NCBI RefSeq assembly: GCF_012044895.1
Contig: NZ_CP050695.1
Coordinates: 1,766,501 to 1,830,500, forward strand
Length of the DNA stretch: 64,000 nt
Direction: 5' to 3'
Source: Aquisalimonas sp. 2447
GTDB lineage: Bacteria > Pseudomonadota > Gammaproteobacteria > Nitrococcales > Aquisalimonadaceae
Shown here piece after piece: positions 1 to 64,000 of the stretch. Every line of letters begins with the position of its first letter. The stretch's first letter is position 1. The notes beneath the pieces are model-generated. The model was not told the DNA's origin, did no database searches, and saw only the letters and a list, made by a program, of their open reading frames with translations. The translations under genes were made by a program, and so were the position numbers.

Positions 1-1136
1 ACGGCGGCTTGCTGCGCTGGGCGGCGTCATCGAGACCTTCTACGCGCGGGCGGCAGAGGGCGGGCCGTGGGATATTGATGCGCTTCGCGGGTATCTCGGG
101 ACCGACTTCTGTCACGTCCTCTACATGAACGATCAGGGCATCATCCTCCAGGGCGTGTCGTCGGGGATCAGTGATGCGGAGCTCCACCATTACCTCACAC
201 GCTGGGCCGGGCGCGATGAGATCGGCCCCAGCCTTTTTGCACGCTCACCGCGCAACGCCGTCACCAACGAGATGCTGATGAGCCGGGCGGAGTTCGAGGG
301 CAGCGAGGTCTACGAGGGCTTCTACGAACCGGGTCGTGTCGTGCACTTCGCCGTCGGGTATCTGCCGGTGGATCGCGGCTTGAATTGCGGCGTCAGCGTG
401 CAGAACGCCCGGGAGTCCGGCCCCATTCGGCCCGAGACACTCCAGGACATCGATGTTGTCATCCCGCATCTGCGACGTGCCATGCAAATCGCTCGCGCGG
501 TCGAGGCCACGCGCAGGCAAGCCGACGCCGTCAACGGGCTTCTCGCCCACTGGGGGCTTGGACTCATTCAGTGTGATCGCCAAGGCACCATCCTGGCGCT
601 TCAGGGGGAAGCGGAGTCGATGCTTCGGAAGGCCCGGGGCCTCGTTTGCTCCAGGGGAGGGCGCCTTCGCCTCGCTGATGAGGGGGCCGACCGGCGGTTT
701 GCTACGTTGCTGCTAAACCCCGGTGACGCCCTGATGCACTCGGGCACGACGCTCTACCTGGATGACCCGAGAGACGGCAGTGGTCTTGAGCTGACTGTCC
801 TGCCGTTTGAAGGCAATGGCGTGCCGGACGAGCAGCGCCTGGTACTTTGCCGTCGCGCCGGGCAGCCGGGCAGCATTGATCGGCGTTACCTGCGCCAGCG
901 CTATAAACTCACGCCGGCGGAGGCCGACGTCATGGCACATTTGCTGGTGGGCCGGACGCTCGTGGATATCGCCACCACTAGGGGCTCGAGGATCGAGACC
1001 ATCCGAGGGTATGTGAAGCAGCTCCCTGCAAAAGCTGAACTGCTCGAACCAGGCGCAGCTTGTCTCCATCGGCTGGCAGGCTATTGGACTGCACCGCCCG
1101 GGCGCGCCGGGACGGTCGCTGGAGGCCACGGGTTAA
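1..1136 (+). pseudogene. LuxR-type regulator, 5' partial and frameshifted near its 3' end
   Basis: The reading frame is already open at base 2, so the start lies outside the window. The C-terminal part has the LuxR/GerE helix-turn-helix pattern (LTPAEADVMAHLLVGRTLVDIA, then ETIRGYVKQL), which suggests a DNA-binding transcriptional regulator; the N-terminal part looks like an uncharacterised sensor region. After a run of four A at 1030-1033 the expected end of the HTH (AKLNCSNQAQLVSI) is found only in the +1 frame and ends with TAA at 1134-1136. The original frame runs on without similarity into the tmRNA gene. This is either a one-base insertion in the A-run (pseudogene) or a sequencing error. 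What it regulates cannot be read. Confidence 0.7.
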
Positions 1137-1220
1137 GATGTGCTGGTGCCGCCTGGCCAGATCCGGGGGACGCTGCCTGTCCGACACCGTTACTGAGTCA
1201 GGGCCATTGGACCGGACCGG

Positions 1221-1249
1221 AAAAGAAAACCCCGCATGGTGCGGGGTTT
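1221..1249 (-). terminator. Rho-independent terminator of ssrA
   Basis: Read on the minus strand, a 7-bp stem CCCCGCA/TGCGGGG with loop CCA is followed by TTTTCTTTT. It lies about 45 bases past the 3' CCA of the tmRNA gene and is the only strong intrinsic terminator near it. Confidence 0.85.
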
Positions 1250-1292
1250 GGAGGGTTCACTGGAAGTTGGTGGACTTCGTGGAACCAATATT

Positions 1293-1656
1293 TGGTGGAG
1301 GTGGGGGGATTCGAACCCCCGTCCGCGGGAGATCCACCGTCGGATCTACATGCTTAGCCCGCCTATTGCATTCGCCGAGCGCTTCCCGGCAGGCAGCGGA
1401 ACACGCTCAACTAGCCTGATTGATTTAACAGCGTGGGGTGCAGGCGGAACCCCCTCGCTGCGGTCCTGTGAGCTACGACCCCCGAGTCGGAAGCACAGGC
1501 ACTTGCCGGTCGGGGGCTAGCGGGATTTAGGCCGCTAGAGCGTAGTTTTCGTCGTTGGCAACTATTTTAAGTTGGCCATCATGTTTTACGAGGTGAGATG
1601 ACGTCCTCGGCATGCACCTCAGGTTTCACGACCCACGTCGAGACCATGACACCCCC
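1293..1656 (-). ncRNA. ssrA: tmRNA
   Basis: One-piece tmRNA of 364 nt. It rescues stalled ribosomes and tags the unfinished protein for proteolysis. The 5' end GGGGGUG pairs with CACCUCC before the 3' ACCA, giving an acceptor stem with the alanine-identity G3-U wobble. The T arm (GGGGGTTCGAATCCCCC) is present just upstream. The tag reading frame lies at 1527-1559 on the minus strand and encodes ANDENYALAA followed by TAA, identical to the E. coli tag. smpB, its partner, is 75 bases upstream on the same strand, and a terminator follows at 1221-1249. Both ends were set from stem pairing. Confidence 0.97.
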
Positions 1657-1690
1657 GAAGCGAATCGTTACCTACTGACTAGGTAAGGGC

Positions 1691-1696
1691 AGTATA
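1691..1696 (-). promoter_or_regulatory. Probable -10 box of the ssrA promoter
   Basis: On the minus strand TATACT lies 34 bases upstream of the mature tmRNA 5' end, room for a short leader removed by RNase P. No convincing -35 hexamer is visible 17 bases further upstream, so the assignment rests on the -10 alone. Confidence 0.4.
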
Positions 1697-1730
1697 CCGT
1701 AATTCAAGGCCGCTGTGAGCCTGCACGTCG

Positions 1731-2225
1731 TCAGACTTTGTGCTTGAGCAGGCGTTCCTTCTGGCGCTGCCAGTCCTGCTGCTTCTTGGTCTCGCGTTTG
1801 TCCTGCTTCTGCTTGCCCTTGGCCAGCCCGATTTCGAGTTTCGCCAGACCGCGTTTCCAGTACAGCTTCAGCGGCACCAGGGTGTAACCCTGGCGTTCCG
1901 TGGCGCCGATAAGCCGTGCCAGCTCACGCCGGTGCAGCAGCAGCTTGCGCGTCCGCGTTGGGTCCGGCTTGACATGGGTGGACGCCGAGGGCAACGGCGG
2001 GAAGTTGGCACCAATCAGCCACGCCTGCCGGCGCCGGATGACCACGTAGCCTTCCTGCAGGTTGGCGCGCCCGGCGCGCAGGCTCTTCACCTCCCAGCCC
2101 TCCAGCGCCAGGCCGGTCTCGAAGGTCTCCTCGATGAAGAACTCGTGCCGCGCCTTGCGGTTCACCGCAATGACGTTGCTGTCGTCCGTCTTCTTTTTTC
2201 CGCTCTTTTTGCTCACGGCGCGCAT
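1731..2225 (-). CDS. smpB: SsrA-binding protein SmpB
   Basis: 164 aa, close to the usual 155-160. SmpB binds the tRNA-like domain of tmRNA and places it in the empty A site of stalled ribosomes. Family signatures are [21 protein letters not shown], the EVKSLRAG motif, LIGAN and the [19 protein letters not shown] core, then a very basic tail ([23 protein letters not shown]) that enters the mRNA channel. The frame is open much further upstream, but similarity begins at [12 protein letters not shown], so the ATG at 2225 is chosen; a GTG at 2216 is an alternative. It lies just upstream of ssrA on the same strand. Confidence 0.95.
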
Positions 2226-2406
2226 TGTAACGGTGGGCGGGCCTCCCCGCCAGCAGGCACGCCTTGTCGTAATCCAGAGGGCAGGGGACAATGCAGCCAG
2301 TGTCAGGATAGAAGCACCTCCCCGCTCGTCCGCCAAACGGGGCAGCACAAGAAACGGGGTCGCACACCCGGAGAAGGGGTGTACCGCTGGGCCGAGGAGG
2401 GCAGCC

Positions 2407-3774
2407 GTGGCCATTCCGAAGCGCTCGCTCCAGGGGGAGTGGGGCGGGCCGTTCGCATTCGTCTTTGCCTTGACCGGGGCAGCCATCGGGCTCGGGAACC
2501 TGTGGGCGTTTCCCGCACTGGTCACCGAGCACGGGGGTGGCGCGTTTCTGCTCGCCTACGGCGGCTTCCTGGTGCTGATGGTGCTGCCGCTGTGGCTTGC
2601 AGAGATTGCTCTGGGTCGCTCGGTGCGCCGCACCCTCCCGGACGGCATATACCGTATGGCAACGTCGCAGGGCCAGTCCGGGCTCTGGACCGGAGTCGGC
2701 TGGCTTGCCGTGACCATGGCTGGCCTGTTGCTGGTGCTGCAGGTCATGGTCGGCGGGGCCCTGGGCGCCTGGCTGCAGGCCGTCGCGGTGGACCGCAGTC
2801 CGGTGGTGGACGCGGTGACCACCACCCGCGTTTTCGCCTCACTGTGGGCGGAGCCGGAGCGCTGGCTGCTGTGGCATACCCTGATGGTGGGCGGGGCCTG
2901 CCTGGTGGTCGGTCAGGGACTGGTCCTGGGCACCCAGCGCGTCATGCGTGGGCTGGTGCCGGCGGCGTTTGTGCTGCTGGCCGCTCTGGTTGCCTGGGCC
3001 ACCCAGTGGGGCAGTCTCGCCCCGGCCTGGGAGCGGGTGTTCGATGTGCGCTTCGAGAGTCTTGGCTGGGATGGCGTGCAGGCCGCAGGCGAGTACGCGC
3101 TGTTCTCCACGGTGGTGGCGTTGGGGATCGCAACGGTCTACGGTGCCGCGCTGTCTGACCGCTGGCCAGTGCTGAGCAGCGCCGGCGCGGCACTGGCCCT
3201 GGATCTCCTGTTCGCGGTTCTGGCGGCCTTGCTGGTATCCATCCTTTTGTTGCCGGGTGGCGGGGGTGATGGGATGTCGGGGCCAGTGCTGATGTTGCAC
3301 GTCCTGCCGGAGACCATGCTGGGATTGCCCGGGGGGCGCGAGGCGACTCTGGCCCTGGCGCTGCTCCTGCTGATCGTCGTGTTCACTACGGTGATTGCCT
3401 TGATGCAGGTGGTGGTGGGAGCCGTGGTGGAGCAGGGTCGAGTGGAGCGGATCCGGGCCACGGCCCTGGTGGGGGGCGTGGCCTGGTTGACCGGGGTGCT
3501 CGCGCTGGTGGCTACAACCTGGTGGTTGAATGCCGGGACGGGGGAAGCAGGACTGTTCACCGCGGTTGCGGGTTTTGCCTGGGTGGCCATCCCGGCCGTG
3601 GCACTGCTGATTCTGGCGTTCACTGGCTGGTGTGTGCCCGCGGAGGTGCTCCGCGGTGCGCTGCGCCTGCGGGAGGATTGGCGCTACGATTTCTGGATGC
3701 CGATGCTGCGCTATGTCGCCCCCTTGATTCTGCTGGCCCTTTTGGCGAGAGTTTCGGGCGCGTTGCCGCTTTGA
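2407..3774 (+). CDS. Sodium-dependent transporter of the NSS/SNF family
   Basis: 455 aa integral membrane protein with about 11-12 hydrophobic segments. The first segment carries the family signature [18 protein letters not shown], where the unwound part of TM1 binds sodium and substrate in LeuT-type transporters. It probably imports an amino acid or similar solute with Na+; the substrate cannot be told. The start is the GTG at 2407 because a strong GAGGAGG ribosome site (2394-2400) sits six bases upstream and similarity begins there, although the frame is open further back. It is divergent from smpB. Confidence 0.88.
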
Positions 3775-3854
3775 CAGTTCGCGTGTACCTCGGCGCGACC
3801 TGGCGGCAGCACAGTCCATCTGAACAAGCCGATAACCGCTAAGGACTTCTTGCG

Positions 3855-4298
3855 ATGACGTCCATTTCACGAAGCGCCCTCGTGCCGCATTCCGCCCGGG
3901 CCATGTTCGACCTGGTCAATGATGTGGATCGCTACAAGGAGTTTCTTCCATGGTGCAGCGACAGTGGCGTCATCGAGCGCAGCGGTGATGAAATCAAGGC
4001 CTACGTCACCATCAGCAAAAGCGGGATATCACGCTCGTTCACGACGCTTAACAGGGCGCAACCGGGAAAGATGCTGGAAGTGCGACTCGTGGAGGGGCCC
4101 TTCCGTCGCCTTGACGGTTATTGGCGTTTCCAGCAGCTGCGGGAGGATGCCAGCAAGGTGGCCCTGGATCTGGAATTCGAGTTCAGCAATTCAATCGTGC
4201 GCATGGCCTTCGGGCGGGTGTTCGAGCAGGTGGCCAACCGGCTGGTGGATTCCTTCGTGACCCGGGCGGATCAGGTCTATGGCAGACCACAGCGCTGA
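3855..4298 (+). CDS. ratA: RatA-like START/coenzyme Q-binding protein
   Basis: 147 aa covering a single polyketide-cyclase/START fold: MTSISRSALVPHSARAMFDL at the start, DVDRYKEFLPWC and FEFSNSIVRMAFGRVFEQVAN later. E. coli RatA was described as a 70S-assembly inhibitor (toxin), while related proteins such as yeast Coq10 bind ubiquinone, so the true role is unsettled. The 3' end overlaps rnfH by 20 bases, the usual ratA-rnfH pairing. Confidence 0.9.
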   Translation: MTSISRSALVPHSARAMFDLVNDVDRYKEFLPWCSDSGVIERSGDEIKAYVTISKSGISRSFTTLNRAQPGKMLEVRLVEGPFRRLDGYWRFQQLREDASKVALDLEFEFSNSIVRMAFGRVFEQVANRLVDSFVTRADQVYGRPQR

Positions 4299-4572
4299 AT
4301 CAATCCTGATCCAGGTCGCCTACGCAAGGCCGGAGCGGCAGCTCGTCGTGGATGTCGAGGTGCCCCCGGATACGTCGGCTCGGGAGGCGGTGCGGCACTC
4401 GGGCATGGCCCGAGAGTTTCCCGAAATCGATCCTGAAGAGGCGCCGCTGGGCGTGTACGGGCGCGCCGTGGAGGGAGATCACGTGCTACGGGCCGGCGAC
4501 CGGGTGGAGATCTACCGGCCGCTGGAGATCGATCCCCGGGAGGCGCGCCGCCAACGGGCCCGCCTCCGCTGA
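4279..4572 (+). CDS. rnfH: RnfH family ubiquitin-like protein
   Basis: 97 aa, the usual size. It has the RnfH features VAYARPERQLVVDVEVPPDT, GVYGRAVEGDHVLRAGDRVEIYRPL and DPREARRQRARLR. It is a small beta-grasp protein of the MoaD/ThiS superfamily with no firmly known function. It starts inside the last codons of ratA (20-base overlap), which implies translational coupling. It converges on bamE with only 13 bases between stop codons. Confidence 0.92.
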   Translation: MADHSAESILIQVAYARPERQLVVDVEVPPDTSAREAVRHSGMAREFPEIDPEEAPLGVYGRAVEGDHVLRAGDRVEIYRPLEIDPREARRQRARLR

Positions 4573-4585
4573 GGCCCGGTGGAGA

Positions 4586-4933
4586 TCAGGAACCGCCGAA
4601 ATTCTCCGGTGCCAGGTTGCCTTCCAGGCGAACCAGCCGGTCGCCGTCAAAGATCACCGTCAGGCGGTCGGGTGTGCCGCCGCCACCCGGCGTTTCGGTA
4701 TGGATGTAGTCCCAGCGGTCATCCCGGAAAATGTCTTCGATGGCCGGTGTGCCGAGCACAAACCGTACCTGGCGGCGGGTCATGCCGGGCTCCAGCTCGT
4801 CGATCATGTCGTCGGTGATGATATTCCCCTGCTGCACGGGGACCTCATAGGCGAACGGAATGTCGCTGTAGGAGCAGCCGGTGAGCAGGGCGCCGCCGCC
4901 GAGGATGGATAAGCCGAGAATCACGGGTCGCAT
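4586..4933 (-). CDS. bamE: Outer-membrane assembly lipoprotein BamE
   Basis: 115 aa. BamE is a lipoprotein of the BAM complex that inserts beta-barrel proteins into the outer membrane. The lipobox is LLTGC with Cys20 after a short signal peptide. The SmpA/OmlA domain follows (QQGNIITDDMIDELEPGMTR, RFVLGTPAIEDIF, DRWDYIH). The ATG at 4933 is chosen because it gives a proper signal peptide; the open frame further upstream would overlap the divergent fur gene. The bamE-fur divergent pair is common in gammaproteobacteria. Confidence 0.95.
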   Translation of the reverse strand: MRPVILGLSILGGGALLTGCSYSDIPFAYEVPVQQGNIITDDMIDELEPGMTRRQVRFVLGTPAIEDIFRDDRWDYIHTETPGGGGTPDRLTVIFDGDRLVRLEGNLAPENFGGS

Positions 4934-5003
4934 GGTGCTGATGCCTTTGTTCCTGCGTCGATAGTGCGCGATCATAACGTATAACACTTCTGACGGGGGC
5001 ACC

Positions 5004-5429
5004 GTGGAATCACGCGACCTGCGCAAGGCCGGCCTCAAGGTAACCGTGCCGCGAACCAAGGTGCTGGACGTGCTGGAACAGCACAGCACCGGAGGGCGGC
5101 GGCACCTTTCTGCCGAGGACGTCTACAAGGCGCTGCTGGACGCCGGAGAGGAAATCGGCCTCGCCACCGTTTACCGCGTGCTCACTCAGTTCGAAGAGGC
5201 CGGGCTGGTCCGGCGGCACCATTTTGAAGGTGGCCAGTCCATGTTCGAACTGGACGACGAGCCCCATGATCATATTGTCTGCGTGGACTGCGGTGCAATC
5301 GAGGAGTTCCACGATCCGGTAGTGGCGGAACGCCAGCGGCGCATCGCTGCCGAGCGGGGCTACGAAATCGCCGACCAGGCACTGGTCATTTACGGGTTGT
5401 GCCGCAACTGCCTGCAGCGCGGCGATTGA
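5004..5429 (+). CDS. fur: Ferric uptake regulator Fur
   Basis: 141 aa, full length, starting with GTG. It is a dimeric metal-dependent repressor of iron uptake. The winged-helix domain ends with TVYRVLTQFEEAGLVRRH, the HHFEGGQ and HDH histidines form metal sites, and two CxxC pairs (C93/C96 and C133/C136) make the structural zinc site. It is divergent from bamE with 70 bases between starts; no clear Fur box could be read there. Confidence 0.96.
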   Translation: MESRDLRKAGLKVTVPRTKVLDVLEQHSTGGRRHLSAEDVYKALLDAGEEIGLATVYRVLTQFEEAGLVRRHHFEGGQSMFELDDEPHDHIVCVDCGAIEEFHDPVVAERQRRIAAERGYEIADQALVIYGLCRNCLQRGD

Positions 5430-5443
5430 CCGGGCAGGGCGGC

Positions 5444-7117
5444 TCAAGCGGATTCGGCGCGCTGTAGCATCTCGGCGGCGTGCTCCATGGTGGCATCGGT
5501 GAGTTCGACCCCGCCGAGCATGCGCGCGACCTCCTGCACCCGCTGTTCCCGATCCAGTGGCTGGACGGTGGTGGCGGTGCTGTCCGCCTCCGTGCGCTTG
5601 TGTACCTGCAGATGATGGTGCGCCTGGGAAGCCACCTGAGGAAGGTGCGTGACGCACAGCACCTGATGATACTCACCGAGCCTGCGCAGTTGCCGCCCCA
5701 CCACCTCCGCCACGCCGCCGCCGATCCCGGCATCCGCCTCGTCGAAAATCAGCGTCGGGATGTGCGTGGTCCCCGCGGCCGCGACCTGGATGGCCAGGCT
5801 CAGGCGCGAGAGCTCGCCGCCGGAGGCAATGCGGTTGAGAGGCCCGAAGGGCTGACCGGCATTGGTGCGAACCTGGAAGCTGATGTCGTCCAGGCCGTGG
5901 GGCGTGGGCTGGCCGGATTCCCGGGGCGTCACGTCAATGCGGAACGCCGCGCCGGCCATGCTCAGTTCAGCGAGCTGAGCCGTGACCGATTCGCTCAGGG
6001 CTGTGGCCGCGTTACGGCGACGCTCCCGTAGTCTCTCCGCGACGTCCTGGTACTCCCGCGTCAGCCGCTGGTGCTGCTGTTGCAGCTCTTCGAGCCGTTC
6101 GTCGCTGTGTTCCAGCGCCTCCAACTCCCCGCACAGGCGCTGGTAGACGTCGGCAAGCTCGTCCTCGCGGACATGGTGCTTGCGTGCCAGATCGCTGAGG
6201 TTGCTGATGCGCTGCTCCACGTCCTCCAGCCGTGCCGGGTCCAGGTCGATGGAATCCAGGTGATGGCGCAGGCCACTGACGGCCTCCTCCAGGTGGGCCT
6301 GGGCGCCGCTCAGCTGCTCGTGGACGTCGGCAAGCGCCGGATCTTTATCCAGGGACTCCTCGAGTTCCCGCAGGCCCTGACCGATAATCGACTGCGCTGC
6401 GTGCTCGTCCTCGTAGAGCATCTGCAGGAGCCGCTGGCTGGTTTCCGCCAGCGTGCCGGCATTGGCCAGACGCCTGTGTTCGGCATTGAGCGCCTCCAGA
6501 CCCTCGGCGGAGAGGTCCAGTTCCTCCAACTCGCTGGTCTGGTAGCGCAGCAGGTCCCGACGGGCGTCCTGGTCCTCGAAGCCGCCTCGCAGGGTCTCCA
6601 TCTCGGTTTGGCAGTCCGCCAGCGCCTGGTGGAGCCGCGCGGCGTCGCCCAGGAGGTCGTCGTTACCCGCGTGGTCGTCGACGATGCTGCGCTGGATGTC
6701 CCGGCGCATCAGGGACTGGTGTTCGTGTTGACCGTGGATGTCCACCAGCTGCTCGCCCAGTTCACGCAGCTGCTGCAGTGGCACCGGGCGGCCGTTGATG
6801 AAGCCCCGGGAGCGCCCGCTGGCCTGCACTACGCGGCGCACCATGCATTCACCGTCATCGTCCAGTTCCTGGGTCTGCAACCAGGCCTGGCAGGCGGGGA
6901 GCGTATCGATGGAAAAGGTCACGGTGATCTCGGCGCGTTCGGCACCCGGGCGTACGGTGTCCGCCGCCGCGCGATCACCCAGGGCGAGCCCAAGGGCGTC
7001 CAGCAGGATGGACTTGCCGGCGCCGGTTTCGCCGGTGAGCGTGGTCATGCCGGCGTCGAATTCCAGCGTGAGTTCATCGACAATGGCAAAGTCCCGGACG
7101 TGCAGATGGTTGAGCAT
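5444..7117 (-). CDS. recN: DNA repair ATPase RecN
   Basis: 557 aa SMC-like ATPase used in double-strand break repair. Walker A is GETGAGKS (29-36), followed by the coiled-coil middle. C-terminally come the ABC signature region IASGGELSRLSLAIQ and Walker B LIFDEADAGIGG, then VTHLPQVASQAHHH. The length matches the family. It converges on fur with 14 bases between them and is divergent from the hrcA operon. No LexA palindrome was found upstream of 7117. Confidence 0.96.
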   Translation of the reverse strand: MLNHLHVRDFAIVDELTLEFDAGMTTLTGETGAGKSILLDALGLALGDRAAADTVRPGAERAEITVTFSIDTLPACQAWLQTQELDDDGECMVRRVVQASGRSRGFINGRPVPLQQLRELGEQLVDIHGQHEHQSLMRRDIQRSIVDDHAGNDDLLGDAARLHQALADCQTEMETLRGGFEDQDARRDLLRYQTSELEELDLSAEGLEALNAEHRRLANAGTLAETSQRLLQMLYEDEHAAQSIIGQGLRELEESLDKDPALADVHEQLSGAQAHLEEAVSGLRHHLDSIDLDPARLEDVEQRISNLSDLARKHHVREDELADVYQRLCGELEALEHSDERLEELQQQHQRLTREYQDVAERLRERRRNAATALSESVTAQLAELSMAGAAFRIDVTPRESGQPTPHGLDDISFQVRTNAGQPFGPLNRIASGGELSRLSLAIQVAAAGTTHIPTLIFDEADAGIGGGVAEVVGRQLRRLGEYHQVLCVTHLPQVASQAHHHLQVHKRTEADSTATTVQPLDREQRVQEVARMLGGVELTDATMEHAAEMLQRAESA

Positions 7118-7181
7118 GATTACGGTTCAGTCCTTGGAGTCCGCCCAAGTGTAACGGAGGGGACCCGGGATGTTGACTCAT

Positions 7182-7210
7182 TTGACTTGCTCCGGGGCCG
7201 TTGGTAGCGT
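7182..7210 (+). promoter_or_regulatory. Putative sigma-70 promoter of the hrcA operon
   Basis: TTGACT (7182-7187) is separated by 17 bases from the weak -10 TAGCGT (7205-7210). The CIRCE operator starts two bases downstream, where a bound repressor would block the polymerase. The -10 match is poor. Confidence 0.45.
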
Positions 7211-7211
7211 T

Positions 7212-7237
7212 TTAGCACTCTGCTCGAAGAGTGCTAA
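7212..7237 (+). promoter_or_regulatory. CIRCE operator (HrcA-binding site)
   Basis: Perfect inverted repeat TTAGCACTC / GAGTGCTAA (arms 7212-7220 and 7229-7237), the known HrcA operator. The spacer is 8 bases instead of the standard 9. It lies 216 bases upstream of hrcA and implies autoregulation of hrcA. Confidence 0.92.
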
Positions 7238-7453
7238 AGCCTGGCGGGAGCGGGGCGCAGACGGGCCGGTTGCTGGCCGCCCGGCGCCTGTAGCCAGTAG
7301 CCCGCCTGCCATCCCCGGCCCGCATCCATGTTGCCGTGATCGGGCGGAATTCCCAGCAGGACACGGTGACAGGGCGGGCCGGGAAGCGCCGCTCTGCGCT
7401 GACGTGGTCGTGCATCACGGTAGCAAGCAGACTGACTAGGGTGCTCAAGAGCC

Positions 7454-8512
7454 ATGGGTAAGCACACACCGGACACGGAACTGAACGAACGGGCGCAGCA
7501 CCTGCTGAAGGTGATGGTGCGCCGGTATATCCGCGAGGGGCAGCCCCTTGGGTCCCGCACGCTCACGCGGGAATCGGGCCTGGAAGTCAGCCCGGCGACC
7601 GTGCGCAACGTTATGGCGGACCTGGAAGAGCTGGGGTATGTCTGGGCTCCGCACACGTCTTCCGGGCGGGTGCCGACGGACAAGGGGTACCGCTTCTTCG
7701 TTGACACCCTGCTGACTGTCCAGGCGCTGGATGCCAGCGCGGTGCAGCGCACGGATCTGCAGCTCACCCGCGGCCAGAGCCCCGACGAACTGGTGGATTC
7801 TGCCTCCAACCTGCTTTCGGGCCTGACGCGACTGGCGGGCGTGGTGACGCTGCCGCGGCATGTCACCCGCTCGTTGCGCCACGTGGAGTTCCTGCCGCTG
7901 TCCGACCGGCGGGTGCTGGCGATCCTGGTCTTCAACGAGCACGAGGTGGAGAACCGGGTGGTGCACACGGACCGGGACTACACCCAGTCCGAGCTGCAAC
8001 AGGTGGCGAACTTCCTGAACGGCAAGTTTTCCGGGCAGGGTGTGGATCAGGTCCGCAGCGAGCTGCTGCGGGGCATGGAGTCGGACAAGGAGCGCATGAA
8101 CGCCCTCATGGCCTCGGTGATCGAACTCGGGGGCAAGGTGTTCAGCGAGAACGAGGATGGCGAGCAGGACGACTACGTGGTGGCCGGGCAGACCAACCTC
8201 ATGGAGTTCCAGGAGCTCTCCAACGTCGAGAAGCTGCGCAGCCTGTTCCAGGCCTTCACCGAAAAACGGGACATTCTCCACGTTCTCGATCAGTGTCTCG
8301 CCGCCGATGGCATCCAGATATTCATCGGCGAGGAGTCGGGCTACCGCGTCTTCGATGGCTGCAGCCTGGTGACGTCACCGTACTCCGCGGAAGGCGAAGT
8401 GCTGGGCGTGCTTGGGGTCATCGGGCCGACCCGCATGGAGTACGACCGGGTCATTCCCATCGTAGATATGACTGCAAAACTGCTCGGGTCCGCCTTGAAT
8501 CAATCGCATTGA
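7454..8512 (+). CDS. hrcA: Heat-inducible transcription repressor HrcA
   Basis: 352 aa, normal length. HrcA represses chaperone operons at CIRCE and loses activity when GroEL is occupied by unfolded proteins. The N-terminal winged helix reads SRTLTRESGLEVSPATVRNVMADLEELGYV, followed by the family motif HTSSGRVPTDKGYRFFVDTL; the C-terminal GAF-like part ends in GVLGVIGPTRMEYDRVIPIVD. It is the first gene of an hrcA-grpE-dnaK-dnaJ cluster and has a CIRCE element in its leader. Confidence 0.97.
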   Translation: MGKHTPDTELNERAQHLLKVMVRRYIREGQPLGSRTLTRESGLEVSPATVRNVMADLEELGYVWAPHTSSGRVPTDKGYRFFVDTLLTVQALDASAVQRTDLQLTRGQSPDELVDSASNLLSGLTRLAGVVTLPRHVTRSLRHVEFLPLSDRRVLAILVFNEHEVENRVVHTDRDYTQSELQQVANFLNGKFSGQGVDQVRSELLRGMESDKERMNALMASVIELGGKVFSENEDGEQDDYVVAGQTNLMEFQELSNVEKLRSLFQAFTEKRDILHVLDQCLAADGIQIFIGEESGYRVFDGCSLVTSPYSAEGEVLGVLGVIGPTRMEYDRVIPIVDMTAKLLGSALNQSH

Positions 8513-8521
8513 TCCCCATCT
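8494..8521 (+). promoter_or_regulatory. Sigma-32 type heat-shock promoter before grpE
   Basis: CTTGAA (8494-8499), a spacer of 14 bases, then CCCCATCT (8514-8521) matches the sigma-32 consensus (CTTGAAA, 13-15 bases, CCCCATnT). It overlaps the last codons of hrcA, so grpE-dnaK can be induced independently of the hrcA promoter. Confidence 0.75.
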
Positions 8522-8663
8522 CCCGCTGGTAGATGCACCACGGGCGTCGCGAGTGTCCTTTTCCTGCGGGGACAGGGCGCGGGACGGCCGTTGCGAACAC
8601 ATTGTATTACCGGTCTGGCCGCGCCAGCACCGGTTCCGGACAACATGAAACTGGAGAGTGCCA

Positions 8664-9293
8664 ATGGCTGACAAGGATCAGGACACGCGCACAGACGAGG
8701 CCGAGAGCAACGAGCAGCAGCCCGTCGAGGGCACCCTGGATGACAATACCGCCGACGAGTCCAGTGGCAGCGAGGAGTCAGACCGCGTCCAGGAACTCGA
8801 GGAAAAACTGCGCGAAGCCGAGGAGAAGGCCGAGGAGAACTGGAACCAGTTTCTGCGTGCACGGGCGGAAATGGAGAACGCCCGCCGCCGCCTGCAGAAG
8901 GACGTGGAGCAGGCCAAGCGGCAGGGACTGGAGAAGCTGGCCGGTGAACTCCTGCCGGTGAAGGACAGCCTGGAAATGGGGTTGGCCGCCGCCCAGGAGG
9001 CCAACGCGGACGTAGCCAAGCTCAGCGAGGGGACCGAGCTGACCCTGAAGATGCTCGCCCAGGCGCTGGAGAAGTTCGAGGTCGAAGAGATCGAGCCCAT
9101 GGGCAAGAAATTCGACCCGGAACGCCATGAAGCCATGGCCACGCAGCCGTCCGCGGAGCATGAACCGAACACCGTGATTCATGTGGTGCAGAAAGGGTAC
9201 ATGCTCAATGACCGCCTGTTGCGGCCGGCCATGGTGATTGTCTCCAAGGAGGCGGAACAACAGCAGGGTGGCCACATCGACGAGCAGGCCTGA
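8664..9293 (+). CDS. grpE: Nucleotide exchange factor GrpE
   Basis: 209 aa. GrpE releases ADP from DnaK. There is an acidic, disordered N-terminus of about 50 residues, a long coiled coil (EKLREAEEKAEENWNQFLRA) and the beta domain (FDPERHEAMA, NTVIHVVQKGYMLNDRLLRPAMVIVSK). The ATG at 8664 has GGAG seven bases upstream; a GTG two codons earlier is less likely. It is preceded by a sigma-32 type promoter. Confidence 0.96.
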   Translation: MADKDQDTRTDEAESNEQQPVEGTLDDNTADESSGSEESDRVQELEEKLREAEEKAEENWNQFLRARAEMENARRRLQKDVEQAKRQGLEKLAGELLPVKDSLEMGLAAAQEANADVAKLSEGTELTLKMLAQALEKFEVEEIEPMGKKFDPERHEAMATQPSAEHEPNTVIHVVQKGYMLNDRLLRPAMVIVSKEAEQQQGGHIDEQA

Positions 9294-9302
9294 CCGCCGC
9301 GG

Positions 9303-9330
9303 CTTGAAAAACGTCCCGGCGCCCTAATGT
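9303..9330 (+). promoter_or_regulatory. Possible weak sigma-32 promoter before dnaK
   Basis: CTTGAAA (9303-9309) is a perfect -35 for sigma-32; 12 bases later CCCTAATGT (9322-9330) only roughly matches CCCCATnT. It lies in the grpE-dnaK gap. The poor -10 makes this tentative. Confidence 0.3.
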
Positions 9331-9394
9331 AGGGAACCAGCAACAGAATTGCCGCAAGCAACGAATTGGCGACAACGTTTCAAGGAGCACAGTA

Positions 9395-11323
9395 ATGGGC
9401 AAGATTATCGGTATCGACCTGGGCACCACGAATTCCTGCGTGGCGGTCATGGATGGCGGGCAGTCCCGTGTCATCGAGAACAGCGAGGGTGATCGCACGA
9501 CGCCTTCCGTGGTGGCCTTCACCGAAGACGGCGAAGTCATGGTGGGCGCACCGGCCAAGCGCCAGGCGGTCACCAACCCGGAGAACACGCTGCACGCGGT
9601 CAAGCGGCTCATCGGCCGTCAGTTCAAGGAAGACGTGGTCCAGCGCGACGTGAAGGAAATGCCGTATCACATTGTCGAAGCAGATAATGGTGATGCCTGG
9701 GTGCAGGTACGCGACAAGAAGATGGCGCCGCCGGAGATTTCCGCCCGCGTTCTGCAGAAGATGAAGCAGACGGCGGAGGACTATCTCGGCGAGGAGGTCA
9801 CCGAAGCGGTGATCACCGTGCCGGCCTACTTCAACGACAACCAGCGCCAGGCCACAAAGGACGCCGGCAAGATCGCCGGCCTCGAGGTCAAGCGCATCAT
9901 CAACGAGCCCACCGCGGCCGCCCTGGCCTATGGTCTGGACAAGAAGGGTGGTGATCGCAAGGTGGCCGTCTACGACCTGGGCGGTGGTACGTTCGACATT
10001 TCCATCATCGAGATTGCGGAAGTGGACGGCGAGCACCAATTCGAGGTGCTGGCCACCAACGGTGATACGTTCCTCGGTGGCGAGGACTTCGACCGCGCGA
10101 TCATTGATTACCTGATCGGCGAGTTCAAGAAGGAACAGGGCATTGATCTGGGCGGTGATCGCCTGGCCATGCAGCGTCTGCGCGAGGCTGCCGAGAAGGC
10201 CAAGATCGAGCTCTCCTCCAGCCAGCAGACCGAGGTCAACCTGCCGTACGTCACCGCTGACCAGAACGGGCCCAAGCATCTGGCCGTGAAGGTCACCCGG
10301 GCCAAGTTCGAGTCCATGGTGGAGGATCTGGTCAAGCGGACCATCGAGCCCAGCAAGACTGCGCTGAAGGATGCCGGCCTGAGTGCCTCCCAGGTGGACG
10401 AAGTCATCCTGGTGGGCGGCCAGACCCGCATGCCCAAGGTTCAGGAAGCGGTGAAGGACTTCTTCGGCAAGGATCCGCGCAAGGACGTCAACCCGGACGA
10501 GGCCGTGGCCATTGGCGCTGCAATCCAGGCCGGCGTGCTCGGCGGCGACGTCAAGGACGTGCTGCTGCTGGACGTCACGCCGCTGTCCCTGGGGATCGAG
10601 ACCATGGGCGGCGTGATGACCAAGCTCATCGAGAAGAACACCACCATCCCGACCAAGGCGAGCCAGGTGTTCTCCACTGCCGAGGACAACCAGACGGCCG
10701 TGACCGTCCACATCCTCCAGGGTGAGCGCGAGATGGCCAGCGGCAACAAGTCCCTGGGCCGGTTCGACCTCTCGGACATCCCGCCGGCACCGCGGGGCGT
10801 GCCGCAGATCGAGGTCAACTTCGACATCGATGCCAACGGCATTCTCAACGTCTCTGCCAAGGACAAGGCCACCGGCAAGGAGCAGTCCATCGTCATCAAG
10901 GCCTCCAGCGGCCTGAACGACGACGAGATCGAGCGCATGGTGCAGGATGCAGAGCAGCATGCCGAGGAAGACCGGAAGCTGCGCGAACTCGTCGAGGCGC
11001 GGAACCAGGCCGAAAACCTGATCCATGCCACCCGCAAGTCGCTGGACGAGATGGGCGACAACATCGGTGCCGACGAGAAGCAGGAGATCGAGACGGCCAT
11101 CAGCGAGCTGGAAGAGGCCAACAAGGGCGAGGACAAGGCCGAGATCGAGGCCAAGACCCAGAAGCTGGGCGAGGCCTCCGGCAAGCTGGCCGAGAAGATG
11201 TACGGCCAGCAGGGTCAGGCCGGTGGCGCGGAAGCCGGCGGTGATGCCCAGGCCGACAGCAGCTCGGAAGATGTTGTCGATGCCGAGTTCGAGGAAGTCA
11301 ACGAGGACGACGACAAGAAGTAA
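9395..11323 (+). CDS. dnaK: Molecular chaperone DnaK (Hsp70)
   Basis: 642 aa, standard length. The ATPase domain begins [17 protein letters not shown] and has the phosphate-2 loop [12 protein letters not shown] and the adenosine motif [14 protein letters not shown]. The linker [19 protein letters not shown] leads into the peptide-binding domain and a helical lid; the tail is acidic ([12 protein letters not shown]). It has an AAGGAG ribosome site and lies between grpE and dnaJ in a normal chaperone operon. Confidence 0.99.
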
Positions 11324-11348
11324 ACTGTCCTGTCAAAGGGCTAGCCAA

Positions 11349-11377
11349 ACGGGCGCAGGGTGGTACCCTGCGCCCGT
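11349..11377 (+). terminator. Intercistronic hairpin between dnaK and dnaJ
   Basis: A 13-bp perfect stem (11349-11361 with 11365-11377) and a 3-base loop. It is followed by TTCT rather than a T-run, so it may be a weak terminator or an mRNA stabiliser that lets dnaK outnumber dnaJ. Confidence 0.6.
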
Positions 11378-11474
11378 TCTGCATGGCGGGGCGCGAGTGA
11401 TCGATCGCGGCCCGTTTCTCGAATAGTGATGAATACTGGATTGCCGCCGAAGCACACGGGGGGTGAACGCAATC

Positions 11475-13458
<1,984 letters not shown>

Positions 13459-13477
13459 GCCGGTGGCGGCCGCGGTG

Positions 13478-14374
13478 TCACCCGCGCTGCTGTAATGCCG
13501 CCCGCACCATGGCGATGCAAAGGAGTGCTGCCCCGACGCCCTGCAGCGGTGAGAGCGTCTCGCTGAACAGGGCCCATCCCAGGCTTGCCGCAGTCAACGG
13601 TTCAGCGACGATGAGAATGCCGGTCACCGCGGCGGGGGTTCTGCCTACCCCGCCGTAGAACAGGCCGTAGGCGAGTACCGTGGGCACCAGCACCAGAAAG
13701 GCCACCGTGGGCCAGCTGTCGAAGGCGGCAGCCACCGCACCGGGGATGAACAGGATCGTGGGCGACAGCGTCAGCGCCCCCACCAGAAACAGGCTGGCGG
13801 TCACTGTCAGGGGAGCCATGCCGTCACCCAGGGCGCGCCCGGTCAGGGCAATGCCCGAGAAGGCCAGGCTGGCCGTGAGCCCGAGGGCCGCCCCGAGGAT
13901 CAGCTGTGCCGGGGCCGATTCCGTCTCCGGGGTTCCCACCAGCAGCAGCGTGCCGGTGCTGGCGGCGGCAATGCCGAACCACGGGATGGGCATCGTCCGC
14001 TCGTCGAGAACGAGACGCGCCAGGATCGCCACCAGCACCGGCACCGGACACAGCGCGGTGAGCGTGGCCAGCGTGACCCCGGAGACCGAGACCGCCTGGA
14101 AGTAGAATACCTGATAGAGCGCAATACAGATGCCGCCGAGCAGGACCGGCCGGGCACGAGCGCGCAGTTGTCCCGCGTGGCGTCGTAGCGTGGGTGCCGC
14201 GATCAGCAGCAGCAGGGGGGTTGCCAGGCTCAACCGCAGCAGGGCCACGGCCATGGGCGACGTGTCGGTGCCCTGATAGAGAAACTGCGACGCCGGGCCG
14301 GCAGTGCCCCAGAGCACGGCCCCCGCCAGCACCAAGAGGGTGGTTGCCAGGCTTCCACGGTGTGCGGTGGGCAT
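13478..14374 (-). CDS. EamA/DMT family transporter (first of a pair)
   Basis: 298 aa with about ten hydrophobic segments and two EamA repeats (TTLLVLAGAVLWGTAGPASQ near the start; GILIVAEPLTAASLGWALFSE in the second repeat). It is a metabolite or amino-acid exporter of unknown substrate. It starts three bases after the stop of the next EamA gene upstream, so the two are co-transcribed and may be a duplication or a heteromeric pair. Confidence 0.85.
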   Translation of the reverse strand: MPTAHRGSLATTLLVLAGAVLWGTAGPASQFLYQGTDTSPMAVALLRLSLATPLLLLIAAPTLRRHAGQLRARARPVLLGGICIALYQVFYFQAVSVSGVTLATLTALCPVPVLVAILARLVLDERTMPIPWFGIAAASTGTLLLVGTPETESAPAQLILGAALGLTASLAFSGIALTGRALGDGMAPLTVTASLFLVGALTLSPTILFIPGAVAAAFDSWPTVAFLVLVPTVLAYGLFYGGVGRTPAAVTGILIVAEPLTAASLGWALFSETLSPLQGVGAALLCIAMVRAALQQRG

Positions 14375-14377
14375 GAA

Positions 14378-15289
14378 TCAGCGCGCCTGCTGCCGGGAAG
14401 CCAGCGCCACACCGATCACGGCGATCACGATACCGCTCAGGGCCATGGGCCCCAGCCGCTCGCCGAACAGGATCCAGGCCTCCACCGCCGTCACCGGCGG
14501 CACCAGGTAGAAAAGGCTCGCCACCCGGGACGCCTCGCCGCGCCGGATCAGCGCCATCAACAGCAGGATCGCGGCAATGGACAGCCCGAAGATCAGCCAC
14601 GCGAGGGTCAGTGTGAATGTCAGCGACCACTCGATCTCCCGCGTCTCGAACAGCATGGCGCCGAGCCCCAGGACCAGTGCCGCACCTACGAACTGGATGA
14701 AGGTGCCGGTGGTGAGTGGCATGGCGGTGCAGTAACGCTTCTGGTAGATGGTGCCAAGGGAAATGCCCAGCAGCGCCGCCAGGGCCGCCACCAGGGCCAT
14801 GGGCCCGAAACCGGTAAAGGTCTGGCCGGGTGTCGTGAGGTCCAGCTGCTCGCCCAGCACCAGGGAAATGCCCACCAGACCGAGAATGATCCCCAGCCAC
14901 TGGTTGCGGGTGATGGTCTCGCCCAGCCAGGAGCGGGCGACGCCGGCGGTGACCAGCGGCTGGAGCCCCACGATCAGCGCTGTCACCCCGGCGGGCATGC
15001 CCTGTTCTATGGCGGAGAACACCCCACCCAGATAGGCGGCGTGGACGAGGACACCGGCGAAGCCAATGTGCAGCCACGCCTTCAGCCCCCGGGGCCAGAT
15101 CTCCCGCATCAGCAGGATGATGACGTACAGGACAACCAGCGTGCACAGGAAGCGGACGGTCAGGAACGTGAACGGCTCGGCATAGGGTAGACCGAAGCGG
15201 GCGCCGATGAAGCCCGTGCTCCACAGCAGCACGAACAGCACCGGCATGGCCTGTATCCAGAGTCCGCGAGCGCCAGCGGATGCAGCCAC
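14378..15289 (-). CDS. EamA/DMT family transporter (second of the pair)
   Basis: 303 aa, ten predicted membrane segments. The first EamA repeat begins VLFVLLWSTGFIGARFGLPYAEPFTFLTVRF; the second ends VTAVEAWILFGERLGPMALSG. The GTG start at 15289 has GAGGAGA a few bases upstream. It is the promoter-proximal gene of a two-gene unit. Substrate unknown. Confidence 0.86.
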   Translation of the reverse strand: MAASAGARGLWIQAMPVLFVLLWSTGFIGARFGLPYAEPFTFLTVRFLCTLVVLYVIILLMREIWPRGLKAWLHIGFAGVLVHAAYLGGVFSAIEQGMPAGVTALIVGLQPLVTAGVARSWLGETITRNQWLGIILGLVGISLVLGEQLDLTTPGQTFTGFGPMALVAALAALLGISLGTIYQKRYCTAMPLTTGTFIQFVGAALVLGLGAMLFETREIEWSLTFTLTLAWLIFGLSIAAILLLMALIRRGEASRVASLFYLVPPVTAVEAWILFGERLGPMALSGIVIAVIGVALASRQQAR

Positions 15290-15427
15290 GGTGTCTCCTC
15301 GGCGGTACCAACGGTGGCGGGAGTGTACCGGTGTTACTGCAGGTGTTCCAGCTGGGCAGGGGCCGTTGGCGACCGGGGTTGTACCCGGTAGTCTTCACCG
15401 CTAGCCGACAACGGAGGGAGGCAGGGC

Positions 15428-16303
15428 TTGGCGTATCTGGTGCTCATTACACTGCTGTGGGCGTTCTCGTTCAGCCTGATCGGTGAATACCTCAGCGGGC
15501 AGGTGGATAACGACTTCGCCGTGCTCACCCGGGTGCTGCTCGCCGGCCTGGTCTTCGTCCCGCTGCTGCGCTGGCGCGGATTGCCTCGCGGGCTGTCAGG
15601 GGGCATGGTGCTGGTGGGTGTGCTGCAGTTCGGGGTCACCTACCTGTGCCTGTACCGCTCGTTCGGGTATCTCACCGTGCCCGAAGTGCTGCTTTTCACG
15701 ATTACCACACCAATCTACGTCGCCCTGATCGACGATGCGCTGTATCGCCGGTTCTCGCCGGTGGCTCTTGCTGCGGCCCTGCTGGCCGTGGTCGGTGCCG
15801 CAGTCATTCGTTATGACGGTGTGACCGGGGAGTTTGTCACCGGCCTTATGTTCATTCAGATCGCCAACGCGGCATTCGCCGCCGGGCAGGTGGGCTACAA
15901 GCACCTGTACCAGCATTATCCGGTGGATGTGCCGGCGCACCGGGTGTTCGGCTACTTCTTCGTGGGAGGGGCGCTGGTCTCCGTACCCAGTTTCGTCATC
16001 TTCGGCGACACCTCCATGTTGCCGGCGACCGCTCTCCAGTGGGGTGTGCTGGTGTGGCTCGGCCTGGTGGCCACCGGCGCCGGTCTGTTCTTCTGGAATC
16101 GCGGCGCCTGCCTGGTGGACGGCGGCACCCTGGCGGTGATGAACAATGCCCTGATTCCGGCTGGCCTGTTGGTGAACCTGGTGATCTGGAACCGGGACGC
16201 CGATCTGCTCCGCCTGGCCCTCGGTGGCATCATCATGGTCGCCGCGCTGTGGCTCAACGTCCGCTACTCACGGCATGCGACCCTGGCCGCGGCCGGTCGC
16301 TGA
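15428..16303 (+). CDS. EamA/DMT family transporter, TTG start
   Basis: 291 aa, ten hydrophobic segments, starting AYLVLITLLWAFSFSLIGEYL. It is a third DMT transporter, divergent from the pair on the left and from a different subfamily. The TTG at 15428 has GGAGGGAGG about ten bases upstream and starts directly in the first membrane helix. It converges on the GGDEF gene with two bases between stops. Confidence 0.82.
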   Translation: MAYLVLITLLWAFSFSLIGEYLSGQVDNDFAVLTRVLLAGLVFVPLLRWRGLPRGLSGGMVLVGVLQFGVTYLCLYRSFGYLTVPEVLLFTITTPIYVALIDDALYRRFSPVALAAALLAVVGAAVIRYDGVTGEFVTGLMFIQIANAAFAAGQVGYKHLYQHYPVDVPAHRVFGYFFVGGALVSVPSFVIFGDTSMLPATALQWGVLVWLGLVATGAGLFFWNRGACLVDGGTLAVMNNALIPAGLLVNLVIWNRDADLLRLALGGIIMVAALWLNVRYSRHATLAAAGR

Positions 16304-16305
16304 CG

Positions 16306-17376
16306 TCAGGCGTTCTTCCGCGCCGGCCCCACCGGTGTTGCGGCAACGACGACGCGGTTGCGGCCTTCCTCCTTGGCCGTGTAGAGCGCTTCGTCGGCGC
16401 GGCGCAGCGTTTCATCCGCGGTGTCGCCGGGGTGATGGACGGCCACGCCGAGAGAGATGGTCACCGGGGTTTCGGGTGGAATGTCATCAACATGCAGTGA
16501 CTCGATCGCGGTCCGTACTCTTTCGGCGGCGATGGCGGCACCCTCCCGGGTGCTCTCCGGGAACATCAGCAGAAACTCTTCGCCGCCAAAGCGGCCGACG
16601 AAATCCCCCTGTCGCAGGGTTGTCTGCAGCGTGCTACTCACCGCGCACAGCACGTGATCACCGATCTGATGGCCATAGGTATCGTTGATGTGCTTGAAGA
16701 AGTCTATATCCGCCATGCACAGGCACAGGGACTGCTGCACCGGGGTACGGCGCGCCGCGCGCGAGCTCTCGTGGGCCAGGTGGTCCATGACCGCGCGGCG
16801 ATTGGGCAGGCGGGTGAGGGGATCCCTGGTGGCCAGTTCCTTGAGTTCGGCCATCGCCTCCCTGAGCTCGTGGTTGCGCTTGCGGAGCTTGTGGCGCAGG
16901 CCGGCGATGAAGGTGCCCAGCAGGCTGATCAGAAGCAGCACCACGCTGTAGGCGAACACCACCGTGATCTCGACTCTCGGGTCGATGCGCTCCGGCGCCC
17001 ACTGGATGAGTGCCAGGATGACCACTCCGTACATCAACACATGGTATGCCGCGAGCAGGATCATGCGACGGGTATCGAAGGCGAGAGCGGCGAAAAGCAT
17101 ACCCACGGTGGCCATGAGCACGACCGTAATCCGCAGTTGCGGCTCTTCCAGGTGATACATGGCGTAGCATGCCGGCGGCAGGCTCAGCATGACCTGGGCG
17201 CCGGTGAGGCTAGGGTCCTTCAGGCGCAGGTTGAGACCAGTCCGGATGATGAGCAGATAGGCTGCATTGAGCAGTAGCGTCGCACTGGCGAAGTGCCAGA
17301 GGCGCGACGTATCCAGGTGCTGCATCATGGGAGTGTGCTGTAAGGGCTTGTTGTCGCTGGGGGTGTTGACTGCCAC
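16306..17376 (-). CDS. Membrane-anchored GGDEF diguanylate cyclase
   Basis: 356 aa. About six membrane segments in the first 180 residues are followed by a GGDEF domain (DPLTRLPNRRAVMDHL, ADIDFFKHINDTYGHQIGDH, active site FGGEEF, ISLGVAVH, RADEALYTAKEEGRNRV). The GGEEF motif is catalytically competent and should make cyclic di-GMP from two GTP. No RxxD inhibitory site was seen. The GTG at 17376 abuts the integrase stop codon; an internal ATG at 17328 lacks a clear ribosome site. The island junction may have changed its 5' end. Confidence 0.88.
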   Translation of the reverse strand: MAVNTPSDNKPLQHTPMMQHLDTSRLWHFASATLLLNAAYLLIIRTGLNLRLKDPSLTGAQVMLSLPPACYAMYHLEEPQLRITVVLMATVGMLFAALAFDTRRMILLAAYHVLMYGVVILALIQWAPERIDPRVEITVVFAYSVVLLLISLLGTFIAGLRHKLRKRNHELREAMAELKELATRDPLTRLPNRRAVMDHLAHESSRAARRTPVQQSLCLCMADIDFFKHINDTYGHQIGDHVLCAVSSTLQTTLRQGDFVGRFGGEEFLLMFPESTREGAAIAAERVRTAIESLHVDDIPPETPVTISLGVAVHHPGDTADETLRRADEALYTAKEEGRNRVVVAATPVGPARKNA

Positions 17377-17379
17377 TGT

Positions 17380-18354
17380 CTAATACCCATCCGATTGTCT
17401 AAAACTCGGCCCCTTCACGCGCGCCGTCGTCTTGCCGCGGAGGTAGCGATTGGTTTGAGCTTCCGTGGAATGACCTGCTAGCGCCTTGGCGTCAAGACCC
17501 TGCGCTTTCGCATCGGTGATCGACTTGGCTCGGATGTCATGCCAGCCCACGTCCTTGATGCCCGCTCTACTGGCAGCGCGGGCGAACAGATCTCTGGCGC
17601 CTCTGTAGGAGCGGATCTTGCCGTTCCTTTGCCCTAGAAGATACAGCGGGCGTGTCCGGTGAAGGCGCTTCGCGCGTTCCACGGCATCGCTCAGGCCCGG
17701 TGACATCTCAACGAGCAGGCGCTTGTCCGTCTTTTCCTGTCTGAACGACACGCCTTGTTCGGAAACATCTGTCAGCCTGATTGCCAGGACGTCGCCGATG
17801 CGCTGTCCCGTGTAGTACGCGATGTCCATCATGCAGCGTAATGCCGACGAAGCCTCGGCATATATCGCGCGCCATTCTTCGTCAGTGATGTAGCGAGTGC
17901 GCTGTCGCTCATCGAAACGTTCGATTGACAGGACCGGGTTCGCGTCTCTCATGCCAACGCGGACAGCGTGGTCCATGGCCATCTTAAGTAGACTGCGCAT
18001 GCGGTTGGCGAAGTTTGGAGACTTTCTGTAAGCATCCATAAGCTGCCCCACATGTTTCGGTTGGACGTCCGCGACCGCGAACTCGGCGAAGGCGTCTTTC
18101 AAACGGCGGGCAGCGATGCCGTACTGTTCCAGCGTGTTGGCTTTGAGCCCGCGCTCATGGGCGTCTGCCAAGGCCTTGTCGATGAGCGCTCCCATGTTGG
18201 TGCCGGAACGGCTGTGCAGCGTCGCATACTTGTGGATGGCAGAGGCATAGTCGCGTCCCAGGTTCACCCACTTACCTGCGCGAACGAGATAATAGGCTCC
18301 ATGCTTGTAGTACACGCATGGGGGCAGATGGCGGTCTTTTTTTCGTGGTCTCAT
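17380..18354 (-). CDS. Tyrosine-type site-specific integrase
   Basis: 324 aa, phage-integrase family. The N-terminal arm- and core-binding parts span about 1-150. The catalytic domain carries R185 (TGQRIGD), H272-x-x-R275 (HDIRAKS), H295 (GHST) and the nucleophile Y304 (NRYLRG), so it looks active. It probably integrated the island that extends to the right. It overlaps the small upstream DUF4224 gene by four bases (ATGA). No att direct repeat could be paired inside the window; the right end may lie beyond it. Confidence 0.93.
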   Translation of the reverse strand: MRPRKKDRHLPPCVYYKHGAYYLVRAGKWVNLGRDYASAIHKYATLHSRSGTNMGALIDKALADAHERGLKANTLEQYGIAARRLKDAFAEFAVADVQPKHVGQLMDAYRKSPNFANRMRSLLKMAMDHAVRVGMRDANPVLSIERFDERQRTRYITDEEWRAIYAEASSALRCMMDIAYYTGQRIGDVLAIRLTDVSEQGVSFRQEKTDKRLLVEMSPGLSDAVERAKRLHRTRPLYLLGQRNGKIRSYRGARDLFARAASRAGIKDVGWHDIRAKSITDAKAQGLDAKALAGHSTEAQTNRYLRGKTTARVKGPSFRQSDGY

Positions 18355-18548
18355 GGCAAGCGGAGCTTTGGTTCGCGCGTCGCCTCGATGCTACCACCCA
18401 GCCTCTGTTCTACGTGAGAGCGGAGCACCTTAGGCCTGTTGCGTGCATCCAGTTCATGCTTGTAACCGTTCTGAATAAGCCAGCGCCGCTGGTCAGCGGC
18501 TCGTTTATATCCAGTCAAGTCTTCCAGTTCGTCGTGGTCCAGGAACAT
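18351..18548 (-). CDS. DUF4224 domain protein next to integrase
   Basis: 65 aa. The pattern LDHDELEDLTGYKRAADQRRWLIQNGYKHEL matches DUF4224 proteins, which sit directly upstream of phage integrases and may act as small DNA-binding or excision factors. It is coupled to the integrase by an ATGA overlap. Confidence 0.75.
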   Translation of the reverse strand: MFLDHDELEDLTGYKRAADQRRWLIQNGYKHELDARNRPKVLRSHVEQRLGGSIEATREPKLRLP

Positions 18549-18827
18549 CAGTTATCTCCTCTGCGTCGAATCCGCTTTCCGTCGCCCGGGGTGGCCGCGC
18601 TGCACATGGCTCATTTTCTCAAATCCACAACCGCTGTTTCCTGCAAAACGACCGGCTTCTGTGCATGATTTATTGCGATTCGCGGTCCGAAAGCCGAACA
18701 ACACCAGACCAGTTCCCTACTCATAGAGATATGCGCTTCGAAGCGTTTGTTTAGCCTCCAGCCCCTGATGGCTGCCACACGTGCTCCAGTGCATGACATG
18801 TCCAGTGGACACCTTCAGGGAAGTTTG

Positions 18828-18870
18828 TCACCGTTCTGAACGGTGAGTCGGGATTCCCTACGGGAATCCC
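18828..18870. repeat. Two tandem perfect inverted repeats between integrase module and defence genes
   Basis: 18828-18846 is an 8-bp palindrome with loop CTG (TCACCGTT / AACGGTGA); 18850-18870 is a 9-bp palindrome GGGATTCCC / GGGAATCCC with loop TAC. They lie in the 384-base non-coding gap 18549-18932, about 60-100 bases upstream of the first defence gene. They could be operators, a bidirectional terminator or part of an att region. Nothing else is recognised in that gap. Confidence 0.6.
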
Positions 18871-18932
18871 GCCGATGATGCGCTGACTCGCGCGAGCGAC
18901 ATGAGCCGACATAGGGAGTGTGATCCGCAGGC

Positions 18933-20162
18933 ATGCCGACAGCGCCGACCGCGACTCTTACGTGGATCGATTTGACTGCTGCGGACCGCAACAAGGTCCG
19001 CCAGGTCCTCGATCTCTTCCGTGAGCAGGGTACCGTTGACGAGCTCGGGCTCGGCACGTTGCGTGATCTGCTCTCGGATTCGCTCTTCCCGGGTACATCC
19101 GTGCTGCATACCCGCATGCGCTACGTGCTGTTCATCCCCTGGATCTACCGGGCGATGGAACGCGACGACAAGCGCATTTCGGATGTCTCGGGTGAGGCGC
19201 GTGCCCGGGAGATCGCCCTCATCGAAGCTCTCAAGTCCGGAGACGGCGGGTCAGGCATCATCGGTTCGGAGGCCGGGCGCGGGCTCTCCAGATTGCCGAG
19301 CTCCGCATACTGGGCGGCACTGGTGCGCTGGGGCGTGTTCGTGCCGCGTCAGAGTCAGAGCTGGTATCACCGGCATTTCCGCCGACTTGCTCGCGCGGAG
19401 CCGGCGGGTCGTGCGGATGACCCCGGCGTGACCTGGACCCAGGAGCCCACTTGGCACCCCCGCGTGCCCGAGCCGCCGACGGACCTGTTCGAGGCGGCAA
19501 ACTTCCGGTTAACCCGTGAGGAGGCGGCGTTCGTGCAGGGCTGCATCCAGGCAAACGTCAACGGCAGCCTGCTCGCCTGGCTCGCAGGGGAGGGCGGCGC
19601 GGGCCTTGGCTCCTCAGCGGCCCTCTGGGAAGAGCCACAGGTCTGGGAGGCACCCTCGACCATTACGGGGATTGCTGAGCTGGCGCAGCGCTTTTCCCTC
19701 CATGTGGAAGGGGCGCCGCTTCTCTATAACCTCCTGCTGGCGGAGATGCGGCGGGATCGCGCCGGCGATCACAACGGGACGGACAGTGATCGCATTGAAG
19801 ACTACCGCGAACGCCTCGGGGAGTGGGCGGCGAGGGAAGCGGGGGAGGCTCCGTTCAATCCCGACGCGCTCTGGGCTCTGGCGGCACAGCGCGGTGTTGC
19901 GGTGAAACCGCCCCAGAAGCGATTCGTTGAGGCCTGGTCCGAGGCGATTGCCCGGTCAGGCGCGGCCAGCGTCGCCGACAGTACCGCGCTGCGCCAGTTG
20001 ATCGAAAAGCGCGAGCGAATGCTCAAGGGAGCCCGCGCCCGGACAGTCAATCACAGCCGCCTGCTGGACTGGCGCGGGGACGTTGGCGTCGGCCGAATGA
20101 GCTTTCGCTGGCCGCAGGTCCGGCAGATGCTCACCGACCTCCATCACGGACTCGCCAACTGA
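18933..20162 (+). CDS. DUF6361 family protein
   Basis: 409 aa. The beginning TLTWIDLTAADRNKVRQVLDLF, then ELGLGTLRDLLSDSLFPGTSVLHTRMRYVLFIPWIY, matches DUF6361, a family without known activity. No catalytic motif was seen. Its stop codon overlaps the start of the PLD gene by one base (TGATG), and that gene overlaps the helicase by four, so the three form one operon, presumably one machine. By analogy with other nuclease-helicase operons in defence islands it may be a sensor or adaptor; this is inference. Confidence 0.8.
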   Translation: MPTAPTATLTWIDLTAADRNKVRQVLDLFREQGTVDELGLGTLRDLLSDSLFPGTSVLHTRMRYVLFIPWIYRAMERDDKRISDVSGEARAREIALIEALKSGDGGSGIIGSEAGRGLSRLPSSAYWAALVRWGVFVPRQSQSWYHRHFRRLARAEPAGRADDPGVTWTQEPTWHPRVPEPPTDLFEAANFRLTREEAAFVQGCIQANVNGSLLAWLAGEGGAGLGSSAALWEEPQVWEAPSTITGIAELAQRFSLHVEGAPLLYNLLLAEMRRDRAGDHNGTDSDRIEDYRERLGEWAAREAGEAPFNPDALWALAAQRGVAVKPPQKRFVEAWSEAIARSGAASVADSTALRQLIEKRERMLKGARARTVNHSRLLDWRGDVGVGRMSFRWPQVRQMLTDLHHGLAN

Positions 20163-21964
20163 TGCTGGCCCCCGACGCACGCCAAGTCGCCACTGATATC
20201 CTGCGGCCTCCGCCCGGCTACAGGCTGGATCGTGCGGTGATGACCACCTACAGCCTGGATCTCGAAGTGCTGCTGGCGCTGCCGCTTGCCGTGCTGGCGC
20301 AGTCCGATGAGGGTGTCGATACGCTGCTCGAGCAACCGCTGCTGCTCCTCCAGGCGCTGCGCGAGGCGACGGACCGCGTCCACGTGTTTGTCGACGAGAC
20401 GGGTATCGCCGTTCCGCACTTGCCGCGTGAACTCTACTCCGCCCTCGAGCCGAGCGTCCACCCGGTGCGCGCCCCGGGCGGCGGAGCGTTCCATCCCAAA
20501 GTCTGGGTCGCACGGTTCGCATCGGACGACGAACAACCCGTCATCCGGGTATCCGTCGCATCGCGCAATCTCACCTTTGATCGCTCCTGGGACATTGCTC
20601 TGGTCAGCGAGGGAAGCCCGGGCGAGGCCGAATCGGTGCCGGGCTCAGCGTCTCTATCGGACCTGGTTCGCCGGCTGCCGACATTCGCAGCGCAGACGCT
20701 GCAGCCGGAACTCGACGCGGAGCTGCAGCACCTGAGTGAGGAACTGGGGCGCACGCGCTTTCCGGCGCCGGAAGGTTTCGACAGCGAGGTCACGTTTCAC
20801 ACGTTAGGGCTCAGTGACGCCCCTGCAAACCGAGCGTGGCAGCCAATGCCCACGGCCCGGCGGGTCCTTGCCATTGCGCCGTTCGTGGGTGCCGACGGGC
20901 TCCGGGCGTTGACGGCGAGCGGGGCAAAGGAGCGGATGCTGGTCAGCCGTGCCGAGACCCTGGATGCGCTACCGGACGCCGTGCATCGGCAATGGATTGA
21001 CCAGCAGGTCATGATGGAAGCGGACCTGGAGGAGGCCGAGGATGAGACGGCCGGGCGACCGGCAGGCCTGCACGCTAAGGCAATCATCATGGAACACGGT
21101 TACCGGGCGCACTGGTTCGTCGGGTCCGCCAACCTGACCTGGTCCGCTCTTGCTGGGCGCAACGTGGAGGTCATGGCCGAGGTCAGCGGCAGCAAGGGCT
21201 ACAGCGAGGGCAAAGGCGTCGGGATTGACCGGTTCCTGGAGGCGGGCTTCGCGCAGTTGTGCGCGCCCTATGCCGCCAAGGACACCGAGCCGGCGGATGC
21301 CACCAGCGTGGCGGCCGAGAAGGCGCTGCAGCAGCTTCGCGACGACCTTCTGCATGGTGACCTGCGCATTTGCTGTACGCCGGGCGAGGAAGACTGGCGC
21401 TGGGAGTTGGCGGGCTCATTGCCGGTCGCCGCCGGTGTGGAGGTTGGCTACTGGCCCGTAACCCTCAACCGGGAGCAGGCGCGGAGCCCGGTTGATGGCG
21501 CGTCCTGGCAGTTGCCCCTGGAGCGTTTGACGGCATTCGTTGCCTTCCGGCTCCGCGCCACGGCGGCGGAGGTCGATGACCTGACCTTTGTCTTGAAACT
21601 GCCCACCGAGGGCATGCCGGACGGGCGCTCCGATCGCGTTCTGCGCATGATCATCAATACCCCCGAGCGATTCCTTCAGTTCCTGCGCGCCCTGCTGGGC
21701 GGTCTCGAGGGGCTGATGGAGTGGGCGGGTGGCGAGGACGATGAGGACGGGCAGGGCCAACACTGGGGCAGTGGGTTCGATGCGGACACCCTGCTGGAAG
21801 ACCTTCTCCGTGCCGCATCCCGGGATCCCGAGCGTCTGGAGGCTGTCCGCAGCGTGATCGAGGATCTCACCGAGGTCTCCGGTGATGCGGCGGTGGTCCC
21901 AGAGGAACTACGGGCGATCTGGCAGGCGGTCGATCAGGCGTTAGAGGGGAGGGCAACGCGGTGA
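20162..21964 (+). CDS. Phospholipase D-like nuclease protein
   Basis: 600 aa with two PLD half-sites: HPK at 111-113 with N136 (SVASRNLTFDRSWD), and HAK near 304-306 with GSANLTWSALAGRN about 17 residues later. Two HxK...N motifs are the usual composite active site of PLD-family nucleases such as DISARM DrmC. Residues 400-600 have no recognised motif. It is the middle gene of the DUF6361-PLD-helicase operon and could be the DNA-cutting part. Confidence 0.85.
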   Translation: MLAPDARQVATDILRPPPGYRLDRAVMTTYSLDLEVLLALPLAVLAQSDEGVDTLLEQPLLLLQALREATDRVHVFVDETGIAVPHLPRELYSALEPSVHPVRAPGGGAFHPKVWVARFASDDEQPVIRVSVASRNLTFDRSWDIALVSEGSPGEAESVPGSASLSDLVRRLPTFAAQTLQPELDAELQHLSEELGRTRFPAPEGFDSEVTFHTLGLSDAPANRAWQPMPTARRVLAIAPFVGADGLRALTASGAKERMLVSRAETLDALPDAVHRQWIDQQVMMEADLEEAEDETAGRPAGLHAKAIIMEHGYRAHWFVGSANLTWSALAGRNVEVMAEVSGSKGYSEGKGVGIDRFLEAGFAQLCAPYAAKDTEPADATSVAAEKALQQLRDDLLHGDLRICCTPGEEDWRWELAGSLPVAAGVEVGYWPVTLNREQARSPVDGASWQLPLERLTAFVAFRLRATAAEVDDLTFVLKLPTEGMPDGRSDRVLRMIINTPERFLQFLRALLGGLEGLMEWAGGEDDEDGQGQHWGSGFDADTLLEDLLRAASRDPERLEAVRSVIEDLTEVSGDAAVVPEELRAIWQAVDQALEGRATR

Positions 21965-24900
21965 AGCGTCCGGACGTCGAGGCGATTCTGCGCCCGTTGA
22001 AACCCTTCCAGCGGCGTACCGTCGATCATGCATTCTTGCGCCTGTTCACTGCGCCGGACAGCACCCACCGCTTTCTTGTGGCCGACGAGGTCGGGCTCGG
22101 CAAGACCCTTGTGGCCCGCGGGGTGATCGCCCGCGCGATTGATCACCTCTGGGACCGAAGCGACCGCATCGATGTGGTCTACATCTGCAGCAACCAGAGT
22201 ATCGCCCGATCCAACCTGCCCAAGTTGCGGGTGGAGGCCGACGCCCAGCAGTCGGTGGCGCTGGCAACACGACTGACCATGCTCGCCACCGAGCTTGCAC
22301 CGCGCCAGGGCGGCAGGGGGCTCGGCGAGGGGAGGGTGAACTTCATCAGTTTCACCCCCGGTACCTCGTTCAACATGGGGCATTCCGGTGGCATGGAGCG
22401 CGAGCGGCGCGTGCTCTACTGGCTGCTTGTTGATGTGGTCTCACGCCGGGAAGGGTTGGCCAACCTGCTCCAGGGCTGGGTCGGGCGGGATCGCTGGCTG
22501 GATCTGCTGGGGACGCCCCTTCCGCTGGAGCCCGGCATTCGGCAGCGCTTTCAGGCAGCGGTCATCGGTGATCACGCATTGTTCGAACGCCTCGAGGCGG
22601 TGATCGAGCGGTGGTTTCTGGAAGCGCCGGAAGAGTATGGCGTGGAGGCCCGTCAGGCCAGGAATCAGGTCACTGGAGAGCTCCGGCAGCGTCTTGCCGA
22701 ATGCTGCGTCGAGGCGCTGCAGCCGGATCTCGTTATCCTCGATGAGTTCCAGCGATTCAAGGCACTGATCAACCAGGATGCCGACGACGATGATCCGGCG
22801 ACGGAGCTCGCACGGCACCTGTTCACGGCCACCAACCAGCACAACGAGCCGGTGCGCACGCTGCTGCTCTCGGCAACGCCGTATAAGCTCTACACCACGG
22901 ATGCAGAGCTCGACACGGACGACCACTACCAGGATTTCCATGCGACGACGCGCTTTCTCCTGGGCTACGACGGTGAACGGGTGGCCACGCTGGACAGCCA
23001 GCTCTCCCGATTCAGTCAGCAGTTGAAGCGTGCTGCTACTGGCATCCCCACCGAGGTCCGGGCGGCGAAGGTGGCCGTGGAAGCGAGCCTGCGCGCCATC
23101 ATGGCCCGTACCGAGCGGGTTGCCGCCAGTGAGGAACACGACGGCATGATGCGAGAGGCCTCGGTCGCGCTTAGTGTCGAGCCGGCGGATGTGCGGCAGT
23201 ATCTCGCCGCCGACGCGTGGTTCCGCGCCGTCGGTGCCAGTGATCCGATGGTCTACTGGAAAGCCGGGCCCTATCTACCGCATTTCATGCAGGGGTATCG
23301 GGTCAACGATCGGGTCGAGGAGACGGCGCTCCTCCAGCCCGAGAAGCTGACGGCCGTCCAGCGTCGCTACCCGGAAGCCTTTCTTGAACGCAGCGAGCTA
23401 TCCCGTTGGCGGGAAATGGATCCGGGCAATGCCAAGCTGCGTGCCGTCGTCTCGGAGCTGCTGGATACGGGCCTTTGGCGGCTGCTGTGGATGCCGCCAT
23501 CCCTCCCGTACTGGAACTTGGGTGGCCCATTCCAGGGACAGGAGGACCGCACCAAGAGCCTGCTCTTCTCCGCTTGGAACTTCGTCCCCGATGTGGTCAG
23601 TGGCGTGCTCAGTTATGAGGCGGAGCGGCGCATGATGGGGGAAGCCCTTGCGCACTATGAGGATCCGGCCAGCCAACGGCGCCCGCTGTTGCGCTTCACC
23701 GACCAGGAAGGTGTCGGACGATCTCGGCACCGACTGCTCCTGTTGTTGGTGCCATCACTTCGCTTCGCCGATGAACTCCATCCGTTGGCCGCCCCCGAGG
23801 GTTCCGATGTCCGCGCCTGGGTCGGCGAACGTATCGAGGCCATGCTGGCTGAAGTGACGGAAGCCACGAGCGAGGAGGCAGAGGATCCCCGCTGGGAGTA
23901 TATGGCGCCAGTCGTTCTGGAACCGGAGCTCAGAGCCTTTTTCCGATACTGGGCGCAGGCGTCCGATCAGGACACCGGGAAGCCGAACCCCGAGGCCCTG
24001 CCGCACTACCTGGATGACCTGGCCAACCTGGATCCCGGTGAGTTGGGCCGTCCGCCAGCAGGGCTTGTGGAGTTGTTGACCGACGTCGCCCTGGGGGCGC
24101 CGGGCGTGGTGGCCGCCCGAACGCTTGCTAGTGCCGGGCTCGGTGAGCGGCAACGGCGGGCGCGCGCGACCCAGATCGCCCACGCGTTCTGGAATCTCTT
24201 CAACCGCCCGGCGGTGATCTGCCTGCTGGACCAAATCTACGGAGATGCCCGGCAGTCCTCGGACAACGCTCACTGGCGCCGGGTGCTGCGGTACACGGTC
24301 GACGGCAATCTCCAGGCCGTGCTGGATGAAGCCTGGCACCTCTACTGGGAGCAATTCGGTTGGTCCGAGAGTGAGCCGCCGGAAGAGGTGGCGAGGCGCT
24401 GCGTCCAGGAGCTGGTGGCGACCATCGAGCCGCGCCCGTCGCGCGTGCACGCGCAGTTCCATGAGGCGGACCACCAAGGACGGCTGACGACCGAAACCCT
24501 GCGCATCCGCACCACATTCGCGCAGCGCTTCGGTGACGTCCGCACCGAACAGGGCGTGATCAGCCAGGATGCGGTGCGCAGCGCTTTCAACAGCCCCTTC
24601 CGGCCATTCGTGCTCACGAGCACTTCGGTGGGCCAGGAAGGGCTCGACTTCCACCCCTGGTGTCACCGCCTGATCCACTGGAATCTTCCCGGGAACCCGG
24701 TCGATCTCGAACAACGCGAGGGGCGCGTGCACCGGTACAAAGGGCATGCGGTCCGGCGGAACGTCGCGGGCTACTACGCGGACGCAGCCCGTGCCCGGTG
24801 GGCACCGAGTGCGGACCTCTGGCGACTACTGTTCACGGCCGCGGACTTTGCGGCCCGTGAGGCCGGTCAGGATGATCTGGTCCCGTACTGGGTTGCCCCT

Positions 24901-25140
24901 GGACCGAGCAAGGTCGAGCGCCACGTTCCAACGCTGCCCTACACGCGGGAGGTCGAGGCGTTCCGCCGGCTGCGTCGCCAGCTCGCAGCCTATCGTGTGG
25001 TCTTCGGGCAGCCCCGGCAGGAGGAACTGCTGGCCATGCTCGACCAGGCCGGCATTCCGGATGACCAGCTTAGCGAATGGATGATCCGGCTTGCACCGGG
25101 AGACTATAAGCGAGAGACGCATGATGACGTCAGCGCTTGA
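21961..25140 (+). CDS. Large SF2 helicase of the PLD cassette
   Basis: 1059 aa. Walker A is DEVGLGKTLVA (GLGKT 45-49), Walker B/motif II is VILDEFQRF (near 260), motif III LLLSATPYK (near 301), motif V STSVGQEGLDF (near 887) and motif VI EQREGRVHRYKG (near 920). Hundreds of residues lie between the two RecA lobes, probably substrate-sensing inserts. The GTG start overlaps the PLD stop (GTGA). DEFQ instead of DEAH places it with SNF2-like or DISARM-type translocases. It likely moves along DNA for the associated nuclease. Confidence 0.87.
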   Translation: MKRPDVEAILRPLKPFQRRTVDHAFLRLFTAPDSTHRFLVADEVGLGKTLVARGVIARAIDHLWDRSDRIDVVYICSNQSIARSNLPKLRVEADAQQSVALATRLTMLATELAPRQGGRGLGEGRVNFISFTPGTSFNMGHSGGMERERRVLYWLLVDVVSRREGLANLLQGWVGRDRWLDLLGTPLPLEPGIRQRFQAAVIGDHALFERLEAVIERWFLEAPEEYGVEARQARNQVTGELRQRLAECCVEALQPDLVILDEFQRFKALINQDADDDDPATELARHLFTATNQHNEPVRTLLLSATPYKLYTTDAELDTDDHYQDFHATTRFLLGYDGERVATLDSQLSRFSQQLKRAATGIPTEVRAAKVAVEASLRAIMARTERVAASEEHDGMMREASVALSVEPADVRQYLAADAWFRAVGASDPMVYWKAGPYLPHFMQGYRVNDRVEETALLQPEKLTAVQRRYPEAFLERSELSRWREMDPGNAKLRAVVSELLDTGLWRLLWMPPSLPYWNLGGPFQGQEDRTKSLLFSAWNFVPDVVSGVLSYEAERRMMGEALAHYEDPASQRRPLLRFTDQEGVGRSRHRLLLLLVPSLRFADELHPLAAPEGSDVRAWVGERIEAMLAEVTEATSEEAEDPRWEYMAPVVLEPELRAFFRYWAQASDQDTGKPNPEALPHYLDDLANLDPGELGRPPAGLVELLTDVALGAPGVVAARTLASAGLGERQRRARATQIAHAFWNLFNRPAVICLLDQIYGDARQSSDNAHWRRVLRYTVDGNLQAVLDEAWHLYWEQFGWSESEPPEEVARRCVQELVATIEPRPSRVHAQFHEADHQGRLTTETLRIRTTFAQRFGDVRTEQGVISQDAVRSAFNSPFRPFVLTSTSVGQEGLDFHPWCHRLIHWNLPGNPVDLEQREGRVHRYKGHAVRRNVAGYYADAARARWAPSADLWRLLFTAADFAAREAGQDDLVPYWVAPGPSKVERHVPTLPYTREVEAFRRLRRQLAAYRVVFGQPRQEELLAMLDQAGIPDDQLSEWMIRLAPGDYKRETHDDVSA

Positions 25141-25529
25141 CGCGGGGGACGGCGAGTCCCTCGAAGGGTTAATGAGCCAGGCGCACCATGTATTACCAAC
25201 GCGCACAGTCAGGTGTCACATCAAGTGTTTTGGGGGCAGGCTAGGACATCGAGAATCAAGTCCTGTGCGGACTTTGTCTCTGCTCCCTCGCCGAGCTTCC
25301 GAGCAGCGGCCTTGCGTATTGACCTGATTCCCTTTTTGCGAGGGAATGGCGCCATCCGGAAAGGAACAAACGACCGGTATAGACAGCCAAGGATTTGCTG
25401 GTTGCGGCGGCCACGAGAACACGACGAAACCTGCCCGTGATTCCCTGAATCACCGAAACCGGACACAGCTTGCGCGAGGCTGCAGCAGGTGACCGCGGCT
25501 TGTGGGTTCGTTATGGGATTGGAGACCCG
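25141..25529. other. Non-coding gap before zorA
   Basis: About 390 bases between the helicase stop and the chosen zorA start. I see no RNA gene and no clear promoter hexamers. A minus-strand frame (25221-25562) is open but has no recognisable product. The gap separates two defence operons and probably contains the zorA promoter. Confidence 0.5.
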
Positions 25530-27269
25530 ATGGAAATCCTTGAAGCAGTACCAGTGATGCAATGGCTTGGTTTGATCACGTCGGTGCCGGGCATTGCAGT
25601 CATTTGCAGTGCGATCATTCTTTGGGCGCTTGTAGCCCGCTACCGCTTGAAGTATCGGATCGAGCCGTTGATCCGCGACTTTCGGTCGTGCGTCCAGACG
25701 CTAAAGAATACCGGCGGAGAAGGGGAGTTCGCCGAGTACTTCTCCGAACTCGAAGAGACGTTCGAGCGCAGCCTTGTGCTCAAGCACACATGGGCTGAGT
25801 TCTCCGAGACGCTGATCTTCCCCGACATGGACAGCGATTCAGGTGAGACTCCTACCATTAGGAACACCGCTGCTCCTGATCGATATTTCAACCGGCAGAA
25901 TCTCCTTGAGCCGCGAGTAAACCTCCGCATTTACAACGCTCTACCGAATCTCCTTACCGGCACAGGTATCCTTGGGACATTCGTTGGTCTTGTTATCGGT
26001 ATCGGACAGGCGAGCCAGGGGCTGGCTGCCGAGGATGTGGGGCAAGCACAGCAGGCTTTGTCGGCCCTGCTTAGCGGGGCCGCTCTTGCCTTCATGACAT
26101 CGATTGTTGGTCTCGTATCCTCGATCGCCTTCTCGTCCTGGGAGAAGAGAAAGGTTCACCAGTTCGATCAACTCTGTAACGAGTGGGTCGAAGCATTGGA
26201 CGCGCGTCTGAGCCGAGTGACTCAGGAGGGCCTTACAGATGAGTCACTTCGCGAACTCAAGCAGCAGCGTGCGGCTCTAGAGCATTTCAGCAATGATCTC
26301 GCCTTCCAGATTTCCGAAGCGTTGGATGACCGTGTTACTTCGAAGTTGACTCCTGTGCTGGAGCGCGTGGTCCACGAGATCGAAGGCATGCGATCGGAGC
26401 AACGACAGGCGAGCGACGAGACACTCGAGCGGCTGATGCGCGAGTTCTCCGAGTCAATCTCCTCGGCTGCAGGTGAGGAGATGAAGGCGTTCGCCGGGAC
26501 GGTGCAACAGATGGGCCAGAGTCTGGAACAGCAGGTCCAAGCCATGTCTTCCAGTCATGAGGAGATGCAGGCTGCCTCACAGCGCACCATCCAAGAGCTT
26601 TCAGACACCTTCCGGGAGAGCAGCCGCCAGCTCAATGAAGAGCTCTCCAGTGCGGTGCGTGGGCTGGTTACTGAGATCAGTCAGACAGTGGCCGAAATGA
26701 CCCGTGAGCTCCGAGCGGCAACCGAGACCACTACGACCAACATGAATGAAATCGTCGAGCGGTTTGATGAGTCGGTAGCCAAGTTGCGCCAGTCCATCGC
26801 GGATATTCGGGAGATGACATCCAATACGCAGGACCTGAACGAGAAGATGCGCCAGCTTCTTGAGTCCGTCGATACGTCCCATAAGGCGCTCGCCGAGGTT
26901 AAAGAGCCGCTGGAGACTGCTGGTCAGCGGTTCCAGGAGACGGGGAGCCGAGTGGAGGGGGCCGCTGGCGACATCGGCACTGCGATGCAGAAAGTCTCGG
27001 ATGCGGCGGATCAACTCTCGCGTACTCAGTCCCAGACGACCGATATCTGGAAAAGCTACGAGGAGCGCTTCCAGCGTGTGGATGAGTCCTTGGACAAGGT
27101 CTTCGAGCAGCTCCAAGAGGGCTTGTCAGAGTACGCGGATTCCACGAACCGTTACGTGCAAGGGCTCGATGAGCACGCAACCAAAGTCGTCGAGCAGCTT
27201 GCGGGTGCGGTCCGACAGCTCGAAGAGACCATTGAGGAATTCAACAGTTACGCGAATGAGCGGGCATGA
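25530..27269 (+). CDS. zorA: Zorya protein ZorA (MotA-like proton channel subunit with long tail)
   Basis: 579 aa. Three membrane segments are visible: ITSVPGIAVICSAIILWALV near the start, then LLTGTGILGTFVGLVIGIG and ALLSGAALAFMTSIVGLVSSIAF, the MotA/TolQ/ExbB-like pair. From about residue 210 to the end the protein is predicted coiled coil, the cytoplasmic tail typical of ZorA. The ATG at 25530 has GGAG upstream; a TTG 20 codons earlier is less likely. It overlaps zorB by ATGA and forms the inner-membrane motor with ZorB. Confidence 0.93.
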   Translation: MEILEAVPVMQWLGLITSVPGIAVICSAIILWALVARYRLKYRIEPLIRDFRSCVQTLKNTGGEGEFAEYFSELEETFERSLVLKHTWAEFSETLIFPDMDSDSGETPTIRNTAAPDRYFNRQNLLEPRVNLRIYNALPNLLTGTGILGTFVGLVIGIGQASQGLAAEDVGQAQQALSALLSGAALAFMTSIVGLVSSIAFSSWEKRKVHQFDQLCNEWVEALDARLSRVTQEGLTDESLRELKQQRAALEHFSNDLAFQISEALDDRVTSKLTPVLERVVHEIEGMRSEQRQASDETLERLMREFSESISSAAGEEMKAFAGTVQQMGQSLEQQVQAMSSSHEEMQAASQRTIQELSDTFRESSRQLNEELSSAVRGLVTEISQTVAEMTRELRAATETTTTNMNEIVERFDESVAKLRQSIADIREMTSNTQDLNEKMRQLLESVDTSHKALAEVKEPLETAGQRFQETGSRVEGAAGDIGTAMQKVSDAADQLSRTQSQTTDIWKSYEERFQRVDESLDKVFEQLQEGLSEYADSTNRYVQGLDEHATKVVEQLAGAVRQLEETIEEFNSYANERA

Positions 27270-28087
27270 CAGAGCGCGACGCCAACAGCCGGTTGGAGGA
27301 CGACGGGGCCAGCTACATGATGTCGGTATCCGACATCATGTCGGGCCTTCTGTTCGTGTTCGTGATTACGCTCATGGCCTTTGTTCTCAACTTCCAGCAG
27401 GCCCAGAGAGAGGCTCAGGCGGAGCAGGACAGCCTTCGGGAAGAACAAGAGAGCCTGCGTGCGCTAGTGAGCGCGTACAGCGGCATAGAGGATTTGCGCG
27501 AGCGTATGCTTCGGGAGCTAGAGAGGGCTTTGGCCGCACAGGGGATCCAGGTCACGGTCGAAGCTGAGGTGGGAGTTCTGCGCTTAGACGAGCGCGCCAT
27601 CGAGTTTGAAAGTGGAAGGGCGGAGCTTAGCGGCCAGGCAGGAAAGAATGCTGCGGTAATTGCGGAAGTCCTAGTCGATGTTATTCCCTGTTATACGGAG
27701 CTGGACCGCGACGCCGCCGCCGCTCGGGAGTGCAGTGCGGAGACTCTGGGTGCGTTAGAGGCGGTTTTTATCGAGGGACACACCGACAACCAACCTATGA
27801 TGCGGCAAGGAGTCGATCAGAACTGGGAGCTGTCTGCGAATCGGGCGATTCGGGCATACCGGGAATTCGCAGAGGTGTCGCCAAGCCTGACCGAACTCGT
27901 GAATCGTGACAAACAACGGATTTTCAGCGTGGCAGGGTACGGTTACTCGCGCCCCCTTCCGGGGAGAGACTATGACGTCCCAACCGCCGATCCCCAGAAC
28001 CGCCGTATTGACCTGCGATTCATTATGGCACCACCAACGAATGACCCAGAGGTGATCGAGGCACTTCGCGGACGAGGTGCCGAATGA
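27266..28087 (+). CDS. zorB: Zorya protein ZorB (MotB/OmpA-like stator subunit)
   Basis: 273 aa. A single N-terminal membrane helix (SDIMSGLLFVFVITLMAFVL) has an Asp at its start, as in the proton-carrying residue of MotB-type stators. The C-terminal OmpA-like peptidoglycan-binding domain contains IEGHTDNQPM and NWELSANRA. With ZorA it should form an ion-driven motor anchored to the cell wall. It overlaps zorA and zorC by four bases each, indicating coupled translation. Confidence 0.93.
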   Translation: MTERDANSRLEDDGASYMMSVSDIMSGLLFVFVITLMAFVLNFQQAQREAQAEQDSLREEQESLRALVSAYSGIEDLRERMLRELERALAAQGIQVTVEAEVGVLRLDERAIEFESGRAELSGQAGKNAAVIAEVLVDVIPCYTELDRDAAAARECSAETLGALEAVFIEGHTDNQPMMRQGVDQNWELSANRAIRAYREFAEVSPSLTELVNRDKQRIFSVAGYGYSRPLPGRDYDVPTADPQNRRIDLRFIMAPPTNDPEVIEALRGRGAE

Positions 28088-29532
28088 CGGCGTTGGTCAA
28101 ACAGCGTGCGGCGCTGATCCGCGCGCCGAAAGTCCCGGACTTTTATTCCAGAGAGCCTCTGCTGAAGGGCGCTCACGAACATGTCCGCCGCATGTTCTCA
28201 GGCGCCGGCGCCGAGGTTCCACCCGCGGAAGACCTTGAACGCGTCGCGAGAGAACTCTGGGCGGCCTACCAGAACCGTGATGAGACCTGGTGGCGTTCGT
28301 TGCGGAGATTGCGGTTGAGTCCGTGGGCGGTGCTTGGAGCCTACCGTCCCGAAGGAGGAGCGCTTGGTGAACATGCCGGTTTCGTGCGGTGGTACCTGAA
28401 ATGCGTCCAGGGTGCCGGGAAACCTCGGGCATTTCTCGCGGTTGCACATGCTTACCTGTACTACTTTCACCCGAAGACGGCAGAGATCGCCGCGTTCCGC
28501 GACGTCGCCATTGACGGATTGAGGTCTTCAAGATCCCCCAGGGCCAGAGCCTTTCTCGATTTGCATGACACCCATCGGTTGCTCGACTCCGATGGCTACA
28601 AGGTGATTGCCCAAGCCTTTGGGGCCAGTACAGAGCATGGGCAAGCGTTCCTCGATCGAGTGGGGCTTTCCGGCAGCCTGAGCGACTCCGCGTTCGTCCG
28701 GTTTGTCTTTCGCGGGGTCATGAGCGATCTGCGACGAGACCTGAAGCGGGGTGCCCTGAATGCCGAAGAACTAGAGCGGCGGCTGTCGCTAGCACTGCGG
28801 CAGGGGGAGCCAGGGGTGAGCTTTCGGTTTGGGCCGGAGCTGCTAGGGGACTTGGCCGAAGCTCTTCTGGTGCCCTTCGAGGAGCGGGATCCGGATAAAG
28901 AGGTGAAAGAGTCCATCAAGGGGTTTTTACTGAGTCACCTGGGCGATCCGCGTCTGAAGTCTACTGGCTGGAACAGGGTCGGAGAGGCTGCGCAGCGAGT
29001 CTTCCGGCAATGGTTGGTTGAGGGGACGCTCGAGGATTTCTTCCGCTTGCTGGACCAGCAGGCGAGGTACTACGAGAACGCGGACCGCCAGTGGCGCTAC
29101 CGCAGTGCATTCTGGCTCGCCTATCTTCGCGAAGGCCATATCACGGATGCCTGGGTCGCTCTTGGCTGGAAAATTGCCCAGGATTCCAGGAGCTATCTAA
29201 GCCGCCTTGCTGGGACATATGGGGAACTGAAGAGCGGTGATGGCGCCCGCAATGACCAGGCAGTGCTTGTTCTACGTGTGGGCAATTTAGTTATCACGGA
29301 GTGGAGTCACTCCTCAAAGGTGCGCATCTGGAGCGACCGGGAATCCTCCGGGCCACAGTTCTACAAACAGCGTTATCAACGGTCGGACTTGGTGACTGGT
29401 CCCGATTTCGAGCAAGCACACCATGGCGCGGAGCGAGGGACCTGGCAGCGCAAGGTGGAAAGTTATATTCGGAAGCAAACGGGGATCCGTTTCAGCATCA
29501 GGGAGCTAATGCCCCATGGTCGAACACGATAG
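28084..29532 (+). CDS. zorC: Zorya protein ZorC (EH-signature type)
   Basis: 482 aa, soluble. Identified mainly by position between zorB and zorD and by length; the sequence around KAEIAAFRD, DSDGYKVIAQAFG and EDFFRLLDQQARYY fits EH_Signature proteins. ZorC is the DNA-binding effector of type I Zorya that works with the ZorD translocase. It starts by ATGA overlap with zorB; its end overlaps zorD by 17 bases. Confidence 0.85.
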   Translation: MTALVKQRAALIRAPKVPDFYSREPLLKGAHEHVRRMFSGAGAEVPPAEDLERVARELWAAYQNRDETWWRSLRRLRLSPWAVLGAYRPEGGALGEHAGFVRWYLKCVQGAGKPRAFLAVAHAYLYYFHPKTAEIAAFRDVAIDGLRSSRSPRARAFLDLHDTHRLLDSDGYKVIAQAFGASTEHGQAFLDRVGLSGSLSDSAFVRFVFRGVMSDLRRDLKRGALNAEELERRLSLALRQGEPGVSFRFGPELLGDLAEALLVPFEERDPDKEVKESIKGFLLSHLGDPRLKSTGWNRVGEAAQRVFRQWLVEGTLEDFFRLLDQQARYYENADRQWRYRSAFWLAYLREGHITDAWVALGWKIAQDSRSYLSRLAGTYGELKSGDGARNDQAVLVLRVGNLVITEWSHSSKVRIWSDRESSGPQFYKQRYQRSDLVTGPDFEQAHHGAERGTWQRKVESYIRKQTGIRFSIRELMPHGRTR

Positions 29533-32341
29533 TTGGGTGCGGCGGGAAGGTGGTTTTCTTCTGCAGCCGCGGCATCAGACAGGGAAGGCGATTCTCGCGA
29601 CGCTCTTGCAGGATGGTGACGCCGCGGAACTCTCCGATGGCGTGTTCGTCAGTGACGAGCGCCTCGCAGAGTTTGCGGCATGGGAACTGCGTGCGCTCGA
29701 GTTGCCCGAAGCCGGGCCTTTTCGTCTCGAGATCAGGGGTGAGGGCCCGATCGCGAGTAACGGATTCAAACTTAAGTCGCGACTACTGCGCCACGACGGC
29801 AAGCCGGTCATGGGTGGTAACCGGGATGGTGTACTCCTTAAATCAGGGTCGCGACAGTACATGCTCCTTGATCCCCTTTACAGCATCCTCGAGGCAATAC
29901 GGGAGTATCAGGCGCTTGACCCGGCGGATACGGATGGCCGGTTCGCGCGCTGGGATGCCATAAAGGCGCTCCTTCCTGAAGATGCGGTGGTTGATCAGCA
30001 ACTCCAGACGATTCAGCTCGTGCGCGCCGACGCATTCACCCTGGACGTGAAAGAGGATGCTAGCTTCGATCCAGTGCTGCTCAGCCGTGGACGGAAACAG
30101 ACGGTGCTAGAGGGGGAGCAGCCCGAGCCCGATGAGGCACTCCCCGATGCTCACCATCAGACCTTTACGGATCGCTTTCGCAGGATGTCGGATGCCGGAG
30201 GACACTACGCACTGGGTGGTGGCTGGTATGTCGTGGTCCCCGAGCAGACAAGGCGTGCGCTGTCTGTGGTTCACCGGAAACAGAAGGAGCCGGGTGCGGC
30301 ACGTCAGGCGTTCATCGCCAATCCCCACGCGACGTTGCGTGATGAACTGGGTGAGGAGATCGATGAAGAGGTACTTGAGAACCTGTTTGTCGAACAGCCC
30401 CGATTTCTCAGCAGCCGCGTGCAGTGCCTTGGTCAATGGCATCCCAAACTCTGTGCTTATGTGTCGAACAAGGGAAACCAGTGGCTTCCGGAGGAAGCTG
30501 ACGCGTTCTCGGGTGCGCACACCGTCGGCGTCCCGCTTGGCGATCAGTTCGTGACGCTTCCGTTGCAGGATGCGCCCGATCTCTACGAGCAAGTCCGGGG
30601 GGCCCTGGAAGACGGAAGAGAATCAGTGAATTATCAGGGAACCAGCGTTCCAGTGAACGAAAACACGCTGAAGACCCTGAGTAAGCTAGTGGCGAATAAA
30701 TCCAAGCCGGATAAGCCGCCCAAGGAACCAGGCACGGATGATGATGAGGAGGACGAGGAACTTGTTCCCATTGTCATCGACAATCTGGAAGAACTTGGCT
30801 ATGCGGCAACGCGGCCGCGCCGCGCAGGTCAGCCCGGCGGGATACCAGCCGCTCTGGCGACACGACACCTTTACCCCCATCAGCAGGCTGGGCTCAGTTG
30901 GCTACAGACAGCCTGGGTCGAGGGCATGCCGGGGGTTCTCCTTGCCGACGACATGGGCTTGGGGAAGACACTGCAGACCTTGGCATTCCTTGCCTGGATG
31001 CAAGAGCAGATGGAGTCCGGTGAACACCCTCGCAAGCCGTTTCTTCTTGTTGCACCGACGGGCCTGCTGCGCAACTGGGAGGCCGAAGAAGAAACACATC
31101 TGGTCTCACCCGGTCTTGGCGACTTGATTCGTGCTTACGGCAAAGAGCTTGCTGAACTTGAAGCGGACGGCCTGCATCGCCGGACACAACGCCTTCAAGA
31201 AGCGGACTGGGTGATGACTACCTACGAAACGCTCCGAGACCGTATCCACACATTCATGCCGGTTGACTGGGCTGTGGTGGGGTTCGATGAGGCGCAGAAA
31301 ATCAAGAATCCCGGATCGCGCATGACGGAAATGGCGAAGTCATTGCAGTCCGATTTCGTCATTACCATTACTGGCACACCCGTCGAGAACAGCTTGTCCG
31401 ATCTCTGGTCCCTGATGGACGCGTCCCACGCGGGCTTGCTCGGGTCCCTCAAGGAGTTTCGCGATACCTACCAGAAACCCGCTGAGGAGGATGGCGACAC
31501 CGACCGGGCGCGTGCTCTACGCGCCCTGCTCGAAGACGAGGTGCATCCCCCAGCGATTCTGCGACGTCTGAAGGACGACCACCTCGAAGGCTTACCGGGT
31601 AAGAGCGCGCACGAGTTGCGCGAAGAAATGCCGCCGCGCCAGGCGGAAGCGTACTCGATTGCACTGCACAAGGGACTACAGGGCAAGGGTACGCAAGGCG
31701 CCGTGCTCGAGGCGATACAGCACCTGCGCAAGACCTCGCTTCTCGCCGATTCCCTAGATGAGACAGGGGTTACGGACGAAATCGTCGACGCGTCTGCGCG
31801 GTTGCGTGCCACTATGCGAGCGTTGGACGAAATCCAGGCAAAGGGCGAGAAGGCACTCATTTTCGTCGAGTATCTGGACCTGCAGGAGGCACTGATTCCG
31901 TACCTTCAGCAGCGTTACAACCTGGCTGAGCAGCCTTTGCGCATAAGCGGCCGAGTGGGTGGCAACGAGCGGAAACGCGCAGTGGATGCCTTCCAGAGTC
32001 GGCCGGTGGGGCAGTTCGACGTCATGCTGCTGTCCCCAAAGGCGGGCGGTGTCGGTTTGACACTGACTGCGGCGAATCATGTCATCCACCTGTCCAGGTG
32101 GTGGAATCCTGCGGTGGAAGATCAATGCACCGACCGCGTGTACCGAATCGGGCAGGAGCGGGACATTCATATCTACTACCCGATGGCTCTGCATCCAGAG
32201 CTTGATGAGAACAGTTTTGATCTTACCCTGCACCGACTACTAGAGCGCAAACGTGATCTCAGCCGCCAAGTGCTGACTCCGCCTCAAGTGACACAAGATG
32301 AGTTGGCTGATCTTTGGCGGCAGTCGACCTCGGGGGCTTAG
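29516..32341 (+). CDS. zorD: Zorya protein ZorD (SNF2-family helicase-nuclease)
   Basis: 941 aa. The N-terminal half (about 1-450) lacks common motifs; the C-terminal half is a Snf2 ATPase: LADDMGLGKTLQTLAFL (near 478), VVGFDEAQK (near 589), TGTPVENSLSDLWSLM, SPKAGGVGLTLTAANHVIHL and QCTDRVYRIGQ (near 870). It defines the system as type I Zorya (ABCD); type II would have ZorE instead. It presumably acts on invading DNA after membrane activation. Confidence 0.92.
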   Translation: MVEHDSWVRREGGFLLQPRHQTGKAILATLLQDGDAAELSDGVFVSDERLAEFAAWELRALELPEAGPFRLEIRGEGPIASNGFKLKSRLLRHDGKPVMGGNRDGVLLKSGSRQYMLLDPLYSILEAIREYQALDPADTDGRFARWDAIKALLPEDAVVDQQLQTIQLVRADAFTLDVKEDASFDPVLLSRGRKQTVLEGEQPEPDEALPDAHHQTFTDRFRRMSDAGGHYALGGGWYVVVPEQTRRALSVVHRKQKEPGAARQAFIANPHATLRDELGEEIDEEVLENLFVEQPRFLSSRVQCLGQWHPKLCAYVSNKGNQWLPEEADAFSGAHTVGVPLGDQFVTLPLQDAPDLYEQVRGALEDGRESVNYQGTSVPVNENTLKTLSKLVANKSKPDKPPKEPGTDDDEEDEELVPIVIDNLEELGYAATRPRRAGQPGGIPAALATRHLYPHQQAGLSWLQTAWVEGMPGVLLADDMGLGKTLQTLAFLAWMQEQMESGEHPRKPFLLVAPTGLLRNWEAEEETHLVSPGLGDLIRAYGKELAELEADGLHRRTQRLQEADWVMTTYETLRDRIHTFMPVDWAVVGFDEAQKIKNPGSRMTEMAKSLQSDFVITITGTPVENSLSDLWSLMDASHAGLLGSLKEFRDTYQKPAEEDGDTDRARALRALLEDEVHPPAILRRLKDDHLEGLPGKSAHELREEMPPRQAEAYSIALHKGLQGKGTQGAVLEAIQHLRKTSLLADSLDETGVTDEIVDASARLRATMRALDEIQAKGEKALIFVEYLDLQEALIPYLQQRYNLAEQPLRISGRVGGNERKRAVDAFQSRPVGQFDVMLLSPKAGGVGLTLTAANHVIHLSRWWNPAVEDQCTDRVYRIGQERDIHIYYPMALHPELDENSFDLTLHRLLERKRDLSRQVLTPPQVTQDELADLWRQSTSGA

Positions 32342-32511
32342 GTTCTTGTCAGCACCTTTTGGACAAGGCTCCTCGTCTGGAGCTGCTGCGTGAAGTGCAC
32401 AAAGTGGAAACCGACCCGGCAGTGCCGATTTCGGGCCCGATGACGACTGGCATAGGCTGTGTATCGTGAAGCCGCCAAGAAATCCCACAACAATCGATCG
32501 AGGACGGTCCC

Positions 32512-33429
32512 TTGAACACCGAGAACCACTCCCAGACGGCCGCATTCATCTGGCAGGTCGCCGATCTCCTGCGCGGTGATCTCAAGCAGTCCCAGTACGG
32601 ACGGGTGATCCTGCCGTTCACGCTGCTGCGCCGCCTGGAGTGCGTGCTGGAGCCCACCAAGGCCCAGGTGCTGGAGGCGGCGCGAGAGCATGCCAGCAAG
32701 CCGGACGGTGTCCGGGAGCGTCTTTTGCTGCGCGCCGCCGATCAGCCGTTCTTCAACGCTTCGCCGCTGACCCTGGGCACGCTCTCGGACACGCAGACCG
32801 CCGACGACCTCATGAGCTACGTGCAGTCGTTCAGCGCGGATGCCCGTGAGATCTTCGAGCACTTCAACTTCGAGGACTTCGTCCAGCAACTCTCGGCGAA
32901 CAACCTGCTCTACCAGGTGGTGCAGCGGTTCGCCGGCATGGATCTCAGCCCTCAGCGCATCTCGAACTTCGGCATGGGCTCGATCTTCGAGGAGCTCATC
33001 CGCAAGTTCGCCGAGAGCTCCAACGAGACCGCCGGGGAGCACTTCACGCCCCGGGACGTGGTGCACCTCACCACCTCGCTGGTGCTCACCGGCCAGGACG
33101 ACAAGCTCAAGCCCTACAGCATCGTCACCGTCTACGACCCCACTGCGGGCACCGGCGGGTTTCTCTCCGAGAGCGACGAGTACATCCAGCAGGTGAGTGA
33201 GAGCGTCAGGGTCTCCCTGCACGGCCAGGAGCTGAACCCCGAGTCCTACGCCATCTGCAAGGCGGACATGCTGATCAAGGGCCAGCAGGTGGAGAACATC
33301 AAGCTCGGCAACACGCTCTCCGACGACCACCTCGCCGGCCAGAGCTTCGACTACATGCTCGCCAATCCGCCCTTCGGTGTGGAGTGGAAGAAGGTCCAGA
33401 AGCAGGTCACCGATGAGCACAAGTTCAAG
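32512..33429 (+). pseudogene. hsdM: Type I R-M methyltransferase HsdM, 5' part (split by IS66)
   Basis: First 306 codons of an N6-adenine methyltransferase subunit, TTG start with GAGGA upstream. Present are the N-terminal helical domain ([20 protein letters not shown]), the AdoMet motif [10 protein letters not shown] and the catalytic NPPFG. An IS66 element follows directly after codon 306. The duplicated 8 bases at 33422-33429 recur at 36097-36104, and joining 33429 to 36105 restores an unbroken frame of 659 aa. As it stands the product ends shortly after entering the IS and is probably inactive. Confidence 0.92.
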
Positions 33430-33463
33430 GTAACCGGTCATTCTGGGGCGTCGTTGACAGGAT

Positions 33464-33730
33464 TCAGGGGATGTCCCGGAGCAGTTTGATGACCCCGGCG
33501 GGGACTTTCCATTGGCGGTGATCCTCGGCGTGGACCACCACCGTCTTGCGGTTGATCTTGACTACCTGGCCGAACACCTCGCCCTCGCGGCTGTTGAACG
33601 ACACCGCCTGACCCAGGCGCAGGTGCTTGAGGACATCGAGATCCTGGCGTGCCCGCAGTTCATCGATGCGGTGGCAGATGAGGTCGTTGAGCTCCAGGAG
33701 TTCATCGAGGGTGAGGTCGTCAATGCGCAT
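33464..33730 (-). CDS. Small accessory protein carried by IS66
   Basis: 88 aa: [21 protein letters not shown], then a small beta-rich part ([37 protein letters not shown]) that resembles a KOW/SH3-like barrel. It lies between tnpC and the IS end on the same strand as the transposition genes, so it is an IS passenger. Function unknown. It is well formed and probably translated. Confidence 0.65.
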
Positions 33731-33777
33731 TCAACAGTCTCTCGCTGGCAGTGCATGGAGTCGGGAGGGCGTGGTGT

Positions 33778-35298
33778 CTAGCGCTCGATATCCGAGCGCA
33801 GCGGCGCATCATTGAACAGTGCCTTCCAGCGCCGCGGCGTGAGCTCTTCCACCCGGGCGGCCGGGTGCATCCCGACGCGCTGGAGCACGTCTACCAGGTA
33901 GGTGGTCGGATCGACGCCCTGCAGCCGGCAGGTCACCAGCAGCGTCTGGATGGTGGCCACGTGGGCGGCACCGACCTCGCTCCAGCAGAACAACCAGTTG
34001 CGCCGGCCCATGGGGATGGCGCGCAGCCCCCGCTCCAGGTGGTTGGTGTCGATGGGGACATCCGGGTGCTCCAGGAAGACCGCCAGGGCCGGTTGGCGCT
34101 CGCGCACATACCCCAGCGCCTTGAGTAGCGGGTGGCGCGGCTCGAGATCCATGCGCTGGAGCTGTGCATCACACCACTCCCAGAAGGCGCGCACCAGCGG
34201 AGCGCACTGCTCCCGCCGTGCGTGGCGTTTGTCCGCGCCGTGGAGTCCACGCTCACGGATCGATTGCTCCTGGGCATAGAGTTGGCCGATCTGCGCCAGG
34301 GCCTCCCGGGCGGCAGGGTCGGTCTCCAGGGCCCGCTCGAACTGGCGGCGCATGTGCGACCAGCATTGGGCGTGGGTGATCTGCGGCTGGCCGGCGGCAT
34401 ATTTCTCGTAGGCCGCGTAGCCGTCGGTGAGCAGCACCCCGTGGAAGCGGTCCGCCAGGGTGCGTTCGATATGGGCGCCGGCACGGCTGGGGCTGAAGGT
34501 AAAGCAGATCTCATCGCTGTCACCGTACAGCGGCCAGAAGTAGGCCTGGTGCATCTTGCCCGGGCCCTTGCGCCCGGCCTTGATCGGCGTCTCGTCCATG
34601 GCCAGCACCCCGCCGCTGAGCACGTGCGTAAGCTGTGCCCGCGCAATCGGCTCAAGCAGCGCGGCGGTGCGTGCCACGACCGCTGTCAGAGAGCTGCGTG
34701 CCACCTGGATGCCGGCCTGACTCAGGCGCTGAGACTGCCGGTACAGCGGCAGGTGGTAGCAGAACTTGTCGACCAGCACGCCGGCGGCGAAGCTGACGTC
34801 AAAGACACTGCCCTCGAAGACGTTGCGCGGCGCCGGGACACTCGTGAGCGCGCCGCTGCTGCGGTCCTTGAGCACCGGGTGGCGGTACTCGAGGACCTCG
34901 TAGCCCGCCCGGCGCTGCGCGAGGCGGAACGTCGTGCGCGTGGCCACGACCTCATCGGTGGCACAGCCTGCGGGCGGGGGAACCTCGATGACTCGCCGCG
35001 GGACGCTGTCGTCGAAGCGCAGCCCCGTGTCGTTGGCGGCGTCGTCGCGGTTCTTGCCCTTGCTGCGGGTATAGCTGATCCGCTCACGCTCGCCCTGCTC
35101 GGGCACGGGCGTCGCCGTGGCCTCGAACAGGTTCACTTGGACGGCTGGATCGAGGATGTGGTGGCGCTCAGACTTCTCGCCGAAGAGCTGGCGTTTGAAC
35201 CAGGCAAGCTGGCGGCGCAGCTCCTTGAGCTCGCCATGCAAGGCCTGATTCTCGGCAACGACCTGGGCGTGCTTAGTGGCGGGGATAACGTTCGACAA
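33778..35298 (-). CDS. tnpC: IS66 transposase TnpC
   Basis: 506 aa DDE transposase. The N-terminal coiled coil is ENQALHGELKELRRQLAWFKRQLFGEKSERHHIL; a zinc-finger-like part follows. The catalytic core contains VLAMDETPIKAGRKGPGKMHQAYFWPLYG, LLTDGYAAYEKYA and the C-terminal DTNHLERGLRAIPMGRRNWLFCWSEVGA. Intact and full length. Confidence 0.95.
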   Translation of the reverse strand: MSNVIPATKHAQVVAENQALHGELKELRRQLAWFKRQLFGEKSERHHILDPAVQVNLFEATATPVPEQGERERISYTRSKGKNRDDAANDTGLRFDDSVPRRVIEVPPPAGCATDEVVATRTTFRLAQRRAGYEVLEYRHPVLKDRSSGALTSVPAPRNVFEGSVFDVSFAAGVLVDKFCYHLPLYRQSQRLSQAGIQVARSSLTAVVARTAALLEPIARAQLTHVLSGGVLAMDETPIKAGRKGPGKMHQAYFWPLYGDSDEICFTFSPSRAGAHIERTLADRFHGVLLTDGYAAYEKYAAGQPQITHAQCWSHMRRQFERALETDPAAREALAQIGQLYAQEQSIRERGLHGADKRHARREQCAPLVRAFWEWCDAQLQRMDLEPRHPLLKALGYVRERQPALAVFLEHPDVPIDTNHLERGLRAIPMGRRNWLFCWSEVGAAHVATIQTLLVTCRLQGVDPTTYLVDVLQRVGMHPAARVEELTPRRWKALFNDAPLRSDIER

Positions 35299-35319
35299 GG
35301 GGCTGATTCCCTTCGCAAA

Positions 35320-35697
35320 TCACCCGTGCATTTTACCCGATTCCGTGCCCGGGTGGGGGGATTGTCGCCACCTTTTCTGCCGTTTGCGAATGACCAGATC
35401 CAGCCCTTCGAGCAGCGCGGTGAACTGCGTGCGGCTCAGCGCCTCCACGGCGTCCCCCGCCGTCAGGGCACCGCCGAACTGCCCCCGCTCCAGGCGCTTG
35501 CTCCACACGCAGTAACCGTCGCCGTCGAAGTACAACAACTTCAGCAGCGTGCGCCGGCGGTTGATAAACACAAACCCCTGGCCCGACAGCGGATCCTGGC
35601 CCAGATGCCGCCGGACCAGCGCCGCCAGTCCGTCAAACGAGCAGCGCATGTCCGTTGGCCGTGTGCACAGCCACAGCCGCGATGGCTGACTCAGCAC
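35320..35697 (-). CDS. tnpB: IS66 accessory protein TnpB
   Basis: 125 aa, GTG start at 35697. The family core is ALVRRHLGQDPLSGQGFVFINRRRTLLKLLYFDGDGYCVWSKRLERGQF. It is needed with TnpA for IS66 transposition. The start overlaps the end of tnpA by a few bases. Confidence 0.92.
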   Translation of the reverse strand: MLSQPSRLWLCTRPTDMRCSFDGLAALVRRHLGQDPLSGQGFVFINRRRTLLKLLYFDGDGYCVWSKRLERGQFGGALTAGDAVEALSRTQFTALLEGLDLVIRKRQKRWRQSPHPGTESGKMHG

Positions 35698-36008
35698 GGC
35701 CGCCGCCGCACCCGCAGACAAATGCCATCCCCCAGGTCCAGCTCCACATCCCAGCACGGTGCCGGCGGCGCCGTCGGCGCGTCCTCGTCACGCGATGCCT
35801 GCAAAGCGACCTCAGCGAAAAGCGCCCGCTCCTGCGTCGTCTCCGGCGTGGGGGACGAGGTGTTACGCAGGCGGCGTTGCCACGCGCCCAGAGTGCTCTC
35901 ACCAATGCCCTCCTGCGCGCAGAACGCCCGGCGTGTGAGGCCACTGCGGGTATAGCGTTCAATGAGTTCACGCCACTGCGCGGCGGTACGCCCCGGGGAC
36001 TTGGCCAT
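35691..36008 (-). CDS. tnpA: IS66 accessory protein TnpA
   Basis: 105 aa from the ATG at 36008 (MAKSPGRTAAQWRELIERYTRSGL). A helix-turn-helix of the IS66 Orf1 type follows (TRRAFCAQEGIGESTLGAWQRRL). It is the first gene of the IS, about 90 bases inside the right inverted repeat. Confidence 0.88.
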   Translation of the reverse strand: MAKSPGRTAAQWRELIERYTRSGLTRRAFCAQEGIGESTLGAWQRRLRNTSSPTPETTQERALFAEVALQASRDEDAPTAPPAPCWDVELDLGDGICLRVRRRPC

Positions 36009-36104
36009 GATCACGTTCCAGTCTGCTGCAAATGTGCCTGCGCAGACTACGGCGCCAGTCAATGGCCGAAAACAACGCCCCAGAATGACCGGTTACAGTT
36101 CAAG

Positions 36105-37166
36105 GGGTATGACGGCCGCTTCGGCCCCGGCCTGCCGCGGGTCTCCGACGGCTCGCTGCTGTTTCTCATGCACCTGGTGAGCAAGGTGCGTGACCCGCGG
36201 GAGGGTGGTTCGCGCATCGGCATCATCCTGAATGGCTCGCCGCTGTTCACCGGCGGTGCCGGCAGTGGCGAGTCCGAGATCCGGCGCTTCCTCCTTGAGC
36301 GCGACATGGTGGAGGCCATCGTCGCCCTGCCCACGGACATGTTCTACAACACCGGCATCGCCACCTACGTCTGGGTGCTGTCGAACAACAAGCCCGCTGA
36401 CCGGCGCGGCAAGGTCCAGCTCATCAACGCCACCGAGCGCTACAGCAAGATGCGCAAGTCGCTCGGCTCCAAGCGGCAGTACATCAGCGATGCGGACATC
36501 GACACCATCGTCCGCCTCTACGGCGCCTTCGACGAGACCGAGGAGAGCAAGATCTTCCCGGTGGAGGCGTTCGGCTACCGGCGCATCACCGTTGAGCGCC
36601 CCCTGCGCCTCAACTTCCAGGCCAGCGAGGAGCGCATCCGCCGGATCCTGGAGGAGAAGCCCATCCAGAAGCTCGACGAGGGCACCCAGGCGAGCATCCT
36701 CGCTGCCCTCGATGGCATGGATGGGGACACCCTCTACCGGGACCGGGACGCCTTCACCAAGGCCCTCAAACAGGCGCTGAAGGCCAGGGACATCAAGCTC
36801 GGCGCGCCACAGATGAAGGCGGTGCTGAACGCCCTGTCCGAGCGGGACCCGGAGGCTGAGCTCTGTACGGACAGCAAGGGCAACTCGGAGCCGGACAGCA
36901 GCCTGCGCGACAACGAGAACGTGCCGCTCACCGAGTCCGTATACGACTACTTCGAGCGCGAGGTGAAACCGCACGTCCCGGATGCCTGGATCGACGAGTC
37001 CAAGCGCGACGAGCACGACGGTGAGGTCGGCATCGTCGGCTACGAGATCCCCTTCAACCGCCATTTCTACGTGTTCAAGCCACCGCGGCCGCTGGAGGAG
37101 ATCGACGCCGACCTCAAGAAGTGCACCGACCGGATCAAGCAGATGATCGAGGAGTTGTCGGCATGA
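36105..37166 (+). pseudogene. hsdM: HsdM, 3' part (after IS66)
   Basis: Last 353 codons of the methyltransferase, continuing exactly from codon 306 after removal of the IS and one target copy (…EHKFK | GYDGRFGPGLPRVSDGSLLF). It contains GSPLFTGGAGSGESEIRRFL and the C-terminal part that contacts HsdS. The end overlaps hsdS by four bases (ATGA). Without the N-terminal half there is no catalytic domain. Confidence 0.92.
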
Positions 37167-38113
37167 CGTTTCCGGCCTATCCCGAGTACAAGGATTCTGG
37201 TGTCGAGTGGTTGGGACAAGTGCCGGCCCACTGGGAAACTAGGCCTCTCTGGGTGTTGTTTAGTCGTGTTAAGCGTTCGGGATTTCCGGAAGAGACGCTG
37301 CTCTCAGTCTATAGGGATTATGGAGTCATTCCGAAAGCGTCGAGAGACGACAATTATAATAAACCGTCCGATGACCTCAGTTCTTATCAGCTTGTGCGGT
37401 CGGGTGATCTCGCGATTAACAAAATGAAAGCTTGGCAAGGATCCGTAGCAATATCAGATGTTCAAGGCATAGTTAGTCCCGCATATCATGTCTATGAGAG
37501 TCATCACGGAGAGAACTCGCGGTTTTTGCACTATCTTTTTAGATCGCAGGAATATGTTTCTGGTTACCTTCTTAATTCGAAAGGAATAAGAGTTAATCAA
37601 TGGGATCTGGAGCCGCAGCAGCATTCCCGGATGTCGGTTTTGCTCCCTACCATTGAAGAACAAGGCGTGATCGCATCGTTCCTCGATCACGAAACCGCCC
37701 GCATCGACGCCCTGATCGAGGAGCAGCAGCGCCTGATCGAGCTGCTCAAGGAGAAGCGCCAGGCGGTGATCTCCCATGCCGTCACCAAAGGCCTCGACCC
37801 CGATGTGCCGATGAAGGACTCCGGCGTGGAGTGGCTGGGGGAGGTGCCGGCGCATTGGGACATCAAGAAGCTCTCCGTAATAACGGATAAAATAACTAAC
37901 GGCTATGTCGGCCCTACGAGAGACTTGTTTGTTGATGATGGAGTGCCATATCTTCAGTCGTTGCATATAAAAAATAATAGTATTAGCTTTTCCCCTCCGT
38001 ATTATGTCCCAAAAGAGTGGAGCGATCTTCACGAAAAGTCTATTCTTAAAAGTGGAGATGTCTTAGTCGTCCAAACGGGCGATATTGGGCAGGTCGCTGT
38101 AGTCCCGGAAGGG
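37163..38113 (+). pseudogene. hsdS: Type I specificity subunit HsdS, 5' part (split by IS30)
   Basis: First 317 codons. Two target-recognition domains are arranged around repeats: YKDSGVEWLGQVPAHWE near the start and MKDSGVEWLGEVPAHWD in the middle, with the helical spacer HETARIDALIEEQQRLIELLKEKRQAVISHAVTKGL. The recognition parts (37210-37640 and 37870-38110) are visibly AT-rich compared with the flanks, as expected for exchangeable TRDs. IS30 is inserted after codon 317 in the second domain. Confidence 0.92.
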
Positions 38114-39201
38114 CTTAGGCTCAACCTTCAAGTGCAACACCTGCCCCCTTGGGAGGTAGGCTGTTGCGATGAATACCGGATACCGACACCTCAGCAGTGA
38201 AGAGCGCGCCGTGATCTTCTGTGAACACCAACGGGGCATGAGCATTCGAGAGACGGCTCATCGGATTGGTCGCTGCCCAGCGACTGTGAGTCGTGAACTG
38301 CGGCGCGGGCACTCGCCAGCCACAGGCGCGTATTGCCCGACGCACGCCTCGCAGGCATACAGGGCGCGGCGCAGCCGCTGCGGGCGGGGCCAGAAATTGG
38401 TGGCCGGCACATGGCTTCATGCCTGGGTGCGCGATCGGTTGATCCACAGGGCTTGGTCGCCGGAGCAGATCGCCGGCAGACTTAAGGCCATGGACCCCGA
38501 TGATCCCGACAAGTACGTCAGCCACGAGACCATTTACGCGGCCATCTATGCCCACCCGAAAGGGACGCTGCGCAAGGCGATGATCGATGCTCTGCGCCGA
38601 GCCAAGGGCCAACGCGGCCAGCGGCGAACAACGCCGGCGGGCGGCTCCATGGTTCCCGAATCGCTGCGCATCCGCCACCGACCCGAAGAGATCGAACAGC
38701 GCCTGATGCCGGGCCACTGGGAAGGCGACTTTATCAAGGGCGCGTACAACCGCTCGGCGGTGGGCACCGTTGTCGAGCGCAAGACGCGCTTCGTGGTGCT
38801 CAGCAAAATGAACGCAACGACCGCTGAAGCCGCCCTGGAGGGCTTCTCCCGGCAGATGGGTTATCTGCCCGCCATCCTGCGCCAGAGCATGACCTACGAC
38901 CGGGGCAGCGAAATGGCCTGTCATGCCGAACTGGCTCGGCGCTTGAGACTCGATATCTGGTTCGCCGATCCGCACGCGCCGTGGCAGCGCGGCAGCAACG
39001 AGAACACCAATGGCCTGCTGCGCCAGTTCCTGCCCAAAGGTGCAGATCTCAGCGAAGCCAGCCAGACCCAGCTCAACGACATTGCGCGGCTGCTCAACCA
39101 GCGCCCCCGCAAAACGCTCGGCTGGAAAACACCCGAAGAGGCCATGAACGAAGAGCTTCATGCGTTCTCAAAATCCGTTGCACTTGATTCTTGAATCCAA
39201 G
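38114..39201 (+). mobile_element. IS30-family insertion sequence in hsdS
   Basis: 1088 bp. The 25-bp imperfect inverted ends (38114-38138 and 39177-39201) match at 19 positions, both beginning CTT and ending TCAAGTGCAAC. The 3-bp target duplication GGG is at 38111-38113 and 39202-39204. Joining 38113 to 39205 restores the hsdS frame (…VVPEG | FPEANCHALIVV). One intact transposase gene is present. Confidence 0.92.
38169..39194 (+). CDS. IS30-family transposase
   Basis: 341 aa. The N-terminal HTH is LSSEERAVIFCEHQRGMSIRETAHRIGRCPATVSRELRR. The DDE core contains PGHWEGDFIKGAYNRSAVGTVVERKTRF, MTYDRGSEMACHAEL and the Glu in APWQRGSNENTNGLLRQFLPKG, which is the IS30 signature. Full length. The stop lies inside the right inverted repeat. 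Confidence 0.96.
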   Translation: MNTGYRHLSSEERAVIFCEHQRGMSIRETAHRIGRCPATVSRELRRGHSPATGAYCPTHASQAYRARRSRCGRGQKLVAGTWLHAWVRDRLIHRAWSPEQIAGRLKAMDPDDPDKYVSHETIYAAIYAHPKGTLRKAMIDALRRAKGQRGQRRTTPAGGSMVPESLRIRHRPEEIEQRLMPGHWEGDFIKGAYNRSAVGTVVERKTRFVVLSKMNATTAEAALEGFSRQMGYLPAILRQSMTYDRGSEMACHAELARRLRLDIWFADPHAPWQRGSNENTNGLLRQFLPKGADLSEASQTQLNDIARLLNQRPRKTLGWKTPEEAMNEELHAFSKSVALDS

Positions 39202-39204
39202 GGG

Positions 39205-39612
39205 TTTCCAGAGGCGAATTGTCATGCTTTGATTGTTGTTTCTCCTATTAGGCGATTCGTTTCAGGGCCGTGGTTGGCTTGGGTTCTGAACTCTGACTAC
39301 GGTTATAATTCCCTATTATCCATTAAAACAGGAGCCTTGCATCCACACTTGAACTGCGGCTATTTAAAAGATCTCTATGCTCCTGTTCCACCTGTAGAGG
39401 AGCAAAATGAGATTGTGCGGTATATCTTGATTAAGAAGTCGGAAGTTGATGAATTGGTATTAGAGGCGCATAAGGGAATTTCTCTTCTAAAAGAGCGTCG
39501 TTCCGCTCTGATATCTGCGGCTGTCACAGGGAAAATCGACGTCCGAGGCTGGGAGCCACCAGTGCCTCACACGGAATCGCCGCGCCGCGCCGCGACTGAA
39601 CTGCCGGTCTGA
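39205..39612 (+). pseudogene. hsdS: HsdS, 3' part (after IS30)
   Basis: Last 135 codons of the specificity subunit: the rest of the second recognition domain (NCHALIVVSPIRRF) and the C-terminal conserved helix with VPPVEEQNEIVRYILIKKSEVDELV and LLKERRSALISAAVTGKIDVR. Joined to the 5' part it gives 452 aa, a normal HsdS length. Confidence 0.9.
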
Positions 39613-39709
39613 ACGTGCTTGGAACGGGGCATGCGGCGAAGAAGCCAAATGCTTGCCCACCCTGCTGGCATGTGCCAGCATCAAACGACAGTTAAACCGG
39701 TACCTTCCC

Positions 39710-39943
39710 ATGAGCAGCATCAGCGTCCGCCGCATCGATGAGGAGACCATCCGCCGCCTCCGCGAGCGCGCGGCTCGGCACGGCGTGTCCATGGAGGAGG
39801 AGGTGCGGCGCATTCTGCAGTCGGCGGTCTCCGGCCCGGAGCGCCTGGGTGACCTCGCCCGGGAGACGTTCGGCACTGAGCACGGTGTGGATCTGGAACT
39901 GCCCCGCCACGACCCCCACGAGCCGGTCACCCCGGGGCAATGA
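39710..39943 (+). CDS. FitA/VapB-like antitoxin
   Basis: 77 aa. An N-terminal ribbon-helix-helix (SSISVRRIDEETIRRLRERAARHGVSMEEEVRRIL) binds DNA and is followed by a toxin-binding tail. It is coupled to the PIN toxin by an ATGA overlap. The ATG at 39710 is the start matching the family. It would neutralise the toxin and repress its own operon. Confidence 0.88.
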   Translation: MSSISVRRIDEETIRRLRERAARHGVSMEEEVRRILQSAVSGPERLGDLARETFGTEHGVDLELPRHDPHEPVTPGQ

Positions 39944-40371
39944 TCCTGCTTGATACCAACGTCCTCTCCGAGATGATGCGCCCCGAGCCGGCGCCTGCGG
40001 TGATCGAGTGGCTAAACGAGACGGACAGCGGCTCGCTGTATCTTTGCTCCATTACCATCGGTGAGATCGAGTACGGCCTCCATGCCATGCCGGACGGGCG
40101 CCGCCGGGACGACCTGAGCGAGCGCTTTGATACCTTCGTCAGCCAAGCCTTTGCACTACGCGTGCTGTCCTATGACGACGCAGCCGCCCTGCACTATGGG
40201 CGCATCATGGCCGCGCGGCGCAGTGAGGGTCGGCCCTTGTCCGCCCCGGACGGCCAGATTGCTGCCATTGCCCGCCTGCACGGCATGCGCGTTGCCACGC
40301 GCAACGCCTCGGATTTCACCGGCACCGGTGTGGAACTCATCAACCCCTGGGATACAGGCGGTTCTGCGTAG
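39940..40371 (+). CDS. vapC: FitB/VapC-like PIN-domain toxin
   Basis: 143 aa PIN ribonuclease. Conserved acidic residues are in MILLDTNVLSE (Asp5), TIGEIEYGL (Glu), APDGQIAAIA (Asp) and TRNASDF (Asp), which together bind Mg2+. The pair sits between hsdS and hsdR and may make loss of the R-M locus toxic. Confidence 0.9.
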   Translation: MILLDTNVLSEMMRPEPAPAVIEWLNETDSGSLYLCSITIGEIEYGLHAMPDGRRRDDLSERFDTFVSQAFALRVLSYDDAAALHYGRIMAARRSEGRPLSAPDGQIAAIARLHGMRVATRNASDFTGTGVELINPWDTGGSA

Positions 40372-40381
40372 GAGGCGCCCC

Positions 40382-43300
40382 ATGGCGGATAGCCGGGAGC
40401 ACCAGTTCCAGCAGGACATCATCAACGATCTCGCCGCTGATGGGTGGCTGGTGGGCGAGGCGTCGAAGTACGACCGCACCCATGCGCTCTATCCAGAGGA
40501 CCTGATCGCCTTCGTCCAGGAGGCTCACCCGGATCGCTGGGAGAAGTTCACCAAACACAACCCGCAGAACCCGGAGCAGGCGCTGATCAGGGCCACGGTC
40601 CGGGAGCTGGAGAAGCAGGGCACGCTGGATGTGCTGCGCCACGGCTTCAAGGTGCCCGGTGTGCGCATTACCACCTGCGCCTTTCGCCCCGACCACGGCA
40701 TGAACCCGGAGGCCCAGGCCCGCTACCGTGCCAACCGCCTGCGGGTGGTTCCGGAGGTGTCCTACTCACCCCACGCCCGGCAAGGCGATTACAACCCGCG
40801 GCTGGACCTGGTGCTGTTCGTCAACGGCATCCCCACGGCGACGCTGGAGCTCAAGAGCGAATTCAAGCAGACCGTCGAGCAGGCGAAGCGCCAGTACAGG
40901 AAAGACCGCCCGCCGAAGGACCCGGTCACCCGTAAGCCCGAGCCGCTGCTCACCTTCAAACGCGGCGCACTGGTGCACTTCGCTGTGGGTCAGAGTGAGG
41001 TGGCCATGGCCACCAAACTCGCCGGCGGTGACACCACGTTCCTGCCTTTCAATCGGGGCACGCCGGATGGTGGCGCCGGCAACCCGCCACCACCGGACGA
41101 GAACACCTACGCCACCAGCTACCTGTGGGGCGATGTCTTCCACCCGGATGCCTGGCTCAAGGTCATTGCCCGGTTCCTGCACCTGGAGAAAAAGACCGAG
41201 GAGTCGTTCGACGGCAAGCGGAGTACGCGCGAGACCCTGATCTTCCCGCGCTACCACCAGTGGGAGGTGGTCAACAAGCTGCTTGCCACCACAGCCGAGG
41301 AGGGTGCCGGGAAGCGCTATCTCATCCAGCACAGCGCCGGCTCGGGGAAGTCCAACTCCATCGCCTGGGTGGCCCATCAGCTCGCCTCGCTCTACGGCGC
41401 CGATGGCAGCCGGCTCTTCAACTCGGTGATCGTGGTCACCGACCGCACAGTGCTGGACGACCAACTCCAGCGCACCATCTATCAGTTCGAGCATGCGCAG
41501 GGCGTGGTGCGCCCGATCACCCGGGATATTGGCAACCAGAGCAAATCCGAGCAGCTTGCCGATGCGCTGAGTGAGCAGACGCGGATCATCATCGTCACCA
41601 TCCAGACCTTCCCCGCGCTGTTCGACGCCCTGGATGCCCGCCCGGACCTCGGTGAGGGGCGCTACGCGGTGATCGCCGATGAGGCGCACTCGTCCCAGAG
41701 CGGGGCGGCGGCGAGCAAGCTCAAGACCCTGCTCGGTGCGGACAAGCCCGACGAGGAGGAAGTCAGCGCCGAGGAACTGCTGGATGCGGCCGTGGAGGCG
41801 CGCAAGCCCACCGAGCGCATCAGCTACTACGCGTTCACCGCCACGCCCAAGGGCAAGACGCTGGAGCTCTTCGGTCGGCCGCGGAACCCGGAGCTGCCCG
41901 CCAGCAGCGACAACCTGCCGCAGCCCTTCCACGTGTACTCCATGCGCCAGGCCATCGAGGAGGGGTTCATCCTCGATGTACTCAAGAACTACACTACCTA
42001 CAATACCGCCTGGCGGCTCGCCCATCCGGACGGAGACGAGTACGAGGTGGACTCCCGCAAGGCCTCCGCCCGGCTTGCCCGCTGGGTGAAGCTCCACCCC
42101 TACAACATCAACCAGAAGGTGGAAGTGATCGTCGAGCACTTCCGCACCCGCGTGCGCCATCTGCTCAATGGCCAGGCCAAGGCCATGGTGGTCACCGGTA
42201 GCCGCCAGGAGGCCGTGCGCTACGCGCTGGCGATGCGCGGGTATCTCGCCGAGCTCGGCGTGCAGGATGTCCACCCGCTGGTTGCCTTCTCCGGTACGGT
42301 GCCGCCGGATGACACCATCCCTCAGGAGGTCACCGAGCACAGTGCGCTGCTGAACCCCGGCCTCAAGGGGCGCGATCACGCCGAAGCCCTGGACACCGAC
42401 GAGTTCAATGTCCTCATCGTCGCCAACAAGTACCAGACCGGGTTCGATCAGCCGAAGCTGTGCGCGATGTACGTGGACAAGAAGCTCCAGGGCGTGGACT
42501 GCGTGCAGACGCTCTCCAGGTTGAACCGCATCTTCCCGGGCAAGGAGACGTTCATCCTGGATTTCGTCAACGACGAGCAGGATATCCTTGCCGCCTTCCG
42601 CCCGTACTACAACAAGGCCGAGCTGGCCGACGTGTCCGACCCCAACGTGGTCTATGACCTGCAGCGCAAACTGGATGCCACCGGCATCTACCATTGGGAG
42701 GAAGTCGAGCAGTTCGCGCGGGCGTTCTTCGACCCGAAGGCGAGTTCAGCCAAGCTGAGCTATTACTGCAAGCCCGCGACGGATCGGTTCACGCAGCGCT
42801 ACAAGGCCGCGCAGGAGCAGCGCCAGACCTGGAAGCAGGCCAAGCGTGACGCCGAGCGCAACGGTGACGAGGCGGGCGTTGCCAAGGCCGAGCACGAGAT
42901 CAAGGAAGCGGGCGAGGCGGTCGATGAGTTGGATCTGTTCCGCAGGGACCTCCAGAGCTTCGTGCGCAGCTACGAGTTCCTCTCCCAGATCATCAGCTAT
43001 GACGACCCGGAGCTGGAGCAGCTCTGCGTGTTCGCCAAGCTCCTCCACCCATTGCTGCGTGTGGACCGCCTGGACCAGGACGAGATCGACCTCTCCGAGC
43101 TCGCGCTCACGCACTACCGCATGACCAAACGCCAGGAGCAGCGTCTGCAGCTTCGCGTGGAGGACGACGAGGGTGAATACAACCTGCAGCCCGTCAGTGA
43201 ACTGGGTTCCGGCAAGCCCCACGACCCGGAGAAAAAACGCCTCTCCGAGATCATCGACCGGCTCAACGACCTCTTCGGTGCCGAGGTGAGTGACGACGAC

Positions 43301-43573
43301 AAACTCCACTTCGCCCAGGGCGTCGCCGACCGCATCGAGCGCGACGAGGCGGTGATGGCGGAGGTGAACCGCAACAGTGCCCAGCAGCTCATGCACGGGC
43401 AATTCCCGCAACGCGTCGCCGACATCGTGCTCGATGCCATGAACGACAACGAGAAGCTGTCCATGGAGATCCTCGACGACAAGGAGAAGGGGCGGGACTT
43501 TGCGCTGCTCATTCTGAAACTCATTGCCGGTCGACAAGACGGCTCCCTGCGGGTTAGAGCCCAGCGGTCATGA
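40382..43573 (+). CDS. hsdR: Type I restriction endonuclease subunit HsdR
   Basis: 1063 aa. The N-terminal PD-(D/E)xK nuclease has D142 (RLDLVLFVNGIP) and E156-L-K158 (LELKSE). The motor has Walker A HSAGSGKSNS (near 317-326), DEAH (VIADEAHSSQSG, near 433) and later SF2 motifs (KYQTGFDQPKLCAMYVDK, QTLSRLNRIFPGK). The C-terminal helical part contacts HsdM. AGGAGG stands just upstream of the ATG. HsdR is intact, but its partners are interrupted, so it should be silent. It overlaps the next gene by ATGA. Confidence 0.95.
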   Translation: MADSREHQFQQDIINDLAADGWLVGEASKYDRTHALYPEDLIAFVQEAHPDRWEKFTKHNPQNPEQALIRATVRELEKQGTLDVLRHGFKVPGVRITTCAFRPDHGMNPEAQARYRANRLRVVPEVSYSPHARQGDYNPRLDLVLFVNGIPTATLELKSEFKQTVEQAKRQYRKDRPPKDPVTRKPEPLLTFKRGALVHFAVGQSEVAMATKLAGGDTTFLPFNRGTPDGGAGNPPPPDENTYATSYLWGDVFHPDAWLKVIARFLHLEKKTEESFDGKRSTRETLIFPRYHQWEVVNKLLATTAEEGAGKRYLIQHSAGSGKSNSIAWVAHQLASLYGADGSRLFNSVIVVTDRTVLDDQLQRTIYQFEHAQGVVRPITRDIGNQSKSEQLADALSEQTRIIIVTIQTFPALFDALDARPDLGEGRYAVIADEAHSSQSGAAASKLKTLLGADKPDEEEVSAEELLDAAVEARKPTERISYYAFTATPKGKTLELFGRPRNPELPASSDNLPQPFHVYSMRQAIEEGFILDVLKNYTTYNTAWRLAHPDGDEYEVDSRKASARLARWVKLHPYNINQKVEVIVEHFRTRVRHLLNGQAKAMVVTGSRQEAVRYALAMRGYLAELGVQDVHPLVAFSGTVPPDDTIPQEVTEHSALLNPGLKGRDHAEALDTDEFNVLIVANKYQTGFDQPKLCAMYVDKKLQGVDCVQTLSRLNRIFPGKETFILDFVNDEQDILAAFRPYYNKAELADVSDPNVVYDLQRKLDATGIYHWEEVEQFARAFFDPKASSAKLSYYCKPATDRFTQRYKAAQEQRQTWKQAKRDAERNGDEAGVAKAEHEIKEAGEAVDELDLFRRDLQSFVRSYEFLSQIISYDDPELEQLCVFAKLLHPLLRVDRLDQDEIDLSELALTHYRMTKRQEQRLQLRVEDDEGEYNLQPVSELGSGKPHDPEKKRLSEIIDRLNDLFGAEVSDDDKLHFAQGVADRIERDEAVMAEVNRNSAQQLMHGQFPQRVADIVLDAMNDNEKLSMEILDDKEKGRDFALLILKLIAGRQDGSLRVRAQRS

Positions 43574-44499
43574 GCATCCCGGGCTTTCAAGTGTTCATGC
43601 GCCCCGTTCTGGATTACGCAGCCGCGCATGACGAGTGCCGATTGCGTGACGTGTATGAGGCCATGGCCGATCGCTTCGAGTTGACCGATGATGACAGGCG
43701 GGAACTGCTCCCGAGCGGCCGGCAACCGCTATTCCAGAACCGGATTGCCTGGGCCGTGACGCACCTGAAAAAGGCGAATCTCTTGGAGCCGCGGAGTCGG
43801 GGAGTGTTTGCCATCACGGAGCGGGGGCGGGCGGTTCTCGAAAATATCGGTGACGAAGTAACACTGGCGGACCTTAATCAGTTTGAGGAGTTCCGGGAGT
43901 TTCGAAAGCGAGGCGGGACGTCCGGAAATGATGATCTGGCAAGCGCTGGCTCTGCGGAGGGTGCGGTCACGGATGTGGCGGAGACGCCCGAAGAGGCACT
44001 GGCCGGTGCATGGCGCTCGCTGGATGCGGCTTTGGAAGTGGAAGTCCTGAATCAGGTTCTTCAGGTGTCACCGTCATTCTTCGAGCGCCTGGTGGTCGAT
44101 GTGCTCGTCTCCATGGGATACGGCGGCAATCGCGTCGAAGCCGCCCGCGCAGTCGGTAAGAGCGGTGACGGCGGCGTCGACGGGGTGATCGATGAAGACC
44201 CGTTGGGGCTTGATACGGTGTACCTGCAGGCGAAGCGGTGGGAGGGGAGTGTCGGGCGCCCCGAGATACAGAAGTTCGCTGGCGCCCTGCAGGGGATGCG
44301 GGCGCGAAAAGGAGTAGTCATCACCACGTCAGAGTTCACACGGGAGGCGCGCGAATACGTTCGCAACATCGAAAACCGGATCGTGCTGATTGATGGCCAG
44401 CGACTGGCGAGGTTGATGATCGACCATGATGTTGGGGTCTCAGAAACCACCCGTTATGTCGTCAAACAGGTGGACCAGGACTACTTCGCTGGCGATTAA
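43570..44499 (+). CDS. Mrr-like type IV restriction endonuclease
   Basis: 309 aa. The N-terminal Mrr winged-helix domain (FMRPVLDYAAAHDECRLRDVYEAMADRFELTDDDRRELLPSG...) is followed from about residue 165 by the Mrr_cat PD-(D/E)xK fold: FFERLVVDVLVSMGYGG, DGGVDGVIDEDPLG and YLQAKRW with QxK instead of ExK as usual for Mrr. It would cut DNA carrying foreign methylation. Coupled to hsdR by ATGA. Confidence 0.92.
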   Translation: MSIPGFQVFMRPVLDYAAAHDECRLRDVYEAMADRFELTDDDRRELLPSGRQPLFQNRIAWAVTHLKKANLLEPRSRGVFAITERGRAVLENIGDEVTLADLNQFEEFREFRKRGGTSGNDDLASAGSAEGAVTDVAETPEEALAGAWRSLDAALEVEVLNQVLQVSPSFFERLVVDVLVSMGYGGNRVEAARAVGKSGDGGVDGVIDEDPLGLDTVYLQAKRWEGSVGRPEIQKFAGALQGMRARKGVVITTSEFTREAREYVRNIENRIVLIDGQRLARLMIDHDVGVSETTRYVVKQVDQDYFAGD

Positions 44500-44518
44500 G
44501 GGGTGAGCCTTCAAGGAT

Positions 44519-45520
44519 ATGGGCCTTCTGAAAATCGGCGAAAAAGACCAAGACGGTCGCCAGAAGCGCATCGAGCACACGGGCAAGTACCTGCGGGCAA
44601 GCCGCACCGGTGGTGTGTCCCTCCGGGCTCACACCCGTGTCTCCGGCGTGAATGTCACCGGCAACACCAGCCATGGCGTGCGTGTGTCGACGCGGCTGGC
44701 AAAGAACACCCAGGTGGCTTTTCAGAACGGACGCTTCATCCTTCGCGGGCGTTACGGGTCCGACGCCGCCAAGCTGAACCTGTCAAAGTCGGGTGGTTCG
44801 GTATCCACCAAGACGCCGGTCGGGGCCTTCAACTGGGTCCGACCTGGACGCTCCTCGTTCAAGATGGCCGGCGTGCACGTGCGTGGCCATAAGGCCGCCT
44901 ACATGCAGGCGGTCTATCTCCTCTTCGCGATGGTGGCGGCACTTATCAGTGTTGTGGTGCAAGCCGTCGGGCTCGCCTTTCGCGGCTTGGGGTGGGGCGT
45001 CCAGGCCATTGTGGCCCGCAGGGAGCAGGCCCGGCAGGATCAGGAGCGACTGGGGCTTACGGCCTCCGATGTAGCCGGGGAGGGCAGGAGCATCCTCCAG
45101 GCCCACGGCGTCTACCTGGATGAAGAGCCGCATCGCGATCTGTTCGCCGGGCTCGTCTTCACCGTTGTTTGCCTCGGACGGGGCTGGACACGGTTCGACC
45201 CGAACGCAGCCGGCATGGGCGCACCGGAGCGCGCCGGCGATCACGCACTGCTCGACGACGTCCAGAGCGCGGGCGAGCAGATCAGTCGTTGGCTGCAGTC
45301 AGGATCGGACACCGAGAGTCCGATTCCGACGCTCGGCGTGATGCACCATCTCGCCACCGCGCTCGCTCGAAAGGTGGACGCATCAACGCGCGCGGAGACC
45401 CTGCTGTCGCTGGACGATGCGTGCCTTGCCGCCGGTCCGCGGACCATCCTCCAGGACGAGATGATCGATATCCTCACCGAGTCGCTCGGGGTGGATGTGC
45501 TGCTGGAAGGGGAGAGGTGA
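44519..45520 (+). CDS. Membrane protein of unknown function, defence-associated
   Basis: 333 aa. A beta-rich N-terminus (residues 1-115) contains KLNLSKSGGSVSTKTPVGAFNW, similar to the short DUF4236 motif; two adjacent hydrophobic segments follow (AVYLLFAMVAALISVVVQAVGLAF), then a soluble helical C-terminus. No catalytic motif was seen. It starts 19 bases after the Mrr stop with AAGGAT upstream and overlaps the next gene by GTGA, so the two are translated together. I do not recognise a function. Confidence 0.6.
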   Translation: MGLLKIGEKDQDGRQKRIEHTGKYLRASRTGGVSLRAHTRVSGVNVTGNTSHGVRVSTRLAKNTQVAFQNGRFILRGRYGSDAAKLNLSKSGGSVSTKTPVGAFNWVRPGRSSFKMAGVHVRGHKAAYMQAVYLLFAMVAALISVVVQAVGLAFRGLGWGVQAIVARREQARQDQERLGLTASDVAGEGRSILQAHGVYLDEEPHRDLFAGLVFTVVCLGRGWTRFDPNAAGMGAPERAGDHALLDDVQSAGEQISRWLQSGSDTESPIPTLGVMHHLATALARKVDASTRAETLLSLDDACLAAGPRTILQDEMIDILTESLGVDVLLEGER

Positions 45521-46254
45521 GCGTGGAGGAGTCGGGTAGCTTCCAAGGTCTCTTGGGCATCCATGACGGTCTGATCCGCACCCCGGAGGCCGATGCGACA
45601 GGGGATGCGCTCTACCCCGGCCGGCTGCATCCGCCGCAGCGCTGGATGCCGACGTTCGAGCCCATGCAGGCCTACCAGGCCGTGGATCCCGCAGAGCTGG
45701 GGCTTGGTGTTCACGAGAGCTTCCACGATGTGCCCGATGCGGATCTTGATCGTGCAATCCTGCGCGTGATCGATACCGAAGGCCCGGTGCATTTCCAGGT
45801 CCTGGCAGACCGACTGCTAACGGCTGCCGGTGTCAGTCGTCTTGGTTCCCGGATCCGGGAGCGTATCGTCTCTCATCTCGACGCGCTGGAAGACTCAGGA
45901 TCGCTGGAGTGCCGCGATGACTTCGCAGCCCGCTGGCAGCAGTACCTGGTGCCGCGGTTCCGGGACTGGACAGAGGCGCCGGAGAAAACACGTGAGCTCG
46001 ACCACGTCCACGACTCGGAATTGATGCTGTGTCTGTTTCGTGCGGTCCTGAATCACGAGCGCGCGGATGTCGATACGGTGATGAACGATGGTATCTACGC
46101 CATCGGGTTTATCCGGCTCACCGAGAGCGCCCGCGACCGCCTCCGTCCGCCGCTGGCGACGCTGCGCGAAACGGCCATGCTGTCGGAGATCAACGGTCAG
46201 CTCATGCTCGGGCGTAAGGCGATGCTACGGCAACCAGGGGAGCATCAGGTTTGA
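45517..46254 (+). CDS. DUF3320-like protein, partner of the preceding membrane protein
   Basis: 245 aa from the GTG at 45517, which overlaps the upstream stop (GTGA); GTG 45523 is also possible. Residues around ELGLGVHESFHDVPDADLDRAILRVIDTEGPVHFQVLADRLL and SRLGSRIRERIVSHLDALEDSGSLE resemble the DUF3320 winged-helix domain found at the end of some large defence helicases, here without a helicase. It may bind DNA. The second half (HDSELMLCLFRAVLNH...) is unassigned. Confidence 0.6.
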   Translation: MSVEESGSFQGLLGIHDGLIRTPEADATGDALYPGRLHPPQRWMPTFEPMQAYQAVDPAELGLGVHESFHDVPDADLDRAILRVIDTEGPVHFQVLADRLLTAAGVSRLGSRIRERIVSHLDALEDSGSLECRDDFAARWQQYLVPRFRDWTEAPEKTRELDHVHDSELMLCLFRAVLNHERADVDTVMNDGIYAIGFIRLTESARDRLRPPLATLRETAMLSEINGQLMLGRKAMLRQPGEHQV

Positions 46255-46310
46255 CCGTCCCTGTGATCGGGATCGACTGACTGAAGGGTGGTTCTGGAGA
46301 CGAGATCTCG

Positions 46311-47054
46311 ATGACGCAGCAGATGGACACAAATGAGCCCCCGGGTCTCTCGGTCATCATCCCGGCATGGAATGAGGCCGAGTTTTTGCCGGGGACGCTG
46401 GAGGCACTCGACAACGCCTTGTCACAGGCTGACGTGCGCGCGGAAATCATCGTGGTCGACAACGCGTCCACTGATGACACGGCCGCAGTCGCCGAAGCCG
46501 GGGGCGCGAAAGTGGTGACCGAGCCTGAGCGGAAGATCGCGCGGGTGCGAAATGCGGGCGCGGAAGTCGCATCCGGACGCTGGCTGTTGTTTCTCGATGC
46601 GGACACGCAGGTCACCAGCGAGCACCTGATGGCCGTCCAGGCAGCACGGTCCGGCAGTCTCGCCGGCGCCGGTGTGCCCGTCACACTGGATGCCCCGTTG
46701 TCCCGTTTCTACACGGTGGGAATGCGCGTTTGGAACGCGCTCTCCCGACGGTTTCGATTGGCCGCAGGATGCTTCGTCCTTGCCCGTGCGGATCTACACG
46801 ACGCCATCGGCGGATTCGACGAGCGCCTCTATGCCGGCGACGAGATCTGCCACTCCCGGGCGCTGCGACGGGCGGCGCGTCGCCAGGGCCTGGAGTTTCG
46901 CATCCTCACGGTCCCACCGGTGGTCAGCTCCGCACGAAAAGTGCACTGGTATGCGCCGTGGCAGCACGCCCTGGTCTTGCTGACGTTCCTGCTCTTCCCT
47001 TGGGCAGGCCGATTCCGGCGGTTGAGCTGGTTCTGGTACCGGAGGCCGCACTGA
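46311..47054 (+). CDS. Family 2 glycosyltransferase
   Basis: 247 aa GT-A fold: VIIPAWNEAEFLPGTLEAL, IIVVDNASTDDT and the metal-binding DxD in LLFLDADTQ. The C-terminal hydrophobic stretch (WQHALVLLTFLLFPWAG) may be membrane-associated. Substrate cannot be read. It stands alone between defence modules, with its own ribosome site (GGAG) and no overlap with neighbours; it may be a cargo gene or alter a surface glycan. Confidence 0.85.
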   Translation: MTQQMDTNEPPGLSVIIPAWNEAEFLPGTLEALDNALSQADVRAEIIVVDNASTDDTAAVAEAGGAKVVTEPERKIARVRNAGAEVASGRWLLFLDADTQVTSEHLMAVQAARSGSLAGAGVPVTLDAPLSRFYTVGMRVWNALSRRFRLAAGCFVLARADLHDAIGGFDERLYAGDEICHSRALRRAARRQGLEFRILTVPPVVSSARKVHWYAPWQHALVLLTFLLFPWAGRFRRLSWFWYRRPH

Positions 47055-47315
47055 GAGCCGAATGGGTGAAATCGACCCAAAGCGGAAGCGCCTGCAGTGG
47101 GTGCCGACGTCCGCTATCAGTAGCGACGACAATGTTCCCCGCTCAGGAGAAGAGCCGTTGAGGTCTGCGAACTCTTCACCGATGCCATGCCTAAAGGTCA
47201 GGCATACTATGCGCAATTGGATGAGTCAGCCAAGGCAGCTTGACGCACACAAGAACAATCTACGGAGATCTCTGGGGCGATTGACATCGCCTGGGCTGAG
47301 CGATTTTGGCAGATC

Positions 47316-50300
47316 ATGACTAACACCGACCTCGTCCGTGCCAGTCGCGACGGCGATCAGTTTCACTACCTGTGGGCTGCGCGCCGCTGTCTTTCCTTGC
47401 TCGATTCTCACTCCGGGCTTGTCGCTGTAGCAATCGAGGGCGCGTCACGATCGGAAGCCTCAGGCGGCGACCAGATTGAAGCCGGAGAGGAGTTGATTGA
47501 CGTCGCTGAGTACTACGGTAGTGAGGACATCTCACAGGCTGAGCGGATTGTGTATATCCAGCTCAAGCATTCCACGTATCAGACATCCGAGGCATGGACG
47601 CTAAGCGGCATAAAAAGGACGCTAAGCGGATTTTCTGGCCGGTATCGCGAACTCCTATCGCACTTCGATAAGCTCCATATCCAGAGCAAGGTCACATTCT
47701 GCTTTTTATCAAATCGCTCTATTAGTCCGAGGCTTCTCGAATCCATACATGATGTAGCCAATTCCAAAACATCTCATCAAACTCAGATTTTCTCTAAGCT
47801 AGAGGAAATTACAGGCCTCACCGGCCAAGAGTTATCCGACTTTTGTAGCTTGCTACGTCTTGAAGGCAATGAGGACGGCTACTGGGAACAGCGCAACATC
47901 CTTTTCAAGGACGTGAGTGGGTATCTCCCGAATCTCGATGACGATGCACCGGTACAACTAAAAGAGCTGATCACGAGAAACGCTCTCTCTGAAAGCACCG
48001 GAGACCCCACGATCAGAAGATTCGATGTTCTCCGTGCCTTGAAAGTCGATGATGACGATCTCTTTCCGGCCCCATGTCTAATCCGGAACGAGCCGAATGC
48101 GGTGGCGCGAGAGCAAGAGCCTGATGTCACGTCCGCAATCATTGGCGCCTCGCATAGCCCGATCATCGTCCATGCCGCCGGGGGACTCGGTAAATCAGTT
48201 GTCGCCACGCGCATAAGGTTTGGCCTCCCTGAGGGTTCGGTCTGTGTTCTTTACGATTGCTTTGGCAATGGACAGTATCGGAATGCGAGCGGATTTCGTC
48301 ATCGGCACAAGGACGCGCTCCCACAGATCGCAAACGAGATGGCCGGGCGCGGCCTTTGCCATCCGCTCATCCCGACCTCCAACGCCGACCCGTCGGCTTA
48401 CATACGCGCTTTTCTTCACCGTCTCCAACAGAGCGTCACGACGCTCAAGGCCAAGCATCCTCACGCTATCCTCTGTATCGTCGTCGATGCCGCCGACAAC
48501 GCCCAGATGGCTGCTGAAGAAATTGGCGAGACAAGGTCCTTTATCCGCGATTTGCTCCGCGAAACGCTGCCCGAAGGCGTTCGGCTCGTCGCACTATGTC
48601 GGTCCCATCGACAGAACAAGCTTGACCCACCCCCAAATGCATATTCTATTGAGTTGCGGCCGTTCAGCCGCAGCGAAACCGCTGCATTACTGCGTCTTGC
48701 CTACCCGGATGCCACCGAACACGATGTGGACGAGTTTCATAGGCTCAGCTCACAGAACCCTCGTGTTCAGGCACTGGCCATGTCCTGGGAACGTCCGCTG
48801 GCCGAGATTCTGCGAGAACTCGGTCCTAATCCGACCACCGTAGAGGATACGATTGGTGCTCTGTTGGATCAGGCCATCGCCAAGTTGCGCGATGCTGCCG
48901 GCTCGATCGAAGGAACCCAGATCGACAGGATTTGCACAGGGCTAGCGGCGCTGCGACCTCTTATCCCCATCCCCGTTCTCGCCTCCATGTCGGGCGTACC
49001 CGAGGCGGCGATCAGAAGTTTCGCGTTCGATCTTGGACGCCCTCTGATCGTGACGGATGGGACAGTGCAGTTCTTGGACGAACCCGCCGAGACGTGGTTT
49101 AGGGAACGCTACACACCGAAGCCGAACGACCTGTCGGCGTTCGTGGATAGCCTTAGGCCCCTCGTTGCGGACAGCCCGTATGTTGCGTCGATGCTTCCAC
49201 GGCTCATGTTGGAGGCAGGGCGGTATTCGGAATTGGTTACGCTCGCCCTCTCATCCAAGGGGCTACCCGAGAATAGCCCACTCGAGCGCCGAGAAGTGGA
49301 GTTGCAGAGGCTCCAGTTCGCCTTGAAAGCGAGTCTCCGCTCAAAGCACTACCTTGATGCCGCAAAGCTCGCCACGAAGGCCGCCGGCGAGACAGCGGGC
49401 GATGACCGCCAATGGACATTGCTTCAGGAGAATACTGACCTCGCGGCGGTATTCCTTGAGCCCGACGGAGTCCAGGAAGTCGTTTCTCGCAGAACCTTCG
49501 GGGCGGGCTGGAGAGGATCTCACCACGCCTACGAAGCAGGGCTCATGTCCGGGAATGCCGACCTTGCAGGCGATGCCCGTAGCAGGTTGAGGATGACCTA
49601 TGAGTGGCTCCAAAACTGGAACCGCCTCCCTGAAGAGGAGAGGCGAACTGAGACAGTTTCCGTTGAAGACATCGCGGAGATCGCGATGGCTGACCTCAAC
49701 ATCCACGGCGCTGACAGTGCAGCTCAAAGTATACGGAGGTGGCGACCGCGAAGCATATCGTTTCAAGCTGGCGTTATTCTCGCTAAGCGACTTGTGGACC
49801 ACGGTAGATATCGGGAACTGGATAGGCTCTCCCTCGCTGCCGGCAACAACTTGTGCCTCTTGCTCGCGATTACACGCGAGATGCGGGCCGTCCATCGCAA
49901 TCCCTCAAGGGAGATCACCGAGCGAGCCTTGCGCCTGGTTCTCGATCGCCGCATTGATCTACATGAGCGTGGGTCTTGGGACAGTGACAAGTCAGTCTTG
50001 CACGCGGTCGTGACGCTGGTCGAGGCAGCTCTTGCGTCGGGAGTTCGAGACACAGCGGACTTGGTATCCGTCCTGGACAAGCATCTTCCAGAGGAACCAC
50101 CGCGAGACCTTGCCTTCCCCCATGGAAAGGCGCGGTTCGTTCTGGTCCGCGCTTACACGCTTCGTGCCGCCCTCGCGAACGAGCCCATAGAGCTCTCTGA
50201 TCTCGCTCACTCCGCATTGAAGGAGCAGCTCCAACAGGACTTCAGGGGGCAGGCTTCCCGAGAGGTCAGAGACTTCAAGGAGGAGATCGGACCGCTTCTG

Positions 50301-52417
50301 CCGTGGTATCGCCTTTGGGCCGAGACGGTTCTTGTCCGAGTGTCCGCGGAAGAGCTGTCGGATGCGCTCGAGCGAACACGGACTGAAGGGGGGAAGGCGC
50401 GGGACATCTGGTATCGCGACCAATCCTCCACCGCCAATGAGATAGCCCGCCTTTGGCTCGATATCCTCGTCATGACCGGCGGTACCGCTCCCGAAGCGGT
50501 TGGCGCGTTTGGGCAATGGATGCAATCGCTCAATAGACCGCTCTTTACGACAACACTCACTCATATGGCACGACTGACAGCTCGGACCGCAGGGCTCGAA
50601 GAGAAGGCGCTGGAATACGCAAGCCGCGCATTCCATCTCGTCAGAGATGAGCGAGACCATGCCGATGCAAAAGCCGAGACATACATCGGTCTTTCCCGGG
50701 CCGTCCTGACACTCAGTCGGGCCGAATCAGAAGTCTACTTCGATGCGGCTGTGGAAGTCACAAGCAAGATTGGCGACGAGGTGATTGATCGGTGGTCCGC
50801 AACGCTCGACCTTGCAGATCACGCGGCAACGCCCGAGGTACGCCATCCGCAGATCGCCTATCGGCTAGCACGTTGCGCCGAATTGGTGTACGACTACATG
50901 GTCAGAGATAAATACTTCGACTGGGAAGCCACAGTTAAGGCCATAGCGGGCCTTTGCCCATCATCAATCATAGCAATTCTCAGCCGTTGGCGTGACCGCG
51001 GTTTCGGATGGTCAGACCGAATCTTACCGGTGGCAATCCGCTCGCTCAGAGAACGCGGTGATCTTCAACCGAAAACCGCCTTGGGGCTTCTTCCAATCCG
51101 GGCTGGCTGGGACCTTGCTGTCTGTTTGGACGCTGCTTTGGCCGCTTGTCCTGCAACAACTGAGAAGCAGGCGGCTCTCAACTTCTTCACGCGTTATGCA
51201 ACTCTGAAAGAACGGGGCTCGAGAGACTGGCGATCGGTCAAGCAGGTGTGCACATCGCATGGACTAGAATTTCCAGGCATCGATGACTTCATCCGAATCG
51301 CAGAGCACCGAGAGCAGTCAAGACGCTCCCCGGAAACGTTTCAGCATTCCGTTCTCCGAGAGGAGAATCACGGTGATAGTTCACGAGATTGGGATGCCGT
51401 CTTCAATGATCTTGATCTTACACAGTCCACTGAGGTGGCTACCTCTTTCGACCGCTTCCGGAAACACGGCCCCCCCTACTATCACGAGGAGTTCTTTCGC
51501 GAGATTTGCCTGAGAGTCCCAATCGGGAAAGAAGCCAGATTCATAGAGGCCGTCAGTGGCGTCACCAGTTTCGATTTATACGACTATCGCAGTTTATTTG
51601 AACAGCTGCCCGAATCGTGGAAGAGTCGAATTTCCATCGAGCCGGCACTTGCGCGCCTCGTCAGGACCTTGGTCAGCCGATTCTGCATGGAGATCACAAA
51701 GAGCCGTTATTATCAGAGCTTCCCATTTGGATTAGCCTGCGAAGCAGCCGGCCTCAACGAGTCGGATCTGATCGAGGAGGTTCTCTCTGCTGTCGGCGAG
51801 GCAACCCAGATCTTCCGTGCCAACCGCTTGTTCACACTTGTCGGCCTCTTGGCTGCGAAGCTAACCGACGCTGAGGCGCGTGAGGCGCTTTCCTTCGCTC
51901 TCGACCTCACGGAGGACTCGCTGGAAGAGGGTGACGGCGACGGCTCATGGTCAGAGGCGCTCGCACCACCTGGCGATATCGAAGAAGCTGTTGCCGGATA
52001 CCTCTGGGCGGCACTAGCCGCACCTGAAGGTAGCTATCGCTGGGAAGCGGCGCATTCGGTGCGGGGCATGAGCGCCTTGGGGCAAGCGAATGTGTTGAGT
52101 CACCTCATGCGTATGTTTGTAAAGGGTGGTGGAGGCCCGTTTGTGGATGCGCGCCTACATTTCTATGAGCTACACGCGAGGCAATGGCTTCTGATCGCCT
52201 TCGCCCGAGCGTCGAAGGAGAGCCCAGCGCTGATCGTTCCTCATGGCGAGCACCTCTCCCAAATCGCGCAGGGCGGAACGGAACACATTCTCATACGGGA
52301 ATTTGCAGCCCGCGCCGTACTGGCGCTAATTGACAGTGGCCACCTTACGGCATCGACTGAGGAAAGGAAGCAGCTCGCCGACGCAAATCAGTCATCCCTT
52401 CCTGTCGTTCGGTCTAA
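47316..52417 (+). pseudogene. Avs-like STAND NTPase with N-terminal nuclease, 5' part (split by IS5)
   Basis: First 1700 residues of a 2098-residue protein. The N-terminus matches Cap4/DUF4297-type PD-(D/E)xK nucleases: RDGDQFHYLWAARR, E41, IDV (Asp62), IQLK (Q82-x-K84). A STAND NTPase follows with P-loop HAAGGLGKSVVATRI (near 286-300) and Walker B CIVVDAADN (near 390), then more than 1000 residues of helical repeats, the likely phage-protein sensor. Nuclease plus STAND plus long repeats is the layout of antiviral Avs proteins, which detect terminase or portal. An IS5 splits codon 1701; as it stands the frame stops at 52469. Confidence 0.85.
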
Positions 52418-53619
52418 GGAAACGCTGATTTATTCGCCTGCTGCCGTTCCGCGTGCAGGCCTGAGTTGAGATACTAAGCCCTGGTGCACAGCAGCGAGTC
52501 CGAGACCGATGCAGCGAAGCTTCTCTGATCTTGAGTACGCCGGGAAGAAGAAGGTCACCCGCCGGGAGCGATTCCTCAACGGCATCGACGCCGTCGTACC
52601 GTGGGCGGCGCTGGTTGCCGAGCTCGAAGCCTTCTACCCGAAGGGCGGCAAGCGCGGTCGACCGCCGATTGGCCTGGAGCGGATGCTGCGGATGTACATC
52701 GCGCAGCAGTGCTTCGGGCTCTCGGACGAAGGCATCGAGGACGCCATCTACGACAGCCAGGCGATCCGGCAGTTTGTTGGTATCGACCTGGCCCGAGAGG
52801 ACGCCCCGGATGCGACCACGCTGCTCAAGTTCCGGCGTCTGTTGGAGCGCCACGGGCTCACCCGCACCATCTTCGAAGCCATCAACGCGCACCTTGCCGA
52901 ACAGGGCCTGATGCTGCGCGAGGGCACCATTGTTGATGCCACGCTGATTGCCGCGCCGCCATCGACGAAGAACCGGGACAGCGCCCGGGATCCGGAGATG
53001 CACCAGACCAAGAAGGGCAACCAGTACTACTTTGGCATGAAGGCGCATGTGGGCAGCGATGCCCACACTGGTCTCGTTCACTCGTTGAAGAGCACGGCGG
53101 CCAACGTGGCCGACGTCACCCAGACGCATCACCTGCTCCACGGTGATGAAGCCGATGTCTTCGGCGACTCGGGCTACCAGGGCGCGGACAAGCGCGCCGA
53201 GACCGTGGGCACTGAGGTTGACTGGCACATTGCCATGAAGCGCGGTCAGCGCCGAGCACTCACCACCAGCAGTCTCGACCGGCTGCGGGACGCCACTGAG
53301 CAGGCCAAGGCGAAAGTACGGGCGCGTGGCGAGCATGCTTTCCATGTGGTCAAGAACCTCTTCGGGCATCGCAAGGTGCGCTATCGCGGCATTGCCAAGA
53401 ACGAAGCGCAGCTCTTTGCGCTGTTCGGTCTTGCGAATCTGGTGCTCGCGCAGCGACGAATGCCGGCGCTCCAAGGGAGGACTCCGTCCTGAGGGCGGAA
53501 ATCGAGGCGGGAAGACCGCCTCGATAGGTGAAATCAGGCCGAAATGGCCTCGGTTCCGGCCGATATCCGTCTTCGGCAACCAGTTTTGGGCGCTGAGAAG
53601 GCATTAGATCAGCGCTTCC
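52418..53619 (+). mobile_element. IS5-family insertion sequence in the STAND gene
   Basis: 1202 bp. Ends GGAAACGCTGAT (left) and, inverted, GGAAGCGCTGAT (right); the target duplication CTAA at 52414-52417 and 53620-53623 fits the YTAR target of IS5. Joining 52417 to 53624 restores the reading frame (…S-K-F-H-E-R). One intact transposase gene. Confidence 0.93.
52509..53492 (+). CDS. IS5-family transposase
   Basis: 327 aa: an N-terminal DUF772 region (GKRGRPPIGLERMLRMYIAQQCFGLSDEGIEDAIYDS) and a DDE domain with EGTIVDATLIAAPPSTKN, HVGSDAHTGLVHSL, DSGYQG and a C-terminal Glu in VRARGEHAFHVVKNLFGHRKVRYRG. Full length and probably active. Confidence 0.96.
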   Translation: MQRSFSDLEYAGKKKVTRRERFLNGIDAVVPWAALVAELEAFYPKGGKRGRPPIGLERMLRMYIAQQCFGLSDEGIEDAIYDSQAIRQFVGIDLAREDAPDATTLLKFRRLLERHGLTRTIFEAINAHLAEQGLMLREGTIVDATLIAAPPSTKNRDSARDPEMHQTKKGNQYYFGMKAHVGSDAHTGLVHSLKSTAANVADVTQTHHLLHGDEADVFGDSGYQGADKRAETVGTEVDWHIAMKRGQRRALTTSSLDRLRDATEQAKAKVRARGEHAFHVVKNLFGHRKVRYRGIAKNEAQLFALFGLANLVLAQRRMPALQGRTPS

Positions 53620-53623
53620 CTAA

Positions 53624-54818
53624 GTTCCACGAACGGATGCATCTGCGTCCGACTGGTTCATCCGAAGGCACCGACGATGACCGCTTCTACTTCGGCATTG
53701 ACATGGGGCCATATTGGTTCGAGCCGTTGGGTAGGTGCTTCGGAGTGGCGCAAGGCGAGATCGAGCGCCGCGCTAGAAATGTAATCCGGGTAGACTGGGA
53801 ACTTAAGGATAATGATCGGTGGCATGACGATCAGCGCGCTCGCCGGGGCGCGTTTAAGGGCAGAGAGACTTACCACTCGCACGGTTCGTATCCGCGCACC
53901 GACGATCTCCACTTCTATCTTTCCTACCACGCAATGATGGTGGTCGCTGGGCGCCTGCTAGCGACATGTCCTCTTCACGAGGATCCAGAGGACTCGTGGG
54001 GAGATTTCCATAGTTGGTTCTCCCGCCACGATCTCTCGCGGGCGGATAACGGCTGGTTGGCCGACCGCCGCGACCCAACGCCCCTTGAATGGCCAGATTG
54101 GAAAAACGAGACGTCGGCCGAAGGCTGGCGCTGGTCGCTAGTGCGTGACGACTTCTACAGGGTGCTTTTCGGTTCGGACGGCATAGTCACGGTGTGGGGC
54201 GACTGGACGGCCATATCCGGCGAACGCAGGGAGAATGCTCATATCCGGAGCGCGTTGGTCTCCACCGAACACTCGCGGGCCCTAGTTCGGGCTCTTCAGA
54301 CCGTCACCAATCCCCACGACTATCGTATCCCCGGCGCAGGCGACGACAGCGAGATCGAACAAGGGGGGTTCCTGCTCAAGGGGTGGGTGGTGCAGCCGAT
54401 GAACGAGCTCGGCATTGATAAGCACGACCCGTGGGCCGGCGACATCAGCTTCCCACCCATTCAACCGGCAGAATTCGTTGTGGATTCGATGGGTCTCGCC
54501 TCAGATCCAGAGCATCGGGTTTGGCACTCAGCGATCGAGGGCCACACTGAACCCGTACTCTGGTCTCGCCTGTGGGGCCATTTTCAAGATCAGGAGGACG
54601 AGGATGAGCAAGAGAGCGGTCAGCGCTTTGAAGCCTCCACTTCATTCATTCGGGAGCTACTTAACACTACCGAGAATGACCTCTTGGTGGAGGTCGAAAT
54701 GAACCGCCAGCGGAGATTCTCTCGATACTCCCACCAGGAAGATGAGGGTCTCGGCTACATCACACCTTACGCGAAGCTATTTCTGATTCGAGGCGATGGC
54801 AGTGTCTACACAATCTAA
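53624..54818 (+). pseudogene. Avs-like STAND protein, 3' part (after IS5)
   Basis: Last 397 residues of the interrupted protein, in the same frame as 47316-52417 once the IS and one CTAA are removed. The segment begins KFHERMHLRPTGSSEGTDD and contains FYFGIDMGPYWFEPLGRCF, DLHFYLSYHAMMVVAGRLL and SWFSRHDLSRADNGWLADRR; this C-terminal domain has no common motif. An open frame extends back into the IS to 53544, but a start there would be fortuitous. Confidence 0.85.
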
Positions 54819-55470
54819 GGCGATCCTGGCCCTTGGAAAGAAGCTCGTCGAGGAATTCGAGCTTGATCAGAGCGTCGACACACTTGGACGCTGGATGGCA
54901 CACCATATCGCCGAACTCATACATGATGCTGAGAACGCAGAACTCGAAGACCAACCGTCCAAGCAGGAGCGGTGCGCGTCTGCGATCCTCGAATTGTGGC
55001 GACATCGTGCGGAGCTACCAAATGGCAAGCGCCCGTTCGAGGATGTTGAACCCATTCTTCGCGCACTTGAGAGTCTCGACCCTGGCGATGAGACGCCGCG
55101 GTACTTTCGACGACCAAGAATGGTGGCCGCTGACGCGGAACCCGACACAGAGGTTGAAAAGTGGCTTGATATCGCAGATGGCGTTGATTTTACAGCGAGG
55201 CAATTGATCCGTTATTGCCTCGTTTGCGCCTCCCAAGCTGCGCAGGATAAGACCGCAGAATGGGTCGCGCTAGCCGAGGCTGCTGGTCTCGATGATGACG
55301 TAGATGTCAGAGCGTTGCGCATCATGATGGCAGAAGCGGAGCTGTCTGGCGACGAAACCACTGGGGATGTGGAGCGCAAAGAGCTTGAGGATCGACTCAG
55401 CCGCCTGGAGGCTTTTCAAGAAATGGCGGAGGGGTTAGCGGCTGATCTCCGGAGCAAACTCACCTCATGA
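54796..55470 (+). CDS. Small partner protein of the STAND gene (Avs3B-like position)
   Basis: 224 aa, acidic and mainly helical (SRLEAFQEMAEGLAADLRSKL at the end looks like a coiled coil). It starts 23 bases before the end of the STAND gene, so the two were translated together. Type III AVAST is described as a large Avs3A with a small Avs3B; this gene is in the right place and of plausible size, but I could not confirm the family by motif. Confidence 0.6.
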   Translation: MAVSTQSKAILALGKKLVEEFELDQSVDTLGRWMAHHIAELIHDAENAELEDQPSKQERCASAILELWRHRAELPNGKRPFEDVEPILRALESLDPGDETPRYFRRPRMVAADAEPDTEVEKWLDIADGVDFTARQLIRYCLVCASQAAQDKTAEWVALAEAAGLDDDVDVRALRIMMAEAELSGDETTGDVERKELEDRLSRLEAFQEMAEGLAADLRSKLTS

Positions 55471-55860
55471 AGCGTCCGAACGCGGGACCAGCCCTCCAAC
55501 ATAAAAGCAAGGGCCATGCCCAAGGATACCAACTCAGCGGACGGAGCTAAGTCGCCGGCCCCGGACTGGTGGTTGCAGCTCTGGAACGCGTGCTGGAAGT
55601 CGGTGGGTACTGAACCTTGCCGGGATTTCCGGAGGCTCGTTGGTGTACGTCGCGCCATACCGAAAGCGGACTTCCGTTTCTGACGAGCCACCGGCAGCTT
55701 CGGGTCGCATGCGGCGGATCATCGCCGTGAGGCAGGCCGCCCTTGGTGATCGCCTTGCCCAACAACCGAAAGACGCAGGAGCACCATCCGCGCTTCCTTG
55801 TCGTCGCGTCCCGACTAAGTCACCCTGACCAGAAGGTTAATAAAAACGAGGGCACACGAC
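55471..55860. other. Gap between STAND partner and lipoprotein gene
   Basis: 390 bases. It holds one short + frame (55516-55683, 55 aa, MPKDTNSADGAKSP then WWLQLWN) without clear similarity or ribosome site. An AT-rich stretch just before 55861 (TTAATAAAAA) may be promoter. No RNA gene was recognised. Confidence 0.4.
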
Positions 55861-56637
55861 ATGACAAGCACAAGACGATGCCTCACGGCTAAGACTGCGG
55901 TGTACCTTGCACTGCCTTTGCTAGGGCTTGCCCTAAGCGGTTGCCTCAGTGGAAGCTCGGATTCATCAAACGGAACCAACGGCGGGAGTGGTGGTGAGCC
56001 CGACGTCGCATTCTCTGGAGTGTACTCGGGGACCTCTACCGACCAGGGCGGAACGTACGAGATCGATGTCTTGGCCTATGACGGGGTGATCAAGGGCTTA
56101 AGCTTTGACGCCGGGGCGCTCTACGAGGGGACCTACACGACGTCGGGCAACAACTTCGAAGGAATGGTTGATGCGTGGGAGATCGGTGGCAGCTGGTTTG
56201 CGCTGTTCTCCCTGGATGGGGAGATTGACGAAGACTCGGGGCTCGAAGCCGATTTCGAGCCGATCGAGGGGGCCGGCGGCACGGGAAGCCTGTCGGTCGA
56301 GAGAGCTTCGGATTCGGATCGCAACCTCACATGGACGCTGGTCTCTGGCACCTACGGATACGAAATCGATGGTCATTTGTTCCAGTTCACCATCAGCGTC
56401 GATGGAAGCCTGGAGGGAGGAGACAGTATTGACTGCTCGATCGAGGGGGAAGTCGACATCCCAGAAGAAAACCTAAACATCATGGAGCTCACGGCCGAAA
56501 CGACCGGCACTTCCTGCCTAGAAGAAGGGACCTACAGCGGCCTGGCAACTTTGCAGGATGACGCTGGCGCTGATGTCTTTACGTTCGCAGCCTCTGGCCC
56601 TGACAGCATTTATGTCGACGCCCTGCCGCGCCGATAA
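55861..56637 (+). CDS. Predicted secreted lipoprotein
   Basis: 258 aa. The N-terminal signal peptide ends in the lipobox LALSGC (Cys28), then a Ser/Gly/Asn-rich linker (GSSDSSNGTNGGSGGEP). The rest is beta-rich with repeated patterns (FSGVYSGTSTDQGGTYEIDV, GTYSGLATLQDDAGADVFTF), suggesting a small barrel at the outer membrane. Function unknown. It stands alone with its own upstream region. Confidence 0.8.
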   Translation: MTSTRRCLTAKTAVYLALPLLGLALSGCLSGSSDSSNGTNGGSGGEPDVAFSGVYSGTSTDQGGTYEIDVLAYDGVIKGLSFDAGALYEGTYTTSGNNFEGMVDAWEIGGSWFALFSLDGEIDEDSGLEADFEPIEGAGGTGSLSVERASDSDRNLTWTLVSGTYGYEIDGHLFQFTISVDGSLEGGDSIDCSIEGEVDIPEENLNIMELTAETTGTSCLEEGTYSGLATLQDDAGADVFTFAASGPDSIYVDALPRR

Positions 56638-56715
56638 CTTCTTTGAAGCGCAGGGTCATTAACGGACAAGACGGACGGCGAGGGGTTGCCGCCGAAGATT
56701 CTACAAGGGGGAGAT

Positions 56716-58092
56716 ATGGCTGATCGGCCTAGTTTTGTCGTGAACGGCGAGGTCGCTCGCCTGATCCCGGTGGTGGCGGATACAAGCAAGGAGCAAAGGG
56801 CGGCGTCGATCCTGCTCGCGGCACTCCGAGGCGTATACGAGTTCCGGCAAAGCATGCTGGGCTCGCTGGGAGTTCGTGTTGGGAAGCGTGCTGAACTTGA
56901 GGCATGGACAGAAGTGAAGCTACGTGATGACGGTAAACGGACGCCTGCGAAGCATAAGCGGGATCGCCCGGACGGTTTGATCAGCCTGCACACCGGTAAG
57001 AAGCAATGGCTCGCTCTGGTCGAGGCAAAGGTCGGCAACGCGGAGGTCGACGAGGATCAGCTCAAGGAGTACCTCGCGCAGGCCAAGGAACACAAGGTCG
57101 ATGCCGTCATTACGGTGACAAACCAGTTCGTGGCCATGCCTTCCCATCACCCCGTGAAGGTGCCCAAGAACCTGACCAAAGGTGTCGAGCTCTACCACTG
57201 GTCTTGGATGTATGTGCTGACCCAGGCGACGCTGCTACTGGAGGAGGGGGAAGTCGACTCCGAGGATCAGGAGTTTCTCTTATCTGAGGTCGTTCGATAT
57301 TTCGGCCATGACTCCAGCGGTGTCACCAGGTTCGACAGCATGAACCGAGAGTGGAAAGAGGTCGTCGGCAAAGTCAAAAGCGGAGCCAACCTGTCCAAGT
57401 CCGCGGAGGACGTCGAGAATACGGTGTCCAGTTGGCACCAGGAACAGCGAGACTTGTGCTTGGTAATGTCCCGCAGGCTGAGCCGGCCGGTGAAGTTGCG
57501 CTTGGCGCGTGCACATAGGACCGATCCTCTAAAGCGCCTCAAGGACGATGCCGAATTCCTCGCGAAGGAGCACAAGCTGAGTTGCGAGTTGGAGATTCCT
57601 CATGCGGCGGCGCCGCTGCTGGTGACAGCCGATCTGGACCGCCGCACGATCACCTGCTCCATGCGACTGATCGCCCCACAGGACAAGAAGAGCACAAAGG
57701 CAAGAGTCAATTGGCTTGCGCGCCAGCTCAAGGGTGTGGCCACCGACGGCATGTTCGTGAAAGCAGTTAGGAATGGGCGCGCTGAAGACACCCAGTTGGG
57801 GCTGGCGGAAGTGTTGCAGGATCCGGCCTGCCTCGAGTCCGCGAACACGAATAGCGTGGCCACGGCGTTCGAGGTGTTCTACATGCTTGATCTGGCCGGA
57901 AAGTTCGCGGGCAGCAAGGTGTTCATCGAACAACTGGAGCAAGCGGTTCCACACTTCTACGAGCAGGTCGGACAGAAACTGCGCCCTTGGGTCGCACCGC
58001 CACCGCGCATTAGCCGGCGCGATCCAGCCGATGCGAAACAGAGTGACTCAGAGATGGCGGCGGAACAGTCGGAAGAAGTCGACGAGGAATAG
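56716..58092 (+). CDS. PD-(D/E)xK nuclease-like protein
   Basis: 458 aa from the ATG at 56716 with GGGGGAG upstream. Residues 84-120 show a PD-(D/E)xK pattern: RPDGLISL (D86), LVEAKV (E103-x-K105) and EDQLKEYL, as in restriction-type nucleases. The N-terminus is helical (EQRAASILLAALRGVYEFRQSML), the C-terminal half is unassigned and ends in an acidic tail. Adjacent to the Avs-like locus, it may be a single-gene defence nuclease; no partner is seen. Confidence 0.7.
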   Translation: MADRPSFVVNGEVARLIPVVADTSKEQRAASILLAALRGVYEFRQSMLGSLGVRVGKRAELEAWTEVKLRDDGKRTPAKHKRDRPDGLISLHTGKKQWLALVEAKVGNAEVDEDQLKEYLAQAKEHKVDAVITVTNQFVAMPSHHPVKVPKNLTKGVELYHWSWMYVLTQATLLLEEGEVDSEDQEFLLSEVVRYFGHDSSGVTRFDSMNREWKEVVGKVKSGANLSKSAEDVENTVSSWHQEQRDLCLVMSRRLSRPVKLRLARAHRTDPLKRLKDDAEFLAKEHKLSCELEIPHAAAPLLVTADLDRRTITCSMRLIAPQDKKSTKARVNWLARQLKGVATDGMFVKAVRNGRAEDTQLGLAEVLQDPACLESANTNSVATAFEVFYMLDLAGKFAGSKVFIEQLEQAVPHFYEQVGQKLRPWVAPPPRISRRDPADAKQSDSEMAAEQSEEVDEE

Positions 58093-58233
58093 TGGGCACC
58101 AAGCCGAGCAACCGGCTGACTACTCGGCCTAAACATGACCAACTGCGCCTGGCTTCCCTAAGAGTTGCTTACGTAGCGGCTTAGGGCTGCTGCGATAGTC
58201 TGCGTGTCGCTCTCCGGAAAGCTAGGTTTGTAG

Positions 58234-58386
58234 ACTTCCCAGGGGCACCGCGGACACTCCGACGCTATGATCCGTATTCTCCAGTACCGCCACTATCGCA
58301 TCGCGTACTTCAGCAGGCGAAACGAGAGCGTCGATATCCTCGGCGTGTTCCATGGTGCCATGGACATTGACCGATATCTCACGTGA
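58234..58386 (+). pseudogene. Relic of a ParE/RelE-type toxin
   Basis: Open only for the last 50 codons: IRILQYRHYRIAYF and VDILGVFHGAMDIDRYL are the end of a ParE-family toxin. The N-terminal half is missing; a TAG precedes the segment and no antitoxin is nearby. The surrounding 58093-58648 is otherwise empty. Confidence 0.6.
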
Positions 58387-58665
58387 CTCTTAGCCCGAAC
58401 TCGGTTCACGGCCCGATGCCGACCCTGAGCGGCCGGTCAGTGGCACTCTTCCGAATGTCTGCTTCCTATGATTGCCTAGACATTGGTGCGCATAAGCTGC
58501 CGGTGATGGGCTTACGCAGTCGTACGTTTGATGGCCACCTAAGATCCGCGGTCTTTTGGATCCTCTTGGCGTGCGTTGATTGGGTAGCTGTGTGTCGGGC
58601 CGTGGAAGGGTTGCCACAGCATGCGATCCAGGCGTAGTTCGCGGGGGTTGCGTATTCCGGCCCAT

Positions 58666-58797
58666 CGTGACCGCCCATTCCGATTGATCGTGACCGCTGA
58701 TTCCGGCGCATCGTGACCGGCGATTCCGGCCGGAGCGTGACCGATTTTGGCCTTGGCGCCGGAATCCGCGGTCACGGTCCCGGAATCGCTGGTCACG
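58666..58797 (+). repeat. Left-end repeat array of the outer IS21
   Basis: CGTGACCG occurs at 58666, 58689, 58712 and 58736 (period 23-24), each followed by an ATTCCG-like segment; two inverted copies start at 58769 and 58790. Such multiple terminal repeats bind IstA in IS21. Confidence 0.8.
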
Positions 58798-58882
58798 ATA
58801 CCGGAATCGGCGTGGTGTGCGCTGGTAATTCCCTTTGACTGCAGGCATATAGCTCTCTTTTCACTGTTCCCGGGGAGAGGGC

Positions 58883-60247
58883 ATGCCGGCACCGAGGATT
58901 ACCATGCGACAACTCAGCGAGATTCTGCGTCTCAAACACCAGGCCGGACTCAGCCACGCCCGCATCGCCGCCGTCCTGGATCTCTCCAAGGAGGTGACGC
59001 TGCAGTTGCTCTGGGCGGAGTACGCGGCCGCCCACGGGGCGGGGGCGCTTCGCTACAGCCAGTTCTGCGAGCGCTACCGGCGCTGGCGCGCCCTGCAGCG
59101 GCGGTCCATGCGCCAGCAGCACCGGGCCGGGGAGAAGCTGTTCATCGACTACTGCGGCCCCACGGTCCCAGTGATCGACCCGGGCACCGGCGAGATCCAC
59201 CCCGCGGCGATCTTCGTCGCCGTGTGGGGCGCGTCGAGCTACACCTATGCCGAGGCCACACGCACCCAGTCGCTGCCCGACTGGATCGCCTCCCATCAGC
59301 GGGCGCTCACGTACTTCGGGGGCTGTCCCATGCTGCTGGTCCCCGACAACCTCAAAGCCGCCGTCACCCGGGCCTCGCGTTACACCCCGGAGGTAAACGA
59401 CACCTATATGGAGATGGCCCGGCACTACGGGATGGCGGTGCTGCCGGCACGGCCCTACAAGCCTCGGGACAAGGCCAAGGTCGAGGTGGCCGTGCAGGTG
59501 GTCGAGCGCTGGATCCTGGCGCGGCTGCGCCACCACACGTTCCACTCCCTGGCCGCGCTCAACGCCGCCATCAAGGATCTGCTCGTCGAACTCAACGAAC
59601 GCCGCCTCCAGCGCCAGCCCCACAGCCGCCGGGAGCTGTTCGAGCGCCTCGACCGCCCCGCCATGCAGCCCCTGCCCGCCGAGCCCTACGTCTACGCCGA
59701 GTGGAAGTACGTCAAGCCCGGCATCGACTACCACGTCGACATCGACCGCCGACTGTACTCCGTGCCCCACGCCCTGGTCGGTCACCGCCTGGAGGCGCGG
59801 ATCACCGCCACCACCGTGGAGATCTTCCACAAGAGCCAGCGCGTCGCCGCCCATGCCCGCCATGGCCCCGGCGCCCACAGCACCCTGGCCGAGCACATGC
59901 CCGCCGCCCACCGCAAGCACCAGCAGTGGACCCCGGGGCGGTTCCTCAACTGGGCGCAGGCCATCGGCCCGGCAACACGCGAGGTCATCCGCGCCCAGCT
60001 CGAAGGCCGCCCCCATCCCGAGCACGGCTACCGCGCCTGCCTCGGGCTGCTCAACCTCGCCCGCCACTACGGCAACGCCCGCCTGGAGGCCGCCTGCGCC
60101 CGCGGGCGGGCCATCGGCTCGCCGAGCTACCGCAGCATCAAGTCGATCCTCAAAAGCGGCCTTGATCGCGCCGCTGTGGAGGCGACCACTGAGACCCAGG
60201 CCCTGCCGCTGCACGCCAACGTCCGCGGCCCCGGCTACTACCACTGA
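58883..60247 (+). CDS. istA: IstA transposase of the outer IS21
   Basis: 454 aa. The N-terminal HTH is [29 protein letters not shown]; the DDE core has [12 protein letters not shown] (Asp), [11 protein letters not shown] (Asp) and [12 protein letters not shown] (Glu). Full length. It is 23 bases upstream of istB. Confidence 0.95.
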
Positions 60248-60270
60248 TCCCGCACCAGGAGAGACCGATC

Positions 60271-60878
60271 ATGCTCAACGAACCGACTCTGGAGAAACTC
60301 CAGGCGCTGAAGCTCACCGGCATGCGCGAGGCCCTCGAAGACCAGATCGCCCAACCGGCCACCCAGGAGCTCGCCTTCGAGGAACGCCTTGCGCTGCTGC
60401 TCGACCGCGAGATCCTCGCCCGCGACAACCGCCGGCTCACCCGGCTGCTCAAGGCCGCCCGGTTGCGCATCCCCGGCGCCTGCCTGGAGGACATCGACTA
60501 CCGCCACGCCCGCGGACTGCAGCGTCCACAGATGGCCCAGCTCGGCTCCTGCCAGTGGATCCACCACCACAAGCAGAACCTGCTGCTCACCGGCCCCACC
60601 GGCACCGGCAAGACCTACCTCGCCTGCGCGCTCGGCAACCAGGCCTGTCGTCAGGGCCTGTCCACGCGCTACGTCCGCCTCCCGCGGCTGCTCGAGGCCA
60701 TCCACATCGCCCACGCCGACGGCTCCTACCCGCGGCTGATGCAGCAGCTCGCACGCACGGATCTGCTCATCCTTGACGACTGGGCCATCGCGCCGCTGAC
60801 CGCCAGCCAGCGCCAGGACCTCATGGAGCTCATCGAGGACCGCCACGGCCTGCGCTCGACACTCATCGCCAGCCAGCT
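60271..60878 (+). pseudogene. istB: IstB helper ATPase of the outer IS21, 5' part
   Basis: The first 202 codons of an IstB AAA+ ATPase: LTGPTGTGKTYLACALGNQA (Walker A), LLILDDWAIAPL (Walker B) and the final ASQ motif, interrupted by a second IS21 element. The 7-bp duplication GCCAGCT is at 60872-60878. It restores to 251 aa with 63332-63479. Confidence 0.92.
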
Positions 60879-60999
60879 TGTCAACGGCCAAGTAAATTGA
60901 CCCCCTGCTGGCCAACAGTTTTGACCCACCTTCGGGTGGCCGTTGGGCCACAGACATGCGTAGCGTCCCGGCCTCGACTGAGGCGGCAGGGGCGCGGCA

Positions 61000-62519
61000 G
61001 TGAAGAGGTGGGTTGTGATACACAAGATCAAGGGGCTCTACGACGACGGCCGCGGGCTGTCCATCCGGGCGATCAGCCAGGAGCTGGGCATGTCGCGGAA
61101 CACGGTGCGCAAGTACCTGCGCATGGACGAACAGACGGTGTGCGCGCTGCAGTCGGATCGCTCGCGCACCAAGCGGCTGGATCTCCAGCGCGACTACATC
61201 GCCTATCTGCTGGATCGCTATCCGCGGCTCACGGCGGTGAAGATCGCCCGCAAGCTGCGGGAGAAGCTCGGTGACCTGGACGTCTCCGAGCGCAGTCTGC
61301 GCCGGTATGTCCAGCAGATGAAGCGCACGGTGGCCACGGCGCAGCAGCGCTACTATGAGCCGGTTTTGGATCTGGTGCCGGGCGTGCAGTGCCAGGTCGA
61401 CCCCGGCGAGCTGCGCGGGTGGTCATCGGCGGCGAGGGGCGCACGGTCTACTTCGTGGTCTTCGTGCTCGCCTATTCACGGCTGATGCACGTGGGGGTGT
61501 CGCTGCGACCCATCGACACGACGACGTTCATGCACATGCACGACGAGGCCTTCCGCGCCTTCGGCGGTGTGCCCGAGGAGTGCGTGTACGACCAGACGAA
61601 GATGGTGGTCATCAGCGAGCAGTTCCGGGAGCTCACCCTCAACGAGCGCTTCCATACCTACGCCACCGCCGCCGGTGTGCGCATCCACGCCTGCGAGGGC
61701 TATGACCCGGAGAGCAAGGGTAAGGTCGAGGCGGGGGTGAAATACGTTAAGGGCGACGGGCTCTACGGCGAGACCTTTGCCGATGAGCAGGCACTGCGCG
61801 GCCACCTGCAACACTGGCTCGACACGGTGGCCAACGAGCGCTGCCACGGCACCACCGGTCGGGCGCCACGGGAGCTGTTCGAGGCCGAGGAGCGGGCCCA
61901 TCTGCGTGCCTATCTCACGCCCCGGTGTCTCACCGCCGTCGACCCGGCGGCCACGGTCCGCAAGGTCGACAAGACGGGGCTGATCGCCTGGCGGGCGAAC
62001 AAGTACTCCGTGCCCATGCGCTACCAGCAGGGCCGCGTCGGGGTCGTTGATGACGGCAGCACGCTGCACGTCATGGATCTGGAGACCGGCGAAGTGGTCG
62101 CCACCCATGGACTGTGCGCCGGCAAGGGCGAGACGGTGCGCAACACCCACCACTACCGCGACCACGCGCAGCGCGTGGCGGATCTGGAGGCGAGCATCCA
62201 GACCCGTCTGGGCAGCGCCCTGGGGGAGCAACTCTGTGGCCAGCTCAAGGCCACCGACCCGCGGATCTACAAGGACCAACTGCGTGGCGTCCGGGAGCTG
62301 CTGCGCCGCTATCCGCAGGCCGACGCCGGGCTACTCGCGGAACTCGCCGACCGCCCCGGCACCAGCGCCAGCACCGTCAAGCACTACCTCGAGGCCAGCG
62401 AGCGCGCCGATGCCCGCGGACGGGACGATACCGCCGGGACCGCAGCCGCCTCGCGGCTGCCCGACACGGGGCTGGAGGCGTACGCCCGCCTTGCCGCCCC
62501 AGCGGCCACCAGGAGGTGA
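61000..62519 (+). pseudogene. istA: IstA transposase of the inner IS21, frameshifted
   Basis: The HTH (GLSIRAISQELGMSRNTVRKYLR) and first catalytic Asp (QCQVDPGELR) are in one frame; VVIGGEGRTVYFVVFVLAYSRL, CVYDQTK and KGKVEAGVKY continue in the next frame. The shift is at a G-run, 61417-61419, where one G appears to be missing. The whole would be about 506 aa. Either disabled or a sequencing error. GTG start at 61000. Confidence 0.88.
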
Positions 62520-62522
62520 CCC

Positions 62523-63263
62523 ATGAGCCGGCTTGAGGACACCGCAGGGCGCTACCGTAGCCTGCGCTGCAGTGCCGTGGCCACGGAGCTGCCGGATCTG
62601 CTCGCCCGGGCCGAGGACAACGCGCTGTCGTATCTCGCCTTCGCTGATCTGCTCGCTGAGCGCGAGCAGCACGCCCGCGAGGCCAAACGCCTGCAGGCCA
62701 ACCAGCGCAAGGCACGGCTGCCTGGCGACAAACGTCTGGAGGCGTTCGACTACCGCCACCAGACCACGATCACCAAGCGCCAGGTCAACGCCTTGCTCGA
62801 CTTCGGCTTCGTGGATAACCGCGAGAACCTGGTGTTCATCGGCCCGCCCGGGGTGGGCAAGACCCACCTGGCCATCGGCATCGCCCGGAAGGCCCTGGAG
62901 GCCGGTTACAAGGTGGCGTTCCGCAACGCCCTAGCCCTGGTCGAAGAACTCGAACTCGCCGAGATGAAAGGCGAGCTGAAGAAGAAGATCAGCCACCTGG
63001 CACGCTTCGATGTACTCATCATCGATGAGCTCGGCTACCTGCCCATGAGCCGCCAGGCACGCTACAACCTCTTCCAGCTCATCCACAGCCTCTACGAGTA
63101 TCGCTCGGTGATCCTGACCACCAACAAGGACTTCACCGACTGGGGCGAGTTCTTCCACAACGACAACGTCGCGGTGCCGATCATCGACCGCGTCATCCAC
63201 CACTCACACATCTTCATGCTGGGAGGCGAGAGCTACCGACTCAAACAGAAAACCGCCGGCTAG
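62523..63263 (+). CDS. istB: IstB helper ATPase of the inner IS21
   Basis: 246 aa AAA+ ATPase: FIGPPGVGKTHLAIGIA (Walker A), VLIIDELGYLPMSRQAR (Walker B), SVILTTNKDFTDWGEFF and the end VIHHSHIFMLGGESYRLK. Full length. It starts three bases after istA and loads IstA onto target DNA. Confidence 0.96.
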   Translation: MSRLEDTAGRYRSLRCSAVATELPDLLARAEDNALSYLAFADLLAEREQHAREAKRLQANQRKARLPGDKRLEAFDYRHQTTITKRQVNALLDFGFVDNRENLVFIGPPGVGKTHLAIGIARKALEAGYKVAFRNALALVEELELAEMKGELKKKISHLARFDVLIIDELGYLPMSRQARYNLFQLIHSLYEYRSVILTTNKDFTDWGEFFHNDNVAVPIIDRVIHHSHIFMLGGESYRLKQKTAG

Positions 63264-63331
63264 TCACCGGCACCCGGGTCAAAGTTGTTGGCCACGAACG
63301 GGTCAAAATAAATGGCCATTGACAGCCAGCT

Positions 63332-63479
63332 CCCCGTCGAGCACTGGCACGACTACCTCGGCGAGCCCACGCTCGCCGACGCCATCCTCGACCGGCTGCT
63401 GCACAACGCCCACCGCCTGCCCATGAAAGGCGCGTCCATGCGCCAGACCACAACCACCAACAAGGAGGCCGATCAATGA
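63332..63479 (+). pseudogene. istB: IstB of the outer IS21, 3' part
   Basis: The final codons continue the frame of 60271-60878: [33 protein letters not shown]. The stop overlaps the next small gene by ATGA. Confidence 0.9.
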
Positions 63480-63808
63480 GCCCCTGGGAACCCGGCCTGT
63501 CGCGCAACACGCGCTTCCACCTGCGCCTCGGTGAGCGCCGCACCACCGTCATCCTGGATACACTGCTATCCAGCTACCTCGCCATCCGCCTGGGCCTCGA
63601 GCCCGAGACACCCCTGGCGCATCAGGCCGTGCGGCGCTGGCTACAGCACCGCCTCGATGAGCACAACGACCCCGGCCGCGTCGCCGTCAGCCAGTGGCTC
63701 CAGCGCGAGGTCCTCACCGTCGTGGCGGATACAAAACTATCCACCCACTACGCCAACTGGCTCCTCGACGGCACGCCTCCACCACCGGTCGCGCTTGACC
63801 CATCGTGA
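63476..63808 (+). CDS. Small third gene of the outer IS21
   Basis: 110 aa: [40 protein letters not shown], then a helical part with [11 protein letters not shown]. No known domain recognised, but the size and the N-terminal pattern suggest a small DNA-binding protein. It starts inside the istB stop (ATGA) and ends about 90 bases before the IS end, so it belongs to the element. Confidence 0.65.
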
Positions 63809-63855
63809 CCGATCACGCTCAATGAACACGGCCCAGCGCACACCGCGCCGCGAAC

Positions 63856-63885
63856 CGGTCACGAACAGCGGAATCAGCGGTCACG
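63856..63885 (+). repeat. Right-end repeats of the outer IS21
   Basis: CGGTCACG at 63856-63863 and 63878-63885 (period 22), the inverted form of the left-end repeat, next to the terminal CGGAATACGCA. No gene is visible from 63809 to the end of the window. Confidence 0.75.
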
Positions 63886-64000
63886 TTCACCGGAATACGC
63901 AGGGGTCACGGAAGAGGTTGATACCGATGGTCATTCCAGTATGGCCGTCCCGAGGCTGATCACGGTACGTGCCGAATAGCCGATCCCACCAAGGTAGGTT

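What the first reader, a model, noticed from the sequence alone, without database searches (positions are those of the whole stretch)
18933..25140. DUF6361 - PLD nuclease - SF2 helicase operon: candidate undescribed defence system
Three large genes overlap by one and four bases and form one operon directly after an island integrase and before Zorya. The PLD protein has both HxK/N half-sites and the helicase has all SF2 motifs. Nuclease plus translocase plus an unknown protein is a typical anti-phage design. It resembles DISARM only in having PLD and helicase; there is no methylase and no DUF1998 protein. I cannot match it to a named system.
Basis: partly seen in the sequence, partly recalled or inferred. 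Interest (0 to 1): 0.75.

Follow-up and report, generated by a model that had tools for sequence, protein, structure and literature searches.

The report
A known anti-phage system, Azaca
The three overlapping genes are a complete copy of Azaca, an anti-virus defence system that a standard database already lists, sitting in a bacterial chromosome next to several other defence systems.

Summary
In detail: three intact genes at 18933-25140 overlap by 1 and 4 bases and encode a DUF6361 protein, a double-HxK PLD protein and an SF2 helicase. The claim that the system is undescribed is wrong: PADLOC-DB models ZacA, ZacB and ZacC match the proteins end to end (407, 547, 1060 bits). This is Azaca. DISARM DrmC and DrmD matches are short and far below NCBIfam cut-offs. 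The trio is a real unit: in 369 genomes of the class the same 7 carry all three, and in 80 further ZacA loci ZacB follows in 80 and ZacC in 76. Zorya next door is a separate system: matches to the window's ZorA/ZorB occur in 1 of 86 loci. Nuclease and helicase motifs are invariant in the aligned rows. ZacA is predicted all-helical, without a clear PDB match. Most likely ZacC is an ATP-driven motor on DNA, ZacB the nuclease and ZacA an adaptor or regulator; this mechanism is inferred. Side finding: in 11 of the 80 loci an AddA-like helicase-nuclease gene lies directly upstream of zacA.

The parts
18933..20162 (+). zacA, DUF6361 protein (409 aa), predicted all-helical
   Evidence: PADLOC PDLC03828 ZacA E 3.5e-122, residues 7-407; PF19888 E 1.2e-54; AlphaFold2 mean pLDDT 89.1
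20162..21964 (+). zacB, PLD-superfamily nuclease-like protein (600 aa) with two HxK half-sites (H111/K113/N136 and H304/K306/N324)
   Evidence: PADLOC PDLC03829 ZacB E 1.4e-164, residues 1-597; half-sites invariant in 83 of 83 rows; Foldseek matches to Tdp1, PLD4, SauUSI, NgoAVII and BfiI
21961..25140 (+). zacC, SF2 helicase (1059 aa): GLGKT 45, DEFQ 261, SATP 304, GQEGLDF 891, QREGR 918
   Evidence: PADLOC PDLC03830 ZacC E 0, 1060 bits, residues 4-1046; motifs invariant in 67 of 67 rows

Best explanation
The operon is a complete Azaca anti-phage system (zacA-zacB-zacC). Most likely mechanism: ZacC, an SF2 ATPase with SNF2/RapA-type similarity, engages or moves along invading DNA. It is coupled to ZacB, a PLD protein whose active site is built from two HxK-N half-sites in one chain, which cleaves nucleic acid, probably phage DNA. 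ZacA, an all-helical protein with a strongly conserved N-terminal block, acts as adaptor or sensor that licenses the nuclease. Shown here: identity of the three families, intact genes, invariant motif residues, strict co-occurrence and recurring gene overlaps. Inferred: complex formation, DNA as substrate, direction of coupling and the role of ZacA. The confidence given is for the identity as Azaca; for the mechanism as worded I would say about 0.5.
For: End-to-end PADLOC matches to ZacA, ZacB and ZacC. In 369 genomes of the class, full-length ZacA, ZacB and ZacC occur in the same 7 genomes, adjacent and in the same order. In the 80 loci returned from genome contigs, ZacB follows ZacA in 80 and ZacC follows, at least in part, in 76; of the 4 without ZacC, 3 are cut at contig ends. 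Tight spacing or overlap recurs: 65 of 66 measured pairs at each junction lie between -14 and +13 bases. Motif residues are invariant. The ZacB model matches Tdp1, PLD4 and the restriction enzymes SauUSI, NgoAVII and BfiI. Passages of surveys list Azaca with a PLD-like domain, ZacC among SF1/SF2 defence helicases, and Azaca under nuclease activity, validated or predicted.
Against: No activity was measured here, and the founding paper (Millman et al. 2022, recalled) is not in the held library, so the tested operon was not compared. Two papers call the mechanism unknown. ZacA has no structural relative found to support a role. The Pfam PLD score of ZacB is below the curated cut-off. The Foldseek matches of ZacB have modest TM-scores (query-normalised 0.17-0.36 for the enzymes named) and include polyphosphate kinase and lipid phospholipases D. 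ZacC also has weak partial matches to other defence helicases: PDC-M27C at 67 bits, DrmD, DpdE, BrxHI and DrmA lower.
Confidence: 0.96

Rival explanations
1. A DISARM variant that has lost its methylase and DUF1998 protein.
For: Weak partial matches: DrmC to ZacB (best about residues 267-344), DrmD to ZacC residues 869-930, DrmA to ZacC residues 873-927.
Against: DrmC scores 26.5 bits against a cut-off of 133 and DrmD 59.1 against 610. The matches cover only short PLD or helicase motif regions. ZacA matches only ZacA in PADLOC.
Confidence: 0.01
2. A truly undescribed system that only resembles Azaca.
For: The nearest relatives in hand are only about 60-66% identical, and the family is diverse.
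Against: End-to-end matches to all three Azaca models in the Azaca gene order; the window's ZacB sits in a supported group of 6 rows, all from ZacABC loci.
Confidence: 0.02
3. A seven-gene functional unit with the neighbouring Zorya.
For: Zorya follows on the same strand 329 bases downstream, and one other locus (L016) has ZorA/ZorB-like genes near Azaca.
Against: Matches to the window's ZorA/ZorB (tblastn, E 1e-4) appear in 1 of 86 loci (85 distinct, as L013 and L057 are one contig), within flanks of limited length; remote Zorya types could be missed. The island holds other defence systems too.
Confidence: 0.03
4. It is Azaca, but its PLD protein acts on RNA, lipid or host DNA rather than phage DNA, giving abortive infection.
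For: The PLD superfamily includes lipid enzymes; the ZacB model also matches PLD1, PLD2 and polyphosphate kinase.
Against: The best fold matches are Tdp1 and PLD4, and PLD restriction nucleases are in the list; the partner is a helicase. This is inference, not a test.
Confidence: 0.3

Closest known systems
Azaca (ZacA-ZacB-ZacC), Millman et al. 2022 (recalled; not held; Azaca and ZacC named in passages)
   Same: All three proteins, full length, same order.
   Different: No difference found. About 60-66% identity to the nearest relatives in hand. Not compared directly with the tested operon.
DISARM (DrmA, DrmB, DrmC, DrmD, methylase; component list recalled)
   Same: Has a PLD protein and an SF2 helicase.
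   Different: Helicase and PLD proteins fall far below the DrmD and DrmC cut-offs; no methylase in the operon; ZacA matches no DISARM model.
Zorya type I
   Same: Lies next to it and also has an SF2-type helicase, ZorD.
   Different: ZorA, ZorB and ZorC match motor-type and EH-signature models that ZacA and ZacB do not match.
PLD restriction enzymes SauUSI, NgoAVII, BfiI
   Same: PLD fold in the Foldseek list of the ZacB model.
   Different: Matches are partial with modest TM-scores. SauUSI joins PLD and helicase in one polypeptide (recalled), here they are separate genes.

Membership tests
Azaca | ZacA (DUF6361) present, full length | tested here: met
   PDLC03828 E 3.5e-122, protein 7-407, profile 3-394/396; PF19888
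Azaca | ZacB (PLD-like) present, full length | tested here: met
   PDLC03829 E 1.4e-164, protein 1-597, profile 1-584/586
Azaca | ZacC helicase present, full length | tested here: met
   PDLC03830 E 0, 1060 bits, protein 4-1046, profile 4-1016/1019
Azaca | Genes adjacent, in order A-B-C | tested here: met
   Overlaps of 1 and 4 bases; same order in 80 (A-B) and 76 (A-B-C) of 80 other loci
Azaca | Homology to the experimentally tested operon | not tested
   Founding paper not held; only database models were used
Azaca | Anti-phage activity | not testable with these tools
   Needs phage plating
DISARM | DrmC at curated cut-off | tested here: not met
   26.5 bits against 133
DISARM | DrmD at curated cut-off | tested here: not met
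   59.1 bits against 610
DISARM | DUF1998 protein (DrmB) and methylase in the operon | tested here: not met
   None of the three proteins matches such a family; the next genes are an integrase and ZorA
Zorya | ZorA/ZorB within the trio | tested here: not met
   ZacA, ZacB and ZacC have no ZorA or ZorB hit in PADLOC at E 0.1

The most novel reading that the evidence does not exclude
Azaca may be the core of a larger modular DNA-processing defence. In a cluster of mostly alphaproteobacterial loci an AddAB-like helicase-nuclease pair, well below the housekeeping AddA cut-off, lies directly upstream of zacA (4 bases away in 8 of 11 loci), giving a five-gene cassette. ZacA would then be the adaptor that docks interchangeable DNA-end-processing modules onto the ZacB-ZacC nuclease and motor. 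The window carries the three-gene core form.
Probability: 0.15. Interest if true: 0.45.

Novelty: already known. Interest (0 to 1): 0.15.

Why it matters
It removes a false novelty claim: the operon is a plain hit of a current defence-system database. It adds an intact Azaca with invariant active-site motifs. Two held reviews that I saw in passages still call Azaca's mechanism unknown, so the residue and co-occurrence data point to testable mutants. The AddAB-like extension seen in relatives may be worth a separate look.

Tried and rejected
DISARM: rejected by NCBIfam cut-offs. A Zorya-linked composite: judged unlikely because matches to the window's ZorA/ZorB were found in 1 of 86 loci (flanks of limited length). 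Viral-contig scan with ZacA: 26 pattern matches, none a relative. PHROGs: no hit for ZacA or ZacB, three helicase-type hits for ZacC. PDB by sequence: ZacA profile one chance-level hit at E 0.4, ZacC none at 0.001, ZacB weak to 7clg (SauUSI) and NgoAVII. Fold search of ZacA: Foldseek best E 1.7; VIA-align best Z 4.4 over 67 residues, within what the tool calls a common level for helical models. A weak or missing match does not show that the fold is new. Exact direct repeats of 15 bases between 16-19 kb and 25-64 kb as island ends: none. Sigma-70-like promoter in 18300-25700: none found. Literature (held open-access library only): DUF6361, ZacA+Zorya and ZacABC give 0 papers each. 'Azaca' by word start gives mostly chemistry among the 30 of 190 listed. 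Azaca+phage gives 12 papers, of which I saw passages of 8 and the listing only for the other 4. ZacB/ZacC/'Azaca system'/'Azaca defense' gives 91, and the 20 listed are unrelated uses of the letters. Azaca+AddAB gives 0. Searches gave nothing of use.
Full report
Observation. The junctions read TGATG (1-base overlap) and GTGA (4-base overlap), typical of translational coupling. An integrase gene lies upstream at 17380-18354 on the minus strand, and a type I Zorya (ZorA, B, C, D) follows at 25470-32341.

Identity. Scanned against PADLOC-DB 2.0.0, the proteins match ZacA (3.5e-122), ZacB (1.4e-164) and ZacC (E 0, 1060 bits), each over nearly the whole protein and the whole profile. ZacA, ZacB and ZacC are the components of Azaca. 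The origin of the name (Millman et al. 2022) is recalled; that paper is not held. Passages of held papers link Azaca to a PLD-like domain (PMC10952713) and name ZacC as its SF1/SF2 helicase (PMC12278908). Two other passages call its mechanism unknown (PMC12926258; PMC10482375), and a table in PMC10855318 lists Azaca under nuclease activity, validated or predicted. Three more passages only record its presence or its use in a list of systems. All eight papers were seen as passages only.

Is the trio a real unit? In 369 genomes of the same class, the ZacA model has full-length hits in 7, plus one weak partial hit in G048 and a small second fragment in G236. The ZacB model hits 66 genomes, but only the same 7 have full-length matches; the other listed matches are short. 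The ZacC model at E <= 1e-50 hits the same 7; in one of them (G247) the match falls in two pieces. In all 7 the genes are adjacent and in the same order by their coordinates. Of 14 control genomes, none rings for ZacA or for ZacC at 1e-50; ZacC at the default threshold rings in 6 and ZacB in 5, which I read as generic helicase and PLD similarity.

They come from Pseudomonadota, Acidobacteriota, Gemmatimonadota, Myxococcota, Thermodesulfobacteriota, Actinomycetota, Chloroflexota, Planctomycetota, Verrucomicrobiota and Bacillota. ZacB follows ZacA in 80 of 80 and ZacC follows, at least in part, in 76 of 80. Of the four without ZacC, L055, L086 and L093 end at contig ends, and in L043 ZacB breaks off. 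In the 86 loci L013-L098, intact full-length genes were called for ZacA in 69, ZacB in 83 and ZacC in 67; part of the shortfall is contig ends and part is my automatic start-site rule, which missed some ZacA starts. For pairs with both genes called intact (66 at each junction), 65 gaps of 66 lie between -14 and +13 bases; the exceptions are -20 (L016) and 729 (L045). L013 and L057 are the same contig; L013 was dropped before counting residues and building the tree but not before the gap list. A quick ZacB tree of 83 rows puts the window in a group of 6 with Methylonatrum, Halorhodospira, two Ectothiorhodospiraceae MAGs and G236 (SH-aLRT 100). The tool warns of long branches, above all L018.

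Neighbourhood. Matches to the window's ZorA/ZorB (tblastn, E 1e-4) occur in 1 of 86 loci (L016), so I read Zorya as a neighbour, not a part. In five loci that I picked (L062, L068, L080, L083, L088), ten upstream proteins were scanned: they include a DRT1-type reverse transcriptase, McrBC-like genes and UvrD-type helicases, while three had no PADLOC match and one also no Pfam match. This is not a count of how often Azaca lies in defence islands. The window is itself a dense defence island: a type I RM locus broken by insertion elements, an Mrr-type enzyme, and an Avs3 system split by a transposase gene.

Active sites. In ZacB the half-sites H111-K113 and H304-K306, with N136, N324 and E336, are invariant in 83 of 83 rows, so the enzyme is expected to be active. 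In ZacC the SF2 motifs GLGKT, DEFQ, SATP, GQEGLDF and QREGR are invariant in 67 of 67 rows. A stretch of over 300 residues lies between a motif-IV-like block (532-543) and motif V (888-897); the motif labels are recalled. The AlphaFold2 model of ZacB (mean pLDDT 87.2) matches Tdp1 and PLD4 (best E 4.3e-08), polyphosphate kinase, SauUSI, NgoAVII, lipid phospholipases D and, at E 1.0e-03, BfiI; TM-scores are modest. ZacA (mean pLDDT 89.1; residues 1-14 and 26-33 under 50) is all-helical and gives no significant PDB match. Its most conserved block (W11, D13, D36, E37, G39, F52-P53-G54, T60, Y64) falls partly in the low-confidence N-terminus.

Mechanism. The best reading is ZacC as motor, ZacB as nuclease and ZacA as adaptor or sensor. 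Identity, intactness and residue conservation are shown. Substrate, complex formation and trigger are inferred.

Side findings. In 11 of 80 loci an AddA-like UvrD/PD-(D/E)XK protein lies directly upstream of ZacA; in 8 of these the AddB-like partner is also seen (in two pieces in L065), and in 3 the contig ends first. In 8 of the 11 the gap to the zacA start is 4 bases. Three AddA-like proteins tested score 271-297 bits to the alphaproteobacterial AddA model against a cut-off of 860.75, so they are not the housekeeping protein by that test. In the tree the 11 loci cluster but need 5 changes (0 of 500 shuffles as low), and close relatives such as L071 and L077 lack the pair although about 10 kb upstream is held. 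On plasmids, 59 records hold the AddA-like protein at E <= 1e-100; of the 30 listed, 10 have full-length ZacA directly next to it. Four of the five regions that I opened have no annotated DUF6361: there the pair lies near BREX genes, a DEAD/DEAH helicase gene, ubiquitin-like genes or a TerB-ATPase-helicase trio (the fifth has DUF6361). So the pair is a mobile module not tied to Azaca alone. In L045 a RelE-like (below cut-off) and HTH pair sits between ZacB and ZacC; L028 keeps the HTH gene and a remnant of the first.

Verdict. The locus is real, and it is already known as Azaca. The interest of the window's locus is low; the open questions are Azaca's mechanism and the AddAB-like extension elsewhere.

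Noticed in passing
window 25470-32341: Type I Zorya (ZorA, ZorB, ZorC, ZorD), open frames intact, directly downstream.
   Followed up: partly
window 32512-44499: Type I RM locus: hsdM in two pieces (32512-33489, 35655-37166) around an IS66-type transposase gene (33778-35298, minus strand), hsdS-like 37121-38200, an HTH_38/rve transposase-like gene 38169-39194, hsdR 40127-43573, then an Mrr-type enzyme 43570-44499.
   Followed up: partly
window 47316-55470: Avs3a in two pieces (47316-52469 and 53544-54818) separated by a DDE transposase gene (52509-53492), followed by Avs3b (54796-55470).
   Followed up: no
window 44519-45520, 55861-56637, 56686-58092: ORFs in the island without a Pfam match at E 0.001; the first two also lack a PADLOC match, the third was not scanned there.
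   Followed up: no
L053, L056, L060, L062, L065, L068, L072, L092 (pair); L058, L070, L097 (AddA-like only, contig end): An AddB-like PD-(D/E)XK protein and an AddA-like UvrD/PD-(D/E)XK helicase lie directly upstream of zacA in 11 of 80 loci; three tested AddA-like proteins are below the AddA cut-off.
   Followed up: partly
L099, L100, L101, L102, L103: The same AddAB-like pair on alphaproteobacterial plasmids near BREX genes, a DEAD/DEAH helicase, a TerB-ATPase-helicase trio, multiubiquitin/ThiF genes or, in L101, DUF6361.
   Followed up: partly
L045 5468-6144; L028 3337-3792: A RelE-like (below cut-off) and HTH gene pair between zacB and zacC in a Wenzhouxiangella MAG; L028 keeps the HTH gene and a remnant of the first.
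   Followed up: partly
L017 (G247:C2:2802423-2805564): The ZacC match falls in two pieces in this genome.
   Followed up: no
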